64,000 nt of DNA, taken from assembly GCF_036924595.1 (NCBI RefSeq), contig NZ_JAZHRV010000001.1, forward strand, positions 3,844,001 to 3,908,000. The letters are read 5' to 3'. The stretch comes from Bradyrhizobium algeriense. GTDB lineage: Bacteria; Pseudomonadota; Alphaproteobacteria; Rhizobiales; Xanthobacteraceae. A model generated the notes under the pieces. It made no database searches. It was given only the letters and a program-made list of their open reading frames with translations, and was not told where the DNA came from. Shown piece after piece: positions 1 through 64,000 of this stretch; the first letter of the stretch is position 1; each line of letters begins with the position of its first letter. The translations under genes and the position numbers were made by a program.

Positions 1-1100
1 GAGGACTCGAAGCCAGGCGACAACGAGGGAGCCTGTTGCACGCAGCGCAACCCAGATTTTAGCCTCTCAGCTAGAAATGGGAGTGATCCAACATTAAAGC
101 GATACCCGGTCGCAGCAATGACGTGGTCGGCGGTCAAATGGCGGGGCATGCCATCTGAGCCCTTGACGTGCAGCACCGCCTTGCTTCCGCTCGTTTCGGC
201 TCCCAGCACGCTGTGACCGAGCAGTATCGGTACATGACCCACGATCCGCTCTTTGAGCCACCACGAACCTGCCGGGCCAAGCAGCTCTAGAGATGTGCGG
301 CGACCTTGTCCGTACGTCCGCACCACACCGACGCGTATTTGCTCGGGCAGATGATAGAACATCATCGGGGCGGTCGCGCAGAACCACAATTTAAGCCCGT
401 TTCCCATCGGCGACGCTGGCCGGCGCACCCGTTGCCATAAAGATCGCGGCCCTGGTGTTGGGCCATCATGCCACTCGATTGACGAGCGCCGCACGAGGAG
501 CCTTACTGTCGCTTGCCTTTCGTTTAGGAGAGCCGCCGTCTCGAGCGCCGATTGACCGCTGCCGATGACGACCACCTCGCGTCCTTTGAATTTGCCTAGA
601 TCGTAGTGGTCGCTGCTGTGCGACAGGAATTCTGCAGGCAATCTCGCCAGCTCAGCGGGGATGTATTCGGCGTTCGACAGGCCCGTCGCGACAACCACCT
701 TTTTGGCTCTTACTTCTTCACCTGTGGCCAGTCGCATCTGAAACTTGTCGGCCTGTCGATCCAGCATCGTGACTGATACATCTTCAACCATGGGAACGAG
801 CCGCTGCTGAAACGACATGGCGTATCGGGTAAATGTCTCGAGCGATACACGTTCACCCTCGTAGGGCAACGCTGCCTCGTGACAGAACTGCTGCAGGGTA
901 CAACGCCCGAACGGATCGGCGAGGTTCGAAGCAAATCCTTCAGACTTGAGGAACATGCCCGCCGGCATTTGCGTCCGCCAGCGGTTCATTGGTGAGCCAA
1001 AGATACGGAACTCCACTCCGAGAGACCGCAAGTAGGCCGCGGTTGAGACGCCAAACGGCCCTGCACCGATGACGGCTACCGGAAGATCAAATTCGCCCAT
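1..1100 (-). CDS. FAD/NAD(P)-dependent monooxygenase-like oxidoreductase (partial, C-terminus off window)
   Basis: The reading frame starts at an ATG ending at 1100 and stays open to the left edge, giving about 366 residues without a stop. The N-terminus has a Rossmann FAD motif (AVIGAGPFG, residues 9-17), and a second dinucleotide motif (VVIGSGQSA) lies near residue 170, the two-domain layout of flavin-containing monooxygenases and lysine/ornithine-hydroxylase-like enzymes. The substrate cannot be read from the sequence. The gene is followed on its upstream side by decayed insertion sequences. A broken second copy of the same family lies at 5371-5655 on the opposite strand. The family call is firm; the role is unknown. 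Confidence 0.8.
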   Translation of the reverse strand, partial: MGEFDLPVAVIGAGPFGVSTAAYLRSLGVEFRIFGSPMNRWRTQMPAGMFLKSEGFASNLADPFGRCTLQQFCHEAALPYEGERVSLETFTRYAMSFQQRLVPMVEDVSVTMLDRQADKFQMRLATGEEVRAKKVVVATGLSNAEYIPAELARLPAEFLSHSSDHYDLGKFKGREVVVIGSGQSALETAALLNERQATVRLLVRRSSIEWHDGPTPGPRSLWQRVRRPASPMGNGLKLWFCATAPMMFYHLPEQIRVGVVRTYGQGRRTSLELLGPAGSWWLKERIVGHVPILLGHSVLGAETSGSKAVLHVKGSDGMPRHLTADHVIAATGYRFNVGSLPFLAERLKSGLRCVQQAPSLSPGFES

Positions 1101-1239
1101 CACTTACCCTCCGGTTATAATGGTGCTGGGTAAGGCACTTCTTTGGCGCGATTATAAGCAAGAGGGTTATAAGAGCACTTCGATCGAATTCAACCGGGGC
1201 GTAGTGACTACTCAACTGTGAGTACTTGGCCTTGTTAAG

Positions 1240-1512
1240 CTAGGCGGAGAGCCGCATCACACCATCGCTGATCGGCGGCCAGCGGAACGCGTTATGTTCC
1301 AGACGTTTCCACAGCAGCACCAGGCCGGACCCGTCCCAGGCCAAAATCTTCAAGCGGTTCGCTTGCTTCGAACGGAAGACAAAAATCGTTCCCGAGAACG
1401 GATCATGGCGGAGTTGCTCGCGCACCAGCGCGGCGAGACCGTCGGCACCTTTACGGAACTCCACCGGCTTCGTCGCGACCATGACCTTCACACCCGCCGA
1501 AGCCGCGATCAT
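1240..1512 (-). pseudogene. tnpB: IS66-family TnpB (Orf2) remnant, C-terminally truncated
   Basis: The translation carries the TnpB hallmarks RKGADGLAALV, DPFSGTIFVFRS and LKILAWDG, followed by KRLEHNAFRWP. The frame stops shortly after, so it is shorter than the usual roughly 115 residues. The chosen ATG overlaps the stop of the upstream tnpA frame as ATGA, the coupling normally seen in IS66 elements. No tnpC follows, so the element is not autonomous. Confidence 0.75.
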
Positions 1513-1908
1513 GTGGCCGCCCTCACGGCCCGCAGCACATCGCGCAGCCACGCCGGGTCGACCCCGACCGCCACGCGAACCACCGCACCGCCAATCTCGA
1601 TGCTGATCGTTGTCGAGCTCCGTGCTGCCGCTTCCGTGCCCGGCCCAGCGCTACGCAGCTCCGTCACCACCGGAACGAAGAGTGGCGCCTCGTCGGCCGG
1701 CAGGCTGAGCAGCCGGCACGCGCCGTCTTGCGCCACACGAAAAGATGTTGCAGCGAGATGCCGTGCCGGCGTGCCACCTCCGATACGACCGCGCCCGGCG
1801 CATACGACTCCGCCACGATCCGCCCTTGACCTCGTCGCTCCACCGGCGACGACGTCCCGCACCGACCTGGATATCCACCCGGCCCCGCGGCTTCGAAGCG
1901 TCAACCAT
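1509..1908 (-). pseudogene. tnpA: IS66-family TnpA (Orf1) remnant with frameshifts
   Basis: The N-terminal part (GAGRRRRWSDEVKG) is in one frame. The C-terminal part (IEIGGAVVRVAVGVDPAWLRDVLRAVR) is in another frame and ends in an ATGA overlap with the TnpB frame. Both halves match the usual IS66 Orf1 pattern of a helix-turn-helix followed by a VDPAWL tail. At least one frameshift separates them, so the gene is dead. Confidence 0.65.
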
Positions 1909-2190
1909 ATATGCAAACCGTACTGTATGTGACGGCTCGTATCTTGCCGGTCAGTTCGCACCCGACAAGGTGGCGGCAGAGAACCTCTATCGATCTTTCG
2001 ACGGCGCATCGACATAGATCTTGTAGTTCTTGTCGGTGGGCGCCGACCTCGATACAGGCAAACAGATCTTCGGGATGCGCCTCAGCTGACAAGGCGGCCT
2101 TCAGCGGACGCATACTGTCAGACATATGTTCGCTCACATGAGATCCTGGGACAAATCAACCAGGAGATTCTCTGAATCGAACATCATCCG
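1909..2190. other. Short intergenic stretch with unrecognised open frames
   Basis: Open frames exist on both strands, including a minus-strand one of 78 codons (1901-2137), but none shows a family I recognise or a convincing ribosome binding site. The stretch lies between IS66 and IS3 remnants and is probably mobile-element debris. Confidence 0.3.
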
Positions 2191-2371
2191 CTATGTGAGG
2201 TGAGCTGAGCCCGCGGCATAGCGCAGCGCCCCGCCCCGTTGCGGCCCAGGAGCGCTGCGATTGGCGTATTCAGTCGGTGTGAGGTTGCCCAGGGCACTGT
2301 GTGGCCGGGCGTTGTTGTAGTCGTCCTTCCAGGTCGCCAGCACAGCTCGAACCTGCGCGAGCGAGGTGAAC
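2191..2371 (-). pseudogene. IS3-family transposase OrfB, C-terminal fragment
   Basis: The minus-strand frame reads a VRAVLATWKDDYNNARPHS stretch, then ALGNLTPTEYANRSAPG, and ends at a stop at 2191. This is the typical end of an IS3-group (IS2/IS407-like) integrase, including the W-DYN-RPHSALG-TP motif. Only about 60 residues remain and nothing of the catalytic DDE core is present. The bases around the stop (tgaggtgagctgagcccgc) resemble an IS3 terminus, and a similar end occurs near 18,310. Confidence 0.7.
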
Positions 2372-2389
2372 AGCCGTCACCTCGGGCGC

Positions 2390-4219
2390 CTAGTCCAGTT
2401 CAAGAGCCGAGCTATAGTCCTGTTTGAGCGCAGGATTTTGCTCCGGCTTCCTAAGCACGCAATTGCCCACAACCAGCAAATCGAGCTCGTTGCCCATGAA
2501 GCAGCGGAACGCGTCCTCCGGTGTGCAGACGATCGGCTCGCCGCGTACGTTGAAAGAGGTGTTGACCAGCACCGGGCATCCTGTGAGCCATTTGAATTCG
2601 GTGAGCAGCCGGTGGAACTTGGGATTGGTGTCGCGGCTCACCGTCTGGATGCGCGCGGAATAGTCGATATGGGTCACGGCCGGAATTTCCGAGCGCGACA
2701 CGTTGAGCTTGTCGATGCCGAACAGCGCCTGCTCGTCCGCGCTCATCGCGCGCCGCTTGTCCTTAAGGACGTCGGCGACGATCAGCATATAGGGACTGTC
2801 GGAGTCGAGCTCGAACCAGTCCGCGACGTCCTCCCGTAACACCGCGGGCGCGAAGGGCCGAAAGCTCTCGCGATATTTGACCTTCAGGTTGAGGTTCTTC
2901 TGCATGGTTGGTGAGCGGGGATCGCCGAGGATCGAGCGCGCGCCAAGCGAGCGCGGGCCGAATTCCATGCGGCCCTGGAACCAGCCAACCGCGAGCTGGT
3001 TGGCAAGCGCCTTTGCGGTGGTCTCGATGACAGTATCTTCGGACAGCACGTCAAAGCGCGCGCCCACCTCCTTCAGCCTGCGCTCGATTTCGCTTTGTGA
3101 GTATTGAGGCCCGAGGAACGCGCCCGACATGCCGTCGGACGACGCAAGAATGCGTGGGTTGCCCTTGAACTGGTGATAGGCGGCGAGCGCCGCCCCAACC
3201 GCCCCTCCGGCGTCACCCGCCGCCGGCTGGATCCAGATTTTGTCGAACTTGCCGTCGCGCATCACCTTGCCATTGGCGACGCAGTTCAGCGCCACGCCGC
3301 CGGCAAGACACAAATTGCGCGCACCGGTCTTCTTCGCAAGGCTCCGCGTCAGGCGCAGCACCGCCTCATCAAGTACGGCCTGGATAGAAGCCGCGACATC
3401 CATGTGAAACGGAGTCAGCAATTTGTCGGGCGTGCGCACCGGCGCGCCAAACAGCTTTGCGAACCGCTCATTGGTCATGGTGAGCCCGGTGCAATAGTCG
3501 AAATAGGACATGTCGAGCCGGAACGAGCCATCCGGCTTGAGGTCAATAAGATGGTCCAGAATCAGCTTGGCGTATTTCGGCTCGCCATAGGGGGCGAGCC
3601 CCATCACCTTGTACTCGCCGGAATTGACCTTAAAGCCGGTGTAATAGGTGAGCGCGGAATAGAGCAGTCCCAGCGAATGGGGAAAGTGAATCTCCTGAAA
3701 GATTTCGAGCTTGTTGCCCTCGCCAATCGCAGCCGACGTCGTCGCCCATTCGCCGACGCCGTCCATGGTCAGCACCACCGCCTTCTCGAACGGCGATGGA
3801 AAAAAGGCTGACGCCGCGTGGCTCAGATGATGCTCGGTGAAAAGCAATTTGTCGGACGAAATTTCTTCGTCAAATGGCTTCAATTGCTTGCGTAGCAGGC
3901 TCTTTTGAAACAGCTTTTCCTTAAGCCAGAGCGGGATCGCCATCTTGAAGGAAGAAAACCCCTTTGGCGCCATCGCGATGTAGGTCTCGAGCAGCCGTTC
4001 GAATTTCAGGAACGGCTTGTCGTAAAAGGCGATGTGCTCGATCTCGGAGAGCTTTGCGCCGGCGGCATCCAGGCAATAGCCGACCGCGTTGCGCGGAAAC
4101 GAGGCATCGTGCTTCTTGCGCGTAAAGCGTTCCTCCTGCGCGGCCGCGACGATGCGGCCGTCCTCGACCAGCGCGGCGGCGCTGTCGTGATAGAATGCGG
4201 AGATGCCGAGGGTGCGCAT
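2390..4219 (-). CDS. Carbamoyltransferase (NodU/CmcH family)
   Basis: This 609-residue protein has the family's usual length. It opens with MRTLGISAFYHDSAAALVEDG, has an HHLSHAASAFF motif (around residues 130-140) followed by VLTMDGVGEW, and a C-terminal domain with GRMEFGPRSLGARSIL and FVNTSFN-like (LVNTSFNVRGEP) motifs. Such enzymes transfer carbamoyl from carbamoyl phosphate to sugar or antibiotic hydroxyls. The stop of the gene lies next to IS3 debris. Its start is five bases from the stop of a tiny DUF5989 gene, so it is the last gene of a three-gene unit. The target is probably a surface glycan or small molecule; the sequence does not justify calling it nodU. Confidence 0.9.
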   Translation of the reverse strand: MRTLGISAFYHDSAAALVEDGRIVAAAQEERFTRKKHDASFPRNAVGYCLDAAGAKLSEIEHIAFYDKPFLKFERLLETYIAMAPKGFSSFKMAIPLWLKEKLFQKSLLRKQLKPFDEEISSDKLLFTEHHLSHAASAFFPSPFEKAVVLTMDGVGEWATTSAAIGEGNKLEIFQEIHFPHSLGLLYSALTYYTGFKVNSGEYKVMGLAPYGEPKYAKLILDHLIDLKPDGSFRLDMSYFDYCTGLTMTNERFAKLFGAPVRTPDKLLTPFHMDVAASIQAVLDEAVLRLTRSLAKKTGARNLCLAGGVALNCVANGKVMRDGKFDKIWIQPAAGDAGGAVGAALAAYHQFKGNPRILASSDGMSGAFLGPQYSQSEIERRLKEVGARFDVLSEDTVIETTAKALANQLAVGWFQGRMEFGPRSLGARSILGDPRSPTMQKNLNLKVKYRESFRPFAPAVLREDVADWFELDSDSPYMLIVADVLKDKRRAMSADEQALFGIDKLNVSRSEIPAVTHIDYSARIQTVSRDTNPKFHRLLTEFKWLTGCPVLVNTSFNVRGEPIVCTPEDAFRCFMGNELDLLVVGNCVLRKPEQNPALKQDYSSALELD

Positions 4220-4223
4220 ACCC

Positions 4224-4376
4224 TTAGAAAACCGTGTAGATGAACGGCGCGAACACCGTGCCCTGGGTCAGCACGATAAGGCCGCCGAACGCCACCATCA
4301 TTACGAAGATCGGCAGCAGCCAGAATTTCTTTCGCACGCGCATGAAGCGCCACAGCTCGGCAAGAAAATCTATCAT
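4224..4376 (-). CDS. DUF5989 small membrane protein
   Basis: This 50-residue protein starts MIDFLAELWRFMRVRKKFWL, followed by a single hydrophobic segment and the end FAPFIYTVF. Its ATG overlaps the stop of the upstream SxtJ-like gene (TGATG), indicating translational coupling. The same trio of SxtJ-like protein, DUF5989 and carbamoyltransferase recurs in many bacteria; the biochemical role of the small protein is not known to me. Charged N-terminus plus one transmembrane helix suggest an inner-membrane partner of the carbamoyltransferase. Confidence 0.8.
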   Translation of the reverse strand: MIDFLAELWRFMRVRKKFWLLPIFVMMVAFGGLIVLTQGTVFAPFIYTVF

Positions 4377-4801
4377 CAGAACTGATCCCTCATGGTTTCA
4401 GGCTGAGGCCCCGGCGGGCGCGCGATCCAGTAGGTGTCGGAAGCCGGTTCCCGCTTCAGCCGCAACAGGTCCCTGCCCCGCATGCGCATGATCAGGCCCG
4501 TGGGCAGGATCGTGCCGAACAACAACAGTCCCATCACGATAGGGTTGACGATCTTGGCCAGGACGAGACCGAGCATCATCCACAGAACATTGAGCGGATG
4601 AAGCCAGGAGGGCTTGAGCCAGCCCGCCGCCGCAAACAGCATGGCGGCCAGCAGCATCCAGGGCCACAGCCGGCCATGATGCCAGCCGTTCAAGAGGCTT
4701 AAAACGGCCAAAGCTGCTGCCATCACAAGGCCAAACGTCCGGTCCGATCCGGGGAGCGCCGCTTCGTCCCGGACAAAGTTCTCGTGGGTTGACTGCTTCA
4801 T
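4376..4801 (-). CDS. SxtJ-family membrane protein
   Basis: The protein has 141 residues when started at MKQSTHENF. It has four hydrophobic stretches (about residues 23-40, 48-62, 70-90 and 92-106) followed by a basic tail with RMRGRDLLRLKREP and DTYWIARP. The size, topology and position directly upstream of DUF5989 and a carbamoyltransferase match the SxtJ family. The frame is open further upstream to 5335, but that extension is low-complexity and contains a 15-bp tandem duplication, so I prefer the later start. Role in modification of a carbamoylated product is inferred only from the neighbours. Confidence 0.75.
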   Translation of the reverse strand: MKQSTHENFVRDEAALPGSDRTFGLVMAAALAVLSLLNGWHHGRLWPWMLLAAMLFAAAGWLKPSWLHPLNVLWMMLGLVLAKIVNPIVMGLLLFGTILPTGLIMRMRGRDLLRLKREPASDTYWIARPPGPQPETMRDQF

Positions 4802-5370
4802 TCGACCGTCGAAAGAAAGCGCTGACCGTGCGTCCTCGAGATAACTGTCCCAAAACTTCGCCGGCACGTCCTCGCTTCGCCATGCCCGCTTTGCGGCGGT
4901 GGTCGATTGATCCGAAAGCCTTGATTGCTGAGACTCGTAAATCCGACGAGCAGCTTCCTCGACAATGCGGTCACTGAGAATGCGGTCACTGAGCCATTCA
5001 CTCACGAAAACCTCGCACTCACTAAAACCTCGTCCGTTCCTACTATGTTGCGTAAGCCCAGAGGCGACAGCAAGGAAGCTAACGGGGTACCCCCTGGGGC
5101 TGGGCGCCGTTTTGGCATGCGGTTTTCGCGATAGCGGCCGTCCGGGTCGTTTCGCCGAATGGTCAGACCTCGGGCACAGCCGGCCTTGGGTCGCCGCGCG
5201 CCAACCAGCGCCGATCCGGTTCACCGCCAGAGACGCATCGCGTCGTCGGCGATCGAGGACGGCAGGGTCTGGTTGAAGAACGCGCCGACCATGTTGTAGC
5301 GGAAGGCCTGCAGGTCGGTGAGCGGCGCATCGCACGAGGCGGAGGTCTCGCGCCAGCGTAGTGCGCCCTG
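4802..5370. other. Intergenic region with no clear gene
   Basis: On the minus strand the frame of the SxtJ-like gene stays open upstream and yields a protein-like stretch (RIVEEAARRIYESQQSR and DVPAKFWDSYLED) that may be a fragment of another gene. A second minus-strand frame ending at 5221 (DLQAFRYNMVGAFFNQTLP) is also unassigned. Neither has a recognisable family or ribosome binding site. Confidence 0.3.
4964..4993. repeat. 15-bp perfect tandem duplication
   Basis: The unit aatgcggtcactgag occurs twice head to tail. It keeps the minus-strand frame open (15 is a multiple of 3) and adds a repeated LSDRI in translation. It marks local slippage upstream of the SxtJ-like gene. Confidence 0.8.
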
Positions 5371-5655
5371 AGTCAGTTCAAAGGTCGCGACGTCGTCGTC
5401 GGCGCAGGACAGTCGGCTCCAGAGACTGCAGCTCTGTTGAACGAGACGCAGGCAAAGGTAAGCGTATTCGTACGTGAGCCATCGATTGATTGGAATCACA
5501 CTCCTTCACCTGATCCGCGATCACTCTGGCAGCGGACGCGCCGACCAGCCTCGGCGCTGGGAGCCGGGCTTGAAACGTGGTTCTGCGCAAATGGCCCGAT
5601 GCTGTTTTACCACCTAGCTCAACGAACACGTCTCAGCATGGTGCGCCGCCTGTCT
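5371..5655 (+). pseudogene. Relic of a flavin monooxygenase paralogous to the gene at the left edge
   Basis: The plus-strand frame reads GAGQSAPETAALLNETQAKV, then PDPRSLWQRTRRPAS and WFCANGPMLFYHL. It aligns residue by residue with the middle of the left-edge oxidoreductase (GSGQSALETAALLNERQATV, PGPRSLWQRVRRPAS, WFCATAPMMFYHL). A stop codon lies just upstream and homology ends near 5655, so only about 95 residues of the central dinucleotide-binding region survive. It is on the opposite strand to the intact-looking copy. Confidence 0.8.
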
Positions 5656-5817
5656 TGCGCATCCTTAACGAGTAGTCCCAAAGTGTTAACCCAAGCCGCT
5701 GGGCGTCCCTCACCTTGGGTATCGTCGCTCGCCTCAGCGTAGGGGTACGATTGCCGATAGATCGCTTATCAATGGGACATGAGTTCACACGATCCACCGG
5801 ACATAGAAGGAGGGGCA

Positions 5818-7005
5818 GTGAAAACCAAAGAGATTCTACTAGGCGGCACAACAGTTGCAATTGCTGTTATTGGCTTTCTGGCGGTAGCGGAATGTGTTCT
5901 TCGCTTCCTTCCTGTTGCGGCCAATCCACTTGTCGTTCCAGTCACGCGAATCGATCCAGTGTTTCACTTCACGCCTAACCGTTCGTTTGTCTACTCCAAG
6001 GACTGGGACCTAACCATGGTCAATTATGGCCGTACCAATAACGCTGGATGGGTGAACAAGCTCGACTATCGAGAAGATGACCCACTGCCGCTGATCGGTG
6101 TCATCGGGGACTCATACATCGAAGCCCTAGCTGTCCCGTCCGATAGTACCGCGCAAGGCCATCTATCTGAATCCCTCAAGGGAAAACTTCGAGTTTACAG
6201 TTTTGCCGCATCAGGTGCGCCTCTGAGTCAATACCTTGTCTGGGCTGCGCATGCAGCTCGAGAATACAAAGCGAAGGCGTTGATCATAAACGTTGTTTCG
6301 AACGACTATGATGAAAGTCACTTGAGCTATAGTCGACAGGTCCCCGGTTTCTGGATTTACGCCCCAGAGACAAGCGAGCAACTCCGTTTGCAATTGCTCG
6401 AGTTTCACGTGGGAGCAATTCGGTCTGTTCTAAAGATGAGTGCCCTTGCACGGTACCTCTTCCTTAATTTGCAAATTAAGGAGACGCTATCGAATGCGCA
6501 ATGGCTCCGAGCCTTTGTTGTTATTGATAGTCCCACAAAAGTTTATGCAGGTAATACGGATGCTAGTCCGGATCCGGCGCGAATAGAGGCGTCTATTGCA
6601 GCGATCAACGCGTTCTTTCGGGATCTGCCGAAATATACTGGCCTCCAACCAGACCGCATTACGTTTACGATGGACGGGTTCCGATATCCGGATGCAGCGA
6701 ACGCTGGTAAAGGAAGCTACTTTGATGTCATGAGGACTGTGTTTCGCAAGACGGCGGAAACGTTGGGCTACGAAGTGATTGACATGGATCCCCTGTTCTT
6801 TGCCGATTTTCAGCTTCACGGTGGTCGGTTTGAGTATCCAAGAGATGCTCATTGGAATCCGACAGCCCATGCCCTGGTCGCGAAAGCGATACTATCCTCG
6901 AGACTCATTGGTCGGCTTCAATGCACTCTGGACAATTCGTGCGAGGGCGGCCGCGGTTTTCGCCGAACTCCCTCAGGTCGTGCGACCTTACACGAGCCCT
7001 TTTGA
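5818..7005 (+). CDS. SGNH-hydrolase-like, membrane-anchored protein
   Basis: The GTG start is chosen because AAGGAGG lies five bases upstream and the product then begins with lysines and a hydrophobic anchor (about residues 5-26). The body has a GDSY block (IGVIGDSYIEAL), a NDYDES stretch and a C-terminal DAHWN motif, in the order of SGNH/GDSL or AlgX/AlgJ-like esterases and acetyltransferases of polysaccharide systems. Length is 395 residues. The last roughly 20 residues overlap a glycosyltransferase relic in another frame, so the native C-terminus may have been replaced. Likely acts on a periplasmic polysaccharide acyl group; substrate unknown. Confidence 0.7.
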   Translation: MKTKEILLGGTTVAIAVIGFLAVAECVLRFLPVAANPLVVPVTRIDPVFHFTPNRSFVYSKDWDLTMVNYGRTNNAGWVNKLDYREDDPLPLIGVIGDSYIEALAVPSDSTAQGHLSESLKGKLRVYSFAASGAPLSQYLVWAAHAAREYKAKALIINVVSNDYDESHLSYSRQVPGFWIYAPETSEQLRLQLLEFHVGAIRSVLKMSALARYLFLNLQIKETLSNAQWLRAFVVIDSPTKVYAGNTDASPDPARIEASIAAINAFFRDLPKYTGLQPDRITFTMDGFRYPDAANAGKGSYFDVMRTVFRKTAETLGYEVIDMDPLFFADFQLHGGRFEYPRDAHWNPTAHALVAKAILSSRLIGRLQCTLDNSCEGGRGFRRTPSGRATLHEPF

Positions 7006-7117
7006 CGTTAGCGTCCTCTGTAGTCTCTACGAAGCGGCGCCCCTTGCCGCATTGGAAATGATAGCAATGAGTCTGCCAATCGTTGTCAGCAACGCCGGCT
7101 GTGCTGCCGAAATGGTC
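6947..7117 (+). pseudogene. Glycosyltransferase (GT4-type) C-terminal fragment
   Basis: In the frame offset from the preceding gene, the translation gives YTSPFDVSVLCSLYEAAPLA, then ALEMIAMSLPIVVSNAGCAAEMV. This is the conserved donor-binding region (S-YE-P-A-EA-A-G-PVV) of family 4 glycosyltransferases. About 57 residues remain, with neither an N-terminal domain nor a start. It is joined to the end of the SGNH gene. Confidence 0.65.
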
Positions 7118-7376
7118 CTTCGGCGACGACCAGTCTCAACAACCTCGAACCGTTCAATCTGAGTACTGCACTTATTGCCGTCCATAAGGACTGTTGCACA
7201 GCACTCGGCTTAACCCGACAAGGCGGCCGTCACCGGAGGGAGACGGTGAGCTACGCGCTTACAATATTACAGCAAACTATCGGGTTTTCCAGTGACTGGT
7301 GAACCCGCAAGGATGCCCCTTAGGCGTATCGCTTCGGCGAAGGCAGCCTTGCGGAGTGTGACGTAGAGTGAAGACT

Positions 7377-7402
7377 TAGGCGTATGACTGACCATACGCC
7401 TA
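7377..7402. promoter_or_regulatory. 10-bp perfect inverted repeat over a transposase start codon
   Basis: TAGGCGTATG and CATACGCCTA flank a six-base loop. The left arm contains the ATG of the IS66 TnpA remnant that follows, so in RNA the start would be inside a hairpin. A related taggcgtat also occurs at 7321. Confidence 0.5.
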
Positions 7403-7575
7403 TGTCGAAGGTCTCCCGGCTGGAAGTAGTGGCAACGGGCGCTCGCCTGTGTTGCTCACTGGAAGAAAAACAGCGGATCGTTGCCAAGAGTTACGGCGGC
7501 CACGCTTGGTATCGGTAACGGCTCGGCGCAATGGGTTGTCCGCAAGCCAATCATTCACGTGGCGCCGGTTGCCTC
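7384..7575 (+). pseudogene. tnpA: IS66-family TnpA N-terminal remnant
   Basis: The first frame reads SKVSRLEVVATGAR and LEEKQRIVAKSYGG, then stops at 7518. The next frame continues with TARRNGLSASQSFTWRRLPRE. Both parts match the IS66 Orf1 helix-turn-helix region, separated by a frameshift. The fragment overlaps the end of the convergent O-antigen ligase-like gene. Confidence 0.6.
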
Positions 7576-8930
7576 GCGAGATACCGCAACCGCGCCAAGT
7601 TGATCATCATCGCAATGATCGGAAATGCATACATGTTTTCAATTGTTGGAAGGATGTCACGCCCAGTCGCCATACTAATCCCACAACCAAAGATGCTCGC
7701 GAACAGAGCCCAATATAGGTCACTATTCAACCTTCGCCCAACTCGCCAGGCGGTAGCTGTTCCAACGATAAGGAAAACTAGAAGCACACCGGTTAAAATC
7801 ACCCCGCAATCAAGAAAGAATTCGATAATTGCATTATGCGCTACGCTGGCCTGTATCAGGGTTCCTGTGTCCCAAAGTTGGCTCGTCGCCATTCCGTAGC
7901 GACCAGCGCCAAACAGGAACAGGCCGATATTGCTCGTCCATTCCTCTAGTAGCGGAAGCCAAATGTAATCAACTCGGCCCGTCAGCAAGGCATCGGCCGA
8001 GACGCCGGAACTGCTACCCAACCCGATCGAAAGAAGAGCGTTAACGGTTGGTCCGATCCACACCAACGATGTGACGCCAGCCGCCGCAGCACCAAGAACT
8101 AAAATGACAAACCTGCGCCGCAGGATCAGAAACAGGGAACACGAAGCTGCTACTGTGACAAGCGCGCCTCGTGACTCGAGGAGAAGAACCGCCAGGAGCG
8201 ATAGACACAGGGGTGCGATCCAGAGACCGCCGCGCGTAAGAGCTCGATAGAGCAACAAGGGTACAGTAGAAATGTACATGCTTCCAATCACATTGTAATG
8301 GGTCCCCAAATACGCTGTGCACAACTGGGCCATTTCGCGCCGGTCGCTATCAGTTATTCCGCTCGCGTGACCTGAAAGCAGAACGGACGGATTCATCAGC
8401 ACGAGCGCGACAAAAGCGATTGATAGCAATAGTATCGAAAGGCAGATCACCGTCGTGATCCTCTCGAGCTCCTGAAAGGAGCACATCCGCTTAAGGGTAA
8501 ACAGGAAGGATAGAGTGTAAAAGGTCGGCACAATGCAAGCCGATAGTACAAAGTCAAAGTAGGACTCTGGAAATGAATCAGGGAAGCGACTATGCAAAAG
8601 GGGCGCATTTGGAACTGATCGAATGTGGGCGATGGCAAGAGTTGCGAAGTACAGGAGAAAAATTCTGATGGATGTTCGTTCGATTTTGTCGCTCGCATGT
8701 AGGAGCGCAGTGTCGAACACCAGATAAGCCAAGACTATTGCTGCTAATAAGTTGAAGGGTTTAAACCCCTGGATGCCGAACAAATTGTCCGTCAGAAATG
8801 GCACGCGCTGGAAGGGCCACATGAAAATGAACAACAGAAAGAAAAAGGCGCCGGTGCCAGCTTGCGCGACCGAATGCGGCAACGTGAGATGATAAGGCGC
8901 TCGGCCGCTATGGCTTAAAGATGCACTCAT
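7551..8930 (-). CDS. O-antigen ligase / Wzy-like polymerase
   Basis: This 459-residue polytopic membrane protein has about ten hydrophobic segments and a long extracytoplasmic stretch between roughly residues 295 and 370 that contains LTGRVDYIWLPLLEEW, FGAGRYGMA and SVAHNAIIEFF. G-GR/H-N-E motifs in this loop are typical of the O-antigen ligase/polymerase superfamily. It probably polymerises or ligates the repeat unit of the surface polysaccharide. It sits upstream-to-downstream with a glycosyltransferase and asparagine synthetase on the same strand. Its last codons overlap IS66 debris, so the extreme C-terminus may not be original. Confidence 0.8.
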   Translation of the reverse strand: MSASLSHSGRAPYHLTLPHSVAQAGTGAFFFLLFIFMWPFQRVPFLTDNLFGIQGFKPFNLLAAIVLAYLVFDTALLHASDKIERTSIRIFLLYFATLAIAHIRSVPNAPLLHSRFPDSFPESYFDFVLSACIVPTFYTLSFLFTLKRMCSFQELERITTVICLSILLLSIAFVALVLMNPSVLLSGHASGITDSDRREMAQLCTAYLGTHYNVIGSMYISTVPLLLYRALTRGGLWIAPLCLSLLAVLLLESRGALVTVAASCSLFLILRRRFVILVLGAAAAGVTSLVWIGPTVNALLSIGLGSSSGVSADALLTGRVDYIWLPLLEEWTSNIGLFLFGAGRYGMATSQLWDTGTLIQASVAHNAIIEFFLDCGVILTGVLLVFLIVGTATAWRVGRRLNSDLYWALFASIFGCGISMATGRDILPTIENMYAFPIIAMMINLARLRYLARQPAPRE

Positions 8931-9065
8931 CGACCTATCGAATTTGGTTGATCTACTCTAAACGTACCGAGAGCAATCCAACCGCCGGAGCTCTCCGCGC
9001 GATCACATGCTTCTCCATCTGCTTGATCGAACCAGGCGTTGTCACAAAGGTTCGAGTGGGCCATT

Positions 9066-10217
9066 TCAAAGTGGTTGCCCCGGGTGTTTTGACTTAGCGA
9101 CGAGAGGCGTTAAAGCCGCAATTAACTCGCGAGCTTTTGCCGTCGGCGAGTGATTGGCCTTAACATAGATCTGACATCGTTGAGCGAGCGCGTTGTATTC
9201 ATTTGCGTCCATGTCCCAGAACATCTTCACGGATTTGGAAAGTGCCAACTCGTCCTCAGCCGATGCGCCAAGGCTATGACGCAGGACGATCGAGTCCGGA
9301 TCGACTTGCCGGCGCGTTATGACAGGTGTGCCCACGGCGAAAGCTTCCAGGAACACGTTCGAGAAGCCTTCGAAATCCGATGTGGAGAGAAGCATCGTCG
9401 CTTCCGATAGAAATTGTTGAACGTCTGCCCGCCGGACAAGGCCAACCAGTTCCACGTTTGGCAGATGGCGCAGGCCATTCACGGCGTCCAGCGTCGATTG
9501 ATCAACCTGTCGCTCTGGCATCCCCCCCACGCGGAATTTGACGGCCGGAAATTCCTGGGCGATTCGAAAAAGCAGTGGCAAATTCTTTCCATGGCGGAAA
9601 ACACCAAGCCAGGCGACATATCTGCGTTCTGCGCGCAGCAAAGGAGCGGGCGCGTCCTCTGCTACGACAACGGCATTATGAAGGACGTGTATAGGCGTGC
9701 CCGGAAACAGCGCTGCCAATTTTTCGCGTTGATATTCATTTTGACAAAGAAATGCCGCTGTTCGATGCCGAGCCCAAGAATACGCTAACCATTCATAAAA
9801 TCGAAGCCCGACTTTGCATCGTTCATCGACGTTCATGTCGCTGACAACGCGGTGAACGAACGGAATCCCTAGTTGGCCGGCGACGAAAGCCATGATGGCG
9901 GTATGGACCCCACATACGCCTTGGATCATGATATCTGGATGATAGGCGCGGGCGGCTGCCAATATTTTTGGAATATATGAGTAGAAATACTTCGCAACCC
10001 GCACCCCATGTTCGGGATCATAGGTTTCGATGAGTTTGATTTGCTGGCCCGAACCTACATGGGCCAAAGCACCCTTCCAGGTAAGGAGAGCGGCTTCGTG
10101 ACCGGCGTTTTCAAGCGCGCGAAGCCATATTGAAAGTTGGACGGCCCAGCCGCCGATCGGATAGTTATCATCCTTCAATAGATAGGGAATGGAAAAATCT
10201 ATCGAGAGAATTCGCAT
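9066..10217 (-). CDS. Glycosyltransferase family 4
   Basis: The start at MRILSIDFSIPY gives 383 residues; an alternative start lies 12 codons upstream, four bases from the asnB stop. The N-terminal domain has a GGWAVQLSIWL acceptor-side loop, and the C-terminal domain has RYVAWLGVFRHGKN and then STSDFEGFSNVFLEAFAVG-type donor binding with the E-x7-E pattern. It should add one sugar to a lipid-linked polysaccharide repeat in the cytoplasm. It follows asnB closely and is probably cotranscribed. Confidence 0.85.
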   Translation of the reverse strand: MRILSIDFSIPYLLKDDNYPIGGWAVQLSIWLRALENAGHEAALLTWKGALAHVGSGQQIKLIETYDPEHGVRVAKYFYSYIPKILAAARAYHPDIMIQGVCGVHTAIMAFVAGQLGIPFVHRVVSDMNVDERCKVGLRFYEWLAYSWARHRTAAFLCQNEYQREKLAALFPGTPIHVLHNAVVVAEDAPAPLLRAERRYVAWLGVFRHGKNLPLLFRIAQEFPAVKFRVGGMPERQVDQSTLDAVNGLRHLPNVELVGLVRRADVQQFLSEATMLLSTSDFEGFSNVFLEAFAVGTPVITRRQVDPDSIVLRHSLGASAEDELALSKSVKMFWDMDANEYNALAQRCQIYVKANHSPTAKARELIAALTPLVAKSKHPGQPL

Positions 10218-10257
10218 CTGAGACCCCGAGCTTCGTGGGACCGCCATCGCCATATCT

Positions 10258-12243
10258 TCAATTCAAAAGGGATGCCAAGCGTCTTGTTCCGGTGTCAGCC
10301 ACTGACGCATCGCCCCACCGACGATGCCACGCCTGAAACATAAGAACATTCCAAATGAGGAAATACCGCTCATTATTCCCGCTCAAGAATTCGACCCAGA
10401 GCGAGCGAATGCCCTCGACGTCAAAAATATCATCGGCGCTCAGGCTAGCCTCGTTCATCAGGTCTTCGGCCCAATCGCGCAACGGACCGCGCAACCAGTC
10501 TGCGAGCGGAACCCCGAACCCCATTTTCGGACGCTCAACCAGACGATCGGGCACATGGCGGGCAAGAACACACCGGAGCAAATGTTTGGGGCGCCGGGCA
10601 CGCGCGTTCTGAAATGACGGCAGCTTCCAGACCCATTCGACCAGGCGATGGTCGAGGAGCGGAACACGCACCTCAAGAGCGACAGCCATAGAGGCGCGAT
10701 CAACCTTAGTCAGGATGTCATCGGGCAAATACGTGCACATGTCCAGGTAGCGCATACGGTCCACCGGACCTGGCAAAAGGGCCTCGAGGTTTTGACCCCA
10801 GCAGGCCGTCCGCACCTCTTGTGCCCCATTTACAAGACTGTCTGGGTTCGGGTGATGCGAGGCAACAATTTGATGGTACATGGAATCGATCGATGGAAAT
10901 GAAAGAATTTGCGCCAACCGATGGGCCTTTTGGCCGACCCGTGGCACGCGCCGAAGGTATGGCACATAGCGCGCTATCCTATCGAAGGCGCTAGGCGGCA
11001 CAGCGCGAATGCTTGAAGACGCGAGGCGGCGGAACGCAAGCGGCATCTTCGCACTCGGTCGCCAAACGTTCTGCGCCCATTGATACCGGTTGTACCCGGA
11101 AAACAATTCGTCTCCACCATCTCCCGACAGAGCCACCTTGACGCGTTTTCGCGTCAACGCGGAAACAATATGGGTCGGGATCTGGGAGGGGTCGGCGAAT
11201 GGCTCATCATACATCTCGGCCAACTTCGGCACCACATCGAGAGCGTCAGCGCCGCCAACGGGAAATGTTGTATGGTCGGTCCCAAGATGTCGCGCAACAG
11301 CCTCAGCGTGTTTCGCTTCGTCGAATGCCGCGTTCTCAAAGCTGATGGTAAACGTCCTGACTGGTCTCAGAGAAGATTTCTGCATCAGTGCGACGACAGT
11401 AGATGAGTCATAGCCGCCCGACAGAAAGGCGCCAAGCGGAACATCCGCTATCATGCGGCGCGATACTGCATCATGCAGCAACGCCTCGAGCTCGTCGACC
11501 AGTCCCTCTTCGTCGGCTCGAAGCGTATTCCGTTGCCCCTGCGAAACAACACTGGCCAGATCCCAGTACGTGCCCACTTCGGCGCCGCCGCCGCCCGCAA
11601 TTTTGACGAACCCGGCGGGCGGCAGTTTGTAGACACCTTCATAGATCGTGAATGGACCTGGCACATAACCATGCCGAAGAAAGGCAGTGATCGCTCCACG
11701 ATTGAGACTTGGCTTCCAACCGGGATGAGCGCGCAGCGCCTTCAACTCTGATCCGAACAAAACTAGTCCATCGAAAATCGCCCAATAAAGCGGCTTTTCG
11801 CCCATTCGATCACGAGCTAGGAACAGTTGACGCTCTCCGGCGTCCCACGCTGCAATTGCGAACATCCCGTTCAAACGGGCGATGGTCGATTTGACGCCCC
11901 ATTGGGCGAATCCTTCGACAATAACTTCTGTATCTGAATGCCCTCGAAACCGGACTCCGCAACGCTCCAATTCGGCCTTCAGTTCTCGGAAATTATACAC
12001 TTCACCGTTGAACGTAATTGTATATTGGCCGTTGGCCGAGACCATTGGTTGATGTCCCATCGAGGACAAGTCGATAATTGCCAGGCGACGCTGCCCGAAG
12101 GCAATGCTGGCCTGCTCGCTTAACCAAACTCCGCTGTCGTCCGGCCCGCGGTGGCTCAGGGTTTGCGTCATTGCAGACGCCCGCCTTTTCAGATCTTGCA
12201 GGCTGCAACCATTACGCTCCCAAATACCGGAAATTCCGCACAT
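10258..12243 (-). CDS. asnB: Asparagine synthase (glutamine-hydrolysing)
   Basis: The 661-residue protein begins MCGISGIWE, leaving the catalytic Cys2 of the class II glutaminase exposed after Met removal. The glutaminase domain has RGPDDSG, FNGEVYNF and DTEVI. The synthetase domain has the PPi loop FLSGGYDSS and LSGDGGDELFSGYNRY. Paralogues of this type in polysaccharide loci often amidate sugar acids rather than make free asparagine; which applies here cannot be told. A scrambled partial copy of its first 60 codons lies at 13459-13558. Confidence 0.92.
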   Translation of the reverse strand: MCGISGIWERNGCSLQDLKRRASAMTQTLSHRGPDDSGVWLSEQASIAFGQRRLAIIDLSSMGHQPMVSANGQYTITFNGEVYNFRELKAELERCGVRFRGHSDTEVIVEGFAQWGVKSTIARLNGMFAIAAWDAGERQLFLARDRMGEKPLYWAIFDGLVLFGSELKALRAHPGWKPSLNRGAITAFLRHGYVPGPFTIYEGVYKLPPAGFVKIAGGGGAEVGTYWDLASVVSQGQRNTLRADEEGLVDELEALLHDAVSRRMIADVPLGAFLSGGYDSSTVVALMQKSSLRPVRTFTISFENAAFDEAKHAEAVARHLGTDHTTFPVGGADALDVVPKLAEMYDEPFADPSQIPTHIVSALTRKRVKVALSGDGGDELFSGYNRYQWAQNVWRPSAKMPLAFRRLASSSIRAVPPSAFDRIARYVPYLRRVPRVGQKAHRLAQILSFPSIDSMYHQIVASHHPNPDSLVNGAQEVRTACWGQNLEALLPGPVDRMRYLDMCTYLPDDILTKVDRASMAVALEVRVPLLDHRLVEWVWKLPSFQNARARRPKHLLRCVLARHVPDRLVERPKMGFGVPLADWLRGPLRDWAEDLMNEASLSADDIFDVEGIRSLWVEFLSGNNERYFLIWNVLMFQAWHRRWGDASVADTGTRRLASLLN

Positions 12244-12395
12244 GCTTGAAAAGAGCTCCCTAATGAGAGGACGTCAACGCATGGCGTCCAAACTCACACC
12301 CTGGCAGCATAGTATTTTGAACCGGTCCGCGGCTCGACCCTTTCGGATTACCTATTCTCGAGCGCAGGAGAAGCCCAGAGCAGCAGATTCGCGGA
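12171..12395. repeat. Left copy of a direct repeat spanning the asnB 5' end
   Basis: Two blocks, 12171-12208 and 12277-12395, recur in the same order and orientation at 13521-13558 and 13559-13675, with the roughly 68 bases between the blocks missing in the right copy. The second block is about 93 percent identical by eye. The repeats flank the methyltransferase gene at 12618-13445. Confidence 0.8.
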
Positions 12396-12617
12396 ATGGG
12401 GTACGCGCTAAGCCGGGACGTCGATCGGCATGGAGAGCTCTGGATCGCCGAGCGAGGGAAGTGGTTCTCCGCCGAACACACCACCTATCACACTGGAGGC
12501 CTTGCCCTACAACCCGCCCTCTTCGAACAGATCGAAGTCTCCCCGATGCCGCCCGCTGTAACGCCGATCTTACCTTACCTAAAGACACGAGTGAGAGCAC
12601 CCACTCATGATTTGCGC
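12244..12617. other. Intergenic region without a recognised gene
   Basis: It contains the second block of the direct repeat and about 220 further bases with open frames on both strands, none with a known family or plausible ribosome binding site. Confidence 0.4.
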
Positions 12618-13445
12618 TCACTTAGGCGAGGCCGACCTTATGAACAAGAACTCCGTGTTCGCCTCACCGGTCGCCATCCTCTGCAAGCTGAAACCGAGCT
12701 CCTTGCAAAAGGAGACGGCATCTTTGTCATAGACAAATTCCATCGGCCAACCGCCAAGCCAATCACGAATATCCGTAAACATATTCATGCCGCGATTCTT
12801 TTTGTATTCGTGCATCCTCCACAGAAACAGAGGTAGCCGCAGCGGATTATAGTGCATCTGAAAGCGCCAGACGTACCAAAGATCCATGTAGCGTCTCTTC
12901 AGCCATCCCGCCGTAACATACCTTTGCTTAACGTCGAGCCAGAATTCCGGCGGCGGGTTGACTTGAGCGTCCGCTGAATAGAGAGCGATATAAAACATAC
13001 CACCGGGCCTAACGCACGCTGCGGCATTGCGAATTGCATGCCAGACGTCTCCGGTGTGATGCAGAACCCCCCATGAATAGACCAGGTCGTATGCCCCCAA
13101 GTTCTTCACAAATGTGTCGTCAAGAACGGAGCCTTGCTCGATGGTCCAATTAGAGGGATTACCTACCTGAGCCTGCACGCATCGGCTCGTAGCGACTGAA
13201 TTCGCGTCATAGTCAAAGCCACGAACCGATACTGCGCCTGCTTCTAGGGCGGCAATGGAGTGAAGTCCGCTTCCGCATCCAATATCGAGGAACGTTAGCC
13301 CCTTCAGATCGTCCCGTTCGATAAAATCGAGAAGGTGCTTCTTGGAAATCCGTACCCTCTCGGGTCCGAAATTCTTTTGAATGAAGTGGTGCCAGTTATT
13401 CCCAAACTCGAATCTCTGTCCCTCTTCTTGAACCATGCTACTCAT
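12618..13445 (-). CDS. Class I SAM-dependent methyltransferase
   Basis: The start is set at MSSMVQEEGQ because AGGAGG lies eight bases upstream. The product has 275 residues with motif I FLDIGCGSGLHS, an acidic FDYDANS for the ribose, and YDLVYSWGVLHHTGD after motif II. It resembles methyltransferases that modify glycans or lipids; the substrate is unknown. The gene is flanked by direct repeats that carry pieces of asnB, which suggests it entered or was duplicated by recombination. Confidence 0.8.
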   Translation of the reverse strand: MSSMVQEEGQRFEFGNNWHHFIQKNFGPERVRISKKHLLDFIERDDLKGLTFLDIGCGSGLHSIAALEAGAVSVRGFDYDANSVATSRCVQAQVGNPSNWTIEQGSVLDDTFVKNLGAYDLVYSWGVLHHTGDVWHAIRNAAACVRPGGMFYIALYSADAQVNPPPEFWLDVKQRYVTAGWLKRRYMDLWYVWRFQMHYNPLRLPLFLWRMHEYKKNRGMNMFTDIRDWLGGWPMEFVYDKDAVSFCKELGFSLQRMATGEANTEFLFIRSASPK

Positions 13446-13458
13446 TACCCACTCCTCC

Positions 13459-13520
13459 TGACGCAAACCCTGAACTACCGCGGGCCGGACGACAGCGCAG
13501 CTTGGTTGAGCAAGCCAGCA
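13459..13520 (+). pseudogene. asnB N-terminal fragment, inverted relative to asnB
   Basis: The plus strand reads TQTLNYRGPDDSAAWLSKPA, equivalent to TQTLSHRGPDDSGVWLSEQA of AsnB, which is encoded on the minus strand. It runs straight into a 38-base block that is in the original orientation. The two blocks join at a shared cattgc. Confidence 0.7.
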
Positions 13521-13675
13521 TTGCAGACGCCCGCCTTTTCAGATCTTGCAGGCTGCAAACGCATGGCATCCAAACTCACACCTGGCAGCATAGTATTTTG
13601 AACCGGTCCGCGGCTTGACCCTTTCGGATTACCCATTCTCGATCACAGCAGAAGCCCAGGCCAGCAGATCGCGGA
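13521..13675. repeat. Right copy of the asnB-end direct repeat
   Basis: It matches 12171-12208 plus 12277-12395 with the intervening bases deleted. See the left copy for details. Confidence 0.8.
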
Positions 13676-13770
13676 TATGTCGGGCGATTCTTTCTTGACG
13701 CTCAGACGCGCTGGTCGCGATACTGTGTCAGGAGCTTCTGTGGTTTGTCGATGAACTTGGAGGCGACAAG

Positions 13771-14730
13771 ATGTACAGCACGCGGTCTATTGTTTTCAAT
13801 GCAGCGACATTCGTGCCGGGCGTGACAGCTATCCCAGCTGTCAGAGACTATCTTGCTCGCAGGGACAAAGGAACGGGCGGCACAATCTCGGCCCGATACT
13901 GCTACAGCGTCTGGCTAAGGCATCTCGTGAAAGCGGCAGAAAGCGGGCTTGATACGAGACCTCAGGTCATCGCAGAGCTCGGACCGGGCGACTCGCTGGG
14001 GACCGGGATTGCAGCACTCCTGTCGGGAGCTTCCAAATACTATGCGCTTGACTTCATCTCGCACGTTACAGCGGAGCGAAATATCCAAGTGCTTCATGAA
14101 CTAGCTGAGTTGTTTGGCCAGCGCGCCGATATTCCAGACGAAGCTGAATTTCCCGACGTGTTCCCGAAGCTGAAAAGCTATCGGTTCCCCGAGCAGCTAA
14201 TTACGAACAGGGCCGTAAACATATCCGAGACCTGGATACGCGAGATCGAGGCGGCGCTGCACGGCGCCTCGCAGGCGGAGGTTGTTCAGTTACGGGCACC
14301 TTGGCTGGACGCGACCGTGATCGAGGACGGGACGATTGACATGCTGTTTTCGCAGGCAGTGCTAGAGCATGTAGACGCATTGAGCGAAGCATACAACGCC
14401 ATGAGGCGGTGGTTGAAGCCCGGAGCTTTCATGTCCCATGTGGTCGACTTCAAGTGTCACGGGTGTGCAGCGGAGTGGAACGGCCATTGGTCCTATTCCG
14501 ATCTGAAATGGGCCCTCATTCGTGGAAAGCGATCGTGGCACTTAAATCGCGAGCCGCTTTCGACTCATATGCGCCTTCTCGACAAAGAAGGCTTCAGAAC
14601 GCTCTGCAAAGAGACCGTAACCCGACCGTCCACTCTGGAAGCCCCGCATCTTGCAAGGCGGTTTACGAATCTTACCCCAGCGGACTTAGTTACTAGCGGC
14701 GTTTTCCTTCAAGCGGTGAAACAATGCTGA
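13771..14730 (+). CDS. SAM-dependent methyltransferase, methyltransferase-11 type
   Basis: A GGAGG eight bases before the ATG supports the start. The 319-residue product has VIAELGPGDSLGTGIAALL as a motif-I variant, IDMLFSQAVLEHVDAL, and a WLKPGAFMSHVVDFKCH segment. The extra C-terminal region (SDLKWALIRGKRSWHLNR) is typical of methyltransferases in glycan gene clusters. It stands alone on the plus strand between minus-strand genes. The substrate is unknown. Confidence 0.75.
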   Translation: MYSTRSIVFNAATFVPGVTAIPAVRDYLARRDKGTGGTISARYCYSVWLRHLVKAAESGLDTRPQVIAELGPGDSLGTGIAALLSGASKYYALDFISHVTAERNIQVLHELAELFGQRADIPDEAEFPDVFPKLKSYRFPEQLITNRAVNISETWIREIEAALHGASQAEVVQLRAPWLDATVIEDGTIDMLFSQAVLEHVDALSEAYNAMRRWLKPGAFMSHVVDFKCHGCAAEWNGHWSYSDLKWALIRGKRSWHLNREPLSTHMRLLDKEGFRTLCKETVTRPSTLEAPHLARRFTNLTPADLVTSGVFLQAVKQC

Positions 14731-14751
14731 GACGTTTTGTTGTCAGCTCGG

Positions 14752-15190
14752 CTAGCTCGCGGTCGCCTCAGCTGCGCGAAACCAAGATATCAAGGAGTGA
14801 TGGACCTTTGTGAACACGAACCCAAGCAGCAAGGTCGTCATAAACGCCGAAGACTTTGCCACGAGTCGCAGAAGAACGGATGTGTCTAGCTCGGAGGAGA
14901 CGATGTGAGCGACCAGCACACCGACCGCAACCACAAAGGCGACTTTCAAAGTCTGATCCACTCCCAAACAACGTGGTTCCTGCCACCGCGCCGGCGAGGC
15001 CGAATAACAAGGACGCTCAAGGCAATTGAGAGCAAAAGCGATATCGCGCCGATCGTCGCGGCCTGCCGACCGAATCCAAACGCCCAAAGCACCAGCGAAG
15101 CCGGGTGAGCCGTTCGGCGAGCTCGCCAGATAGGTTGCAGTCGCGTGCCGCCATTCCGATGAAGCTGAACGACGTCCTCTTCCTCTGCTC
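14752..15190 (-). pseudogene. Frameshifted membrane-protein remnant, possibly C-terminus of a polysaccharide flippase
   Basis: Three frames must be combined: SGELAERLTRLRWCFGR, then RQAATIGAISLLLSIALSVL, then KVAFVVAVGVLVAHIVSSEL with a further hydrophobic helix. Together these look like the last helices of a multi-pass transporter. No single frame is complete. A flippase-like N-terminus lies at 17.8-18.1 kb on the same strand, and the two may be parts of one former gene. The family is inferred only from hydrophobicity and context. Confidence 0.4.
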
Positions 15191-15213
15191 ATGGCAAGAT
15201 GCGGTCCGAATCC

Positions 15214-16068
15214 CTACACTCGCCAGGCATAGAGCCAGACGAGATATTTCGCGCTCGGTGCCGACGAAAACGGCGTGGGCATGGGGGGCCCTGGCAGTTC
15301 AGCATCCACCCTCGCGTCGCTAACCGTGATGCGGAAGCCCGCTTCCGAAAGCGCCGTCCACAGTTCCGCCACCTGGTCTTGCACAGCAGGATTGCAGTGC
15401 AATTCGCACGAAAGATAGTTGACCAACCCCATTTTGCCTGTGGCGCACAGGTCTTTGATCACGCCAAATTCGCTGCCCTCGATATCGACCTTGAGATAAT
15501 CCACCGGCTCGGTAATCAGGTCACTTAAACGCACCGCGTCCACCAGCACCCCTGGCCCTTCGCCGACATGGCCGCCCAGCGATCCCTCAGGCACAAACGA
15601 TACCTTGCCAGCGGCATCGCTGACGGCGGCGCGAACCACCGTGACCGAGGTGAGGCCTAGCGCGCGCACATTCTCTTCCAGGAGGTCGGCGGTTTGCGGG
15701 TCGGCCTCAAAGACGGTGATGCGGGCACGCGGATAGCGCTGCTTGAACCAGATCACACTCATGCCAATGTTCCCACCGCAATCAAGGATCACGGGCGCAT
15801 CGCCTAATCCGGCGACCTCATAGCCGCGGTCCAGAAAAATCTCACGATAGAGCGACAGCATCGCCCCGGCGTCCGTATAGCGCACCGGCCCGAAGGGAAA
15901 GCGAAACGCGCCGGGGACGCGGCGAGGGTTGCGCTCGCCCAACCAGAAGAGGCGCACGCAGGTCCACGAGCGTGTTCGTCTGATGACATCGACCATACCA
16001 CGCGCCTGCCTGAACAGGTCTGCCAGACTAAGGCTTTTGGATGGGGAGCTAGCCGCTTGTACACTCAT
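15214..16068 (-). CDS. FkbM-family methyltransferase
   Basis: The ATG at MSVQAASSPS has GAGGAAG ten bases upstream and gives 284 residues. Motif I is VILDCGGNIGMSVIWF, followed by VFEADPQ, and the family-specific VDYLKVDIEGSEFGVI. FkbM enzymes methylate hydroxyl groups of sugars or other metabolites. It lies 55 bases after the MurJ-like gene, so the two form one unit. Confidence 0.85.
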   Translation of the reverse strand: MSVQAASSPSKSLSLADLFRQARGMVDVIRRTRSWTCVRLFWLGERNPRRVPGAFRFPFGPVRYTDAGAMLSLYREIFLDRGYEVAGLGDAPVILDCGGNIGMSVIWFKQRYPRARITVFEADPQTADLLEENVRALGLTSVTVVRAAVSDAAGKVSFVPEGSLGGHVGEGPGVLVDAVRLSDLITEPVDYLKVDIEGSEFGVIKDLCATGKMGLVNYLSCELHCNPAVQDQVAELWTALSEAGFRITVSDARVDAELPGPPMPTPFSSAPSAKYLVWLYAWRV

Positions 16069-16123
16069 GGAAAGTTCTTCCTTCCTCGCAGGGTACGCAA
16101 ACATCGATACGCTCATCTGCGGC

Positions 16124-17755
16124 CTATGCGGGTTTTGCCCACGCGCGGCCCCAGTGCAGCCGACTGCACAATATGGTCCAGAGCTGGCTCGCCTCTGGCA
16201 CGCGCAAGACCAGCAGCAGCGCAGCATAGATCACCAGGCCCGCAGCGCTCAGCAAGACGATCTGTACCAGCGGCGGCAGCGCGGCCATCTGGGGCAGCTT
16301 CGCCAGCAGCGCGCACGTCAGCCACAGGAACACCGCCGCCACGACGGTTTTGCCCAGCGAAAGGCCAAGCTGCGGCAGGCGCAGCCCTTGCAGCCGTTTG
16401 TTAAGAATGAGCAGCAGCGTTAGCGCGCCAATCAGATAGGTCAGCGTGGTAGAGAACGCGATACCTGCCACGCCCCAGATTTGCATCAGCAGATAGTCCA
16501 GGACGGCGTTGAGCACCAGCGAAAGCACGGCGACGTTGCGCAGCGTGCGATTATCTTGCAGGGCGTTATACATCCGCCCGTTGATAAAGCCGTAGGTGAC
16601 GATGAATATATTCGGCGCGAGAAACATCACGGCGGACGCCACCACATCGGTGGCCTGCGCGCTAAAATTGCCATGGTGATAGAAAATCTCCACCACCGGG
16701 CGCGACAACGAACTCAGCAGCGCGCCAGCGGGCAAGAGGATGATTGCAGAAAAAATGACCGCCTGGCGGAAGGTGGTGGTTAAGAGCGTAAATTCGCGGC
16801 GGGCCACTTGTAGCGCGAAGATCGGCAAGAGCGCCGTGGAGAGCGCCGTATAAAAGATCCCCGAGGGCATATCCACCAGCTTGATCGCGTAGCTGAGCGA
16901 GGCAATGCTGCCCGGCGGCAAGAGCGAAGCCATAAACTGATCGACCAGACTGTTGCCGTTGACCATCAGTGCCCCAATCAGCATGGGTGTGGAAAGCGCG
17001 GCAATGCGCTGAATGCCCGGATGCCGCCAGGAAAAATCGAAATGAAAGCGCAGCCCCATGCGCAGATAGGCAACGACGAGCAGCAAGAAATTCAGCGAAT
17101 AACCCACAATCGTGCCCCAGCCCAGGGCATAGATGCCCCAGGAAGGCGCAAACAGCAGAAACGCGATGGTGCTCAGCGTAATCGTGACGGGAGCCAGCGA
17201 TGGCACAGCAAACCGCCCATAGGCATTCAGAACGGAGCCAACCAGCGTCACCAGCACTTGCAGCAAGAGCACGGGCATCAAGAAGCGCAGGAGGATGACC
17301 GCCAGCGTCTGCGTGGGGGCATCCATCTGCCGGGCGAAGATCGTCACCACCAGCGGTGCGCCCGCGGCCAGCGCCACTGTCACCACCAGCGCAATCAGCG
17401 TGCCCAGCGTCATCGCTACCCGGAGCAGGCGCATGGACTCCGCCTCGCCTTTGTTTTCGCGGTAGTCCACAAAGACCGGAATCAATGCCGCGCCCACCGC
17501 CGTGGTCAAGATGCCAGAAATGGTTGTGGGCACGATCAGCGCCACCGTATAGGCGTCCATGGTTGGGCCAACGCCAAAGGCCGAAGCCGTCAGCACCTGG
17601 CTGACGATGCTCAGCAGCCGGGCGGCAACGGTGACATACAAGACGACCGAGATGGCGCGGCCAGCGTGAATCACGATCCCCTGGCTTTTGGGCGCGCCAT
17701 CGGGCGGGGGAGCCGTTTCCTCAAGGTTTGTGGATGTACTCATGCCCTGTCTCAT
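16124..17755 (-). CDS. MurJ/MVF-family lipid-linked saccharide flippase
   Basis: The start MRQGMSTSTN has CAGGAGC five bases upstream and gives 543 residues with about 14 hydrophobic helices. Family features include ARLLSIVSQVLTASAFGVG, RFLMPVLLLQVL, SLVDQFMASLLPPGSIASL and an IFYHHGNFS region. MurJ proteins flip lipid II, but copies inside polysaccharide loci usually act as the Wzx-type exporter of the locus. The gene begins inside the tail of a truncated different flippase, which suggests replacement. A role in polysaccharide export is inferred. Confidence 0.8.
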   Translation of the reverse strand: MRQGMSTSTNLEETAPPPDGAPKSQGIVIHAGRAISVVLYVTVAARLLSIVSQVLTASAFGVGPTMDAYTVALIVPTTISGILTTAVGAALIPVFVDYRENKGEAESMRLLRVAMTLGTLIALVVTVALAAGAPLVVTIFARQMDAPTQTLAVILLRFLMPVLLLQVLVTLVGSVLNAYGRFAVPSLAPVTITLSTIAFLLFAPSWGIYALGWGTIVGYSLNFLLLVVAYLRMGLRFHFDFSWRHPGIQRIAALSTPMLIGALMVNGNSLVDQFMASLLPPGSIASLSYAIKLVDMPSGIFYTALSTALLPIFALQVARREFTLLTTTFRQAVIFSAIILLPAGALLSSLSRPVVEIFYHHGNFSAQATDVVASAVMFLAPNIFIVTYGFINGRMYNALQDNRTLRNVAVLSLVLNAVLDYLLMQIWGVAGIAFSTTLTYLIGALTLLLILNKRLQGLRLPQLGLSLGKTVVAAVFLWLTCALLAKLPQMAALPPLVQIVLLSAAGLVIYAALLLVLRVPEASQLWTILCSRLHWGRAWAKPA

Positions 17756-18096
17756 AAAGCTCCTGTGCTGCAAGGGCCTCGCGTGGAATCAGCCCTAAAA
17801 GCAACAGAATCGCGAGCCCCCCCAAGAGCGAAGAGACTTGCGAACGTGTTGCCAACCAACTTTGGGCGGGTTCCGGGAGCGGCGCGCGGCAGGAAAAAGA
17901 ATAGAGACTGCGGCAAGAACAGGGGAAGGAGGATCAACTCTGTTTCGGCGACCAGCCACACCAGGCGGTAGTCCCCGAACTCCTGCGTGGTCACGTGGCG
18001 GACCAGGATGACAGGCGCCCCCAACTGCAGAGCATAGTCGAGCAGCCCCGCAGCCGCGAGAAATCCTGCCTTGCGGCGAATCCCCGATTTCCACAT
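17721..18096 (-). pseudogene. Truncated polysaccharide flippase N-terminus
   Basis: The frame opens MWKSGIRRKAGFLAAAGLLD and continues with APVILVRHVTTQEFGDYRLV and LPQSLFFFLPRA, matching the first three helices of Wzx-like flippases (a conserved FG-YR block). At a run of seven C (17817-17823) the frame shifts; after correction it continues LAILLLLGLIPREALAAQ and stops at 17721. The rest of the protein is missing and the MurJ-like gene begins there. Confidence 0.6.
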
Positions 18097-18382
18097 GGTT
18101 CGCCGGGCCTTGCTGACGTAATTGATCCGGTCGCTGACATTGGCGATAAATCAGCCGCATAAAAGAAAAGCTGTGGCGGTTTGCTCGACGCGCGTCATTT
18201 TTTCCCCGGCGAAGTCAAAGGCTCGTAGCCGATCAAAAACGAGCATAGCCAAATGCATATCAGTTGTTCAGGAATCCCGAAGCCGTTTGGCGGATAATAG
18301 GGGTTACCTACGAGGTGTGGTCTGAGCCCCCGCAAACTCCTCCAAGACTGGGTAGAGTCCCTCACCTCGGGAGGGATAGACC

Positions 18383-18512
18383 ATGAAGCCGAGCCGTTTC
18401 ACGGAAGAGCAGATCATCGGGATTTTGCGTGAGCACGAGGCGGGTGCGGCGACCGCTGATATCCTGCTGCAAGCAGGGGATCTCGAGCGCGACGTTCTAC
18501 CGGCGGCACGCA
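18383..18512 (+). pseudogene. IS3-family OrfA N-terminal remnant
   Basis: The frame reads MKPSRFTEEQIIGILREHEA, then shifts to GISSATFYRRHAHG, the conserved helix-turn-helix of IS3-group OrfA. Only the first 40 or so residues remain. An IS3-like end (gaggtgtggtctgagccccc) lies about 60 bases upstream. The remnant abuts the next relic directly, so insertion of this element probably destroyed that gene. Confidence 0.7.
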
Positions 18513-18513
18513 C

Positions 18514-19650
18514 ATGGTTCTCCTGGTCGTGCTGCGCGACGGTCTGGTACTCAGGCTAGCGAAGCACATCCGCTCCGAGCTTGCGCGCGCTGCGGGCTTC
18601 CCGGCTTTCGTGCCGGCGTGCATTGCACAGGTCGAGGCGCTTGCTGAGACCTTTAGCGGCAAGCGGTCCGAAACCGCTGCGCGAGATGCGGTGAATGGCC
18701 GCCCTGTCCAGAACCGCGATGCGCTGCAGAACCCGGAATGTCTCGATGCCATTCGGCCATCAGGGCATCACGGGGGCTGGCGCCAGGCCACGACGGGGTG
18801 ATCCCGCAGGGTGACGGGCTGCGGCGGGAGCTCCAGGCGATTTGCGAGCGCGTGCTTGGCATCTCGCCCGTTGCCTGGTCCGATAGTCTTCTTGGCTTCG
18901 GCGCGGAATCGCTAGCGTTTGAACCCTGCTTCTCGAGATCGAGGATTATACTGGGCATCCCCCTACCCCTCTCGGCCTTTCTGGCGGCGCCGTCGATCGA
19001 AGGCTTGGCCACGACCCTAACCGTCGGCGCAACAGCGATGGCCGGGGAAGTAGCGCTCGTCTGTAATCTCTCCTCCTGGTCCGTGCATGCGAAGTACCGC
19101 GGCTGGGGAATGGCCCTGCTCGCCGAGGCGCTGCGGGACGAGAACCTCACCTGCACGGCCTTCACCCCGGAGCCGACCGCCTGGGCTGCCCGCCTGGCGC
19201 AGCGCTTCACACCCTTAGCTTCGAACAGGATCGTCATGCCGCCATTGCTCCAGGCCGAGACGCTGTTCGCGCCGAACCGTCTGGTCATCAGCTTCGATCC
19301 GGCTGCGGTCCGCGAGAGGCTGACTAGCCAGCAACGACAGATCTTCGACGATCACGCACCGTACGATTGCCTGCAGCTCACCGTCAGCGATGGGTCGGAT
19401 CATGCCTTTCTCGCGGTAAAGCGCCGTACGCAACGGCTCAATGCGAGGCGACTGGGGGGAGTAGGGAAAGTTTTGCCCGTGAGGATCCCCTATTCGGACA
19501 TCCTACACTGCAGTGCGCCGGAGCTGCTGTCGCGGCGTCTCTAGCGCATCAAGCTAGCGATCCTGCGCCGACGGCGGACGGTGGCGCTCGTCGCGCAGGC
19601 GCGGCTCTTTCGGGTCCGGCCACGAGGCGTGATGCTCCGGTGCGCACGTG
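18514..19650 (+). pseudogene. Relic of an AMP-ligase / carrier-protein / GNAT-like fusion protein
   Basis: The first 90 codons (VVLRDGLVL, FSGKRSETAARDAVNGRPVQ, NRDALQNPE) match the C-terminal domain of acetoacetyl-CoA-synthetase-like AMP ligases. After a frame change comes a carrier domain (ELQAICERVLGI, LGFGAESLAF) whose second helix, LLLEIEDYTGHP, is readable only in another frame, followed by LPLSAFLAAPSIEGLATTL. A GNAT-like domain follows (VCNLSSWSVHAKYRGWG, DDHAPYDCLQL), interrupted by a TAG at 19542 beyond which LAILRRRRTVALVAQ still aligns. The last domain resembles the protein at 54992-55852. Frameshifts, the stop and the missing N-terminus make it non-functional, although the frame 18738-19544 could still be translated. 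Confidence 0.65.
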
Positions 19651-19889
19651 TTATCTCGCATTCTGTACAACGCCATACAATTCACGATGCATTCCTCGGG
19701 CGCTCATGCCTGGTGGTAGTCCTTATTTTCCTTCGATTGAATCAGTCGAAAATTGTATCGGGATTTGAATGAGCTCTTTTCACAAGTGGCCAAGCATTTT
19801 TGCGGCAGCACGCTGATCGAATTTCACGATAGAGCGTTGCTGTAATCTTGCTCGGACTACAAGTAGAATACAGACAAGGGGGATAGCAA

Positions 19890-20882
19890 ATGACAATAAT
19901 GATACCCCTTATCTTTGCGCTGGCTGGCAGCGTCGCGAACATCTCTAGTGGATCGACATCCCTCGATACGAGGATAGTCGACGCAGGTGGTTCGTGGAAT
20001 TTACTGGCCGAGGGCCTGTCCGACGATACTCACAGCTTTGCTGGCACCCACAGCAATATGGCAGACAATACGAGCGCCGCATCGCAGCCTGTAAGTAGAA
20101 CTAGAACAGTTGTTCCGTCGATTACGTCGTTTTCGGCTAAGCCGCAAACCCGCTTTCTTATCGGTGGCGACAGCTACCTAGTTGAGACGGCGGGTAAGAG
20201 CTATAGCCTGACCAATCCTGACCCACAAACTCTGCGCTTCGAAGTCCATCAGGGCGACAATTGGGCAGCGGGTGGTGATGGCTCGTACTGTGATCGCTCT
20301 GAAATTCAAAATCAGTCGACGGGCGTCGCGACCAGCTGGGGTGCATTTATCCCGCCCGGTACTCCGATTGGCATGGCCTATCAGTTCATGGTGGAGGCCA
20401 ATGGGCCCAATGGGTCATTTGTAAACACTCAAAACAGATCGAACGGCTGGTTTGTCGTCGGTCAAATGCACAATGACGACATTGCGAGCGGCGTAGGGAC
20501 CTCACCGCCGTTCGCGGTCCAGATGGACGGCGACCATCTGCAAATTGTCGCCCGCTATGTTCTGCCCGGTGGGAATCCCAGTAATTCGTCTCCCGCTCTC
20601 CGCATGATCACGCTGTGGACCGATCCGACTCCAATTACTCCTGGCGTCTACAAGGACATTCGCGCTCAAGCCAATTTTTCCAACAGCGGCGGCGGGTATT
20701 TGGACGTCTGGATCAATGGTTCGCAGGTTGTGAACTATCGGGGTCCTTTGGGCTATGGGCAGGGCACCTATTGGGAATATGGCATCTATCGGTCGTCGGC
20801 GCCTGAAACGACTGCCGTCCATTACCGAAATTTGATGCTAACAATCGGGCCGTCAGCACCTGTCTCGTCACGACGACCCTGA
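19890..20882 (+). CDS. Heparin-lyase-I-family (polysaccharide lyase) protein
   Basis: A GGGGGAT ribosome binding site precedes the ATG. The 330-residue product has a short hydrophobic start and then a jelly-roll-type domain with NPDPQTLRFEVHQGDNWAAG, DRSEIQNQ, QMHNDD, PPFAVQMDGDHLQIVARYVL and GYLDVWINGSQVVNYRG. The same domain is the N-terminal part of the large protein at 35542-37917; a stretch of 96 bases is identical between the genes. It probably trims or cleaves the exopolysaccharide outside the cell, perhaps exported by the type I system at 38-42 kb. There is no Ig-like or C-terminal targeting region here. Confidence 0.75.
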   Translation: MTIMIPLIFALAGSVANISSGSTSLDTRIVDAGGSWNLLAEGLSDDTHSFAGTHSNMADNTSAASQPVSRTRTVVPSITSFSAKPQTRFLIGGDSYLVETAGKSYSLTNPDPQTLRFEVHQGDNWAAGGDGSYCDRSEIQNQSTGVATSWGAFIPPGTPIGMAYQFMVEANGPNGSFVNTQNRSNGWFVVGQMHNDDIASGVGTSPPFAVQMDGDHLQIVARYVLPGGNPSNSSPALRMITLWTDPTPITPGVYKDIRAQANFSNSGGGYLDVWINGSQVVNYRGPLGYGQGTYWEYGIYRSSAPETTAVHYRNLMLTIGPSAPVSSRRP

Positions 20883-21008
20883 CTGACGGTGCGCAGCTTC
20901 ACTGGCAGCACGACCTCGCTAGCGCGGTTAAATCCGGCCGCGCTATGTTATTATTTTGTTTGCGACGGGTGTTATCGAAAGCTTGCTGAGATGCGAAGAG
21001 AATAGGAC

Positions 21009-22271
21009 CTATCCGCATTTCTCTTTTAGTTTGAATACTTTTTCATAGGCACCCAAGAGCTTTGTCGACTCGTGGTGCCAAGCGAGTTCGTCATAGATTC
21101 TTTTCTGGCCGAATGCACCCATAGCATCGCGTCGCACTGGATCATCTACAAGTTCCAATATCTTGTCGCCGAACTCCGCAGTATCCGCATTCTGTACATA
21201 TAAGGATGCCTCTCCAGCCGAAAAACGGCCTTCAGTGAGGTCAAATTGAACAATAGGCTTACCCAACGCCATATACTCCATGATCTTGTGCATCGTTGAT
21301 TTGTCGTTCATCGAGCTGGGGCGGTCCGGATTTACGCAGACGTCTGCCGTGGAGAGTATTGTGAATAGTGTAGCGTCATCAACACGGCCAGTGAACGTAA
21401 CCAATTCGTCCAGTTCAAAAGCCATTGCAAGCTTCTTGAGCTCCTCCAATTCCCGCCCACCCCCGACAATGACGAACTGGACATCATCGCGATTTCGTAT
21501 CCTGCGGATGTGCCTGATTGATTCCAGCAACAGATCGATCCCCTCCTGCCTTGCAATAACACCCACATATCCGACAAGGAATTTCCGCCCCCTCTTCCAG
21601 GCCGGGTCTGGTGGAAATGAGCGAACGCGCGAAAGGTTTGGAGCGGAGCGCACAACGAACACATGATCAGGGTTCATTCGCCCTCGTTCAATGGCAATGG
21701 TACGATATGATTGGTTGGTTGCTATCGATACATCAGACAATGCGAATGTAATGCGTTCAAGTAGGACCATAACCTGCCAGAGCAGGCCACGACGTCCGAA
21801 TTTCGCCTCGTAAAGCTCCGGGCTGATATCGTGGTGATCGAAAATGAAAGATTTTCCAAATAGAAACTTATGAAATGCACCAACTACGAAAATGAGATCC
21901 GGCGGATTACACGCGTGGACTACATCAAACCCGCGCGTTGTGAGAATTTTCAAACTCAGCACGAACTCCCAAAATAATGCCGCGCTGTACTCGGCAAGAT
22001 AGCCCAGCACCCCACGACCTTCTCCCGGCAACCAGTGGCGATAAACCGCGATTCCCTCGATAATTTCAAATGAGGCCGTTGCGCCCGGTCCCTTGGGACA
22101 AATTACCGACACTTCATAACCATGCCGCGCCAATGTGCTGGCTTCCGACCACACTCTGGCATCGAACGGTACCGGAAGATTTTCGACGATGATAAGCACC
22201 CGGCGGCGAACCGAACCAACACCCGCTTGATCGTGGCGTGCAACGCCGTCGTCATGAAAGAGTGTTGACAT
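21009..22271 (-). CDS. Glycosyltransferase family 4
   Basis: Starting at MSTLFHDDGV, with AGGCGG nine bases upstream inside the preceding gene, the product has 420 residues. It has the N-terminal ENLPVPFDARVWSEASTLAR, the central FDHHDISPELYEAKFG, and the C-terminal VGYVGVIARQEGIDLLLESI and HKIMEYMALGKPIVQFD. This subgroup is common in exopolysaccharide clusters. It overlaps the stop of the nucleotide-sugar dehydrogenase by 20 bases, so the two are translationally linked. Confidence 0.85.
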   Translation of the reverse strand: MSTLFHDDGVARHDQAGVGSVRRRVLIIVENLPVPFDARVWSEASTLARHGYEVSVICPKGPGATASFEIIEGIAVYRHWLPGEGRGVLGYLAEYSAALFWEFVLSLKILTTRGFDVVHACNPPDLIFVVGAFHKFLFGKSFIFDHHDISPELYEAKFGRRGLLWQVMVLLERITFALSDVSIATNQSYRTIAIERGRMNPDHVFVVRSAPNLSRVRSFPPDPAWKRGRKFLVGYVGVIARQEGIDLLLESIRHIRRIRNRDDVQFVIVGGGRELEELKKLAMAFELDELVTFTGRVDDATLFTILSTADVCVNPDRPSSMNDKSTMHKIMEYMALGKPIVQFDLTEGRFSAGEASLYVQNADTAEFGDKILELVDDPVRRDAMGAFGQKRIYDELAWHHESTKLLGAYEKVFKLKEKCG

Positions 22272-23514
22272 CAATGATCCGCCTGGCGTGTAACGCCATA
22301 TGTTTCGCCCACCCTCGGGTATCGATGACAAGATCGAACAGCTCCGACTCGGCGGCCGACTTTGGGATTAGTAATTTGCGGAGCGCGGGCAAATTGGAGA
22401 ACGCATAGCCAAGATTCTGACCCAACAATTTCGACGGCTCGACGTGCGGGTCGTAGATCGACAAGCCGATGTGCAACCGAAGGAATTTGCGAGCCAAGTC
22501 GATATTGGGACTCTCGCGAAGATCGTCGCTGTCCTCCTTGAAGGCAAGCCCCAGCATAAGCACCCGCCCGCCCGCCGGGACTGCTTTCAGGCAATTCTCA
22601 AACAGGAAATTCTTATGCTCATCATTCGATCTCAGAACCGAATCCACGAGCCAAGTATGCGCCCCGACGTCGCTTGCGATGTGTTGGAGCGCACGAACGT
22701 CTTTCGGCAAGCATGAGCCGCCGAATGCGCCACCCGGCCTCAAATAATAGGGGGAAATGTTGAGCTTGGTATCAGAGATGAAAATCTTATGAACAGTGGT
22801 CGCGCTAATACCGAGCTTATCGCAAACGCGACCGACTTCGTTGGCAAAAGCAATCTTTACTGCGTGAAACGAGTTATCGACGAATTTTGTCATCTCTGCC
22901 GCGCGATAATTCGTGTAGAAGACCGGCACCGCGATACTTGCGTTCAACTCGTCAAGAGCCGCGCACCTTTCCCCGTCCTTCGTCCCAATCACGATCTTCG
23001 GCGGGTTGAAGAAGTCTTCGATCGCCACCGATTCGCGCAAGAATTCGGGGTTATAGACAACCTCGACGAGGTCCGTCCTGCCCTTCAATGCGTCCTCGAA
23101 AATCGGAAGGACCAGTTCCTCGATGGTACCGGGCCGCATCGTGGAGCGAAATACGATCGTCAACGTCGTCGCGCGAGCAGGACCGACCAGCTCCGCGATC
23201 TGATGGGAAACTTCCGCGATAAAGCTCATGTTGTGAGATCCGTCCGGCGCACTAGGCGTTCCCACACAGACTATGGCCATGGTGCAACTGTCGAGATGTC
23301 CGCTGGCATCCTTCGTCGCGCTCAGCAAATTTTTCCTGACAGCACGCTCTACAAGTTGATCGAGACCGGGCTCCGTGATTGGCGATTTGCCCGCGTTGAC
23401 GATCGCCACTTTTTCATCGCTGACGTCGACACCGACGACTTCGTGGCCTTGCCTGGTGAGGCAAGCGGCCGTCGTCATGCCGACGTAACCAAGTCCGAAC
23501 ACCGCAATTTTCAT
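22252..23514 (-). CDS. Nucleotide-sugar 6-dehydrogenase, GDP-mannose dehydrogenase-like
   Basis: The 420-residue protein starts with a Rossmann motif (IAVFGLGYVGMTTAACL) and has YNPEFLRESVAIEDF, the linker lysine region, and GGSCLPKDVRAL with the catalytic cysteine at residue 268. The surrounding NISPYYLRPGGAFGGSCLP and the cysteine position match AlgD-type GDP-mannose dehydrogenases better than typical UDP-glucose dehydrogenases. The product would be a sugar acid for the exopolysaccharide. UDP-sugar specificity is not excluded. Confidence 0.85.
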   Translation of the reverse strand: MKIAVFGLGYVGMTTAACLTRQGHEVVGVDVSDEKVAIVNAGKSPITEPGLDQLVERAVRKNLLSATKDASGHLDSCTMAIVCVGTPSAPDGSHNMSFIAEVSHQIAELVGPARATTLTIVFRSTMRPGTIEELVLPIFEDALKGRTDLVEVVYNPEFLRESVAIEDFFNPPKIVIGTKDGERCAALDELNASIAVPVFYTNYRAAEMTKFVDNSFHAVKIAFANEVGRVCDKLGISATTVHKIFISDTKLNISPYYLRPGGAFGGSCLPKDVRALQHIASDVGAHTWLVDSVLRSNDEHKNFLFENCLKAVPAGGRVLMLGLAFKEDSDDLRESPNIDLARKFLRLHIGLSIYDPHVEPSKLLGQNLGYAFSNLPALRKLLIPKSAAESELFDLVIDTRGWAKHMALHARRIIDVNTLS

Positions 23515-23852
23515 CTTAATCCATCAGCCGCATCACGTTATGCTGGCAACGGCGGCGGCTGCTCATGAGTTTGTCTGCAAGGTCGACGGTTTCATTCAGA
23601 GATAATATGTCGATCGGCACCCCTACCCGAGTGTATTCTTTCATCCGCGCAGAGCCTCAACTTTTTTGGGCTACCTATTCTGGTTGTGACGAAGGGAAGA
23701 CAGGATGGTTGCGCGGGAGGCCGAGTGACGACCTGTTGAACGCCACGTATCGGGTCAGGCGTCGGAGCACGCCGGAGCAGGAAGCGATCTGCCAGGAGCA
23801 TCGTGCCTGGGCCGAAACAGCATGACCACGCTCGTTGCGGTCCGCCTCCCGG
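23515..23852. other. Intergenic region without a recognised gene
   Basis: Open frames of up to 90 codons occur on both strands but show no family, signal or ribosome binding site that I recognise. The region probably carries the promoter of the dehydrogenase/glycosyltransferase pair. Confidence 0.4.
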
Positions 23853-25601
23853 CTATACGCGAAAACGAAAAAGGTACCCGTAGTTGTCACGAAGTTCGGA
23901 TAGATATCGCCGAACCGCCACCCCAAGTCGGTATGAGACCGATTCTGAATGCGCGAAAGCATCCGGCTGTTCGTGATAAACGCAGCGTATATCCGCCGTC
24001 CTGCCGGGCGGGATATCGACGATCATCCGAATGCATCCGTCCATGCATTCGTACGCGACGACGTCTTGGTTGACTGTAACATCTTTCAAAGAATCGACCT
24101 GTGGTTCTTGCTTCACGACTTGGATCCGTCGCGTCATCGCCTCCATGTTTTCGATGCGGAGTTGTTCAGCAAACATCTTCACTATGATCGTTACGCCGTC
24201 GGGTCGAATGCTGTAGCTGTGGCAAACGGCGTCCCCGAGAGTCCGCCAACAGAGCTTCCACCGCAAGGATGCAAGCTGTCGGAGGAACTCCGCTAGTTCG
24301 CTGCCGTGGCCTCGGAAAAGGTCGTGATGCCCGGCAACGAAGCACGGCTTGCCCAGGATTCCGTCAAATGCAAAGTTTTCAATGCCGTGGTCAATATACC
24401 GCCGGGTATAAATCGAGAATCCCCCATACCGAACGATGGCGACACTCCACAGGTCTGCGAGTGTCGTTTCGTTCGACGCGTCATCGGCTGGTGCGACTTC
24501 CGTGTTCACTGCCGCGACGAAGCCATGTCGCTTGAGAGCCGACACCGCCTCGGGCGAGAATGCCCCTTGCGGGAAAACCATCACGTTTTCATGATCAAGC
24601 GCGGTCTCGTTGAGAAGGGACTGCATCCGACACCTGGCGGTCTTCAGCTTTCTGTCGAGTAGGTCGGCTGAACGGGCTGCAAATTCACTACGGGTGTGAT
24701 CGCAGCCGTGCACGCAGACGGACAGTTTTTCGCTATTTTTCCGAAAGGCGGCAACGGTGTCGCGATTTGTTCGATGCCAGTTCCATGGAATGAAGGCGAT
24801 GGTCGTCGCGAACCTCTGCTTGTTGGCCAACTGCAGTAGTTCGCCAAAATCGAGAAAGCCGTACCGTGGCCTCAGGGGTGGATCGTCGATGATCAGGCAC
24901 GCGTTTGTTTCGGAGGCGGTCCAGCAGACGTCGCGGAACGACCACTTCAGATACATCACGACTGGCACCGCACCGGCGAAACGCTTCTTCACATCAAAAT
25001 AGGTCGCAGCGCGTTCGCGAATGTCCACCATCGCCAGTGAGGCATCGGCAAAAAAGCGCACGCCGGAATAGGCAAATCCGGCGAACAGGTGTCCCTCGGG
25101 CGCCCCGACGATGCTCTGCAATTCGCCACCATCCCGGATGACAAGCGCCGCATCCGCGGCGCCGGGCTCCAGTTGAATCCGCAGGGCCGACATTGGGCCG
25201 CACATGTCTGGAAAAGCATCAGTGACGGACACGGTTATTGGCCACGCGTCGATGCCGCGGATGTCCGCCTCCGGGTCTCCCGTGATCTGGCGCAGCAGAG
25301 CCCTGCAGGGATCCACAGCTTGAAATCCATAGACGAACACGGAAGCGGCTGCCGCCAACCAAGCCGGAAACGTTCCGGCCTTGCAGGGCTGCAGGGTTTC
25401 AGCAAGACAGGGCGCGGAAGTCAGGATGGAGAACTGCGGATGACTTGCCGTCAGCGAGGCTACATTGCCCCCGTTCGCTTCACTGACTGTCAGCGCCGTC
25501 CATGGAACTCCGAAAAAATCGAGGATTTCCGCCAGGTTGCAATCGTCGGACGATGGAGTGTCACTGCGGATCAGGAGCGCGATCGAAGAGCCCGTGTCCA
25601 T
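23853..25601 (-). CDS. Polysaccharide-deacetylase-fold protein, large
   Basis: The 582-residue protein has no signal peptide that I can see. Its central region looks like a NodB-fold domain: NACLIIDDPPLRPRYGFLDF, a TTIAFIPWNWHRTN strand, VCVHGCDHTRSEF with the expected H-x3-H metal positions, and VMVFPQGAFSPEAVSAL. The N-terminal 190 residues and the C-terminal 150 are not assigned; the C-terminal part has a beta-rich RMIVDIPPGRTADI stretch. It may deacetylate or hydrolyse a glycan; homologues with altered metal sites are inactive or have other roles. It is divergent from the sugar-biosynthesis operon that starts at 25881. Confidence 0.6.
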   Translation of the reverse strand: MDTGSSIALLIRSDTPSSDDCNLAEILDFFGVPWTALTVSEANGGNVASLTASHPQFSILTSAPCLAETLQPCKAGTFPAWLAAAASVFVYGFQAVDPCRALLRQITGDPEADIRGIDAWPITVSVTDAFPDMCGPMSALRIQLEPGAADAALVIRDGGELQSIVGAPEGHLFAGFAYSGVRFFADASLAMVDIRERAATYFDVKKRFAGAVPVVMYLKWSFRDVCWTASETNACLIIDDPPLRPRYGFLDFGELLQLANKQRFATTIAFIPWNWHRTNRDTVAAFRKNSEKLSVCVHGCDHTRSEFAARSADLLDRKLKTARCRMQSLLNETALDHENVMVFPQGAFSPEAVSALKRHGFVAAVNTEVAPADDASNETTLADLWSVAIVRYGGFSIYTRRYIDHGIENFAFDGILGKPCFVAGHHDLFRGHGSELAEFLRQLASLRWKLCWRTLGDAVCHSYSIRPDGVTIIVKMFAEQLRIENMEAMTRRIQVVKQEPQVDSLKDVTVNQDVVAYECMDGCIRMIVDIPPGRTADIRCVYHEQPDAFAHSESVSYRLGVAVRRYLSELRDNYGYLFRFRV

Positions 25602-25880
25602 GGCGTCGGCGTTCCGTCCTGGGTTGTCGCATCATCCTTCGGCGAGGCCACCGGGCATCCTGCGGATCGTCCGCGACCTCGAGATTGTGCTCCTCTTGGG
25701 GAGTCCTATACGAAAGGCCGCCAGGTTTCCACTGAAGGACGGAGGCGAGCGAAGCGCGGGGTATTCCGACCTGTGTACCCCAAAAGAGCGTAGATCATAA
25801 TCCGTGTTCTTCAGCAGCGTGCGCGCCCAATCGGTTATCTTGAATGAACGCACGCTGAGGCCTTCAAACAGGGAACCAAC

Positions 25881-26990
25881 ATGGCGAATAACGCGGAAAT
25901 TCGGACCGCGAACGGCGGCCCGTCGCTCGCCGTCATCGGTTGCGGCTACTGGGGTGCGAAACACATCCGTGTCAGCTGCGATATACGCAACGCAAGGCTT
26001 TCGATGGCCGCTGATCTGCACCCTGACAGATTGGAATATGTCCGTTCACAATATCCTTCTGTCGATGTTTCGCGTGATATCGGCGCGGTGCTGAATAACC
26101 CTTCTATCGACGGGGTCATTGTCGCCACCCCTGTGGAGACGCACTTTGAATTGGCGCGGGCGGTGCTCCAGGCCGGAAAGCACGCGCTCGTTGAGAAGCC
26201 GTTGGCTATGACGAGCGCGCAATGCCGCGAGTTGAATGCGATCGCCGAAGATCGCAAGCGTGTTCTGATGGTCGGGCACACGTTCGAGTATCACCCGGCG
26301 GTGGGCGTCATGCGCCAGATGATCCAGAGCGGCTCTCTCGGCGAGCTTTACTACATTGATTCGCGGCGCCTGAATCTCGGTCTCTACCGGCAGGACGCCA
26401 ATGTCCTTTGGGACTTGGCGCCGCACGACCTCTCGATCATCTTCTGCCTGCTGGAGGAGGTGCCGCAAACCATCGGCGCCTGGGGTTCCGCGCACGTTCT
26501 GCCTGACGTTGAGGACGTTGTTTACGCCAAGATGGGCTTCAAGAGCGGCGCGACCGCCCATGTGCATGTTTCCTGGTTGGACCCGGTCAAGGTGCGCCAG
26601 ATCACGGTCGTCGGAAGCGATGCGATGCTGGTGTTCGACGACGTGCAGCCGTCCGAGAAAGTGCGCGTTTACCAGAAGCGATTCAGGCCGCAGATTAACG
26701 GCGACTCCTACGCCGACTTCCAATCGGCCTATCATCATGGCGACGTGCATATCCCCGCGATATCCAGCAGCGAACCGCTGAAACTCGAGTTACTCGACTT
26801 CGTCAATGCGATCATGACCGGGGAACGGCCGCGCGCGGACGGACTGCACGGGCTGCGCGTTGTCGAAGCGCTCGAGGCGGCATCGGCGTGTCTACGGCTC
26901 AAGCACAAACACCGTAGCAACGGTAAGGATCAACGGATGTTTCGGCGGCGGAACATGCCGGCGGGAGGTCCCGAAATTGCCGTCGCATGA
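25881..26990 (+). CDS. Gfo/Idh/MocA-family sugar dehydrogenase, WbpB/WlbA-like
   Basis: The 369-residue protein has a Rossmann GCGYWGAKHIR motif, then VATPVETHFELARAVLQAGK and the catalytic-type LVEKPLAM. The WDLAPHDLSII segment supplies the conserved His. Together with the DegT aminotransferase and hexapeptide acetyltransferase that follow, this matches the WbpB/WlbA step, oxidation of UDP-N-acetylglucosaminuronate at C3. The last codons overlap the start of the sugar transferase gene by 14 bases. The first gene of a plus-strand operon running to about 30.6 kb. Confidence 0.85.
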   Translation: MANNAEIRTANGGPSLAVIGCGYWGAKHIRVSCDIRNARLSMAADLHPDRLEYVRSQYPSVDVSRDIGAVLNNPSIDGVIVATPVETHFELARAVLQAGKHALVEKPLAMTSAQCRELNAIAEDRKRVLMVGHTFEYHPAVGVMRQMIQSGSLGELYYIDSRRLNLGLYRQDANVLWDLAPHDLSIIFCLLEEVPQTIGAWGSAHVLPDVEDVVYAKMGFKSGATAHVHVSWLDPVKVRQITVVGSDAMLVFDDVQPSEKVRVYQKRFRPQINGDSYADFQSAYHHGDVHIPAISSSEPLKLELLDFVNAIMTGERPRADGLHGLRVVEALEAASACLRLKHKHRSNGKDQRMFRRRNMPAGGPEIAVA

Positions 26991-27636
26991 AGCCACGCGA
27001 CGGAAGGCGACCCCGCGGGAATTCGGCAAGCGGGCGCTCGACGTCGCGATCGGCGTTCTCGCGATCGTGGTGCTGGCTCCCATCTTCATGGTGGTGTGGA
27101 TAGCAATCCATCTCGATAGTCCCGGACCAGCGGTCTTTCGCCAACGTCGGATCGGGCGAGACGAGAAACCGTTCAACTGCTTCAAATTCCGGACGCTCCG
27201 CCACAACGCCGACGAAAACGTCCATCGCGATGCGATCCGGCGGGCTTGGGCAAAGGAACCCCTCTCGAACGACCCCGATGCCCCATACAAGCTGACAGAC
27301 GATCCTCGCGTGACGCGCGTGGGGCGTTGGCTGCGGAGAACCAGCCTCGACGAGCTGCCGCAACTTCTCAATGTATTGCGGGGCGAAATGAGCATCGTCG
27401 GTCCGCGGCCGGCGATTCCTTATGAACTCGAATACTTCCGGGACTGGCACCATAAACGTCACATTGTGAAGCCCGGCATCACCGGAATTTGCCAGGTGCG
27501 CGGCCGGGGTCGTGTCTGCCCCGAGGTAATGCTCGAGATGGATGTCGAATATGCAATGAACTGGACCTTATGGACCGACCTGAAGTTGATTGCGCTGACG
27601 CTTCCCGCGGTGCTGCGGGGGCACGGTGCCCGATGA
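26977..27636 (+). CDS. Undecaprenyl-phosphate sugar phosphotransferase (priming enzyme)
   Basis: A TTG start preceded by GGGAGG at eight bases gives 219 residues; the frame is open further upstream but that part overlaps the preceding gene. There is one N-terminal hydrophobic segment (residues 16-40), then FRQRRIGRDEKPFNCFKFRT, DDPRVTRVGRWLRRTSLDE and ELPQLLNVLRGEMSIVGPRP, the signature of bacterial sugar transferases (ExoY/WcaJ/PssA type). It loads the first sugar phosphate on the lipid carrier and so starts the repeat unit. No extended five-helix N-terminal domain is present. Confidence 0.88.
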   Translation: MPSHEATRRKATPREFGKRALDVAIGVLAIVVLAPIFMVVWIAIHLDSPGPAVFRQRRIGRDEKPFNCFKFRTLRHNADENVHRDAIRRAWAKEPLSNDPDAPYKLTDDPRVTRVGRWLRRTSLDELPQLLNVLRGEMSIVGPRPAIPYELEYFRDWHHKRHIVKPGITGICQVRGRGRVCPEVMLEMDVEYAMNWTLWTDLKLIALTLPAVLRGHGAR

Positions 27637-27678
27637 GGTTCTCCAGTGACAGAGACGGATTCTCGTGAGGTTCGACAA

Positions 27679-28860
27679 ATGCACATTCCGTTCGTCGATC
27701 TTAAAGCGCAATATGAGACGCTAAAGGACGAGATGGCCGAAGCAATTCGGGACATTCTCGACTCCGCGCAATTCATCGGCGGCGAGGCGGTTGCCTCGTT
27801 CGAAAGAGATTTCGCCGCATATTGCCAGGTGCGCCACGCGCGCGGTGTGGCGAGCGGCACGGACGCGCTTCATCTGGCGCTGCGGGCCCTGGATATTGGT
27901 CATGGCGACGAGGTGATTACAACCGCTCATACCTTCATCGCCACCGCGGCCGCCATCGTGGCGACGGGTGCGCGGCCCGTGTTCGTCGATATCGATCCAG
28001 ACACCTACACGATCGATCCCAAGATGATCGAGCGCGCCCTAACGGGTCGTACAAGAGCGATCGTCGCAGTCCACCTCTACGGCCAGCCCGCTGACATGGG
28101 TCCAATCAAGGACATCGCACGGCGGCGCGGCCTCTATGTACTAGAGGACGCGGCCCAGGCGCACGGGGCGGAATATCAGGGGGTCCGAACTGGGGCGCTC
28201 GGCGATGTCGCATGTTTCTCGTTTTATCCGGCGAAGAACCTCGGGGCCTATGGCGACGGCGGAGCGGTCACTACCAACAGTGCCGCGATCGCCGAGCGGA
28301 TCGAACGACTGCGTGACCACGGTCGAACCAGCCACTACAGCCACGCCGAGATCGGGTTCAACAGCCGGCTCGATACTCTCCAGGCGGCAATCCTGCAGAT
28401 CAAGCTGCGGCGCCTGGATGAATGGAACGCCAATCGGCGGCGCGCTGCGGAGTGGTACGCCGTGGAGTTGGCGCAGTCGGGGATCAAGACGCCGTTCGTT
28501 CAAAAGGGGTCGACGCACGTCTACCATTTGTATGTGATCGAGACGAACGAGCGGGACGCAATGCGGAACAAGCTCGACCAGGCTGGCGTAGCTACCGGGA
28601 TCCATTATCCGGTGCCGCTCCACCTACAGCCTGCCCTCGCCCATCTCGGCTACAGGCAGGGCGACTTGCCGTACTGCGAAGCGATGGCCGCTCGATCATT
28701 GTCCCTGCCCATGTTCCCCGAGCTCGCACGCGACCAGGTGCGCCGTATCGCCGCGATTGCGCGCGCTGCGGCCGAGCAGGACGGTCACAAGAAATTGCGA
28801 CGGAAATCAACGTATTCGCCCGCCGCGCTGCGCGCCGAGGCCGGGAAGGAGTGGCGATGA
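27679..28860 (+). CDS. DegT/DnrJ/EryC1/StrS aminotransferase, WbpE-like
   Basis: The ATG at MHIPFVDLKAQYETLK has GTGAGG nine bases upstream and gives 393 residues; a GTG 11 codons earlier is possible. PLP-binding features are SGTDALHLALRALDIG, LEDAAQAHGA and the Schiff-base lysine in CFSFYPAKNLGAYGDGG. The substrate is probably the 3-keto sugar made by the Gfo/Idh enzyme upstream, giving a 3-amino sugar. Its stop overlaps the acetyltransferase start as ATGA. Confidence 0.9.
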   Translation: MHIPFVDLKAQYETLKDEMAEAIRDILDSAQFIGGEAVASFERDFAAYCQVRHARGVASGTDALHLALRALDIGHGDEVITTAHTFIATAAAIVATGARPVFVDIDPDTYTIDPKMIERALTGRTRAIVAVHLYGQPADMGPIKDIARRRGLYVLEDAAQAHGAEYQGVRTGALGDVACFSFYPAKNLGAYGDGGAVTTNSAAIAERIERLRDHGRTSHYSHAEIGFNSRLDTLQAAILQIKLRRLDEWNANRRRAAEWYAVELAQSGIKTPFVQKGSTHVYHLYVIETNERDAMRNKLDQAGVATGIHYPVPLHLQPALAHLGYRQGDLPYCEAMAARSLSLPMFPELARDQVRRIAAIARAAAEQDGHKKLRRKSTYSPAALRAEAGKEWR

Positions 28861-29606
28861 ATCGAATCAGTGCATGGGCGGTGGTCGAGACCGAGGCGAT
28901 CGGTGCGGCCGTGACGATCGCCGAGTTCGCCGTGGTGCGGCCTGATGTTACGATTGGCAACGGGGTGGTCATTCACCCGCATGTCGTGATTGAGAGCGGC
29001 GCAAGAATCGGGGACAACGTCGAAATCTTCCCGGGAGCCTATATCGGCAAGGCGCCCAAGGGGGCCGGCGCGTTGTCGCGCGCGCCGCGTTTCGAGGCAT
29101 GGGTCGATATCGGCGCCGATTGTTCTATCGGACCGCACGCGGTAATCTTCTACGACGTCTCGGTCGGCGCGGGGACCCTGATTGGTGACGGCGCCTCGAT
29201 CCGTGAACAATCACGGATCGGCTCGAAGACTGTCATCGGACGTTACGTCACGGTCAATTACAACACGCGAATCGGCGATCGCGTCCGGGTGCAGGATCAC
29301 ACCTGGCTGGCGGGCAATATGACGATCGAAGACGACGTGTTCATTTCGGGCTGCGTCGGCACTTCGAACGACAATGCGATCGGCCGCAACGGCTACGACG
29401 GTTCGCCCATGCTCGGGCCCCATGTCGCGCGCGGCGCGGCGATCGGCCTGGGAGCCAACCTACTGCCAGGCGTCAGAATCGGCGTTGGCGCCGTCGTCGG
29501 CGCCGGTGCGGTGGTGACGAAGGACGTGCCCGACGGTGCGCTCGTGATGGGCGTCCCGGCAGAGATCCGACGACGGCTCAAAGAGGTTCGCGGCGCAGAC
29601 CAGTGA
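28857..29606 (+). CDS. Hexapeptide-repeat N-acetyltransferase, WbpD-like
   Basis: The 249-residue protein is a left-handed beta-helix, with [LIV]-G-x4 turns throughout, such as VTIGNGVVIHPHVVIESGA, IGDGASIREQSRIG and IGVGAVVGAGAVVTKDVPDG. It should acetylate the 3-amino group made by the DegT enzyme, completing a 2,3-diacetamido sugar acid. Overlap of its start (ATGA) with the aminotransferase and of its stop (GTGA) with the next possible start shows tight coupling. Confidence 0.85.
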   Translation: MNRISAWAVVETEAIGAAVTIAEFAVVRPDVTIGNGVVIHPHVVIESGARIGDNVEIFPGAYIGKAPKGAGALSRAPRFEAWVDIGADCSIGPHAVIFYDVSVGAGTLIGDGASIREQSRIGSKTVIGRYVTVNYNTRIGDRVRVQDHTWLAGNMTIEDDVFISGCVGTSNDNAIGRNGYDGSPMLGPHVARGAAIGLGANLLPGVRIGVGAVVGAGAVVTKDVPDGALVMGVPAEIRRRLKEVRGADQ

Positions 29607-29647
29607 CTCGCTGGCAGTTCGTGCCAAGCGTTGAGGGAACACTAATC

Positions 29648-30628
29648 GTGAGGATCCTCTGTGTCACCAACATGTATCCGAGTCCGCACAGACCGGGCTC
29701 CGGAGCCTTCGTGTGCCAGCAGGTAGAGCAGCTGCGCCGGTTCGGCCACACGGTCGACGTTATCAATATTCTCGGATTCCAGTCCAAGATGAACTATCTG
29801 AGGTGCACTCTTGACGTCATGCGAATGACGAGCGCGGAGGCATACGACATCGTCCATGCGCACTACGGTTATTCGGCATATCCTGCAATGTTTCGGTCGC
29901 AGGCGCCACTCGTCATCACGCTGCACGGGACTGACGTACTTGGCAAAAATATCTTTGAGAGGCTGTGCACACGGGCTGTGTCGCATTTCGCCGATGCCGT
30001 CATAGTCGTTTCGGAGGGGATGCGGAGACGGATTCCGGGAGTCGTAATTCCCTGCGGGGTCGACCTCGACGTATTCAAGCCGTACGATCGCGACAAAGCA
30101 CGAGCGCGGCTGGGGTGGCCGAAAGACAGGTATATCGTTCTGTTTCCATTTGATCCGGCGCGCCCTGAGAAGAGATACGATCTGGCAAGAGCGTCAGTCG
30201 AGCGACTCGTACAGGAGGACGTCGACGCAGAGTTGATGACGGTCGTCAATGTGCCGAACGGCGAAATGCCGTGGTGCTACAGCGCGGCCGACGCCCTGCT
30301 TCTCTGCTCGGATTATGAGGGGTCGCCGACCTCTATCAAGGAAGCTCTCGCGTGCAATCGCCCGGTAGTGGCGACGGAGGTAGGCGACGTTGGCGAGCTG
30401 TTAAGCGGCATCGCGGGGACGCGGATCTGTCCGCAGGACGCCGGCACGATTGCCCGCAACCTTCGAGAGGTTTTTGACTGGTCGCGGAGCAGCGAGTTCC
30501 GGGGGCGAGCGGCAATGGCGAGGTACGACCAGGCGCTCACCGTCGAAAAGATCGTCGGGGTATATGCCGACGTTCTCTCGAACTTCAGGGCAAGGACGGT
30601 GGGCAAGCGTTTGCTGCGGAGCGGATGA
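29648..30628 (+). CDS. Glycosyltransferase family 4
   Basis: The GTG at VRILCVTNMYPSP is preferred, with GAGGGA nine bases upstream, giving 326 residues; a GTG at 29603 that overlaps the preceding stop is the alternative. The protein has HRPGSGAFVCQQVEQLRR, ITLHGTDVLG, VIPCGVDLDVFKP and SDYEGSPTSIKEALACNRPVV with the paired glutamates of the family. It is probably the transferase that adds the diamino sugar acid or a neighbour to the growing unit. Confidence 0.85.
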   Translation: MRILCVTNMYPSPHRPGSGAFVCQQVEQLRRFGHTVDVINILGFQSKMNYLRCTLDVMRMTSAEAYDIVHAHYGYSAYPAMFRSQAPLVITLHGTDVLGKNIFERLCTRAVSHFADAVIVVSEGMRRRIPGVVIPCGVDLDVFKPYDRDKARARLGWPKDRYIVLFPFDPARPEKRYDLARASVERLVQEDVDAELMTVVNVPNGEMPWCYSAADALLLCSDYEGSPTSIKEALACNRPVVATEVGDVGELLSGIAGTRICPQDAGTIARNLREVFDWSRSSEFRGRAAMARYDQALTVEKIVGVYADVLSNFRARTVGKRLLRSG

Positions 30629-30631
30629 CGA

Positions 30632-30841
30632 CAATGCGACGGCTGGAAGGGTGAACTCTACAAGATCCTCGAAAGCAAATTCAAATTGCCAGAGGATCAA
30701 CTCAAAGCCTTCCAACGTCGAGAAAGCCTACAGGACAGCAATTCCGCTTGGGAGACTAGCGCGCTGCCCGACATCCTCTGCAGGCGCGGAGCGCAAGACT
30801 TTTTGCATAACGTGCAGAAGAAATTCGGTGTCTACAGCTAA
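30632..30841 (+). other. Open frame of about 70 codons without a proper start
   Basis: Directly after the preceding stop a frame runs GWKGELYKILESKFKLPEDQ, AFQRRESLQDSNSAWE and DFLHNVQKKFGVYS, then TAA. The composition is protein-like and unlike a random frame, yet the only early start would be a TTG in the middle (LPEDQ). It may be a remnant of a longer gene or a small protein. I recognise no family. Confidence 0.3.
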
Positions 30842-30887
30842 GTGCGCCGCCCGTGAGAGGCTCGGAACTTAACAGGGAGTTTTTGCG

Positions 30888-31679
30888 ATGTTGAAGGAAG
30901 CGATCATAGGGACGCGAGTCGGCGGCTTCGCACTGTCTCTGCGCGAGCGGGTCGAGTTGTTCAGAGCAGCCGTGCGACAGGATGAATCGCTTGGGCGCAT
31001 TTCCAACGACAGCACGGCCAGGCGCCTGATCGAGCGCATCTGTGGCGACGGGAAGGCATTCGTCGACGTGGGCGCACATATCGGCTCCGTGGTGGCCGGC
31101 GTCCGGCGACACAGCAGCCCGCGCAAAATCATCGCGATCGAGGCCATCCCCGAAAAAGCGGCAGCGCTCCGGCGGCGCTTCCCCGAGATCGAGGTCCACT
31201 CTATCGCGGCGGGCGAGCGCGAGGAACTGGCGGCGTTCTTCATCGACCTCAACCGCTCCGGCTATTCGTCGCTCGACAGGACGCTGGGTAGCCGGTCGAC
31301 CGTTCGCGAGATCCAGGTCCCGGTGCAGCGCCTGGACACGGTGGTCACGGCCACGGATGTCGATGCGATGAAGATCGACGTGGAAGGCGCGGAGCTAGGC
31401 GTCCTGCGCGGCGCGGAGAAGCTGATTGCGAGCAGCCGGCCGACGATCATGTTCGAGAGCGGATCGGGTGGGATGTATCCTAAGGCCGACCTGTTCGATT
31501 GGCTGGCGCAGCGCGGTTACTGCGTCGTACTGCCGAACCGCGTCGCCCACAACGACCCCGGCCTCGATTTATCGGGGTTCCAGGAAGCACACCTCCTTCC
31601 TCAGCGCAGCACGAACTATTTCGCGATCGCCGTCGAGCGCCGCGACGAGATCCGTGATCGGGCGTGTGAGGTGCTGTGA
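30888..31679 (+). CDS. FkbM-family methyltransferase
   Basis: The start has GGGAG eight bases upstream and gives 263 residues. The fold markers are AFVDVGAHIGSVVAGV, IAIEAIPEKAAALRRRFP and the family motif MKIDVEGAELGVLRGAEKL. It is expected to O-methylate a sugar or a related group of the polysaccharide. It follows the glycosyltransferase after a 260-base gap with the short unassigned frame. Confidence 0.85.
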   Translation: MLKEAIIGTRVGGFALSLRERVELFRAAVRQDESLGRISNDSTARRLIERICGDGKAFVDVGAHIGSVVAGVRRHSSPRKIIAIEAIPEKAAALRRRFPEIEVHSIAAGEREELAAFFIDLNRSGYSSLDRTLGSRSTVREIQVPVQRLDTVVTATDVDAMKIDVEGAELGVLRGAEKLIASSRPTIMFESGSGGMYPKADLFDWLAQRGYCVVLPNRVAHNDPGLDLSGFQEAHLLPQRSTNYFAIAVERRDEIRDRACEVL

Positions 31680-32161
31680 TTGGGCGCGCGTGATTCACCT
31701 TTCTATTGATGTTTCCACTTTCGAGAGTGGTCGGACACAAATGTCTGCAACGCTGGTACGCTTGGTTGAGATGGTTCCCGCTGTACTAACGCGGTTTCCC
31801 ACTTCAAACTCCCCTCCTTCGCCTACATTTATGGGCTGAACGCAGAGACTGTGATCGATGGGCTGGAGGAAGAAAACTATGCGGCGAAAGCTGTTCAATG
31901 GAGGTGTCGAATTTGGAGGTACCTACAAGTGAGTAAACGGTCCGCAGAATTGCGTGTGGGAATCGCGTCGAGTAAACAGAAGGGCTCAATCGTTTCTTAT
32001 TCCGCAAACGCGTTGCTTGAGTTTTTGCTCACAATATCATTCTGAAGACGAACATTGGCGACAGACCGCGCACAGAAAGCAATCGGAAATGTCAGGTCAA
32101 TTCGCCAAGGCGGCAGTGTCTTTCTGATGAGAGGTTCGTTTCTTTCTGATGAGGGGTTAGA
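31680..32161. other. Intergenic region, about 480 bases
   Basis: No gene is recognised. The base composition is more AT-rich than the neighbours. Close to its end is an 18-bp direct repeat listed separately. It probably holds the promoter for the deacetylase/glycosyltransferase pair. Confidence 0.5.
32119..32158. repeat. 18-bp near-perfect direct repeat before the deacetylase start
   Basis: tctttctgatgagaggtt and tctttctgatgaggggtt are separated by four bases. The second copy includes the GAGGGGTT that serves as ribosome binding site for the GTG at 32162, so the first may be a duplicated translation-initiation region. Confidence 0.6.
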
Positions 32162-33199
32162 GTGAAGCAGGTTCTCAAGGACAGCATGATCCAATTGGCT
32201 CATCGGTCCGGGCTAATGCCAACCTTCCGCAGGATTTTTGCTGGTAGGGCAGCTATCCTGATGTTCCATGAGATTCAACAAGATTTTCGCTCGGAATTGA
32301 CGACCGGGACTTCAGTTGCTCTTTTCGAATATTCACTCAATTGGCTGCGGCAAGAAGGGTGGGAGATTGTCAGTTTCGAGACATGTCTCGAGCGATTGGC
32401 CACGGATCCCGGACCGTGCCGCTATGCGGTGCTTACCTTTGACGACGGCTATCGCGACAACCTCGCGACTGCGCTTCCAATCCTCGAGCGAAACAATGCC
32501 CCATTCATGATGTACGTTCCCACTGGCGCCCTCACACGAACGCTGCAATCGTGGTGGCTGGGTTTGCGCGAAGTATTTCGCATTGGAGACATGGTTACGA
32601 TCGATGCGATGGACATGAAGTTCCACTGTCCCGAGTTTCACGAAAAGGTGTCGGGCTTATACAAGGTAATTGAGTGGATTCACCAAGATTATCACCGGGC
32701 TGCAATGCTCGCCTCAACGTTCAACAAGGCGGGTATATCGCTATCGGCTTTGAATGAGGCATATTTCCTGAATGAGCGCGAGCTTCAAAAACTCTCGCGG
32801 CATCCTCTCGCGTCAATTGGCGGGCACACCGCTTCGCATGCAGCACTGTCGTCCCTGGATGCTCCTGCAGCGCGAGCCGAAATGGCGGATAACCGCTGCT
32901 ATCTGGAGCAATTGCTGCAGCTTCCGGTTCGGCACTTCGCTTATCCTTACGGCGACTCCAGAGCATGTGGTCCTCGCGAAGCACATCTCGCGAAGGAAAT
33001 AGGCTTTTCGACCGCAGTAACAACGCGGAATGGGCAAGTATCCGACCGCAACTCAAACCATTTTGCACTTCCTCGCGTCGGCGTTGGGGGGCCATTCGAC
33101 ACGAGGGCCAGGTTCGAGGTTCGCATGAGCGGCATGCAATCGGCGGCGGCCCAAATGCTGCAAATGATAAGCTTTACATCGAGCGCGGTTGAACGTTGA
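32162..33199 (+). CDS. Polysaccharide deacetylase (NodB/CE4 family)
   Basis: The GTG start with GAGGGG just upstream gives 345 residues without a signal peptide. CE4 motifs are present: VLTFDDGYRDN (catalytic Asp and metal Asp), GGHTASHAALSSL (metal histidines) and FAYPYGDSR. The long insert between the first and second motif is as in exopolysaccharide-locus deacetylases. It may remove acetyl from an N-acetylated sugar of the polymer or of a lipid-linked intermediate. Confidence 0.85.
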   Translation: MKQVLKDSMIQLAHRSGLMPTFRRIFAGRAAILMFHEIQQDFRSELTTGTSVALFEYSLNWLRQEGWEIVSFETCLERLATDPGPCRYAVLTFDDGYRDNLATALPILERNNAPFMMYVPTGALTRTLQSWWLGLREVFRIGDMVTIDAMDMKFHCPEFHEKVSGLYKVIEWIHQDYHRAAMLASTFNKAGISLSALNEAYFLNERELQKLSRHPLASIGGHTASHAALSSLDAPAARAEMADNRCYLEQLLQLPVRHFAYPYGDSRACGPREAHLAKEIGFSTAVTTRNGQVSDRNSNHFALPRVGVGGPFDTRARFEVRMSGMQSAAAQMLQMISFTSSAVER

Positions 33200-33262
33200 A
33201 TTTTTCGCTGAACCGCCTCGTTGCGATTTGGACTGAAGCAGGCCGCGTGGGAGAGCGCTGAG

Positions 33263-34414
33263 ATGCGTATACTGCACTTTACTGAATGCATAGGCCGGGG
33301 AGGAAAAGAACGACAAATCGTCGAACTTTTGGAGGGGCTTGTCCCTCACCGCGACATAGAGTCATTCGTCGCGGTTACCTATGAGGAGGATGATCAATAC
33401 GAAATTGACAGCGAACATGCGCAATACATTCCGCTCATTCGGAAAGGCAGGAGGGATTTTCGCCTTTTCAAGAGTTTGTACGATCTGACCTCTGATTTGA
33501 AAATTGATATCGTCCACTCGTGGGGCTCGATATGCTCCATTTATGCAGCTCCAGTTGCGAAATTGTGCGGCGCCGCTTTCGTCAATGGCTTTGTGCGGGA
33601 CGCGCCGCCGCATATGACACTGTGGAATAAGGACTATTTAAGGGGCAAGCTGACTTTTCCGTTTTCAGACATTGTTGTCGCCAATTCGCGCGCAGGCCTG
33701 GCTGCCTACGATATTCCCGAACGCAAAGGTGTATGCATCTATAATGGGTTCAATCCTGAAAGACTTTCTAACTTGGTGGACGAGGTCGAGCTTCGCAGCA
33801 GCTTGGGAATCGCGACTCCCCACATTGTCGGGATGGTTGCCAACGTCACACCCAAAAAGGACTATGCAATCTTTGTCGAAATGGCCTGCCGCATTTGCCA
33901 CCTCAGGGACGATGTTACTTTTGTGGCTGTCGGCGACGGTGCAATGATGCGGAAAGTGCACGACAGCGTCCCACCTGAGTATTCGCCGCGGATAAAGTTT
34001 CTGGGTCGGCGGAAAGATGTAGAAAGTATCGTCAATGTCTTCACTGTGGGAGTTCTCGTTACCAACAGCCGGGTACACGGGGAAGGCATTTCCAACGCAA
34101 TTACCGAATGCATGGCATTGGGTAAGCCAATCGTAGCAACAAACGATGGGGGCACTCCCGAATTGGTCCTGGAGGGCCAGACGGGATTTCTTGTGCCGAG
34201 CCACGACGCTGGGGTGCTGACCGATCGTGTGCTCAGACTCCTCAATGACCGTGCGCTTGCTAATCAATTCGGTATCGAGGGGCGTCGGCGCGTTGAAACC
34301 GCATTCTCGCGCGATGCGATGTGTAACGCCTATCTCCGCCTTTATCGGAGGGTGGCGTATAGGAGGGCGCGCGCGACATGGGAAGGAGCTATTACTAGAG
34401 ATATGGTCGATTAA
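33263..34414 (+). CDS. Glycosyltransferase family 4
   Basis: ATG at MRILHFTECIGRGGKERQ, with GGGAG upstream, gives 383 residues. The GRGGKERQIVELLEGL loop, VNGFVRDAPPHMTLW, IYNGFNPERL and the donor site GEGISNAITECMALGKPIVATNDGGTPELV define the family. It lies 63 bases after the deacetylase and is probably in the same transcript. A strong hairpin follows at 34492. Confidence 0.85.
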   Translation: MRILHFTECIGRGGKERQIVELLEGLVPHRDIESFVAVTYEEDDQYEIDSEHAQYIPLIRKGRRDFRLFKSLYDLTSDLKIDIVHSWGSICSIYAAPVAKLCGAAFVNGFVRDAPPHMTLWNKDYLRGKLTFPFSDIVVANSRAGLAAYDIPERKGVCIYNGFNPERLSNLVDEVELRSSLGIATPHIVGMVANVTPKKDYAIFVEMACRICHLRDDVTFVAVGDGAMMRKVHDSVPPEYSPRIKFLGRRKDVESIVNVFTVGVLVTNSRVHGEGISNAITECMALGKPIVATNDGGTPELVLEGQTGFLVPSHDAGVLTDRVLRLLNDRALANQFGIEGRRRVETAFSRDAMCNAYLRLYRRVAYRRARATWEGAITRDMVD

Positions 34415-34491
34415 TCATTCGATCGTATTCCTAGAGACTGTGTTGCAGCGCGCGGGTGAGCGGTTGAGCCGTTGGACACCGCGAGGTGAAT

Positions 34492-34511
34492 AAGCCGCCG
34501 TTTGGCGGCTT
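34492..34511 (+). terminator. 8-bp hairpin after the glycosyltransferase
   Basis: AAGCCGCC and GGCGGCTT pair perfectly around the loop gttt, 78 bases past the stop. There is no long T run after it, so it may be a processing or partially effective terminator. Confidence 0.5.
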
Positions 34512-35346
34512 CGGCCGCCGGTCTTTCTCGATCGCACAGAACGCGACAATGTGCTCTCAGCGCCTCGCTCGTGGCCGGAGCTCGTGAGGAGCGGACGGCG
34601 ATCAACGGCAAGAACAGCCGGATCGTGATGGTCGGTTGGCGACTGGAAGACCGACATCCTGCATATGGACGAAATGGAGATGACGGGCAGCAGTGGCGGT
34701 CCGAACACCGAAGGCCAATCACTCGGGGTCGAAGCAGTAATCTTGTCGTCCGTGAAAAAGTCACCAGGCCGTTGAGTTGAGAGCCGGTTTTTGGCGCCGC
34801 TGCGGTTTTGAGATTGCAAGATTCCCTCAAATCAGCAGTCCTGATTGCGTGAAGGGGAGCGATGCGACAGAAGAAGCCGGAGATGGGGAACGGCGATCTG
34901 TTTCGCGCACAGGCTCGATAAGACCATCAATCTGAAGCACGAGCCCCGCCCACGACAGCGACATAGGTGATATCGGAGATCCTAAGCAGGTTCGGGCCGT
35001 TGATTGGCTAATCTTTGGTTCGATTGGAATAGATCGGCTCGTCGTGGTCGCTGTCGGTGGTGGCGGCATGGCGTCGTCGCCGGCCCGGCTGAACCTTGGC
35101 GCCCGGCAGACGCCGTCTTGATATGGGAGCCAAGACGGGAAGCCAATCACGCACTCGTCGCGCTCGGAACTTATGCACCACGCTGACCCATTCAATTTTC
35201 TCCGATTGGTAGGTGAATCGCGCATGTTTTCAACGCTATGCTGGCGACGCGGTATACATGCGTATAAAATCACATTTTGAAATTTTTTTCGCCACTTTTG
35301 CTTATTAACCCCCACGCCAGCAGTCGGGGGGGCACAATCCCACTGC
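34512..35346. other. Intergenic region with mobile-element debris
   Basis: Apart from the IS3 remnant listed separately, open frames on both strands are not recognisable. The region separates the exopolysaccharide operon from the lyase/type I secretion genes. Confidence 0.5.
34885..35116 (-). pseudogene. IS3-family OrfB remnant with internal stops
   Basis: In one minus-strand frame: KVQPGRRRRHAATTDSDHDE, then PIYSNRTKD, a stop, and GPNLLRISDITYVAVVGGAR before another stop. This is the start of the integrase core (the first catalytic Asp in SDITYV) of IS3-group transposases. It is clearly decayed. Confidence 0.6.
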
Positions 35347-35446
35347 TTTGAAGTGTGCTCGCGGTCCAGACTGCGATGCATTGAAATCCGCTCGCGGTCC
35401 GAGGCTGCGATGCGTTGAAATGTGTTCGCGAAGCCAGTCGCTGCGA
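35347..35446. repeat. 34-bp imperfect tandem repeats, about three copies
   Basis: Units starting at 35347, 35381 and 35415 share ttgaaatgtgctcgcggtcc-like and ctgcgatgc segments. The first two are about 85 percent identical and the third is more diverged. There are no spacers, so this is not a CRISPR. The repeats lie about 100 bases upstream of the start of the large lyase and could bind a regulator. Confidence 0.6.
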
Positions 35447-35541
35447 GCATGCAGTATGTCGCGCGTCATCGCATGCGCGGCAGTGGAATTCCCTCGTCAA
35501 CATCAACGATACGAGAAACAACTTCTCGATGGAGGCCTGAA

Positions 35542-37917
35542 TTGGATACGACCGGCACGATCACGAATTTCAAGACCACGCCTGGAACCTACTTTCTTAT
35601 CGGTGGCGACTCCTACGAAGTTGAGACGGAGGGTAGGAGCTACAGTATAACCAACCCCGACCCGCAGACCCTGCGGTTCGAGCTCCGCCAGGGCGAAAAT
35701 TGGGCAGCGGGTGCTGATGGCTCATACGTTGATCGCTCTGAAATTCAAAATGCCTCGACGGGCGTCAAGACCAGCTGGGGTGCATATATGCCGGCCGGTA
35801 CTCCGATTGGCATCGACTATCAGTTGATGGTGGAGGCCAATGGGCCCAATGGGTCATTTGTTAACACTCAGAACAGCTCGAATGGCTGGTTTATCGTCGG
35901 TCAAATGCACAATGACGACGTTACGGGCGGCGTGGGGACCTCACCGCCGTTCGCGGTCCAGATGGACGGCGACCATCTGCAAATTGTCGCCCGCTATGTT
36001 CTGCCCGGTGGGAATCCCAGTAATTCGTCTTCCGATCTCCACATGATGACTCTGTGGACCGATCCGAATCCGATTGTGCCGGGCCGATATTACGACATCA
36101 ATATCCAGTCCAATGTCTCGAACAGCGGCGGCGGGTATTTGGACGTCTCGATCGACGGCAAACAGGTGGTGGATTATTCCGGCCCGCTCGGCTATGGGGA
36201 CGGCACCTACTGGGAATATGGCATCTATCGGTCGACGGCGCCCGAGACGACTGCCGTCGATTTTCGCAACATGACGCTGGTCACTGGATCGCAGGCGATC
36301 GGCTGGCAGGGTGCTGGCGGCACGACGCCGACGCAGCCAACCACGCCGACGACACCGATTACGCCGCCAAACGTCGCGCCGTCGGTGACGCAGGTCTCCG
36401 CTTCACCGGGGACGGGAATCGCAGATAACGGCGACACCATCACAATGACGCTCGGCTTCAGCGAGGCCGTGACCGTCACCGGCACGCCGACGCTGTCGCT
36501 CAACGATGGCGCGACCGCCACCTATGTGGGCGGGTCCGGGACGAGTGCGCTCACCTTCAAAACGACCGTCGCACCGACTGACAAGGACACGTCGGCGCTT
36601 GCGATCACCGGGGTCAATCTTGCGAGCGGCGCCAGCATCAAGGATACTTCCGGTCTTGCGGCGAACCTCTCGGGTGCGGTGAAGACGTTCACCGGTCTGC
36701 AGATCGATGCGACCCCGACGACGCCAACGTCCCCAACCACGCCAACCACCCCAACTGCGCCAACCACGCCGGTAAACCTGGCGCCGACGGTGACGCAGGC
36801 GTCCGCTTCACCGGGGACGGGAATCGCAGATAACGGCGACACCATCACAATGACGCTCGGCTTCAGCGAGGCCGTGACCGTCACCGGCACGCCGACGCTG
36901 TCGCTTAACGATGGCGGAAAGGCCACCTATGTCAGTGGCTCAGGCACGAGCTCGCTCATCTTCAAGAACACTGTTGCGTCGACTGACCAGGACACCTCGG
37001 CGCTCGCCATCACGGGAGTCAATCTTCCGACCGGCGCGAGCATCAAGGATTCAGGCGGGCTCGCGGCGAACCTTTCGGGCGCGGTGAAGACGTTCTCCGG
37101 TCTTCAGATCGATGCGACCCCGGCGACGCCGACGTCCCCAACCACTCCGACGTCCCCAACGGCGCCGACGACTCCAACGACGCCAACCACCCCAACGGCC
37201 CCGTCAGCGATCGCGCCGGTCCTCACCGTCGCGGACGATTCGCTCAAGGTGTACGGCAGAGGTGGTACGGTCGACCTGGGAGTCGGCGTGACAACGACCG
37301 ACCCCAACGATAACGTGACCGTCAACATCAGGGGGTTGCCGAAGTACGAGTCGATCACCTCCGCACTCGATGGTCAGACGTTCAGGGGAAGGGACATCAC
37401 CCTGACGGCCGCGCAGGTCGAGAGCGGACTGACTCTGACATCGAACTACAGGGGCGGAGGTCATCCCGTCGCAGAGCTCTCGCTGACGGCAAGCGCGAAG
37501 GACCCGGTCACCGGCGCTGTGGCGACGGCCGCGCCGCAGACCATCATCGTGACGGATCCGCGGCCTGCGGCCACGACGACAACGACCACGACGTCGCCGC
37601 AGACCACCAGCGTGACCAGTCCTCCGGCTTCGACCTCGACGAGCGCAGGGTTCCTGGCGAACCAGGGCTTTGAGCGGCTGCAGCAACATGTGGAGTCGTT
37701 CACCAGCACGCTGGCAACCGGTAGGCCGCAGGCGTTCGTGACGGATCCTCAGCTCGCGACGGGTACGACCACGGCGTCCCTGGCAAGCCAGAGCTTTGCG
37801 CTGCTGAACCAATATCTGGCCGGTAACACCGGCCGGGTCGACTCCGGGCAGATCGTGTCAGCCGTGTCGCAAGCGGCCGGTTGGGCGCAGGACGCTATCC
37901 TGACCAGACCGCACTGA
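35542..37917 (+). CDS. Secreted heparin-lyase-I-like protein with tandem Ig-like repeats
   Basis: A TTG start with GGAGG six bases upstream gives 791 residues and begins MDTTGTITNFKTTPG; upstream in-frame ATGs would add a non-homologous tail. Residues 1-255 are the lyase domain shared with 19890-20882. A TP-rich linker leads to two nearly identical Ig-like repeats (about residues 279-390 and 414-525, APTVTQ...LQIDAT), a second TP-rich linker, a domain with GRGGTVDLGVGV, and a T/S-rich C-terminus ending GWAQDAILTRPH. No N-terminal signal peptide is visible and the next genes encode a type I secretion system, so C-terminal type I export is likely. Role: remodelling of exopolysaccharide or attack on host glycans. 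Confidence 0.8.
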   Translation: MDTTGTITNFKTTPGTYFLIGGDSYEVETEGRSYSITNPDPQTLRFELRQGENWAAGADGSYVDRSEIQNASTGVKTSWGAYMPAGTPIGIDYQLMVEANGPNGSFVNTQNSSNGWFIVGQMHNDDVTGGVGTSPPFAVQMDGDHLQIVARYVLPGGNPSNSSSDLHMMTLWTDPNPIVPGRYYDINIQSNVSNSGGGYLDVSIDGKQVVDYSGPLGYGDGTYWEYGIYRSTAPETTAVDFRNMTLVTGSQAIGWQGAGGTTPTQPTTPTTPITPPNVAPSVTQVSASPGTGIADNGDTITMTLGFSEAVTVTGTPTLSLNDGATATYVGGSGTSALTFKTTVAPTDKDTSALAITGVNLASGASIKDTSGLAANLSGAVKTFTGLQIDATPTTPTSPTTPTTPTAPTTPVNLAPTVTQASASPGTGIADNGDTITMTLGFSEAVTVTGTPTLSLNDGGKATYVSGSGTSSLIFKNTVASTDQDTSALAITGVNLPTGASIKDSGGLAANLSGAVKTFSGLQIDATPATPTSPTTPTSPTAPTTPTTPTTPTAPSAIAPVLTVADDSLKVYGRGGTVDLGVGVTTTDPNDNVTVNIRGLPKYESITSALDGQTFRGRDITLTAAQVESGLTLTSNYRGGGHPVAELSLTASAKDPVTGAVATAAPQTIIVTDPRPAATTTTTTTSPQTTSVTSPPASTSTSAGFLANQGFERLQQHVESFTSTLATGRPQAFVTDPQLATGTTTASLASQSFALLNQYLAGNTGRVDSGQIVSAVSQAAGWAQDAILTRPH
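36376..37128. repeat. Two near-identical 350-bp Ig-like coding repeats
   Basis: The segments at 36376 and 36784 are about 340 bases long and share long identical stretches, such as the one encoding SASPGTGIADNGDTITMTL. They are separated by a TP-rich linker. The pattern points to recent tandem duplication and allows repeat-number variation. Confidence 0.8.
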
Positions 37918-37924
37918 TCCCCTC

Positions 37925-37956
37925 CCGCACCCGGGCGCATCAGCACCCGGGTGCGG
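37925..37956 (+). terminator. 11-bp hairpin after the lyase gene
   Basis: CCGCACCCGGG and CCCGGGTGCGG pair perfectly around a 10-base loop, eight bases past the stop. There is no T run, so it may reduce rather than stop transcription into the secretion genes. Confidence 0.6.
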
Positions 37957-38032
37957 CACCATCAAAGTTTGGGAATGCAGAGAAGGAACATCACACGCGG
38001 CCGGTAGCCGCGAAGGGTTGAGTTAAAACATT

Positions 38033-40744
38033 ATGGCGATGCAGAATGGGAATGCCCACGCCGCAGACCATGGGCTTCGAGCCCTGGCTCTGTTCCTGCG
38101 CCTTCATGGCGTCCACGCCGAGCCCGAGCAGCTCCGCGATAGCTGTGGAAGCAGCACAATAGGTATCCGCGCCCTGCTTCGTTGCGCGCGCGAGTTTGGA
38201 GTCAAGGTCCGTTCACGAACGACGCATTGGAAGCGACTTGCGAGCATCCAGCTGCCTGGGATCGCATCTTTGCACGACGGCGGGTTTCTGCTTCTCGGCA
38301 AGGTCGACGACAACGGGGCGCTCGTGCTCCATCCGACTGCGTCGCGTCCGCAGCTGATGACGCGCGCGGAATTCGAGGAGATCTGGGACGGCCGCTTGAT
38401 CCTGACGGGATCGCAGAACGTCATCAATCGGGTGCTCCATGCCCTCGCTGACATGAGTGTCACCGTGCGTGGTCTGGCGCGCCGCGCCGTCGCCCCCGTA
38501 ACACGCGCTCGCGATACCGTAATGCAGGCCTGCAATTCATTGATGCGTGCGTGCTTCAGCGAACGAAGCGATATGGCCCTCCAGGCGGCCAGAACCGACT
38601 TCGAGGCTGCGAGCATCGTGCCTCAGAGCGAGGACGAGTCTGGGCTCGTGGCAGTGGCAATCCTGTTACGATGCCATGGCATTGCGGCCGATCCTGAACA
38701 GATCCGGCATCGCATGGGCGCGGCCAAGCTGGGTGTTACCGAAATTCTGCGCTGCGCCAAGGAATTCGGGCTGAAAGCTCGGGCACAGAAGTCGAACTGG
38801 AGCAGGCTTGCGGTCACACCGCTGCCGGGCATCGCCCTGCTGCGCGACGGCGGCTTCCTGATCCTCGGCCAGGTCGTCGACGACAAGCTTATGGTTCAGC
38901 GCCCATTGTCTCCCCGGCCCGAAACAATGACGCAGGCCGAGCTTGAGGCAATCTGGGGCGGCGACATCATCCTGATGACGCGGCGCGCGTCCCTGACCGA
39001 TCTCTCCCGCCGCTTCGATATCGGCTGGTTTGTCGGCGCGGTCCACAAGTATCGCCGTCTTCTCAGCGAAGTGCTGGTCGCGTCGTTCTTCCTTCAGTTC
39101 TTTGCCCTTATCTCACCGCTGTTTTTCCAGGTGGTCATCGACAAGGTGCTCGTGCATCGAAGCATGAGTACGCTCGACGTTCTGATCATAGGCCTTGTCG
39201 CGCTGACCGTGTTCGAGGCCATTCTCGAAACGCTGCGCGTCTATCTGTTCGCGCACACCACGAACCGCATCGATGTCGAACTCGGCGCCCGGCTGTTTCG
39301 TCACCTGATGGCGCTACCGATCGCGTATTTCCAGGCCCGCCGGGTCGGCGATTCGGTCGCGCGCGTCCGCGAACTGGAGAATATCCGTCAGTTCCTGACG
39401 AGCTCGGCGCTTACGCTCGTCATCGATCTGTTGTTCACCGTCGTCTTCCTTGCAGTGATGTTCTACTACTCGACGACATTGACGCTTATCGTTCTGGCGT
39501 CATTCCCGTTCTACATCGGCATTTCCGTGTTCGCTGCGCCGCTGTTTCGCCGGCGCCTCGATGAGAAGTTCAATCGGGGCTCCGAGAACCAGGCCTTCCT
39601 GGTCGAGAGCGTCACGGGCGTCGAGACGCTGAAGGCCATGGCGGTCGAGCCGCAGATGCAGCGCCGGTGGGAGGAGCAGCTCGCCGGCTATGTAAGCGCC
39701 AGCTTCCGCGTGCTTAGCCTGAACAATACGGCAAGCCAGGCGGTCCAGATGATCAACAAGCTGGTCGTCGCGGCAACGCTTTACTTCGGCGCGAGACTTG
39801 TGATCGGTGGTGATCTCACCGTCGGCGAGCTCGTCGCGTTCAACATGCTGGCCGCACGTGTGAGCACGCCGGTGCTGCGTCTCGCCCAGATGTGGCAGGA
39901 TTTCCATCAGGCCCGTCTGTCAGTCGACCGCCTCGGTGACATCCTCAACACCATCCCGGAGCCGAGCTTCAGTCCCGGCCGCGCCGCACTGCCGCCGATC
40001 CGCGGGCAGATCACGTTCGATCACGCGACGTTCCGCTACCGCATCGACGGCCCCGAGGTGCTGCACAACGTGTCATTCAGCGTCCAACCCGGCCAGGTCG
40101 TCGGCATCGTCGGCTCGTCCGGCTCGGGCAAGAGCACCATCACCAAGCTGATCCAGCGTCTCTATGTGCCGGAGAGCGGACGCGTGCTGGTCGACGGCGT
40201 CGATCTCGCGATGGTCGATCTGACCTGGCTGCGGCGCCAGATTGGCGTCGTCCTTCAGGAGAACGTGCTGTTCAACCGCTCGATTCGCGAGAACATCGCG
40301 CTGGCCGATCCGACGATGTCGATGGAGCGCGTCATCGAGGCGGCATCGCTCGCCGGCGCTCACGACTTCATCCTGGAACTGCCCGAGGGTTACGACACCG
40401 TCGTCGGGGAACGCGGCAGCAGCCTGTCGGGCGGGCAACGCCAGCGTGTCGCGATCGCACGCGCGCTCATTACCGACCCGCGCATCCTCATCCTCGACGA
40501 GGCCACCAGCGCGCTCGATTACGAAAGCGAGCGTGCCATCCAGCAGAACATGAAGCGAATTGCCGCCGGCCGGACCGTGTTCGTCATCGCCCATCGGCTC
40601 TCGACCGTGCGCAATGCGAACCGGATCATCACGCTCGAGCATGGCCGCATCGTCGAGGACGGCAGCCATGATGAGCTGATCCGCTCGAACGGGCGTTACG
40701 CAAACCTCCATTATCTGCAGGCCGGTATCCATGACATCCGCTAG
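38033..40744 (+). CDS. Type I secretion ABC transporter with two N-terminal C39-like domains
   Basis: The 903-residue protein has two related N-terminal modules (about residues 10-125 and 200-320): HGVHAEPEQLRDSCGSS / HGIAADPEQIRHRMGAA, then LPGIASLHDGGFLLLGKV / LPGIALLRDGGFLILGQV. These are C39-peptidase-like domains without the catalytic Cys, as in HlyB, but doubled. Then come the membrane domain (about 340-620) and the ATPase domain with GSSGSGKST (about 693), LSGGQRQRVAIARAL and LILDEATSALD. Together with the HlyD protein it should export the lyase upstream; the C39-like domains bind unfolded substrate in HlyB. The second copy is unusual. Confidence 0.88.
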   Translation: MAMQNGNAHAADHGLRALALFLRLHGVHAEPEQLRDSCGSSTIGIRALLRCAREFGVKVRSRTTHWKRLASIQLPGIASLHDGGFLLLGKVDDNGALVLHPTASRPQLMTRAEFEEIWDGRLILTGSQNVINRVLHALADMSVTVRGLARRAVAPVTRARDTVMQACNSLMRACFSERSDMALQAARTDFEAASIVPQSEDESGLVAVAILLRCHGIAADPEQIRHRMGAAKLGVTEILRCAKEFGLKARAQKSNWSRLAVTPLPGIALLRDGGFLILGQVVDDKLMVQRPLSPRPETMTQAELEAIWGGDIILMTRRASLTDLSRRFDIGWFVGAVHKYRRLLSEVLVASFFLQFFALISPLFFQVVIDKVLVHRSMSTLDVLIIGLVALTVFEAILETLRVYLFAHTTNRIDVELGARLFRHLMALPIAYFQARRVGDSVARVRELENIRQFLTSSALTLVIDLLFTVVFLAVMFYYSTTLTLIVLASFPFYIGISVFAAPLFRRRLDEKFNRGSENQAFLVESVTGVETLKAMAVEPQMQRRWEEQLAGYVSASFRVLSLNNTASQAVQMINKLVVAATLYFGARLVIGGDLTVGELVAFNMLAARVSTPVLRLAQMWQDFHQARLSVDRLGDILNTIPEPSFSPGRAALPPIRGQITFDHATFRYRIDGPEVLHNVSFSVQPGQVVGIVGSSGSGKSTITKLIQRLYVPESGRVLVDGVDLAMVDLTWLRRQIGVVLQENVLFNRSIRENIALADPTMSMERVIEAASLAGAHDFILELPEGYDTVVGERGSSLSGGQRQRVAIARALITDPRILILDEATSALDYESERAIQQNMKRIAAGRTVFVIAHRLSTVRNANRIITLEHGRIVEDGSHDELIRSNGRYANLHYLQAGIHDIR

Positions 40745-42164
40745 CCGAAACATCGTCCCGTTTCCGAAAACCCCGGCTCCGGCTCGCCGCCGCGAGCAGG
40801 AAATCGCGTTCCTGCCAGCGGCGCTCGAGATCACTGAAACGCCGCCGTCGCCGATCGGGCGCGCGATCGGCGCGAGCATCATCGCGGTCTTCTGCTTCGC
40901 GGTGGCGTGGGCGTCATTCGGCAGCGTCGATATCGTCGCCACCGCAACCGGCAAGATCGTGCCGGGCGGGCGCACCAAGCTGATCCAGCCGTTCGAGACG
41001 GGCGTCGTCCGTGCCATCCACGTCCGCGACGGGCAGACCGTAAAAGCTGGCGACACTCTTATCGAACTCGACCCGACGATGACGGAAGCCGACAACGAAC
41101 GCCAGAAGAGCGATTTCCTGGCGGCCGAACTCGAAGCCGCCCGGCTGCGCGCCGGGCTCGCAGAGGATCCGCTTGCCGCCTTCCGGCCACCGCAGAGCGC
41201 AAGCGCCGCGGAGATCGAGATGCATCGTCAGTTCCTGATCAGCCAGCGCGCCGAACAGAATGCCAAGCTCGCCGAGATCGAACGCCAGCAGGGCCAGAAG
41301 GAAGCAGAGCGGGCGACCACTTCAGCGAGCGTCGCGAAGCTGCAGGCGACGATACCGGTGCTGCAGGAGCGCGTGGACATCCGCAAGAATCTGGTGGACA
41401 AGGCATTGGCTTCGAAGGTCGTCTATCTTTCCGAATACCAGGAACTGGTCGGCCTTCAGCAGGACCTCCTGCTGCAGCAGAGCCGACTGCGCGAAGCCGA
41501 TGCCGCGATCGCGTTACTGAAGGAAACGAGGGAAAAGACGGCCGCGGAGTATCGGCGCTCGACCTATGACGCGCTCGCGAAAGCCGAGCAGAAAACTGCG
41601 AGCGCTGCACAGGAGGTGATCAAGGCGGAACGGCGCACGAAACTCCAGCGTTTGGCCGCGCCGGTCGACGGCGTCGTGCAACAGCTCGCCGTTCATACCG
41701 TGGGAGGCGTGGTAACGCCTGCTCAGGCGCTCGCCGTGGTGGTTCCGAGCGAGAGCCAGCTCGAGATCGAGGCCATGCTTTCCAACCGCGACATCGGATT
41801 CGTGCATCCGGGACAAAAAGCGGAGATCAAGGTCGATACATTTAACTTCACGCGCTACGGGCTTCTTCATGGAGAAGTGCTCAGCGTTTCGTCCGATGCC
41901 ATCACGCGCGACAGGCAACAGGGCACTTCGAATGACCGGGCTATGGGCGCGGCAACGAACAGCAGCGAGCCGAAAGGTCAGGAGCTGGAATATGCTGCTC
42001 GTGTCTCGCTCGACCGCGCGGCCATGCAGGTAGACGAGAAACTCGTCAAGCTTGGGCCCGGGATGGCCGTGACGGTTGAGATCAAGACCGGCTCGCGCAC
42101 CATGATGAGCTACCTGCTCTCGCCGCTGGCAAGGTACAAGCAGGAGGCTTTGCGGGAACGATAG
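40731..42164 (+). CDS. HlyD-family type I secretion adaptor
   Basis: The 477-residue protein overlaps the ABC gene by 14 bases. It has one N-terminal membrane helix (about residues 45-65), the lipoyl half FETGVVRAIHVRDGQTVKAG, a long coiled coil (about residues 110-300, rich in E, K, A, Q), and the second half KLQRLAAPVDGVVQQLAVHTVGG with beta-barrel VVPSESQLEIEAML. It bridges the inner-membrane ABC protein to a TolC-type outer-membrane channel, which is not in this window. Confidence 0.9.
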   Translation: MTSASRNIVPFPKTPAPARRREQEIAFLPAALEITETPPSPIGRAIGASIIAVFCFAVAWASFGSVDIVATATGKIVPGGRTKLIQPFETGVVRAIHVRDGQTVKAGDTLIELDPTMTEADNERQKSDFLAAELEAARLRAGLAEDPLAAFRPPQSASAAEIEMHRQFLISQRAEQNAKLAEIERQQGQKEAERATTSASVAKLQATIPVLQERVDIRKNLVDKALASKVVYLSEYQELVGLQQDLLLQQSRLREADAAIALLKETREKTAAEYRRSTYDALAKAEQKTASAAQEVIKAERRTKLQRLAAPVDGVVQQLAVHTVGGVVTPAQALAVVVPSESQLEIEAMLSNRDIGFVHPGQKAEIKVDTFNFTRYGLLHGEVLSVSSDAITRDRQQGTSNDRAMGAATNSSEPKGQELEYAARVSLDRAAMQVDEKLVKLGPGMAVTVEIKTGSRTMMSYLLSPLARYKQEALRER

Positions 42165-42190
42165 AGCATCGATGAGCGTTGCGGGTAACT

Positions 42191-42229
42191 GGAGACGGCC
42201 CCGGCCAGCTAACCGACCTGGCCGTCTCC
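42191..42229. terminator. Inverted repeat between convergent genes
   Basis: GGAGACGGCC and GGCCGTCTCC pair over a 19-base interval that itself holds a GGCCAG/CTGGCC alternative stem. It lies between convergent HlyD and DsrE genes and could act as a two-way terminator. Confidence 0.55.
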
Positions 42230-42304
42230 GCTCCCGCTAGCTTGCGCCCCTCTTCATCCCAAAGGGCGCGGGGGTCGCTATTCATCGCGAGCCCCCCGCC
42301 TCGC

Positions 42305-42925
42305 TCAGGGCTTTACGTAGGACCACCCTTTTTCCTGCAGCTCCATCACGTGCACCACGCCTGATTTCACCACCTGGGCCTGAGCAACAATTGGGATGTC
42401 CTTGTTCTCGGCCTTGTGCATTCTTTCCTGGGTGTTGCCGCAGGCCTTGAACGATATCTCCGGCCTACTCAGCGCCATCTCCTCAATACGGGCCTTTACC
42501 GGCGAAGTATCATCACGCAGCATATGCAGGCCGGGCCCGAACGTGACCACCTCGATTTTTACGTTCTCACTGAGATCCTTGTAGTATTGCGCAACGTTCG
42601 TTGCGTTGTTGAGCGCAAGATTCATCGCGGCGGGGTCATTCGTGTTCACCTGCAAAACTAGACGATGCACCTTGGAGTCGGATGCAAGCCGAGCGTTCGC
42701 GGCGAGAACGGACCGTTCCCGTTTATGCGTGATGGCTTTACTACGTGTGGTGGCTTTACGCGGGGCGGCAGCTCTTTCTGCGACGCGCGTCTGGTACAGA
42801 GTGGGATACGTCGTTGTGGGCACCCAGTAGCGTCCGCCCTGCTCCGCCGCAGCGAACGACGGGACGAATAAGACTGTTATGGCTCCTATGGTGGTTACGC
42901 TTGCAATATGTTGAAACATGTTCAT
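42305..42925 (-). CDS. DsrE-family protein, exported
   Basis: The 206-residue product has an N-terminal signal-like segment (VTTIGAITVLFVPSFAAA), a basic linker, and then a DsrE/DsrF-like domain: KVHRLVLQVNTNDPAAMNLA, NATNVAQYYKD, VKIEVVTFGPGLHML and FKACGNTQERM with one cysteine in the usual site. DsrE-like proteins bind or relay sulfur, but periplasmic ones are poorly understood. The gene lies 35 bases downstream of the VasI-like gene and converges on the secretion operon. Confidence 0.75.
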   Translation of the reverse strand: MNMFQHIASVTTIGAITVLFVPSFAAAEQGGRYWVPTTTYPTLYQTRVAERAAAPRKATTRSKAITHKRERSVLAANARLASDSKVHRLVLQVNTNDPAAMNLALNNATNVAQYYKDLSENVKIEVVTFGPGLHMLRDDTSPVKARIEEMALSRPEISFKACGNTQERMHKAENKDIPIVAQAQVVKSGVVHVMELQEKGWSYVKP

Positions 42926-42960
42926 CGGGCTCTCCTATGTACAAACTTCATCGGACACCA

Positions 42961-43593
42961 TCACCTGTTCGGCTTCGCGATCGGGTGTGACCATTTGCAC
43001 GCAACAGTCATCTTCGCGCGCACCGCCTCCCACCCGCGGAGCGAAAACGTTCCGTCCAGCGCGCCTCCCGTGCGAGGTACAAGGTGGACGCTGAGGCTTC
43101 CCATGTCTGGAAGGGATTGCAGCAAGCCAATCACGTCCCCTCCGAACGCGACCCCGGCTCCGGACGCTGGCAGCGCTGCCGCGGCCCGCACCTGCTGACC
43201 ATCGTTAACACGATAGGAAATCGCGTAGTCGCCGCCGCGGCCGGAGATGCCGGGCCCCGCGACGACCAATTCGGTCCGCCCTCCGCGGCAACGAATTGAA
43301 AGCTTCATTTCGGCTTGGGCTGCACCATTGCCCGATGCGGTCGTCGCGGTGATCAACGATGAATAGTCAACTGGCGAGGTTGTTTGGCTGACGATCCAGT
43401 TGTCTCCTTGGGAGGCCACCTGATGCGCAGCAGCAATCGGCCGAGACACCTGGGCGGGGCACTCCGGCCCTTCGGCGCGCTCCATCGAATTGCAGTCGCG
43501 AAGCTGCGCCGCAGGATCTACGGCCCCTTGCGTCCAGGCAATCCCGCTTGTGAGCGCGATTCCAACTGCAATTGGGATGGCCGCGCCTCTCAT
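42961..43593 (-). CDS. VasI/TagO-like exported protein
   Basis: Start at MRGAAIPIAVGIAL, whose ATG overlaps the TAXI-protein stop as ATGA. The 210-residue product has a signal peptide and the pattern W-VS-T-SPVDYSSLI, MKLSIRCRGGRTELVV, YAISYRVNDGQQV, FGGDVIGLLQSLP and GTFSLRGWEAVRAK ending with a Cys. This resembles the VasI/TagO family, which is associated with type VI secretion in other bacteria. No other type VI gene is here. The family assignment is by pattern only. Confidence 0.5.
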   Translation of the reverse strand: MRGAAIPIAVGIALTSGIAWTQGAVDPAAQLRDCNSMERAEGPECPAQVSRPIAAAHQVASQGDNWIVSQTTSPVDYSSLITATTASGNGAAQAEMKLSIRCRGGRTELVVAGPGISGRGGDYAISYRVNDGQQVRAAAALPASGAGVAFGGDVIGLLQSLPDMGSLSVHLVPRTGGALDGTFSLRGWEAVRAKMTVACKWSHPIAKPNR

Positions 43594-44633
43594 TGCGATG
43601 CATGCGTTGCGCGCTGCTGGCGTTCGAGCCAGGCTTGCGCCGCCGGGAAGCGCACGAGGCCAGGAACCGTCGCCGCGAGATTGATCGATTTCCACTTCGG
43701 ATCGAAGCCAGGCTCCTGCAGCTTGCCGATCCGCGAGAACAGATGATCGACGAAACGCGCGATGCGCTGAAAGCGGTTCGATTTGGCGGGAAAATTGAAG
43801 GCAACAAGAGCGGTCGGAACGGCAATCGTGGTTACACGTTCGCCCGGCTTGATCAGATTGGGATAGTCCGTGGCATCCAGCGCGGCGGGCAGGTAATAGT
43901 CCTCGAACTTGCTGTCATAGGAAATCGGCAGGAACTTGAATCCTGGCTCCCAACGGCCACGCACGAAAGCATCGACCGGCTTCGAGGTAATGAAGACGAC
44001 AGCCGCCATCTCGCCCTTACGCATCTGCTCGAGCGCGACCTGATGCGGGATGAACGTCTTTTCCACCTCGAGGCCGAGCCGACTGAAGATCAATGGGCCC
44101 GAATAGGCCGCCGCGGTACCCTGGGTATTGAAGTTGACTTTCTTGCCGACGAGATCGTTCAGACCCTGAATCTCGGGACGAACGAAGATATGAAGTTCGG
44201 ACGGGAATAGATTCAGGATGTAGGCAAGCCGCTGCTGAATATCGGGCACCTGGCTCTTGTATTCCTCCAGGACGTCCGAATTGATGATCGCGGCATCGAT
44301 GCCGCGCAAATAGAGCAGTGAATTCACATTTTCCGTAGCGCCGCGCGTCACGACCGGCAGAACGTGCAGATTGTTTCCGTCATCGACGACACGGGCGATC
44401 TCCGCCGCCAGGCGGATTGGCGCTCCCTCGAGAAGGCCTCCTGCAACACCGACCGTCCAGGCGTTCATCGCCACTTGCGGCTTTTGCCGCGGAACCTCGC
44501 GAGGCAACGGGCGAACGCCTTGCATCCGGGCATTTTGAGTCTGGGCGTCCGCAGCGAACGGCTGAATAGTTGCGGCCAACGAGGCCAATGCCATGAGCAA
44601 AAGTCGCGGAGCTAAACCAAAGGACCAGTTCAT
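43590..44633 (-). CDS. TAXI-family TRAP transporter solute-binding protein
   Basis: Start at MNWSFGLAPRLLL, with GGAAGGGG upstream, gives 347 residues with a signal peptide. TAXI features are TVGVAGGLLEGAPIRLAAEI, DNGNNLHVLPV-like (DGNNLHVLPVVTRG) and VNSLLYLRGIDAAIINSDVL, followed by LVGKKVNFNTQGTAAAYSG. No TRAP membrane protein is adjacent. Binding of an anionic solute is expected from the family, and similar orphan proteins may act as sensors. Confidence 0.8.
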   Translation of the reverse strand: MNWSFGLAPRLLLMALASLAATIQPFAADAQTQNARMQGVRPLPREVPRQKPQVAMNAWTVGVAGGLLEGAPIRLAAEIARVVDDGNNLHVLPVVTRGATENVNSLLYLRGIDAAIINSDVLEEYKSQVPDIQQRLAYILNLFPSELHIFVRPEIQGLNDLVGKKVNFNTQGTAAAYSGPLIFSRLGLEVEKTFIPHQVALEQMRKGEMAAVVFITSKPVDAFVRGRWEPGFKFLPISYDSKFEDYYLPAALDATDYPNLIKPGERVTTIAVPTALVAFNFPAKSNRFQRIARFVDHLFSRIGKLQEPGFDPKWKSINLAATVPGLVRFPAAQAWLERQQRATHASQ

Positions 44634-44673
44634 CAGCCCCTTCCTTTCCAAGCTTTGAAGGCGCTGCCCTGTG

Positions 44674-44946
44674 CTACGGATGTAGCGCCGCCATCCGAGC
44701 CTTCGTCGCGCGTTGCTCATCCGCCGCCGCGTATCGCGCCTGATCCGGGAAAGCCTGCGGTTGGGACGCCCACGTCATCACGACGACAGCGGCAGCGGTC
44801 CACACGGGCGCCGCTCGTCCCTCCACTCGCAGGCGCATCATTGTGTTCTGGGCAAATAGCGTCCTGTCCGAATCGATGCGCGACGTGCCCGAGATCTCGT
44901 AGGCGACAGCTACGTCATCCTTGCCTAGGATTGACCTGTTTTTCAT
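44674..44946 (-). CDS. Small hypothetical protein upstream of the TAXI gene
   Basis: The 90-residue frame begins MKNRSILGKDDVAVAYEISG and has one hydrophobic segment (WTAAAVVVMTWASQ) and an alanine- and arginine-rich tail. It lies 40 bases before the TAXI gene on the same strand and may be its first operon partner. No clear ribosome binding site and no family is recognised. Confidence 0.35.
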   Translation of the reverse strand: MKNRSILGKDDVAVAYEISGTSRIDSDRTLFAQNTMMRLRVEGRAAPVWTAAAVVVMTWASQPQAFPDQARYAAADEQRATKARMAALHP

Positions 44947-44958
44947 TGGGCGACCCAT

Positions 44959-45329
44959 CTGCCATCAACCGCCGCACGGTGAGATGGCCTTTTCAATGCG
45001 TCATCACGCACCTTATGCACTTCGCTTGCCCGCTGCTGGGAAACTCTTAAGGGGTACATCCAAGGAAGCGGCTTCCAGCATCAGGCGACGCGATGGCCAA
45101 CCAGATCGAGAGCTTGACTTCAGTAACCACCGTAGGTCGGCTGGAAGCGCACAGTAAGACGTAGCCCCCTGCATGAGAAAATCCGGAACGTTTTCGATTG
45201 AACCTGTCGTTTCCTAATTCCCGTATTCTTTGCTGCGCGGGAGGCTGCACGAGTTTTCGATAACTGGCTTCCATTCAAAGGGGCACGAAATGCGGTGCAC
45301 CGCGAAGGCGCATGCCTGCCGTCGCGGCG
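44959..45329. other. Intergenic region, about 370 bases
   Basis: No gene is recognised. It contains a 12-bp palindrome (GCGGTGCACCGC at 45291-45302) close to the stop of the SDR gene. It should hold the promoter of the small hypothetical/TAXI group. Confidence 0.5.
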
Positions 45330-46058
45330 TCAGGCGGTGTTGCCGGCGTCCACGGTCAGAACAGTGCCGGTGATGTTCCGGCCGCCTTCTCCCAGGAGAT
45401 ATTCGACCATGGAAGCGACGTCATCGGCTTCGGGCAAGCGGCGCAACGCACTGCGGCCGGCGATGCGCCGGCGGCCGTCGTCGTCTAGGGACTTTGTCAA
45501 TTCGGTGTCGACGAAGCCGGGCGCGATCGCGTTCACGGTGATGTCGAGCTTGCCGACTTCGCGGGCCAGCGAACGGGTAAAGCCGCCGGCCGCGGCCTTG
45601 GACGCGGCGTAGACGGACAGGCCGTTGTAGCCGGTCGAGGCGATGATGGAGGAGATGTTGACGATGCGCCCGGCGCCGTCGGCCATCATATGGCGCACCA
45701 CGTATTTGGTCAGAACGATCGGCGACAGCACGTTCAGACGGATCAACGCCTCGATCTCGGAATTGCGCATATTGGCCAGCAGTCCTTCGGTGCCGATCCC
45801 GGCATTGTTGACAAGGCCGTAGATCGCGCCGAAGGCGTCGCGCAGTTCCTTCACGAAGGCGGGAATCTTGTCTGTTTGGCCGAGATCGAACGCCCTGAAG
45901 TGCAGGCGGTCCGCGCCCGCCTCGCGGATGGCCCGTTCCAGATCCTCGCTCTCGCGGCGCGCGGCCGCGATCACCTTGTAGTCGCCGGATGCGACGAGCC
46001 TGCGCGCAATCGCAAGCCCGATGCCGCGGCTGCCGCCGGTGACGAGAACGTTACGCAT
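45330..46058 (-). CDS. SDR-family 3-oxoacyl-ACP-reductase-like oxidoreductase
   Basis: The 242-residue protein has the classical SDR layout: VTGGSRGIGLAIARRL cofactor site, LVNNAGIG, IVNISSIIAST (catalytic Ser) and YAASKAAAGGF (Tyr-x3-Lys), with NITGTVLTVDAGNTA at the end. FabG-like enzymes reduce 3-ketoacyl groups on carrier proteins. It overlaps the AMP-ligase gene by eight bases, the last gene of the four- or five-gene minus-strand operon with two ACPs, so an ACP-bound substrate is likely. Confidence 0.88.
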   Translation of the reverse strand: MRNVLVTGGSRGIGLAIARRLVASGDYKVIAAARRESEDLERAIREAGADRLHFRAFDLGQTDKIPAFVKELRDAFGAIYGLVNNAGIGTEGLLANMRNSEIEALIRLNVLSPIVLTKYVVRHMMADGAGRIVNISSIIASTGYNGLSVYAASKAAAGGFTRSLAREVGKLDITVNAIAPGFVDTELTKSLDDDGRRRIAGRSALRRLPEADDVASMVEYLLGEGGRNITGTVLTVDAGNTA

Positions 46059-47433
46059 CGGCCCGCGCCAGTTTTCCCGCTGTGGTGACGTCGAGGCGTT
46101 CGACGAACCGGATCACCGCAGGCACCTTGTATGCCGCCAGCGAGTCCTTGCACCGGCCGAGAATCTCCGTGCGGATCGTTTCCTGGCGACCCGCATCAGC
46201 GCCGTCGGCGAGGACGATGTCGGCGACCACGATGGCGCCGGTGATCGGGCTCTTGCGCGACCGCGCGCGCGACATCCGCACCGACTCGTGTCCATTGATC
46301 ACGGCCTCGACCTCCTCGGGATGGACCTTCAGCCCGCCGATGTTGATGATGCCGCCGCGCCGTCCGACGAAGTGGTAACGATCGCCGCGCAGCTCGATCA
46401 TGTCGCCGGTGTCGACGAAGCCCTCGGCATCGGCGAGCGGTGGCGCGTCGGCGCCGATATAGGCGTGCGCCGCGCGATGGGAGCGGATCCGGAGCGATCC
46501 GTCGACGACCTTCATTTCGACGCCGTCGCGGTTCCGCCCGACAAAGTCGGCGGGAAAACCCTCGCGCCCATCGTCGACCGCGAAACCGACCCCGGCCTCG
46601 GTGGAAGCATAGGCATGGCCGATCGACGCATGCGGAAACGCACGGGCCAGGCCGTCGAGCACGGCCTGGTCGGCGATCTCGCCTGACAGACGGACATAGC
46701 GCGGCGAGAAGTTCGCTGCAGCACCGCTCATCAGGAGCTTGCGCCAGTGCGACGGCGTCCCGGAGATGTGCGTGACGCCGCCCGCGCGCAGCCGTGCCAC
46801 GTAATCCGCAATGGCTTCTCCGGGCTCCGACAGCACCATTGATCCGCCGCCGATCACGGCGCGCAGCAATATCTGCAGGCCGCCATAGCGGCGGATGTCG
46901 TAGAACGTCGCCCAGGCCGCATTCGGGTGGCGCGCAGCCCCTTCGGCGATGATTGCGCCGGCCAGTCCATCGAGCGTATGTCCGACGATCTTGGGCGGCC
47001 CTGATGTGCCCGAGGTCAGCATCAGCCATTCTGTCGCGCGCTCGGTCTTCCATGGCACCACCGCAGGATCGGGCAGACCGACGCCGACGACCAAATATTT
47101 GCCGGCATCGCATCGGTCCGGCCGGTCGGTGACGATGGCGTCGATCTCGGCATCCGCAAGCAGCGCCTGGATGTGATCCGGATCGAGGTCGGGCGGGCAC
47201 AGAAGCATGCGGCGGGCGACACCGTCGAGCTCGATCATGGCGAGCGCGGACTGCAGCTGCCCCGACGCCGCAAGCAGCACCGATCGGCCGGAGAGCTCGC
47301 GAGATCGGCCGATCAGACAGCTGTGCCCGCGAATGTCGGTCAGCGATACGCTGTGCCGGGCATCGGAAATCGTACGACCCTTCAGCTCCGGGCCGAGATA
47401 TTCGCGCAACGCGAAGGTCTCAGGCGGGGACAT
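46051..47433 (-). CDS. AMP-forming acyl/aryl ligase (ANL superfamily)
   Basis: The ATG at MSPPETFALREYLG overlaps the ACP gene by 14 bases. The 460-residue protein has the P-loop-like motif LMLTSGTSGPPKIVGHT, the adenine-site HAYASTEAGVGF, GFVDTGDMIELRG and the hinge and C-terminal lysine region GGLKVHPEEVEAVI and TAGKLARADA. The N-terminal domain is shorter than in typical acyl-CoA synthetases. The adjacent overlapping ACP is the probable acceptor. The acid it activates is unknown. Confidence 0.82.
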   Translation of the reverse strand: MSPPETFALREYLGPELKGRTISDARHSVSLTDIRGHSCLIGRSRELSGRSVLLAASGQLQSALAMIELDGVARRMLLCPPDLDPDHIQALLADAEIDAIVTDRPDRCDAGKYLVVGVGLPDPAVVPWKTERATEWLMLTSGTSGPPKIVGHTLDGLAGAIIAEGAARHPNAAWATFYDIRRYGGLQILLRAVIGGGSMVLSEPGEAIADYVARLRAGGVTHISGTPSHWRKLLMSGAAANFSPRYVRLSGEIADQAVLDGLARAFPHASIGHAYASTEAGVGFAVDDGREGFPADFVGRNRDGVEMKVVDGSLRIRSHRAAHAYIGADAPPLADAEGFVDTGDMIELRGDRYHFVGRRGGIINIGGLKVHPEEVEAVINGHESVRMSRARSRKSPITGAIVVADIVLADGADAGRQETIRTEILGRCKDSLAAYKVPAVIRFVERLDVTTAGKLARADA

Positions 47434-47665
47434 TCTCGTACACTCTGACGAATTCGCCGACAGTCGATGGGAAGGCGGCATCCTCGGCAATGGTGAACGG
47501 ATCGATCCCGAGATCGTCCTCCAGCCGCGCGACCAGGATAGCGAACGCCAGCGAATCGAAGCCGGTGTCGTGAAGTGATAGATCGTCCTGCAGCGGCGGG
47601 AGCGTGACCTTCTGTTCTTCGGCGATCTGCTGCATCGCCGAGAAAATCCTTGACCTCACTGACAT
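47420..47665 (-). CDS. Acyl carrier protein
   Basis: The ATG at MSVRSRIFSAMQQ follows a GAGGTGAGGTG region and gives 81 residues. The phosphopantetheine serine is in DTGFDSLAFAILVARLEDDLG (around residue 38), and EFVRVYENVPA ends the fourth helix. The short size, acidic character and overlap with the AMP ligase point to a dedicated partner. Confidence 0.85.
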   Translation of the reverse strand: MSVRSRIFSAMQQIAEEQKVTLPPLQDDLSLHDTGFDSLAFAILVARLEDDLGIDPFTIAEDAAFPSTVGEFVRVYENVPA

Positions 47666-47707
47666 GGAACACCTCACCTCTCAAGAAAAACGGCTTGCGA
47701 GCCGACG

Positions 47708-49528
47708 TTAAAACCTGACTGCGCCCTCCACGATGCGCGCGTAGACGGCGCGGTTGATCGGACAATAGTCGCCGGTCGCCGGATCACGCAGGAACAGCGG
47801 ATCGGCCACGACCGAGGGATCAAATCCCTCGCGGATCAGCCGCTGCTTGTTCTGTTTGAAGGACTCGGTGGCGTCGAGCGCGCGGCAGAACCTGACGAAG
47901 ACCGGGTGCGAATAGACCGGAAGCCGGCGCGCCAGGTGTTCCGCGAATATCCTGAAATCGAACTCTTGGTCTACTACCAAAGCCACCATGCCGGCGCGGC
48001 CATCGGCACCGGGAATAGCGACCCCGTAGGTCGAGGCATCGAGAACGCCGGGGCAGCAGTCCCTGATCGCGTCGTTCACCTCGCTGGTCGCGACGTTCTC
48101 GCCCTTCCAGCGGAACGTGTCGCCGACCCGGTCGACAAAATGGAAGTAGCCCTGTTCGTCGCACAGCATGAGATCGCCCGTGCGGAACCAGGCATCGCCT
48201 TCGGCAAAGACGTCGCGCAGCACCTTCTTCTCGGTCTCGGCCGGATCGGTGTAGCCCTCGAAGGGGCCGCCGCCCCGATCTGCTGTGCCGATGCGCCCGA
48301 CCGCCTCACCGATCTCGCCGTGGGCGCAGGCGATGCAAAGCCCATCCTCGCCGCGGACCGGGCTGCCGCTGTCGGCATCGAGCTTCACGATCGAGGCGGG
48401 AAAGCGATGCGCCAGCAGCGGCGGGATTCGGCCAATCGCGCCGGGTTTTCCCTCGACGTTGAACAGCGAAAAATTGCCGTCCGTCGCGGCGTAGAATTCG
48501 AGGATATGAGGAATCGCAAACTGCCCGGCAAATGCCTCCCAAATGTCGCCGCGCAACCCGTTGCCGACTGCCAGCCGCAGCCTGTGTCTTGCTCTTGGCC
48601 CGGACGGCGGCGCCTTCAGCAAGTAGCGGCAGAGCTCGCCGATATATTGGAAGACGGTGCAGTCGAAACGCGCGATGTCGTCCCAGAAGTTCGTTGCGGA
48701 GAATTTCTCCGCGATCACCACCGAACCGCCCGCGCGAAGCATGCTGCAGGGCGCGGCGACACCACCCACGGAATGGTGGAGCGGCAGGCAATCGTAGAGA
48801 CGGTCGTCCACGGAAGCGTCAGTGAGCCCGGCAAACCACCCTCCCCAGCTGAGAATGCGGCGATGACTGACGTTCGCCGCCTTCGGCAGCCCCGTGGTGC
48901 CCGAGGTGAAGATGAGAAGCGCGCGTCCATCGATCGTGACGTGGCCGCGTTCGGCGGAGGACAGCGGGCGGGTGTCCGCGGCCGCGAGCGCCGCATCCAG
49001 ATCGGCGCCTGCGCCGCCGACACCGAGACCCCAGGTTGGCGGCACACGATCCAGATGCGGACATGCGGTCTCGAACGCATCCCCGCACTCGGCGGCAAGG
49101 ATGATATGATCGGCGCGTGCGAGATCGATGCAGTGGGCGAGCGACGGTCCGACCAGCCTGGTGTTGATCAGCGCCACCGTGCCGCCGACCCTGCTGATAC
49201 CGAGCCAGCAGGCGAGATAGTCCGGCCGGTTCGGCATCAGAAGGCAAACGGTGCGGCCGGTACGGATGCCGAGGCTCAGTGCCCAGCGCGCATATCGGTT
49301 GGCCCGCGCGGCGAGTTCCCCGTAGGTGAAGGATTGGCCATCCGAGAGCAAAGCGGGGCGCCCGGGTTGCCGCTGCGCCCAGTCTTCCACGACGTCAGCG
49401 AACAGTCGATGCGGCTCGGCCTCGATCTGCGAGATCAATTCGATGGCCTTCAGCCAGGTTTTGGCGACGGAGGGCCTGCGCCGCGGAGCGCCACTTCCAG
49501 TCGCCCGCTGGATCACCCCTGCTTCCAT
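47708..49528 (-). CDS. FATP/FadD-type long-chain acyl-CoA synthetase
   Basis: The 606-residue protein has GYTYGELAARANRYARW-like opening (FTYGELAARANRYARWA), the AMP motif LLIFTSGTTGLPKAANVSHRR, FYAATDGNFSLFNVEGKPG, DAWFRTGDLMLCDEQGYFHFVDRVGDTFRWKGENV and a C-terminal FKQNKQRLIREGFDPSVV. These are marks of the very-long-chain/FATP subgroup. It lies 42 bases upstream of the ACP gene and 58 bases after the next ACP. It may load a fatty or branched acid into the pathway. Confidence 0.85.
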   Translation of the reverse strand: MEAGVIQRATGSGAPRRRPSVAKTWLKAIELISQIEAEPHRLFADVVEDWAQRQPGRPALLSDGQSFTYGELAARANRYARWALSLGIRTGRTVCLLMPNRPDYLACWLGISRVGGTVALINTRLVGPSLAHCIDLARADHIILAAECGDAFETACPHLDRVPPTWGLGVGGAGADLDAALAAADTRPLSSAERGHVTIDGRALLIFTSGTTGLPKAANVSHRRILSWGGWFAGLTDASVDDRLYDCLPLHHSVGGVAAPCSMLRAGGSVVIAEKFSATNFWDDIARFDCTVFQYIGELCRYLLKAPPSGPRARHRLRLAVGNGLRGDIWEAFAGQFAIPHILEFYAATDGNFSLFNVEGKPGAIGRIPPLLAHRFPASIVKLDADSGSPVRGEDGLCIACAHGEIGEAVGRIGTADRGGGPFEGYTDPAETEKKVLRDVFAEGDAWFRTGDLMLCDEQGYFHFVDRVGDTFRWKGENVATSEVNDAIRDCCPGVLDASTYGVAIPGADGRAGMVALVVDQEFDFRIFAEHLARRLPVYSHPVFVRFCRALDATESFKQNKQRLIREGFDPSVVADPLFLRDPATGDYCPINRAVYARIVEGAVRF

Positions 49529-49586
49529 GACCTGACCATGCAGATGAGTTTGATCGATGTCGGCGCGGACAGCCTCCCGAAGCGCT

Positions 49587-49856
49587 TCATCCCGCTCCGG
49601 GTCCGAGCTGGTTGAGTATCAGCCGCTCCAGCGTCTTCACCGATTGGAAATTCTCGGGCGTAATCTCGGGTTGAGGAAGGGTGAGATCGAACTCGGCTTC
49701 GACCTTGAGCATTAGGGCGACCATATCCATCGAGTCCAGTCCGATATCTACCAACCGCGACTCCGGGTGGACATCCGCGGTGATCGCGTTCTGCTCAAGG
49801 ACGCTCCTGACGACGAAAAGAACACGGTCTTGAACGCTGGCGCTTAAGTATTGCAT
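49587..49856 (-). CDS. Acyl carrier protein, second copy
   Basis: Starting at MQYLSASVQDRVLF with GGGGTTGAA before it, the product has 89 residues. The attachment serine is in DIGLDSMDMVALMLKVEAEF (around residue 40), and ITPENFQSVKTLERLILNQL ends the fold. It is the first gene of the minus operon, divergent from the acyl-CoA dehydrogenase and amino acid:carrier-protein ligase genes, so it is the best candidate acceptor for that ligase. Confidence 0.85.
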   Translation of the reverse strand: MQYLSASVQDRVLFVVRSVLEQNAITADVHPESRLVDIGLDSMDMVALMLKVEAEFDLTLPQPEITPENFQSVKTLERLILNQLGPGAG

Positions 49857-50012
49857 TTCAACCCCATACATCGCGTGAAATGGCACGATCGTCGTCGATG
49901 CGAAGATAGCTGACTGCAACCCAGGTCAATAGCTCTACTTCGGAGGTACCTCGCTCGGAAGCGCATTGCTCATCGATATCCACCTTTGCGCCGCCGACTC
50001 CGCAGCCACGGT

Positions 50013-50121
50013 CGGTTAGATTGCCGCCCTCGGTTAGATTGCCGCCCTCGAATTCGCGCGGAAATCATCTCAACGCGGTGCGGGTCGTCCAACCATCAGG
50101 GGCGGGTCGTCCGACCATTAG
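50013..50121. repeat. Two pairs of tandem repeats in a divergent promoter region
   Basis: cggttagattgccgccct is repeated twice head to tail (50013-50048). A 20-base unit beginning gcgggtcgtcc is repeated at 50080 and 50102 with two or three differences. Both pairs lie between the divergent ACP and acyl-CoA dehydrogenase starts and could be operators. Confidence 0.55.
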
Positions 50122-50138
50122 ATGGGAGGCTTTGGGCC

Positions 50139-51365
50139 ATGAACGTGCAGGAAGTCCAGTTCCGCAACTTCGCCCCGGAAACCAGCCGAGTACAATTCAG
50201 TTCCGACCGCGCCTCGTTCCAGCAGCGGACGGCTGTCGTCGCAGAGGCGGCGGCGACGGAGGTCGAAGCGGTGGACCGTGAGGCGCGCTTCCCGCGGAAG
50301 GCCATCGACGCGGCGCGCAAGCAGAGGCTTCTGGGCACCCAGATCCCGATCGAATTCGGCGGAGACGGCGCATCGATGTCTGACGTAACCGACATGTGTT
50401 ACGCGCTCGGCCGCGCCTGTGCGTCGGCCGGGATGATCTTCGCGATGCATCAGACCAAGGTCGCGTGTCTTGTCCGCCACGGTGGGGGCAGCGCTTGGCA
50501 CGAAAAACTGATGCGCCGCGTGGCGACCGAACAGCTGCTGCTGGCGTCGTCGACCACGGAAGGCCAGAACGGCGGGAACATCCGCTTCAGCTCGGCGGCC
50601 GTGGAGCGCGCCGGTACCGAGATCTCGCTGCTGCGCGACGCGACGGTCATTTCCTACGGCGCCGAGGCAGACGGCATCGTCACCATCGCCCGCCGTGCAG
50701 ACGAGGCCGCCGGATCCGACCAAGTGATGCTCGCCATCACCCGGGACGACTATTCGCTGGAGCCCACTCTCGCATGGGAAACACTCGGCATGCGAGGAAC
50801 TTGCAGCGCCGGCTTCAAGCTGAACTTCAAGGGCACCGCGGAACAGATATTCCCCGTGCCTTACGACAGGATCCATGCGCAAACGATGACGCCGGTCGCC
50901 CACCTGTGCTGGTCGTCGGTCTGGGCGGGAATTGCGGCCGCCGCGGTGGATCGCGCGCAGCTATTCATCCGCAAGGCCGCCCGTGGATCGGGCGGCAACA
51001 TGCCTCCCGGCGCGTCACATTTTACCGCCGCCAAGATGACGCTGACGAAACTGCGCGCCATCATCACCGCGAATCTCGAGTCCTATGCGGCCCGCGAACA
51101 GGACGAGCGCGCGCTGTCGTCCATCGACTTTCAGTCCTCGATCAACCTTCTCAAGGTGGAGGCCTCCGAGCTCGCCGTCGCGGCCGTGCTGCATGCGATG
51201 CGCGCCTGCGGCCTGTCCGGCTACCGCAACGACACCGACGTCAGCATTGGCCGCCACCTCCGCGACGTGCTTTCAGCTCCAATCATGATCAACAACGACC
51301 GCATCCTCGCCAGCATGGGTAGCGCCACGCTGATGAGCGCCGTCCCGGTGTCGCTGCGCGATTGA
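50139..51365 (+). CDS. Acyl-CoA dehydrogenase-family flavoprotein
   Basis: ATG with GGGAGG nine bases upstream gives 408 residues. Family features: GTQIPIEFGGDGASMSDVTD, LLASSTTEGQNGGNIRF (flavin-binding TE/SS), WETLGMRGTCSAGFKLNF and a C-terminal ILASMGSATLMSAVPVSL where the usual catalytic Glu region is replaced. The gene sits before the amino acid:carrier-protein ligase and opposite an ACP. Homologues in other pathways oxidise aminoacyl groups bound to carrier proteins (for example prolyl to pyrrolyl), and that is the proposed role here. Confidence 0.85.
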   Translation: MNVQEVQFRNFAPETSRVQFSSDRASFQQRTAVVAEAAATEVEAVDREARFPRKAIDAARKQRLLGTQIPIEFGGDGASMSDVTDMCYALGRACASAGMIFAMHQTKVACLVRHGGGSAWHEKLMRRVATEQLLLASSTTEGQNGGNIRFSSAAVERAGTEISLLRDATVISYGAEADGIVTIARRADEAAGSDQVMLAITRDDYSLEPTLAWETLGMRGTCSAGFKLNFKGTAEQIFPVPYDRIHAQTMTPVAHLCWSSVWAGIAAAAVDRAQLFIRKAARGSGGNMPPGASHFTAAKMTLTKLRAIITANLESYAAREQDERALSSIDFQSSINLLKVEASELAVAAVLHAMRACGLSGYRNDTDVSIGRHLRDVLSAPIMINNDRILASMGSATLMSAVPVSLRD

Positions 51366-51393
51366 TTTTCTCCTCGAAGGAATGGGGCTCGAT

Positions 51394-52338
51394 ATGAACG
51401 TGGCCATGTTTGCCGCCGCACCGGTTGAACCCGCCGATCCGCTGGACCATCTCGCCGATGTGCTGTTCCACCGGATGGGCTCTCCGGGGATCTATGCCCG
51501 CACCGCACTCTATGAAGACATCGTGGAGCGGCTTGCGGCGCTGATCACGCGGTATCGCGAACCAGACGCCGAGGTGATGCGCTTCCCTCCCGTCATGAAC
51601 CGCGGGCAGCTCGAGCGGTCGGGCTATCTGAAGAGCTTCCCGAACCTGCTGGGTTGCGTCTGCGGCCTGCACGGCACGGAAAGCGAAATCGACGTAGCGG
51701 TCGGCCGCTTCGATGCCGGGGGAGACTGGACTGCCGCGCTGTCGCCGGCCGACCTCGTGCTGTCGCCGGCCGCCTGCTATCCCGTCTACCCGATCGCGGC
51801 AAGCCGCGGTCCGGTGCCGGCGGATGGCTGGCTTTTCGACGTGGCCGCCGATTGCTTCCGTCGCGAGCCCTCGCGCCATCTCGACCGGCTGCAGTCCTTC
51901 AGGATGCGCGAATATGTCTGCATCGGCAGCCCCGACCACGTTTCGCAGTTCCGGGAGCGTTGGATGATGCTTGCACAGGAGATCGCCAGCGATCTCGGGC
52001 TGACCTTCAGGATCGACTACGCCAGCGATCCGTTTTTCGGCCGTGTCGGACGGATGAAGGCGGTGAGCCAGCAGCAGCAGGCGCTGAAGTTCGAGCTGCT
52101 GGTGCCTCTGCGCTCCGAGGAGCAACCGACCGCCTGCATGAGCTTCAATTACCACCGCGATCATTTCGGCATCGCCTGGGACATCGCGGATGCCTCCGGG
52201 GAGCCGGCCCATACCGCCTGCGTGGCCTTCGGAATGGACCGCCTCGCCGTCGCCATGTTCCACACACACGGCAGCAACGTCGCCAGATGGCCTACCGCGG
52301 TGCGGGACCTGCTCGGCTTCCCGCCGAACGATCGCTAG
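51394..52338 (+). CDS. Amino acid:carrier-protein ligase (SerRS-like catalytic core)
   Basis: The 314-residue protein lacks the tRNA-binding arm of seryl-tRNA synthetase but keeps class II motifs: SFRMREYVCIGSPD (motif 2) and the motif-3 region TACVAFGMDRLAVAMFHTHG. A Cys-Glu-Cys set at residues 128 (AACYPVYP), 173 (RMREY) and 276 (HTACVAF) matches the zinc ligands of the amino acid:carrier-protein ligases known from Bradyrhizobium and Agrobacterium, as does SFNYHRDHFG. Such enzymes activate a small amino acid (Gly or Ala in known cases) and load it on a carrier protein. ATG at 51382 is an alternative start. The amino acid used here is not known. Confidence 0.88.
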   Translation: MNVAMFAAAPVEPADPLDHLADVLFHRMGSPGIYARTALYEDIVERLAALITRYREPDAEVMRFPPVMNRGQLERSGYLKSFPNLLGCVCGLHGTESEIDVAVGRFDAGGDWTAALSPADLVLSPAACYPVYPIAASRGPVPADGWLFDVAADCFRREPSRHLDRLQSFRMREYVCIGSPDHVSQFRERWMMLAQEIASDLGLTFRIDYASDPFFGRVGRMKAVSQQQQALKFELLVPLRSEEQPTACMSFNYHRDHFGIAWDIADASGEPAHTACVAFGMDRLAVAMFHTHGSNVARWPTAVRDLLGFPPNDR

Positions 52339-52422
52339 ACGATTTTCGGCATTCGAGGAAATGCAATGCTCCAACGAAATCCCGAGATAGCCCACGACCG
52401 AAGAGCCAGAGGGCCAACCTCC

Positions 52423-53697
52423 ATGAAAAGAGAGACCCTCGCCGTCCACGGTGGCTTCGACAACGATCCGACCACCAAGGCCGTCGCCGTGCCGATCTAC
52501 CAGACGGCCTCGTACGCCTTTGACAGCGCCGACCATGGCGCCGCGCTCTTCAACCTCGAAGTGGATGGCTTCCGCTACACCCGGATCGGCAATCCGACCA
52601 ACGCAGTGCTGGAGAAGCGCGTTGCCGCAATGGAAGGAGGCGTCGAGGCGCTCAGCGTGGCGTGTGGCCAGGCCGCGGTGAACTATGCGGTGACCAACAT
52701 CGCGGAGATGGGCACCAACATCGTCTCGGTCCCGCAACTCTACGGCACCACACATACGCTGTTCGCGCACATTCTGCCGCGGCAGGGCATCACGGTCCGA
52801 TTCTCGGAAGACGACTGTCCGGCGAGCATCGAAAGATTGATCGACGACGAGACGCGGGCGGTGTTCTGCGAGAGCGTCGGAAATCCGGCCGGAAACGTCT
52901 GCGACATCGAAGCGATGGCGGAAGTCGCCCACAGGCACGGCGTGCCGCTGATCGTCGACAACACGGTGGCTACCCCGATCCTGCTAAGACCGATCGAATA
53001 CGGCGCGGACGTCGTGGTGGAGTCCCTGACGAAGTTCATGGGTGGGCACGGCACCACGCTCGGCGGAATCATCGTCGACGGCGGCAAATTCCCGTGGGCG
53101 GAGCATGGCCGGCGCTTTGCGATGATGAACGAGCCGGAGAAATCGTACCACGGGCTGGTCTTCACCGAACGCTACGGGGCGGCCGCCTACATCGCGCGCT
53201 GCCGCGCGGTCTCCTTGAGGAACACCGGCTCCATCCTGGCGCCGCTCAACGCCTTCCTGTTGCTCCAGGGCATCGAGACCGTCGCGTTGCGGATCGAGCG
53301 CCACGTCGAGAATGCCGAGAAGGTCGCGCGCTTTCTGCGCAACGATCGCCGCGTCGGATGGGTGAACTACGCGGGCTTCCAGGACAGCCCCTATCACGCA
53401 CTGACGCAGAAGTATCTGAGCGGCCGGGCGTGTTCGTTGCTGACCTTTGGCGTGGCCGGAGGGTTCGAGGCCGGCAAGCGGTTCTACGATGCGCTCAAAC
53501 TATTCAAGCGGCTGGTCAACATTGGCGACGCAAAATCGCTCGCTTGCCATCCCGCATCAACCACGCACCGGCAAATGTCGCAGGAAGAGCAGAAAAAGGC
53601 CGGCGTGCGGCCCGAGATGATCAGGCTGAGCGTCGGAATCGAGCACGTCGACGACATCATCGCCGACCTCGATCAGGCGCTCCATGCCGCGGATTGA
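52423..53697 (+). CDS. O-acetylhomoserine sulfhydrylase / methionine gamma-lyase-like PLP enzyme
   Basis: Start at MKRETLAVHGGFDNDP, AGAGGG upstream, giving 424 residues. Cys/Met-metabolism family features: VPIYQTASYAFDSADHG, YTRIGNPTNAVLEKRVAAME, SVPQLYGTTHTLFAHI, IVDNTVATPILLRP and VESLTKFMGGHGTTLGG with the PLP lysine. MetY enzymes replace the acyl group of O-acyl-homoserine by sulfide or other nucleophiles. Its position between an amino acid ligase and a MetA-like gene suggests making a gamma-substituted amino acid rather than ordinary methionine synthesis. Confidence 0.88.
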   Translation: MKRETLAVHGGFDNDPTTKAVAVPIYQTASYAFDSADHGAALFNLEVDGFRYTRIGNPTNAVLEKRVAAMEGGVEALSVACGQAAVNYAVTNIAEMGTNIVSVPQLYGTTHTLFAHILPRQGITVRFSEDDCPASIERLIDDETRAVFCESVGNPAGNVCDIEAMAEVAHRHGVPLIVDNTVATPILLRPIEYGADVVVESLTKFMGGHGTTLGGIIVDGGKFPWAEHGRRFAMMNEPEKSYHGLVFTERYGAAAYIARCRAVSLRNTGSILAPLNAFLLLQGIETVALRIERHVENAEKVARFLRNDRRVGWVNYAGFQDSPYHALTQKYLSGRACSLLTFGVAGGFEAGKRFYDALKLFKRLVNIGDAKSLACHPASTTHRQMSQEEQKKAGVRPEMIRLSVGIEHVDDIIADLDQALHAAD

Positions 53698-53723
53698 ACC
53701 CACACAGCCATGAAGGCATTCCG

Positions 53724-54818
53724 ATGCCTGTCCTAGTCGACATAGACGCCTACGACCACCACCTCTTCTCGAGAGCACCGAGCGGAAGCGCCGCCGCAAA
53801 GGCGTCACTGGAAAACCGGGCGGAGTGTCTCGATATCGGGCTGATCAATAACATGCCGGACGCCGCCTTGATGTCCACCGAGCGCCAGCTGTTTGACCTG
53901 CTCGGCGCAGCGGCCGGAAGGCTCCTCGTCAGGCTGCACTTCTACACGATGGAGAGCACGCCCCGTTCGGAATGGGGGCGCGATTACGTGCGTCGATACT
54001 ACCGCAGCACCGACGATCTGGTGATCGGCAGCCTGGACGGAATAATCGTGACCGGCGCCGAACCGAGAGCTGCCCGCCTGACGGAAGAGCCATATTGGAC
54101 CACCCTCGCCCAGGTCATGGACTGGGCCAGGGAGAATACGATCTCGTCGGTGTATTCCTGTCTCGCCGTCCATGCGGCCGTACTGCACATGGACGGCGTG
54201 GAACGCCACAAGCTGCCTGCCAAATGCATCGGCGTCTTCGCTCAAACGAAGACGAGAGATCATCCCTTGATGCACGACATTCCCGCGATCTTCAGAATTC
54301 CGCACGCCCGGTGGAACGAGGTGCAGGAGGAAGCTATCGCGAGCTGCGGATATTCCGTTCTCACAAAGTCGGCGGAGGCTGGCGTCGATTGCTTCGTCAA
54401 GCAGCAGAAGAAGAGCCTTTTCGTCCATTTCCAGGGCCATCCGGAATACGAGACCCAGAGCCTATTGGGCGAATACAGAAGGGACATGGGCCGGTTCCTC
54501 CGGGGAGAGAACGAAGTCTGTCCGACGATACCGAAAGGCTATTTTGGCACGAAGGCGGAAGAGATCCTGACCACCTTCCGGCGAAAAGCCCTTGCGGACA
54601 GACGTCCAGAGTTTTTCGCCGATTTCCCGGCCGATCACTTGGCAAAAAATCTGAGAAACGCCTGGCATCTGCCGGCCAGGCGCATTTACCGCAACTGGCT
54701 GCTGTACATGGCGTCGCAGCGAGCCGCACGCTCAAGGCCGCTGGCGCTCAACGGAAGGAGCCGAACGAAGCCGGTCCAGGACCGCGGCGGATACCGCGCA
54801 TTCGGGCACCATGGGTAA
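53724..54818 (+). CDS. MetA-family homoserine O-acyltransferase
   Basis: The 364-residue protein matches the homoserine transsuccinylase family: GLINNMPDAALMSTERQLFDLL, VTGAEPRAARLTEEPYWTTL, SVYSCLAVHAAVLHMDG with the catalytic-type Cys, and VHFQGHPEYETQSLLGEYRRDM. It makes O-succinyl- or O-acetylhomoserine, which the PLP enzyme directly upstream can use. The C-terminus is about 40 residues longer than in E. coli MetA. It follows the PLP gene by 26 bases. Confidence 0.85.
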   Translation: MPVLVDIDAYDHHLFSRAPSGSAAAKASLENRAECLDIGLINNMPDAALMSTERQLFDLLGAAAGRLLVRLHFYTMESTPRSEWGRDYVRRYYRSTDDLVIGSLDGIIVTGAEPRAARLTEEPYWTTLAQVMDWARENTISSVYSCLAVHAAVLHMDGVERHKLPAKCIGVFAQTKTRDHPLMHDIPAIFRIPHARWNEVQEEAIASCGYSVLTKSAEAGVDCFVKQQKKSLFVHFQGHPEYETQSLLGEYRRDMGRFLRGENEVCPTIPKGYFGTKAEEILTTFRRKALADRRPEFFADFPADHLAKNLRNAWHLPARRIYRNWLLYMASQRAARSRPLALNGRSRTKPVQDRGGYRAFGHHG

Positions 54819-54978
54819 CGGTAGGAGGCGCAAGAAGGGAGTTCGCTCCGTAACCGGAATTCCGGCTCGTCGCCACAGACGCAAGCTGGGCGCCGCCCGT
54901 CCGGAGATTCCCGCGCCGGACGACGGCCGCGATCCGCTCGCCGACCTGCTGACGAAGAAGCGGGAGCGGATCGTATGA
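54811..54978 (+). CDS. Small basic protein overlapping the MetA-like gene
   Basis: A 55-codon frame starts inside the last eight bases of the MetA-like gene and reads MGNGRRRKKGVRSVTGIPA, then DGRDPLADLLTKKRERIV. It is strongly basic at the start and acidic-amphipathic at the end. It fills the gap to the GNAT-like gene. No family is recognised; it may be a small operon protein or a chance frame. Confidence 0.3.
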   Translation: MGNGRRRKKGVRSVTGIPARRHRRKLGAARPEIPAPDDGRDPLADLLTKKRERIV

Positions 54979-54991
54979 CGGAGTTCGGACC

Positions 54992-55852
54992 ATGATCCGA
55001 TGCCGCGAGATAGTAAGAGCCGATCTCGCCGCCGTCACCGATCTCTTGACGCGCGGCTTTGAGGGCCGCTCGCGCGACTACTGGATGGAGGGGCTCCGGC
55101 GCACGTCCGTGCGCGAGGTGCCCGAAGGATTCCCGCGCTTTGGCTACATGCTCGACCATGAGGGGACGCCCGTTGGTGTTCTGCTATTGATCTACACCGC
55201 ACGGGAAGACGGCGGCGAGACCTGCATCCGCTGCAATGTTTCCAGCTGGTATGTGGAACCCGCCTTTCGCAACTACGCGTCGATGCTGACCAAGGTCGCG
55301 CAACGCCACGAGCATGTCACTTACATCAACATCAGCCCGGCACACTGGACCTGGCCGACCATCGAGGCCCAGGGATTCCGCGCGTATTGCGGCGGCTTGT
55401 TCTTTTCCTTTCCCGCGCTGTCGCGTTCGGCGAAGGGCATGCGCGTCGAGGTCGTGCAACAGGACGCGCAGGCGATCGGCGGCTTGTCCAAAGCCGACGT
55501 CGCGCTGCTTGCACGGCACGCGGCCTACGGCTGCCTCAGCCTGGCCTGCCGCGCGGCCGATGGCCGCGGCTTTCCCTTCGTCCTGCAGCCGATGCGTAAG
55601 CGCCGGATCGCGCTGCCGGCGATGCAGCTGATCTATTGCCACGATGTGGCCGACTATGTCGCCTGCGCCGGCGCTATCGGCCGCTTCCTGCTCCGGCGCG
55701 GCCGGATCTCGGTCGCTCTCGACGCCAATGGCGGCATGAAGGACCTGGTCGGCGTTTATCGCGAGCGGCGCGGCCGGAAATACTTCAAGGGTCCGCAGTG
55801 CCCCCGGCTTGCCGATCTGTCGGATACCGAACTGGTGATCTATGGACCGTAA
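54992..55852 (+). CDS. GNAT-like acyltransferase family protein
   Basis: The 286-residue protein starts like GNAT N-terminal helices (MIRCREIVRADLAAVTDLLT) and has VGVLLLIYTAREDGG, RCNVSSWYVEPAFRNYASML and HEHVTYINISPAHWTWP, corresponding to the central strands and acceptor-binding loop. The second half (LLARHAAYGCLSLACRAADG) resembles the same domain repeated. The relic at 18.7-19.65 kb carries the same type of domain fused to a carrier protein, suggesting transfer of a carrier-bound acyl or aminoacyl group. The acceptor is unknown. Confidence 0.65.
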   Translation: MIRCREIVRADLAAVTDLLTRGFEGRSRDYWMEGLRRTSVREVPEGFPRFGYMLDHEGTPVGVLLLIYTAREDGGETCIRCNVSSWYVEPAFRNYASMLTKVAQRHEHVTYINISPAHWTWPTIEAQGFRAYCGGLFFSFPALSRSAKGMRVEVVQQDAQAIGGLSKADVALLARHAAYGCLSLACRAADGRGFPFVLQPMRKRRIALPAMQLIYCHDVADYVACAGAIGRFLLRRGRISVALDANGGMKDLVGVYRERRGRKYFKGPQCPRLADLSDTELVIYGP

Positions 55853-55875
55853 CTCAGTCGCCTAGGAGGACCGTC

Positions 55876-56763
55876 ATGATTCCGAGCAGCAAGTCCGTCA
55901 GCCATTCGCGGACATGGACGTTCTTCAAAGGCCAGTGGCACGAGGGCAATGTGCCGATCATGGGGCCACGCACCCATGGGCTCTGGCTCGGCTCGACCGT
56001 GTTCGATGGTGCACGCGCTTTCGAAGGCGTTACGCCTGACCTGGACCGCCATTGCGCGCGCGTCAATCAATCCGCGGTCTACTTCGGACTCAAGCCCATC
56101 GTCGATCTCGATACCTGGCTGGGTCTGGCGCACGAAGGCATCGCCCGCTTCTCAGCCGGTGCCGAGCTCTACATCCGACCGATGTATTGGCCGCAGAACG
56201 GCGTCGGGGGCGGAGTGCTGTTCGATCCGGAAACGACCGACTGGTGCCTGTGCATCTACGAAGCGCCGATCCCGAAGCCTGTCGGCAGCGCGATCACGCT
56301 GTCGCCGTTCCGCAGACCCACGGCCGAATGCGCGCCGGTCGGCGCCAAGGCCTCCTGTCTCTATCCGAACTGTTCGCGTGCGCTGATCGAGGCCGCCTCT
56401 CGCGGCTTCCAGAACTGCCTGATGCTGGACATGCTCGGCAACGTCGCGGAGTTCGGCAATTCCAACGTGTTCATGGCGAAAGATGGGGCTGTCTACACGC
56501 CTGCTCCGAATGGCAGCTTCCTGAACGGCATCACCCGGCAGCGGGTGATCGAATTATTGCGTGGCGAAGGCGTCACCGTGATAGAGGCCACGCTTCGCTA
56601 TGTCGATTTCCTCGCCGCTGACGAGATCTTTTCGACCGGCAATTTCGCCAAGGTAGCGCCGGTCATCCGTATCGACGACCGGCAGCTCACGCCCGGCCCC
56701 CTCTATGCACGTGCGCGGAAGCTGTATTGGGATTTCGCGCACACGGCAAAGCTTGCGGCGTGA
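55876..56763 (+). CDS. Class IV PLP aminotransferase (branched-chain-aminotransferase-like)
   Basis: AGGAGG upstream of the ATG; 295 residues. Features: HGLWLGSTVFDGARAFEGV, YIRPMYWPQNG, the PLP lysine in VGAKASCLYPNCSRALIEA, and NVAEFGNSNVFMAKDG with FLNGITRQRVIELL. BCAT/D-amino-acid-transaminase fold proteins of this kind act on branched or unusual keto acids. It ends the plus-strand biosynthetic group and may supply or remove the amino group of the product. Confidence 0.87.
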   Translation: MIPSSKSVSHSRTWTFFKGQWHEGNVPIMGPRTHGLWLGSTVFDGARAFEGVTPDLDRHCARVNQSAVYFGLKPIVDLDTWLGLAHEGIARFSAGAELYIRPMYWPQNGVGGGVLFDPETTDWCLCIYEAPIPKPVGSAITLSPFRRPTAECAPVGAKASCLYPNCSRALIEAASRGFQNCLMLDMLGNVAEFGNSNVFMAKDGAVYTPAPNGSFLNGITRQRVIELLRGEGVTVIEATLRYVDFLAADEIFSTGNFAKVAPVIRIDDRQLTPGPLYARARKLYWDFAHTAKLAA

Positions 56764-56796
56764 GATGGAGCGGTTCGCAAATTGAGATGGTGTGGC

Positions 56797-58443
56797 ATGG
56801 CTTCTCGGGTTGCCGATCTAATCGTTGATTCTCTGATCGCGCACGGCGTCGACCGGGCATTTGGCGTACCCGGCGAAAGCTTTCTTGCGCTCCTTGACGC
56901 ATTGTACGAACGCTACGAGATCGATCTCGTGACTTGCCGCCACGAGGGAAGCGCCAGTCTTGCCGCAGTCGCCGACGCCAAGCTCACCGGCCGCCCGGGT
57001 GTGGTGATGGCGAGCCGCGGACCGGGCGCATCCAACGCGGCGCTTGGTCTCCATGTAGCTTCGCAGGAGGCCATACCCCTCATACTGCTGGTTGGTCAGG
57101 TCGACACGCCGAATTTGAAACGCGACGCAGTGCAGGAGATCGACACCGGGCGGGCCTTCAGTGGCCTTATTAAATGGTCCACCAGAATCGATTCAGCGGC
57201 CCAGGCACCCGAGATGGTGGCGCGCGCATTTTCCGTGGCACTTAGCGGCACGCCAGGGCCGGTTGTGATCGAGCTCCCTCAAGATGTTCTCGAGATGGAC
57301 GCCGGCCTGCTCACCGCCAGGGTTCACGGCGTCGCGCGAGCCGAGCCCAGTCAAGCCGCCGTCGAGCAGGCCGCCGCCTTGCTTGGAAAGGCGGAGAGGC
57401 CGATTCTGCTGGTCGGAGGAGAGTGTCGGACGGCGGAATTTCGCAAGGATCTGATCGCACTGAGCGAGCGCTGGAATATTCCGGTGGCAGTCACCACCAA
57501 GATGCAAGATCAATTCCCGAACGATCACCGGCTCTGGATTGGGCACCTTGGCTTCTTCACCTCGCCAGCTCATGTTCGACTCTTTGAGCGAGCGGATCTG
57601 ATCGTTGCGATCGGAACCCGGCTCGGCGACTTGTCTTCTCTCGGATTTCGATTTCCGCGACAATCGCCGACGTCTCAGCCTCTGGTTCACGTCTACCCCG
57701 ATCCGAATACCATCGGGACTCGCTTCCATACGAATGTTGCGATCGTCTCGTCGGCGCACCCCTTCTTGAGATCCTGGCTCGACCTGCCGGTCGCCGTACG
57801 CGAGCGCGATGGGTGGATCGAAGCCGCGGCGAAAGCTCGGGAAGCAGTGCACGCATGGCCCGAGCAGCGTATCCCCAGCGCTGATGTCCTTGGCCATGCG
57901 GTTGCGGCCTTCGCCAAGCATTTCAAAGCAGATGGTATCGTGACGACCGACTCCGGCGACTTCGCCGCCTGGGTACACCGGATATTCCGCTTCAAGCCGT
58001 CAGCTCGACTGCTCGGCTCCGCCTGCGGCGCGATGGGCAGTGGTGTTCCTTCTGCATTGAGCGCGAGCCTTCGTTATCCGGATCGTCAGGTGATCGCGTT
58101 TTGCGGCGACGGCGGCTTCCTGATGACCGGGAACGAGTTGGCAACCGCCGTTGCCCGCCGGCTTAATATAACGATCGTGATCTCCAATAACCAATCGTAC
58201 GGCACCATCCGTTCACATCAGGAAAGAGCATTTCCGAACCGCCCTTGGGGTACGGATCTATCCAATCCCGATTTTGCGGCTCTTGCCCGCGCCTTCGGCG
58301 CGCAGGGCTATACGATCACGAACGCAGCCCAGGTGGCCGAAATCGTCGCGGAAGCAATGTCGGCCAACGGCCCCGTCGTGATCGAAGTTCGATCTGACGT
58401 ACGCCAAACCATCAATCGCTCCCTCGCTGCGGCGGCTGGCTGA
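56797..58443 (+). CDS. Thiamine diphosphate-dependent enzyme, acetolactate-synthase-like
   Basis: Start at MASRVADLIVDSLIAHG gives 548 residues. The catalytic glutamate lies in VTCRHEGSASLAAVADA, and the ThDP site is FCGDGGFLMTGNELATAV with NNQSYGTIRSHQER. PGPVVIELPQDVLEMD marks the central domain. Homologues include acetolactate synthase and benzoylformate-decarboxylase-like enzymes; the RHEGSAS region and missing regulatory subunit gene argue against normal valine synthesis. It follows the aminotransferase by 33 bases, so the pair may share a keto-acid substrate. Confidence 0.83.
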   Translation: MASRVADLIVDSLIAHGVDRAFGVPGESFLALLDALYERYEIDLVTCRHEGSASLAAVADAKLTGRPGVVMASRGPGASNAALGLHVASQEAIPLILLVGQVDTPNLKRDAVQEIDTGRAFSGLIKWSTRIDSAAQAPEMVARAFSVALSGTPGPVVIELPQDVLEMDAGLLTARVHGVARAEPSQAAVEQAAALLGKAERPILLVGGECRTAEFRKDLIALSERWNIPVAVTTKMQDQFPNDHRLWIGHLGFFTSPAHVRLFERADLIVAIGTRLGDLSSLGFRFPRQSPTSQPLVHVYPDPNTIGTRFHTNVAIVSSAHPFLRSWLDLPVAVRERDGWIEAAAKAREAVHAWPEQRIPSADVLGHAVAAFAKHFKADGIVTTDSGDFAAWVHRIFRFKPSARLLGSACGAMGSGVPSALSASLRYPDRQVIAFCGDGGFLMTGNELATAVARRLNITIVISNNQSYGTIRSHQERAFPNRPWGTDLSNPDFAALARAFGAQGYTITNAAQVAEIVAEAMSANGPVVIEVRSDVRQTINRSLAAAAG

Positions 58444-58796
58444 TGCCTCAGGGTGATCTGATGGTCTGCATTTTCAAGAGTGAAGCAACGAAGATGACGG
58501 CGCGACCAGATCTATAAGGCGCCTGCGCGGCACCGCATCCCCGGCGCCAATCGGCAGGGATCAGAGGGTAGCTCGCATTGTAGCTTCATCTCAAGTTTGG
58601 ACACGGCCTGAGGTGCCTCTTTGGAGGTAACCCCCGTTTAGCAACCCGTTGGGCGCACCGCAGAGCTACTTGCGGCAAAGTGGCCCCTTCAGTTTTTTTG
58701 GGATAATATGCGGCTCCCGGAAGAATGACAGCCGCTACTAGCGCCGCCGGGATGCTTTGAAGCCGTGCATGCTTATTCAAACCGTCGAGGTCATCG
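58444..58796. other. Intergenic region, about 350 bases
   Basis: No gene is recognised; it probably holds the promoter of the cupin gene. GAGGT lies six bases before that gene's ATG. Confidence 0.5.
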
Positions 58797-59330
58797 ATGC
58801 CGCTTGCGCTTATTGAAACCGGCCATTGCAATGTAGATCTCAAGCCGTCGCCGATCGAGCCATCCTGGATCCTCGAGGGCAATCCAGAAGCCCGCTCGCA
58901 CGTACTGTCGAGCAGCGCATGCGGCACTGCCACGACCCTGATCTGGTCCTGCACCGAGGGCAAGTTCAACTGGTACTACGACGTCGACGAGACCATCATG
59001 ATCCTCGAAGGATCGATCGTACTCGAGAGCGAGGGCGAACTACCGAAGCGCTATGGCGTCGGCGACGTGATATTGTTCCGCGACGGTGCGCACGTCAAAT
59101 GGCATGTCGAGAACTACGTGAAGAAGATCGCCTTCTTCCGCCAGACCATACCGTTCGGACTAGGCTTCGCCGTTCGCGCCATCAACAAGCTCAAGCAGAC
59201 GTTCTCCGCGCCCGGCGGGCGTCGCTCCGCACCACAACGAGACCCCGTCCCATTCTATGATTTGATGGGCAAGTCTACTCGCGATGCTGCTCCGGCCCGC
59301 TTTTCGTGGCGGCGCAAACGCACGACGTGA
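58797..59330 (+). CDS. Cupin-domain protein
   Basis: The 177-residue protein has a single cupin barrel: FNWYYDVDETIMILEGSIVL and RYGVGDVILFRDGAHVKWHV, with the reduced metal-ligand set typical of the Cupin_3/DUF861 group. The last 40 residues are basic and unassigned. Possible small-molecule binding or isomerase role; no substrate can be named. Confidence 0.75.
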   Translation: MPLALIETGHCNVDLKPSPIEPSWILEGNPEARSHVLSSSACGTATTLIWSCTEGKFNWYYDVDETIMILEGSIVLESEGELPKRYGVGDVILFRDGAHVKWHVENYVKKIAFFRQTIPFGLGFAVRAINKLKQTFSAPGGRRSAPQRDPVPFYDLMGKSTRDAAPARFSWRRKRTT

Positions 59331-59378
59331 ACTGATGTCTCTAATTCCTTGCCGTCCGATTTGGGAGTCATTGACTGA

Positions 59379-59972
59379 ATGTCATCGAGCTGTAGCAGAA
59401 TCGCACTCCTTATCGACGGCGCCAATCTTCATGCGACCAGCAAGGCGCTTGGTTTCGATGTGGATTACAAGCGACTGCTCAAGGAGTTCCAAAGTCGCGG
59501 CACAATACTTCGCGCGTTCTACTACACCGCGATCATCGAGGATCAGGAATATTCGTCGATCCGGCCCTTGATCGATTGGCTCGACTACAACGGCTATACC
59601 GTGGTCACCAAGGCGGCCAAGGAATTCACCGACGCCAGTGGCCATCGCAAGCTGAAGGGCAGCATGGACATCGAACTCGCTGTTGATGCCATGGAGCTTG
59701 CCAAACATATCGATCAGATGATTCTTTTCTCGGGCGACGGCGACTTCCGCCGGCTGGTGGAGGCGATGCAACGTCGAGGGGTTCACGTCACCGTCGTCTC
59801 AACCATTGCCAGCCATCCTCCGATGATCGCCGATGAACTTCGGCGTCAGGCCGACGCTTTCATCGACCTCCTGGATTTGAAGCCCAAGCTTGGCCGCGAC
59901 CCGTCCGAGCGACCGGCCTCGCGCGAACCGCGCCATCACGCGTTGCACTTGCAACGCGACCACGAAAGCTGA
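59379..59972 (+). CDS. NYN-domain (LabA/DUF88-like) putative ribonuclease
   Basis: The 197-residue protein has the NYN/PIN-like acidic motifs: IALLIDGANLHATSKALGFD, GSMDIELAVDAMELAKHIDQ and FSGDGDFRRLVEAMQRRGV, then SHPPMIADELRRQADAFIDL. NYN proteins are metal-dependent RNases. It lies 48 bases after the cupin gene. A perfect 8-bp hairpin sits inside its last codons. No strong ribosome binding site is seen. Confidence 0.85.
   Translation: MSSSCSRIALLIDGANLHATSKALGFDVDYKRLLKEFQSRGTILRAFYYTAIIEDQEYSSIRPLIDWLDYNGYTVVTKAAKEFTDASGHRKLKGSMDIELAVDAMELAKHIDQMILFSGDGDFRRLVEAMQRRGVHVTVVSTIASHPPMIADELRRQADAFIDLLDLKPKLGRDPSERPASREPRHHALHLQRDHES
59939..59958 (+). terminator. 8-bp hairpin near the end of the NYN gene
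   Basis: CGCGTTGC and GCAACGCG pair perfectly around actt, 14 bases before the end of the stop codon. There is no T run, so it is a weak terminator candidate for the plus-strand group. Confidence 0.35.
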
Positions 59973-60158
59973 CAACGATCTTCAATGATCCCATTTTGAC
60001 TTCTGGGTGTACACACGGTCCCAGGCTTCCCGCGAGCCGGATCCGACATCTTGCCCAAACGCCCCGTTGGCGTCGGGGACAGCCCACCTTGGTGCGAACA
60101 AGCCTGTTGCATCATTTCATTGACGGATCAGTGAATGATCCGGCGATGCGGCTGCCTC

Positions 60159-61052
60159 TCAGAATTCGTTCAGGTAAGCCTTGTCGCGGTCGAAGACGTT
60201 GGCGATATGCCGGCTCACTGAACGGACCCGAGCCATGAATTCGATGTCTTGGTGTACCGACAGGAAAACGTCGCGATAGACCTTGACCTCATCGGGGAGC
60301 ACGGGAACGAGCATCGGGTTCGCCTTGGCAGAGAACAGCGGCAGCAGCGCGATGCCTGCACCCGCAGCCACGGCGTTCTGCTGCGCATGCATGCTCGACG
60401 AGCGGAAGGCGACGTTAGTCGGCTCAAGCACATCCAGCAGCCAATGCACCGGCTGGATAGCGATGAGGTCCTCGACATAGTCGACGAAGGTATGAGACGC
60501 GAGTTCGGCCCGATTGGCCGGCATCCCGCGAAGGGCGAGATAGGCGTGGCTCGCATACAGAGCGAGACGAAACGATCCGACCTTCTTGACAACGAGCCGC
60601 TGCCCGTCGGGATGCACGAAACTGATAAAGACGTCCGCCTCGCGCTTGGTCAGGCTGATCAGATGCCGCTCGGTCACAAGTTCGACCGTTATTCCCGGGC
60701 TCCCCACCGCCAGCTCCGTGAAGCGTTCCGCGAGAAAAAAGGCGGCGATCCCCTCCATGGTCGCAACGCGCACCCGCCCCGTGGCGGTGCTCGCGTCCGA
60801 GCCCAACGCCTGTTGAACGGAAGACGCTTCCTGTTCTATACGTTCGGCGATCGCGAACAGGCGATGGCCGTGTTCGGTCAAGACAAAGCCGTCCGGCTTG
60901 CGATCAAACAGCTTGACCGAGAGGCTCTTCTCCAGCTCGGCAATACGCCGGCTGACGGTAGTATGGTCGACCTTCAGCCGCCGTGCGGCTGGCATGAGGC
61001 GGCTTTGGCGTGCCAGTTCAAGAAAATAAACCAGATCGTTCCAATCGAACAC
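60159..61052 (-). CDS. LysR-family transcriptional regulator
   Basis: A GTG start, CAGGA upstream, gives 297 residues, the usual LysR size; an upstream ATG at 61202 would add an unlikely 50-residue tail. The winged helix is DWNDLVYFLELARQSRLMPA, RRLKVDHTTVSRRIAELEKSL and LFDRKPDGFVLTEHGHRL. The effector domain follows with VRVATMEGIAAFFLAERF. It is upstream of nothing on its own strand but lies next to the nitrilase/aldoxime dehydratase pair, which it may control. Confidence 0.88.
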   Translation of the reverse strand: MFDWNDLVYFLELARQSRLMPAARRLKVDHTTVSRRIAELEKSLSVKLFDRKPDGFVLTEHGHRLFAIAERIEQEASSVQQALGSDASTATGRVRVATMEGIAAFFLAERFTELAVGSPGITVELVTERHLISLTKREADVFISFVHPDGQRLVVKKVGSFRLALYASHAYLALRGMPANRAELASHTFVDYVEDLIAIQPVHWLLDVLEPTNVAFRSSSMHAQQNAVAAGAGIALLPLFSAKANPMLVPVLPDEVKVYRDVFLSVHQDIEFMARVRSVSRHIANVFDRDKAYLNEF

Positions 61053-61298
61053 GAGTAGTCCTGACAGGATTGAGCAACCAACTTGGCAACCAATGGACTT
61101 GCGCGGCCCATCTTGCGAGATTGGCGCTCGGAACGCCAGTCCGACGATGACGCAGTTGTGCATCGCGCCATGGGCACGACGGAGACCGGCACCATCCGGC
61201 ACTCGTCGCCCGTTTGGGCGGTTGTGGCAGACTCGTGTAACGACCGGTGATGACCTGCTGGCGCGCCTTCTCTCGGTTTGAATTATCTTCGGATCGGG
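61053..61298. other. Intergenic region between the LysR start and the nitrilase stop
   Basis: No gene recognised. It contains the LysR promoter. No clear T-N11-A LysR box could be picked by eye. Confidence 0.5.
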
Positions 61299-62360
61299 TC
61301 AGGAATCCAGATTGCCGCCGTTGTGGAATGAGATGGCCTCAGCCGTCGCGCCCTGCTCGGCCAGCACGGGTGCGATATCGGTCGAAACAGCGTCGATGAA
61401 TGTCGCGGGAACCAGCCGCTTGCGATTGACCTTGAGATCGAACACATCGAAGCGGTTGTAATAGCCGACCACGTCGTGGAACTGTTTTGGTTCGACGCAG
61501 CGCTGCAGGTCGCATTCCGCGTAGGCGATGCCTTCCTGATCCTGCAGGACGTCTCCGAATGCTTCTCCCGTGGGATCGACGAAGAAGCTCGCCGCCCGCT
61601 GCGTGCGGTCGATCACGTCGATGACCGATGGTTCGCGCGCGATCAGGAATTCGCGCATCGCCGCATCCATGAAGCCAGCGGTGATGATGCCAAACGCCTT
61701 GGCTTCGAACGAATGCGCGCTGGCGCGGATGCGGTTGGCAGCGACATTGTTGAAATTGCCGCCTGCGCTCGGCCGCCGCGTCGGCCACATTGGCGGCCAG
61801 CTCGAGATGTGGATCTGCTCGGCCTGCGCCATCAGCGCATAGCGCGCCAGCGGATTGGTGTTCTCGCCGCAGATCAGGTTTCCGACACGGCCGGCCGGCG
61901 TGTCGACGACGCGGAGCCCGGCGCCATCGCCCGCGGCCCAGATCAGCTTCTCGTAGAAAGTAGGCACCAGCTTGCGGTGATGGTTGAGAATGGCGCCATC
62001 AGGGCCGATCAGAACATTGCTGTTCCAGATCAACCCGACACTGGTCGGCGAGCTCTCGCTGATGCCCATCGAGATCGTGACGCCGAGGGACCTGGCTTCA
62101 CGCCGCAACGCCGCGATTTCCGCACCCGCGATGGCGACGGACTGCTCGGCCATCAGCACGAACAGGTCGTGGTTCTCGATCGGCGCCCACAGCGCCGCCC
62201 AGACCGGAAATGCCGGAATATAGGTCTCCGGAAACGCGATCAGCTGCGCGCCGCCGCGGGCCGCCTCACGGATGATCGAAATCGCCTTCGCCGCCGTCGC
62301 CGCGCGATCGAGAAACACCGGCGCTGCATGGACGGCAGCAACTTTCACGGATGACGTCAT
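61299..62360 (-). CDS. Nitrilase (carbon-nitrogen hydrolase family)
   Basis: The 353-residue protein has the catalytic triad of nitrilases: Glu45 in LIAFPETYIPAFP, Lys130 in NHHRKLVPTFYEK, and Cys164 in VGNLICGENTNPLARYALM. The length and FPETYIPAFPVW sequence fit aliphatic/arylacetonitrilases that turn nitriles into carboxylic acids and ammonia. The gene directly downstream of an aldoxime dehydratase gene completes the aldoxime to nitrile to acid route. GTG two codons upstream is an alternative start. Confidence 0.9.
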   Translation of the reverse strand: MTSSVKVAAVHAAPVFLDRAATAAKAISIIREAARGGAQLIAFPETYIPAFPVWAALWAPIENHDLFVLMAEQSVAIAGAEIAALRREARSLGVTISMGISESSPTSVGLIWNSNVLIGPDGAILNHHRKLVPTFYEKLIWAAGDGAGLRVVDTPAGRVGNLICGENTNPLARYALMAQAEQIHISSWPPMWPTRRPSAGGNFNNVAANRIRASAHSFEAKAFGIITAGFMDAAMREFLIAREPSVIDVIDRTQRAASFFVDPTGEAFGDVLQDQEGIAYAECDLQRCVEPKQFHDVVGYYNRFDVFDLKVNRKRLVPATFIDAVSTDIAPVLAEQGATAEAISFHNGGNLDS

Positions 62361-62439
62361 TATCACGAACCCTTCTTATGATTGCAGCCGCTCGCTTCCA
62401 TGCCGGCTTCGGTGCCCTGCAGGCATATCCGCTGCGCGA

Positions 62440-63489
62440 TCACAGGCGTTCACCGACGAAATAGCCCGACAACCCGGTGCCGGGCACACAGTTGACGTAT
62501 TCGAAGATCTGGCCTTGCTCCGGTAGCACGAACACCTCGTGCCAGGTACGGAGCTGATTGGCCTTGCCGAACTTGCGATAACGCGCGATCGCGGCGGTGA
62601 AGATCGCCTCGTGCGACGCATGGCGCTCGGCCCAGTTCTCCATGTGCTCCAGGGACAGGAAATAGCCGAGCGCGTGGGTTTCGAGTTCCGGCCTGCCTTC
62701 GGCATCGCAGGTCTGCTGAAAGCGCAGCGAGCAGCAGCCGGTCGCCTGGGGACTCTCCCGCAGATAGGCCATGCCGCGCTCCAGCGGCGCGCGCAGATCG
62801 CGCATATAATCTTCGGTCTGCGCCGGATCGCAACGGCCCCAATACGCGGCGGAGCGAATAACGGTGAAGTTTTGCGGCGTGACGATGCGCCAACGCGCCA
62901 ACCGGGTATCGCGGACAACCGGCGCCGGCAACTCGTTTATGGCAGGCGCCAGCGCATCCACCGCGGCCAGCGGAATCCGATCCCGCATGGCGCCGTAGTA
63001 GCCGCAATAGGGAGTCGGATAGACCGCCACTTCAGGCGATCGGCTGAGCGCGGCCGGGTAATCCTTCCAGTACAGCGTTTCCTGCCGCTCCACCGGCACG
63101 GTGACGCTTTCACGGAAATAGCCGCTCGGCTCGGCAAGACGTGCCGCGTCGGTCCACCAGGCCGTCAGGTGTGGATCGGCCAGCCAGTCATCGCGACGCT
63201 CTCGATCTACCCAATAAGCCGCGACGATGTGGGTATAGAGGCCGTTCTGGTCGATGAACCAGGCATGGTCGTGCACCGTCGGGCCGCTCGGCAGACTGAT
63301 CGCTTTTTCGATCCAGGGAAAGAACGGCGACCGATAGACGCTTTCGGCGTCGCGTCCCTGAATGCCGTGAAACGCCACGCATAGCGTTTCGCACTTGTTG
63401 GCAAAGCCGGCGGACCATCGTTGCACCACGGGTTCAAAGCCCTTTGGCTTGCGCAGCGGATTGACGCGATCGAAAACCTGAAGTCCCAT
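62440..63489 (-). CDS. Aldoxime dehydratase (heme)
   Basis: Starting at MGLQVFDRVNPL, AAGGGGAG upstream, the product has 349 residues, the usual length for OxdA/OxdB. Family features: PTVHDHAWFIDQNGLYTHIV, AAYWGRCDPAQTEDYMRDL, SLEHMENWAERHASHEAIF containing the histidines of the heme pocket, and LPEQGQIFEYVNCVPGTGLSGYF. It converts aldoximes to nitriles, feeding the nitrilase on the same strand 79 bases further on. Confidence 0.9.
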   Translation of the reverse strand: MGLQVFDRVNPLRKPKGFEPVVQRWSAGFANKCETLCVAFHGIQGRDAESVYRSPFFPWIEKAISLPSGPTVHDHAWFIDQNGLYTHIVAAYWVDRERRDDWLADPHLTAWWTDAARLAEPSGYFRESVTVPVERQETLYWKDYPAALSRSPEVAVYPTPYCGYYGAMRDRIPLAAVDALAPAINELPAPVVRDTRLARWRIVTPQNFTVIRSAAYWGRCDPAQTEDYMRDLRAPLERGMAYLRESPQATGCCSLRFQQTCDAEGRPELETHALGYFLSLEHMENWAERHASHEAIFTAAIARYRKFGKANQLRTWHEVFVLPEQGQIFEYVNCVPGTGLSGYFVGERL

Positions 63490-63511
63490 TTCGCTCCCCT
63501 TACTTTCTTTG

Positions 63512-64000
63512 TTAGTGAACGCCGAAGTATGCCTTGTGGAGCTCGGCATTCTGCTTCAGCGACTCCGCATCGCCCTCCGCCACGACCTGGCCCTGCACCA
63601 GCACATAGCCGTAGTCGGCGACGTCGAGCGTCTGCCGCACATTCTGTTCGACCAGCAGGATCGACAGCCCGGCCGTCTTCAGGCGACGTACAATTCCGAA
63701 TACCTCGGAGACGAACAGCGGCGACAACCCAAGCGACGGCTCGTCGAATATCACCAGCTCGGGGTCGGTCATCAGCCCGCGTGCAATCGACAACATTGAC
63801 CGCTCGCCGCCGGAGAGCGTGCCGGCCAACTGACCTCGCCGCTCCCTCAACCGCGGAAATGTCTCGAACAGTTCTTCCATGCGCGCGGCCACACGCCTGG
63901 AGTCCCGCATCAGGAGACCGCCGACTTTCAGATTGTCGAGCACGGTCATGCGCGGCAGTACACGGTTGCCCTCGGGCACCGTGGCGATACCAAGCGCTGC
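63512..64000 (-). CDS. livF: LivF-type branched-chain amino acid ABC ATPase (partial, N-terminus off window)
   Basis: The frame is open to the right edge and ends at 63512, giving 162 residues of the C-terminal part. It contains TVPEGNRVLPRMTVLDNLKV, LAGTLSGGERSMLSIARGLM (signature), LVIFDEPSLGLSPLFV (Walker B) and LSILLVEQNVRQTLDVADYG, all typical of LivF. It probably belongs to an importer of branched-chain amino acids or amides lying mainly outside the window. It lies 22 bases before the aldoxime dehydratase start. Confidence 0.88.
   Translation of the reverse strand, partial: AALGIATVPEGNRVLPRMTVLDNLKVGGLLMRDSRRVAARMEELFETFPRLRERRGQLAGTLSGGERSMLSIARGLMTDPELVIFDEPSLGLSPLFVSEVFGIVRRLKTAGLSILLVEQNVRQTLDVADYGYVLVQGQVVAEGDAESLKQNAELHKAYFGVH

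Follow-up and report, generated by a model that had tools for sequence, protein, structure and literature searches.

A co-inherited gene set of Bradyrhizobium that seems to build a small molecule on two stand-alone carrier proteins

The window, the whole stretch of 64,000 nucleotides analysed here, contains two divergent operons. All the genes that the initial annotation had named are present, with the following coordinates, strands and families, as judged by Pfam and NCBIfam and, for the GNAT-like protein, by a structure model:

45330-46058, minus strand: SDR, a FabG-like short-chain dehydrogenase/reductase, last gene of its operon (PF00106, 185 bits)
46051 to about 47433, minus strand: AMPL, an AMP-forming ligase of 460 aa (PF00501 and PF13193; start ATG at 47433 read by eye from the translation)
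47420-47665, minus strand: ACP1, a stand-alone carrier protein (PF00550; phosphopantetheine site in GFDSLAFAI)
47708-49528, minus strand: FATP-type acyl-CoA or acyl-ACP ligase (PF00501; PRK08279, 740 bits, cut-off 625)
49587-49856, minus strand: ACP2, an aminoacyl carrier protein (PF00550; site GLDSMDM)
49857-50138, no strand: divergent intergenic region, with two direct-repeat pairs (50005-50040 and 50077-50120)
50139-51365, plus strand: ACAD, an acyl-CoA dehydrogenase homologue (PF02771 and PF00441)
51382-52338, plus strand: AACPL, an amino acid:[carrier protein] ligase derived from SerRS (NF005479, 467 bits, cut-off 357)
52366-53697, plus strand: MetY, an O-acylhomoserine sulfhydrylase-like PLP enzyme (PF01053, 426 bits; TIGR01326, 616 bits, cut-off 495)
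53724-54818, plus strand: MetA, a divergent member of the homoserine O-acyltransferase (HTS) family (PF04204, 277 bits)
54992-55852, plus strand: GNAT, a predicted tandem-GNAT acyltransferase (AlphaFold2 model)
55876-56763, plus strand: AT4, a class IV aminotransferase (PF01063; PRK13356, 474 bits, cut-off 262)
56782-58443, plus strand: TPP-dependent enzyme, accessory and not core (PF02775, PF02776 and PF00205)

Most genes are separated by 16-58 bases or overlap by 8 bases, the overlap of AMPL and ACP1 being 8 or 14 bases depending on the start. The exceptional gaps are those between MetA and GNAT (173 bases) and between the two divergent starts (282 bases). ACAD starts at an ATG (50139) with GGGAGG upstream, the first TTG being at 49986, and the MetA gene is nested in a longer open frame (52662-54818). 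The TPP enzyme, which starts 18 bases beyond AT4, was absent from the gene list of the initial annotation and has a match in 9 of the 21 supercluster loci. The same gene order recurs in other genomes, and the arrangement is therefore not a product of chance. Polysaccharide genes lie upstream in the window. Rfam analysis of positions 42000-60000 reports no match to RNA elements at gathering scores. A role in phage defence was also considered and set aside, PADLOC returning no match for the four proteins tried.

The initial annotation had proposed a single pathway and pointed to the co-occurrence of its genes in other genomes. The proposal survives this check, as the five queries, run separately, pick out almost identical subsets of the 146 Bradyrhizobium genomes, even where the operons are far apart. 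The ligase is found in 96 genomes, MetA in 99, AMPL in 97 (E 1e-60), GNAT in 97 (E 1e-20) and AT4 in 94 (E 1e-80), these counts including fragments (e.g., GNAT in G001, G023 and G125, AMPL in G030 and G091). Ligase, GNAT and MetA occur together in 95 genomes, 94 of which also possess AMPL and 94 AT4, and all five markers are present in 93/146. The exceptions are few: G010 contains a DUF1839-form ligase (locus L065) without any of the four remaining markers, AMPL is missing from G023 and AT4 from G116, G001 and G048 lack both the ligase and AT4 while keeping MetA, GNAT and AMPL matches, and G091 contains nothing but a fragment of AMPL. Fisher co-presence values ignore kinship, and G031 and G077, with weak MetA matches only, were omitted from the strong-MetA table. 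The five marker genes are thus inherited as a set across Bradyrhizobium; the other genes (ACP1, ACP2, FATP, SDR, ACAD and MetY), counted within the fetched loci, follow by local linkage.

The window is a supercluster of parts that are usually scattered over several loci. In the wide type of the set, ligase and AMPL are more than 430 kb apart in 29/29 chromosome-level assemblies, and over 100 kb separates ligase from MetA in 24/29, while MetA and AT4 are within 15 kb in 29/29; this sample comprises assemblies of 1-3 contigs with the wide-type set only (those with the supercluster or both forms being omitted), and some lengths are rounded. The supercluster copies are often damaged, with a GNAT match of any length in 19 and an AT4 match in 16 of 21 loci, and pieces are missing or short in L085, L086, L091, L092, L093, L096, L099, L101, L102 and L103. 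Parsimony on a tree of HtpG from 80 genomes requires at least 11 changes of the set, 6 for the wide set and 9 for the supercluster, as compared with a mean of 25.9 and a lowest value of 20 in 200 label shuffles for any set. The tree samples 46 of the 49 genomes devoid of the set, 20 of 75 of the wide type, 10 that have just the supercluster and 4 of 12 that combine both forms. It represents a single gene, one of its branches is very long, and incomplete MAGs occur among the set-less genomes; at E 1e-150 HtpG is not matched in G090 and G100 and only partially in G091, and G010 is labelled as lacking the set.

AACPL comprises 318 residues, of which residues 124-312 align to positions 310-506 of the 518-position serine--tRNA ligase model. 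According to this NCBIfam alignment, it keeps the SerRS catalytic core and is devoid of the tRNA-binding N-terminal part. Residues C132, E177 and C280, which we take to be the zinc ligands Cys, Glu and Cys from the positions known in Bll0957, are near-invariant among 75 aligned sequences. The window ligase shares 78% identity with the crystallised Bll0957. Bll0957 itself reaches 93-95% identity with the ligases from seven wide-type loci and 84-87% with those from four others, and is therefore a member of the same gene set. The best solved-structure match of ACP2 is 4h2s_C, the co-crystallised aminoacyl carrier protein 1 (8.4e-32), and ACP2 is present in 11/11 wide-type ligase loci; it is presumed to be the partner carrier of AACPL. 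In 8 of these 11 loci, homologues of mtnP and mtnA, a possible hint at sulfur, lie beside ACP2, which may reflect old synteny. The amino acid of Bll0957 is presumably glycine. Reports on such ligases disagree, PMC5370406 giving glycine or alanine as substrates, versus alanine, glycine and serine in a table of PMC9437257. We found no paper in the open-licence literature that gives a Bll0957-type ligase a product or a pathway. PMC10888616 lists bll0957 and bll0958, which judging by their numbering sit side by side in one locus, as raised in a phaR mutant, and the same table contains metZ and bll7459, an aminotransferase that is not tied to AT4.

ACAD belongs to the acyl-CoA dehydrogenase superfamily (PF02771 and PF00441 above cut-off) and, outside Bradyrhizobium, has the ligase as its neighbour in 19 of 20 loci. 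The idea of the initial annotation that an aminoacyl-S-ACP is oxidised remains plausible, but plain desaturation is not assured, since none of 51 ACAD sequences exhibits a Glu at either aligned catalytic position (columns 431-440 and 302-309). These columns were picked from alignments on the basis of the catalytic positions known for reference sequences.

The catalytic Cys of MetA, presumably acting with His and Glu, is present in 59/59 sequences, and the GHPEY motif is kept among the matches listed, except L080 and L081. At the position where Glu or Gly, as we assume, selects acetyl or succinyl groups, the homologues exhibit R (38), K (7), V (4), I (4), N (3), A (1), L (1) and E (1), so that 58/59 possess neither Glu nor Gly; the sole E belongs to L081, from a genome devoid of the ligase. 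A MetX-family match is found in 144/146 Bradyrhizobium genomes, whether the set is present or absent, none of these matches reaching the model cut-off of 500 bits. The matches of G077 and G100 fall far below the remaining 142 in strength. The window's own genome also contains MetZ, above cut-off. MetA and MetY therefore appear to be additional enzymes, and a housekeeping role in methionine synthesis is disfavoured.

The GNAT-like protein does not return any Pfam hit, even at E 0.1, the autoinducer-synthase family of LuxI type included. Its AlphaFold2 model (pLDDT 93.2, pTM 0.87), which replaced a poor one from a narrow alignment (pLDDT 55.8, discarded), matches tandem GNAT proteins and predicts a GNAT fold with a tandem-domain architecture; the protein is a candidate joining and release enzyme. 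A GNAT paralogue (54-58%) is located between FATP and ACP1 in L153 and L192, and one adjoins AMPL in G109. Regarding the second carrier-protein operon, 80 AMPL loci contain a match for ACP1 (80/80), FATP (79/80) and SDR (78/80); the DSL motif of ACP1 is kept among the matches listed, and AMPL presumably loads ACP1. The top NCBIfam models for SDR are of FabG type, none being above its own cut-off among the best 25 of 232.

The 20 loci outside the genus were hand-picked from the matches. Two of them, L118 and L119, come from one other family of the order. L118 contains ACP2, the dehydrogenase homologue, the ligase, a hydrolase, ACP1, AMPL and SDR together, and in L119 the ligase is joined with MetY and MetA. 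Sulfate-activation genes and a GST lie beside the set in L119, the sole locus scanned for sulfate genes, a further hint at sulfur.

The set of about eleven genes seems to assemble a small molecule on a pair of stand-alone carriers, and we consider it reasonably probable that the two divergent operons of the window represent one biosynthetic pathway. As had been suggested in the initial annotation, it falls outside NRPS and PKS systems, no condensation, ketosynthase or multidomain module being found among the cluster proteins scanned. By analogy with Bll0957, AACPL would load a small amino acid, glycine, on ACP2, and the flavoprotein ACAD would oxidise or oxygenate the aminoacyl thioester. MetA would activate a hydroxy amino acid, homoserine-like, on which MetY would swap the acyl group for a nucleophile, probably sulfur. 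AMPL and FATP may provide ACP1 (or CoA) with an acyl group, to be reduced by SDR. The tandem GNAT would link an (amino)acyl group held by an ACP to the MetA/MetY product through the amine of the latter, and AT4 would make or trim the amino acid portion. This would yield a small amino acid, acylated or aminoacylated and likely sulfur-containing, made without NRPS or PKS. The condensation with an acyl-ACP, the release by the GNAT-like protein and the lipopeptide-like signal put forward in the initial annotation are hypothetical. We propose only tentatively that this is an undescribed class of pathway, in which a tRNA-synthetase-derived ligase charges a carrier with glycine (or alanine), a Glu-less flavoprotein oxygenates or oxidises this aminoacyl thioester, and a tandem GNAT couples it to both a sulfur amino acid from MetA/MetY and an acyl group borne by ACP1; most Bradyrhizobium would then produce a new family of small sulfur metabolites.

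Among the 20 loci outside Bradyrhizobium, 16 contain a GH2-like family and 11 DUF1839 (Pfam names from one representative, L065), and four loci contain Wzc-like genes, named by eye. Together with the polysaccharide genes of the window, these are consistent with a ligase module (ACP2, ACAD and AACPL) that attaches an (oxidised) aminoacyl group to a glycan or surface polymer. The common form of the module, with DUF1839 and a GH2-like protein, may act in this way, the Bradyrhizobium set being a variant with a GNAT transferase. PMC10318531 predicts a papain-like enzyme for DUF1839, with glycans as conceivable targets, and places BtrH_N, part of an ACP:aminoglycoside acyltransferase, in the same superfamily. 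However, DUF1839 and the GH2-like family are absent from the three set loci compared (L069, L073 and L089), and the genes inherited along with the ligase encode enzymes of amino acid and acyl chemistry rather than glycosyltransferases; we thus regard glycan decoration as unlikely. If FATP provides long chains and the tandem GNAT is an N-acyltransferase, the set might instead produce an acylated amino acid membrane lipid or an N-acyl amino acid, but AACPL, ACAD, MetA and MetY, which accompany the set, would then be left unexplained, and we give this reading a small probability.

That MetA, MetY and their neighbours form a methionine or sulfur supply module travelling with a separate carrier-protein pathway would fit the mtnP/mtnA homologues and sulfate genes near some loci, and the presence of metZ in the phaR table of PMC10888616. 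It is nonetheless improbable, given that the MetX-family match is found regardless of the set and that the MetA lineage deviates at its acyl-selecting position. Lastly, the operons are far apart in the wide-type assemblies compared, as expected if two unrelated pathways were neighbours by accident in the window. Such a chance neighbourhood is disfavoured by the near-identical presence of the five markers across the 146 genomes, and L118 is a second joined locus, so that we hold this last explanation to be very improbable.

With the single carrier-protein pathway as the preferred reading, the genome comparison gives an orphan ligase its place as a single step in a defined set of about eleven genes, which about two thirds of the 146 Bradyrhizobium genomes possess. 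Structures of the Bll0957-type ligase have been solved, and the gene set now gives it a pathway context. As a defined set with unlinked loci, it makes the question of the product directly testable.

Among the closest known systems, Bll0957 and its carrier (PDB 3MEY and 4H2S) share with the window the ligase family, the kind of carrier and a divergent arrangement. In the published passages available, Bll0957 is described with its carrier alone, whereas the window contains a supercluster with MetY, MetA, GNAT, AT4 and a second ACP operon. The rhizobitoxine pathway of Bradyrhizobium (rtxA, rtxC) employs a MetY-like PLP enzyme on activated homoserine; RtxA is fused to an aminotransferase, and RtxC is a desaturase. 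Likened by description and not by sequence, the two systems have the MetY-like enzyme in common, but an RtxA-type fusion and an RtxC desaturase are absent among the window genes scanned. The cispentacin system (AmcB, AmcH) combines a stand-alone ACP with an AMP-ligase, as here; its models match ACP2 and AMPL weakly, with scores far under the curated cut-offs (33.9 of 80 bits and 49.3 of 370 bits, respectively). In butirosin biosynthesis, BtrI carries the side-chain amino acid as a stand-alone ACP, the ligase class differing from AACPL. The transfer of this amino acid from the stand-alone ACP to an acceptor, involving BtrH, which PMC10318531 names an ACP:aminoglycoside acyltransferase, resembles the pathway proposed here. 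However, butirosin uses a papain-like transferase, while the window contains a tandem GNAT instead.

The initial annotation had read the two divergent operons around the SerRS-derived amino acid:[carrier protein] ligase (AACPL) as a single pathway, and the distribution of the genes across Bradyrhizobium agrees with this. In one draw of 146 genomes, searched with score thresholds that vary by marker and with fragments counted, the ligase is found in 96 genomes, the divergent homoserine O-acyltransferase-family protein (META) in 99, the AMP-forming ligase (AMPL) in 97, the tandem-GNAT protein (GNAT) in 97, and the class IV aminotransferase (AT4) in 94. All five markers occur in 93/146 genomes and none in 45/146, the 8 others being intermediate. 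The ligase, GNAT, and META occur together in 95/146 genomes, 94 of which carry AMPL (exception G023) and 94 AT4 (exception G116). The genus-wide search covered these five genes; the remaining six genes of the set, counted inside fetched loci, accompany them there. The gene set exists as such, and its five markers are co-inherited. Genome G001 returned no ligase match, and two superclusters, i.e. loci with the two-operon arrangement, lack the ligase and have several fragmented genes (L127 from B. jicamae PAC68, and L092).

Wide-type genomes have the same set scattered over several loci. One comprises the carrier protein ACP2, divergent from the acyl-CoA-dehydrogenase homologue (ACAD), AACPL, and GNAT. 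The second carries the O-acylhomoserine sulfhydrylase-like PLP enzyme (METY) and META, with AT4 ~10 kb off, and adjoins the ligase in some genomes. The third contains the FATP-type ligase, the carrier protein ACP1, AMPL, and the short-chain dehydrogenase/reductase (SDR). A scan with AMPL, which found 247 relatives, left 80 named loci for counting, in which AMPL is accompanied by ACP1 (80/80), FATP (79/80), and SDR (78/80), the ligase being present in 22 and absent from 58. Among 29 assemblies of 1-3 contigs each whose set is exclusively wide-type, the ligase lies >430 kb from AMPL in 29/29 and >100 kb from META in 24/29, and therefore mere position does not explain their co-presence. Fisher tests of marker co-presence are extreme, with statistics that take no account of kinship. 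In an HtpG tree (this gene alone, 80 of the genomes, one long branch), parsimony, which leaves gains and losses undistinguished, requires at least 11 changes for any set (wide set 6, supercluster 9), whereas 200 shuffles of the any-set labels require 25.9 on average and never fewer than 20; set presence therefore partly follows kinship.

Order-level and phylum-level searches, both of whose draws include some Bradyrhizobium, report ligase matches in 52/249 genomes (48 above cut-off) and 44/398 genomes (28 above cut-off), respectively. ACAD adjoins the ligase in 19 of 20 hand-picked loci from outside the genus, which also contain GH2-like (16/20), DUF1839 (11/20), and alpha/beta hydrolase (7/20) genes, families named from one representative. 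PMC10318531 assigns DUF1839 to the papain-like enzymes, with BtrH_N in the same superfamily. Apart from co-inheritance, the strongest evidence for a single pathway comes from loci in which its parts are joined. In the extra-genus locus L118, a single stretch holds ACP2, ACAD, AACPL, a hydrolase, ACP1, AMPL, and SDR, the hydrolase being 50% identical to one close to AT4 or METY in 8 wide-type loci. In L119, from the same family, ACAD, AACPL, METY, and META stand together, adjoined by sulfate-activation genes and a GST. L153 and L192 each have a GNAT paralogue (54-58%) flanked by FATP and ACP1, and another adjoins AMPL in G109 (53%). A remoter GNAT copy (39-40%) is located on the cluster's META side, where it adjoins a gene judged by eye to be cytochrome P450-like (L126 1-3546, L139 236-2639). 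Could these represent a P450 variant of the pathway?

The reaction order and product of the pathway are matters that we infer. In 51 aligned ACAD sequences, the tail reads MI[N/S/H/A]ND at the dehydrogenase Glu site, and the column of the second known Glu holds Ala (33), Ser (17), or Cys (1). No Glu was found in these sequences within the ten plus eight columns around both catalytic positions, which were placed via alignments to reference sequences. A His (306) and a Trp (309) adjoining the second of these positions are invariant. Among the relatives with solved structures are true dehydrogenases, DszC, and nitrososynthases, and PF08028 is also reported on 16 of the 120 close homologues listed (hand count). 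Given the absent Glu, these DszC and nitrososynthase relatives, and PF08028, oxygenation would be as open as desaturation for ACAD.

META keeps its catalytic Cys in 59/59 sequences. At the acyl-choice site, where 2h2w (T. maritima) and 2ghr (B. cereus) have Glu and 7cbe (E. coli) has Gly, 58/59 carry Arg or another residue. META and METY are additional to MetZ and to a MetX-family match found in 144/146 genomes, all below the model cut-off and two weak. Genome G077 has a canonical-looking MetA with Glu at the selecting position (L081) and a MetX-family match split in two pieces.

The surroundings of the cluster in the window include:
32162-42164, upstream of the cluster: polysaccharide deacetylase, glycosyltransferase, polysaccharide lyase, C39 peptidase/ABC transporter, and HlyD genes
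43590-44720: NMT1-like protein (PF16868), which several supercluster loci retain next to the cluster
50005-50040 and 50077-50120, in the gap separating the divergent operons, upstream of ACAD: two tandem direct-repeat pairs with units of 18 and 22 bases, whose second copies match the first at 83% and 86%
60159-63549: adjoining LysR regulator, CN_hydrolase (nitrilase family), and haem-containing dehydratase (PF13816) genes

The repeats are possible regulator sites. Assuming that PF13816 is the aldoxime dehydratase family, the last segment looks like an aldoxime-nitrile pathway. Beside ACP2, 8/11 wide-type ligase loci (L066, L067, L068, L072, L073, L074, L079, L083) carry homologues, named by Pfam family, of MTA phosphorylase and methylthioribose-1-phosphate isomerase.

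The crystallised ligase relative Bll0957 groups with wide-type loci (93-95% identity to seven, 84-87% to four). According to PMC10888616, a phaR mutant grown under low oxygen has raised levels of bll0957 and bll0958, both as transcript and as protein, and the same table includes metZ and the aminotransferase bll7459. Two further papers report that the ligase family loads carrier proteins with Ala, Gly, or Ser (PMC9437257) or with Gly or Ala (PMC5370406). A search of the open-licence literature for the product returned no paper naming one. The gene set is a real pathway, undescribed within reach of literature searches, that gives an orphan ligase a testable role, and its general type, carrier-protein chemistry independent of NRPS and PKS, is a known one.
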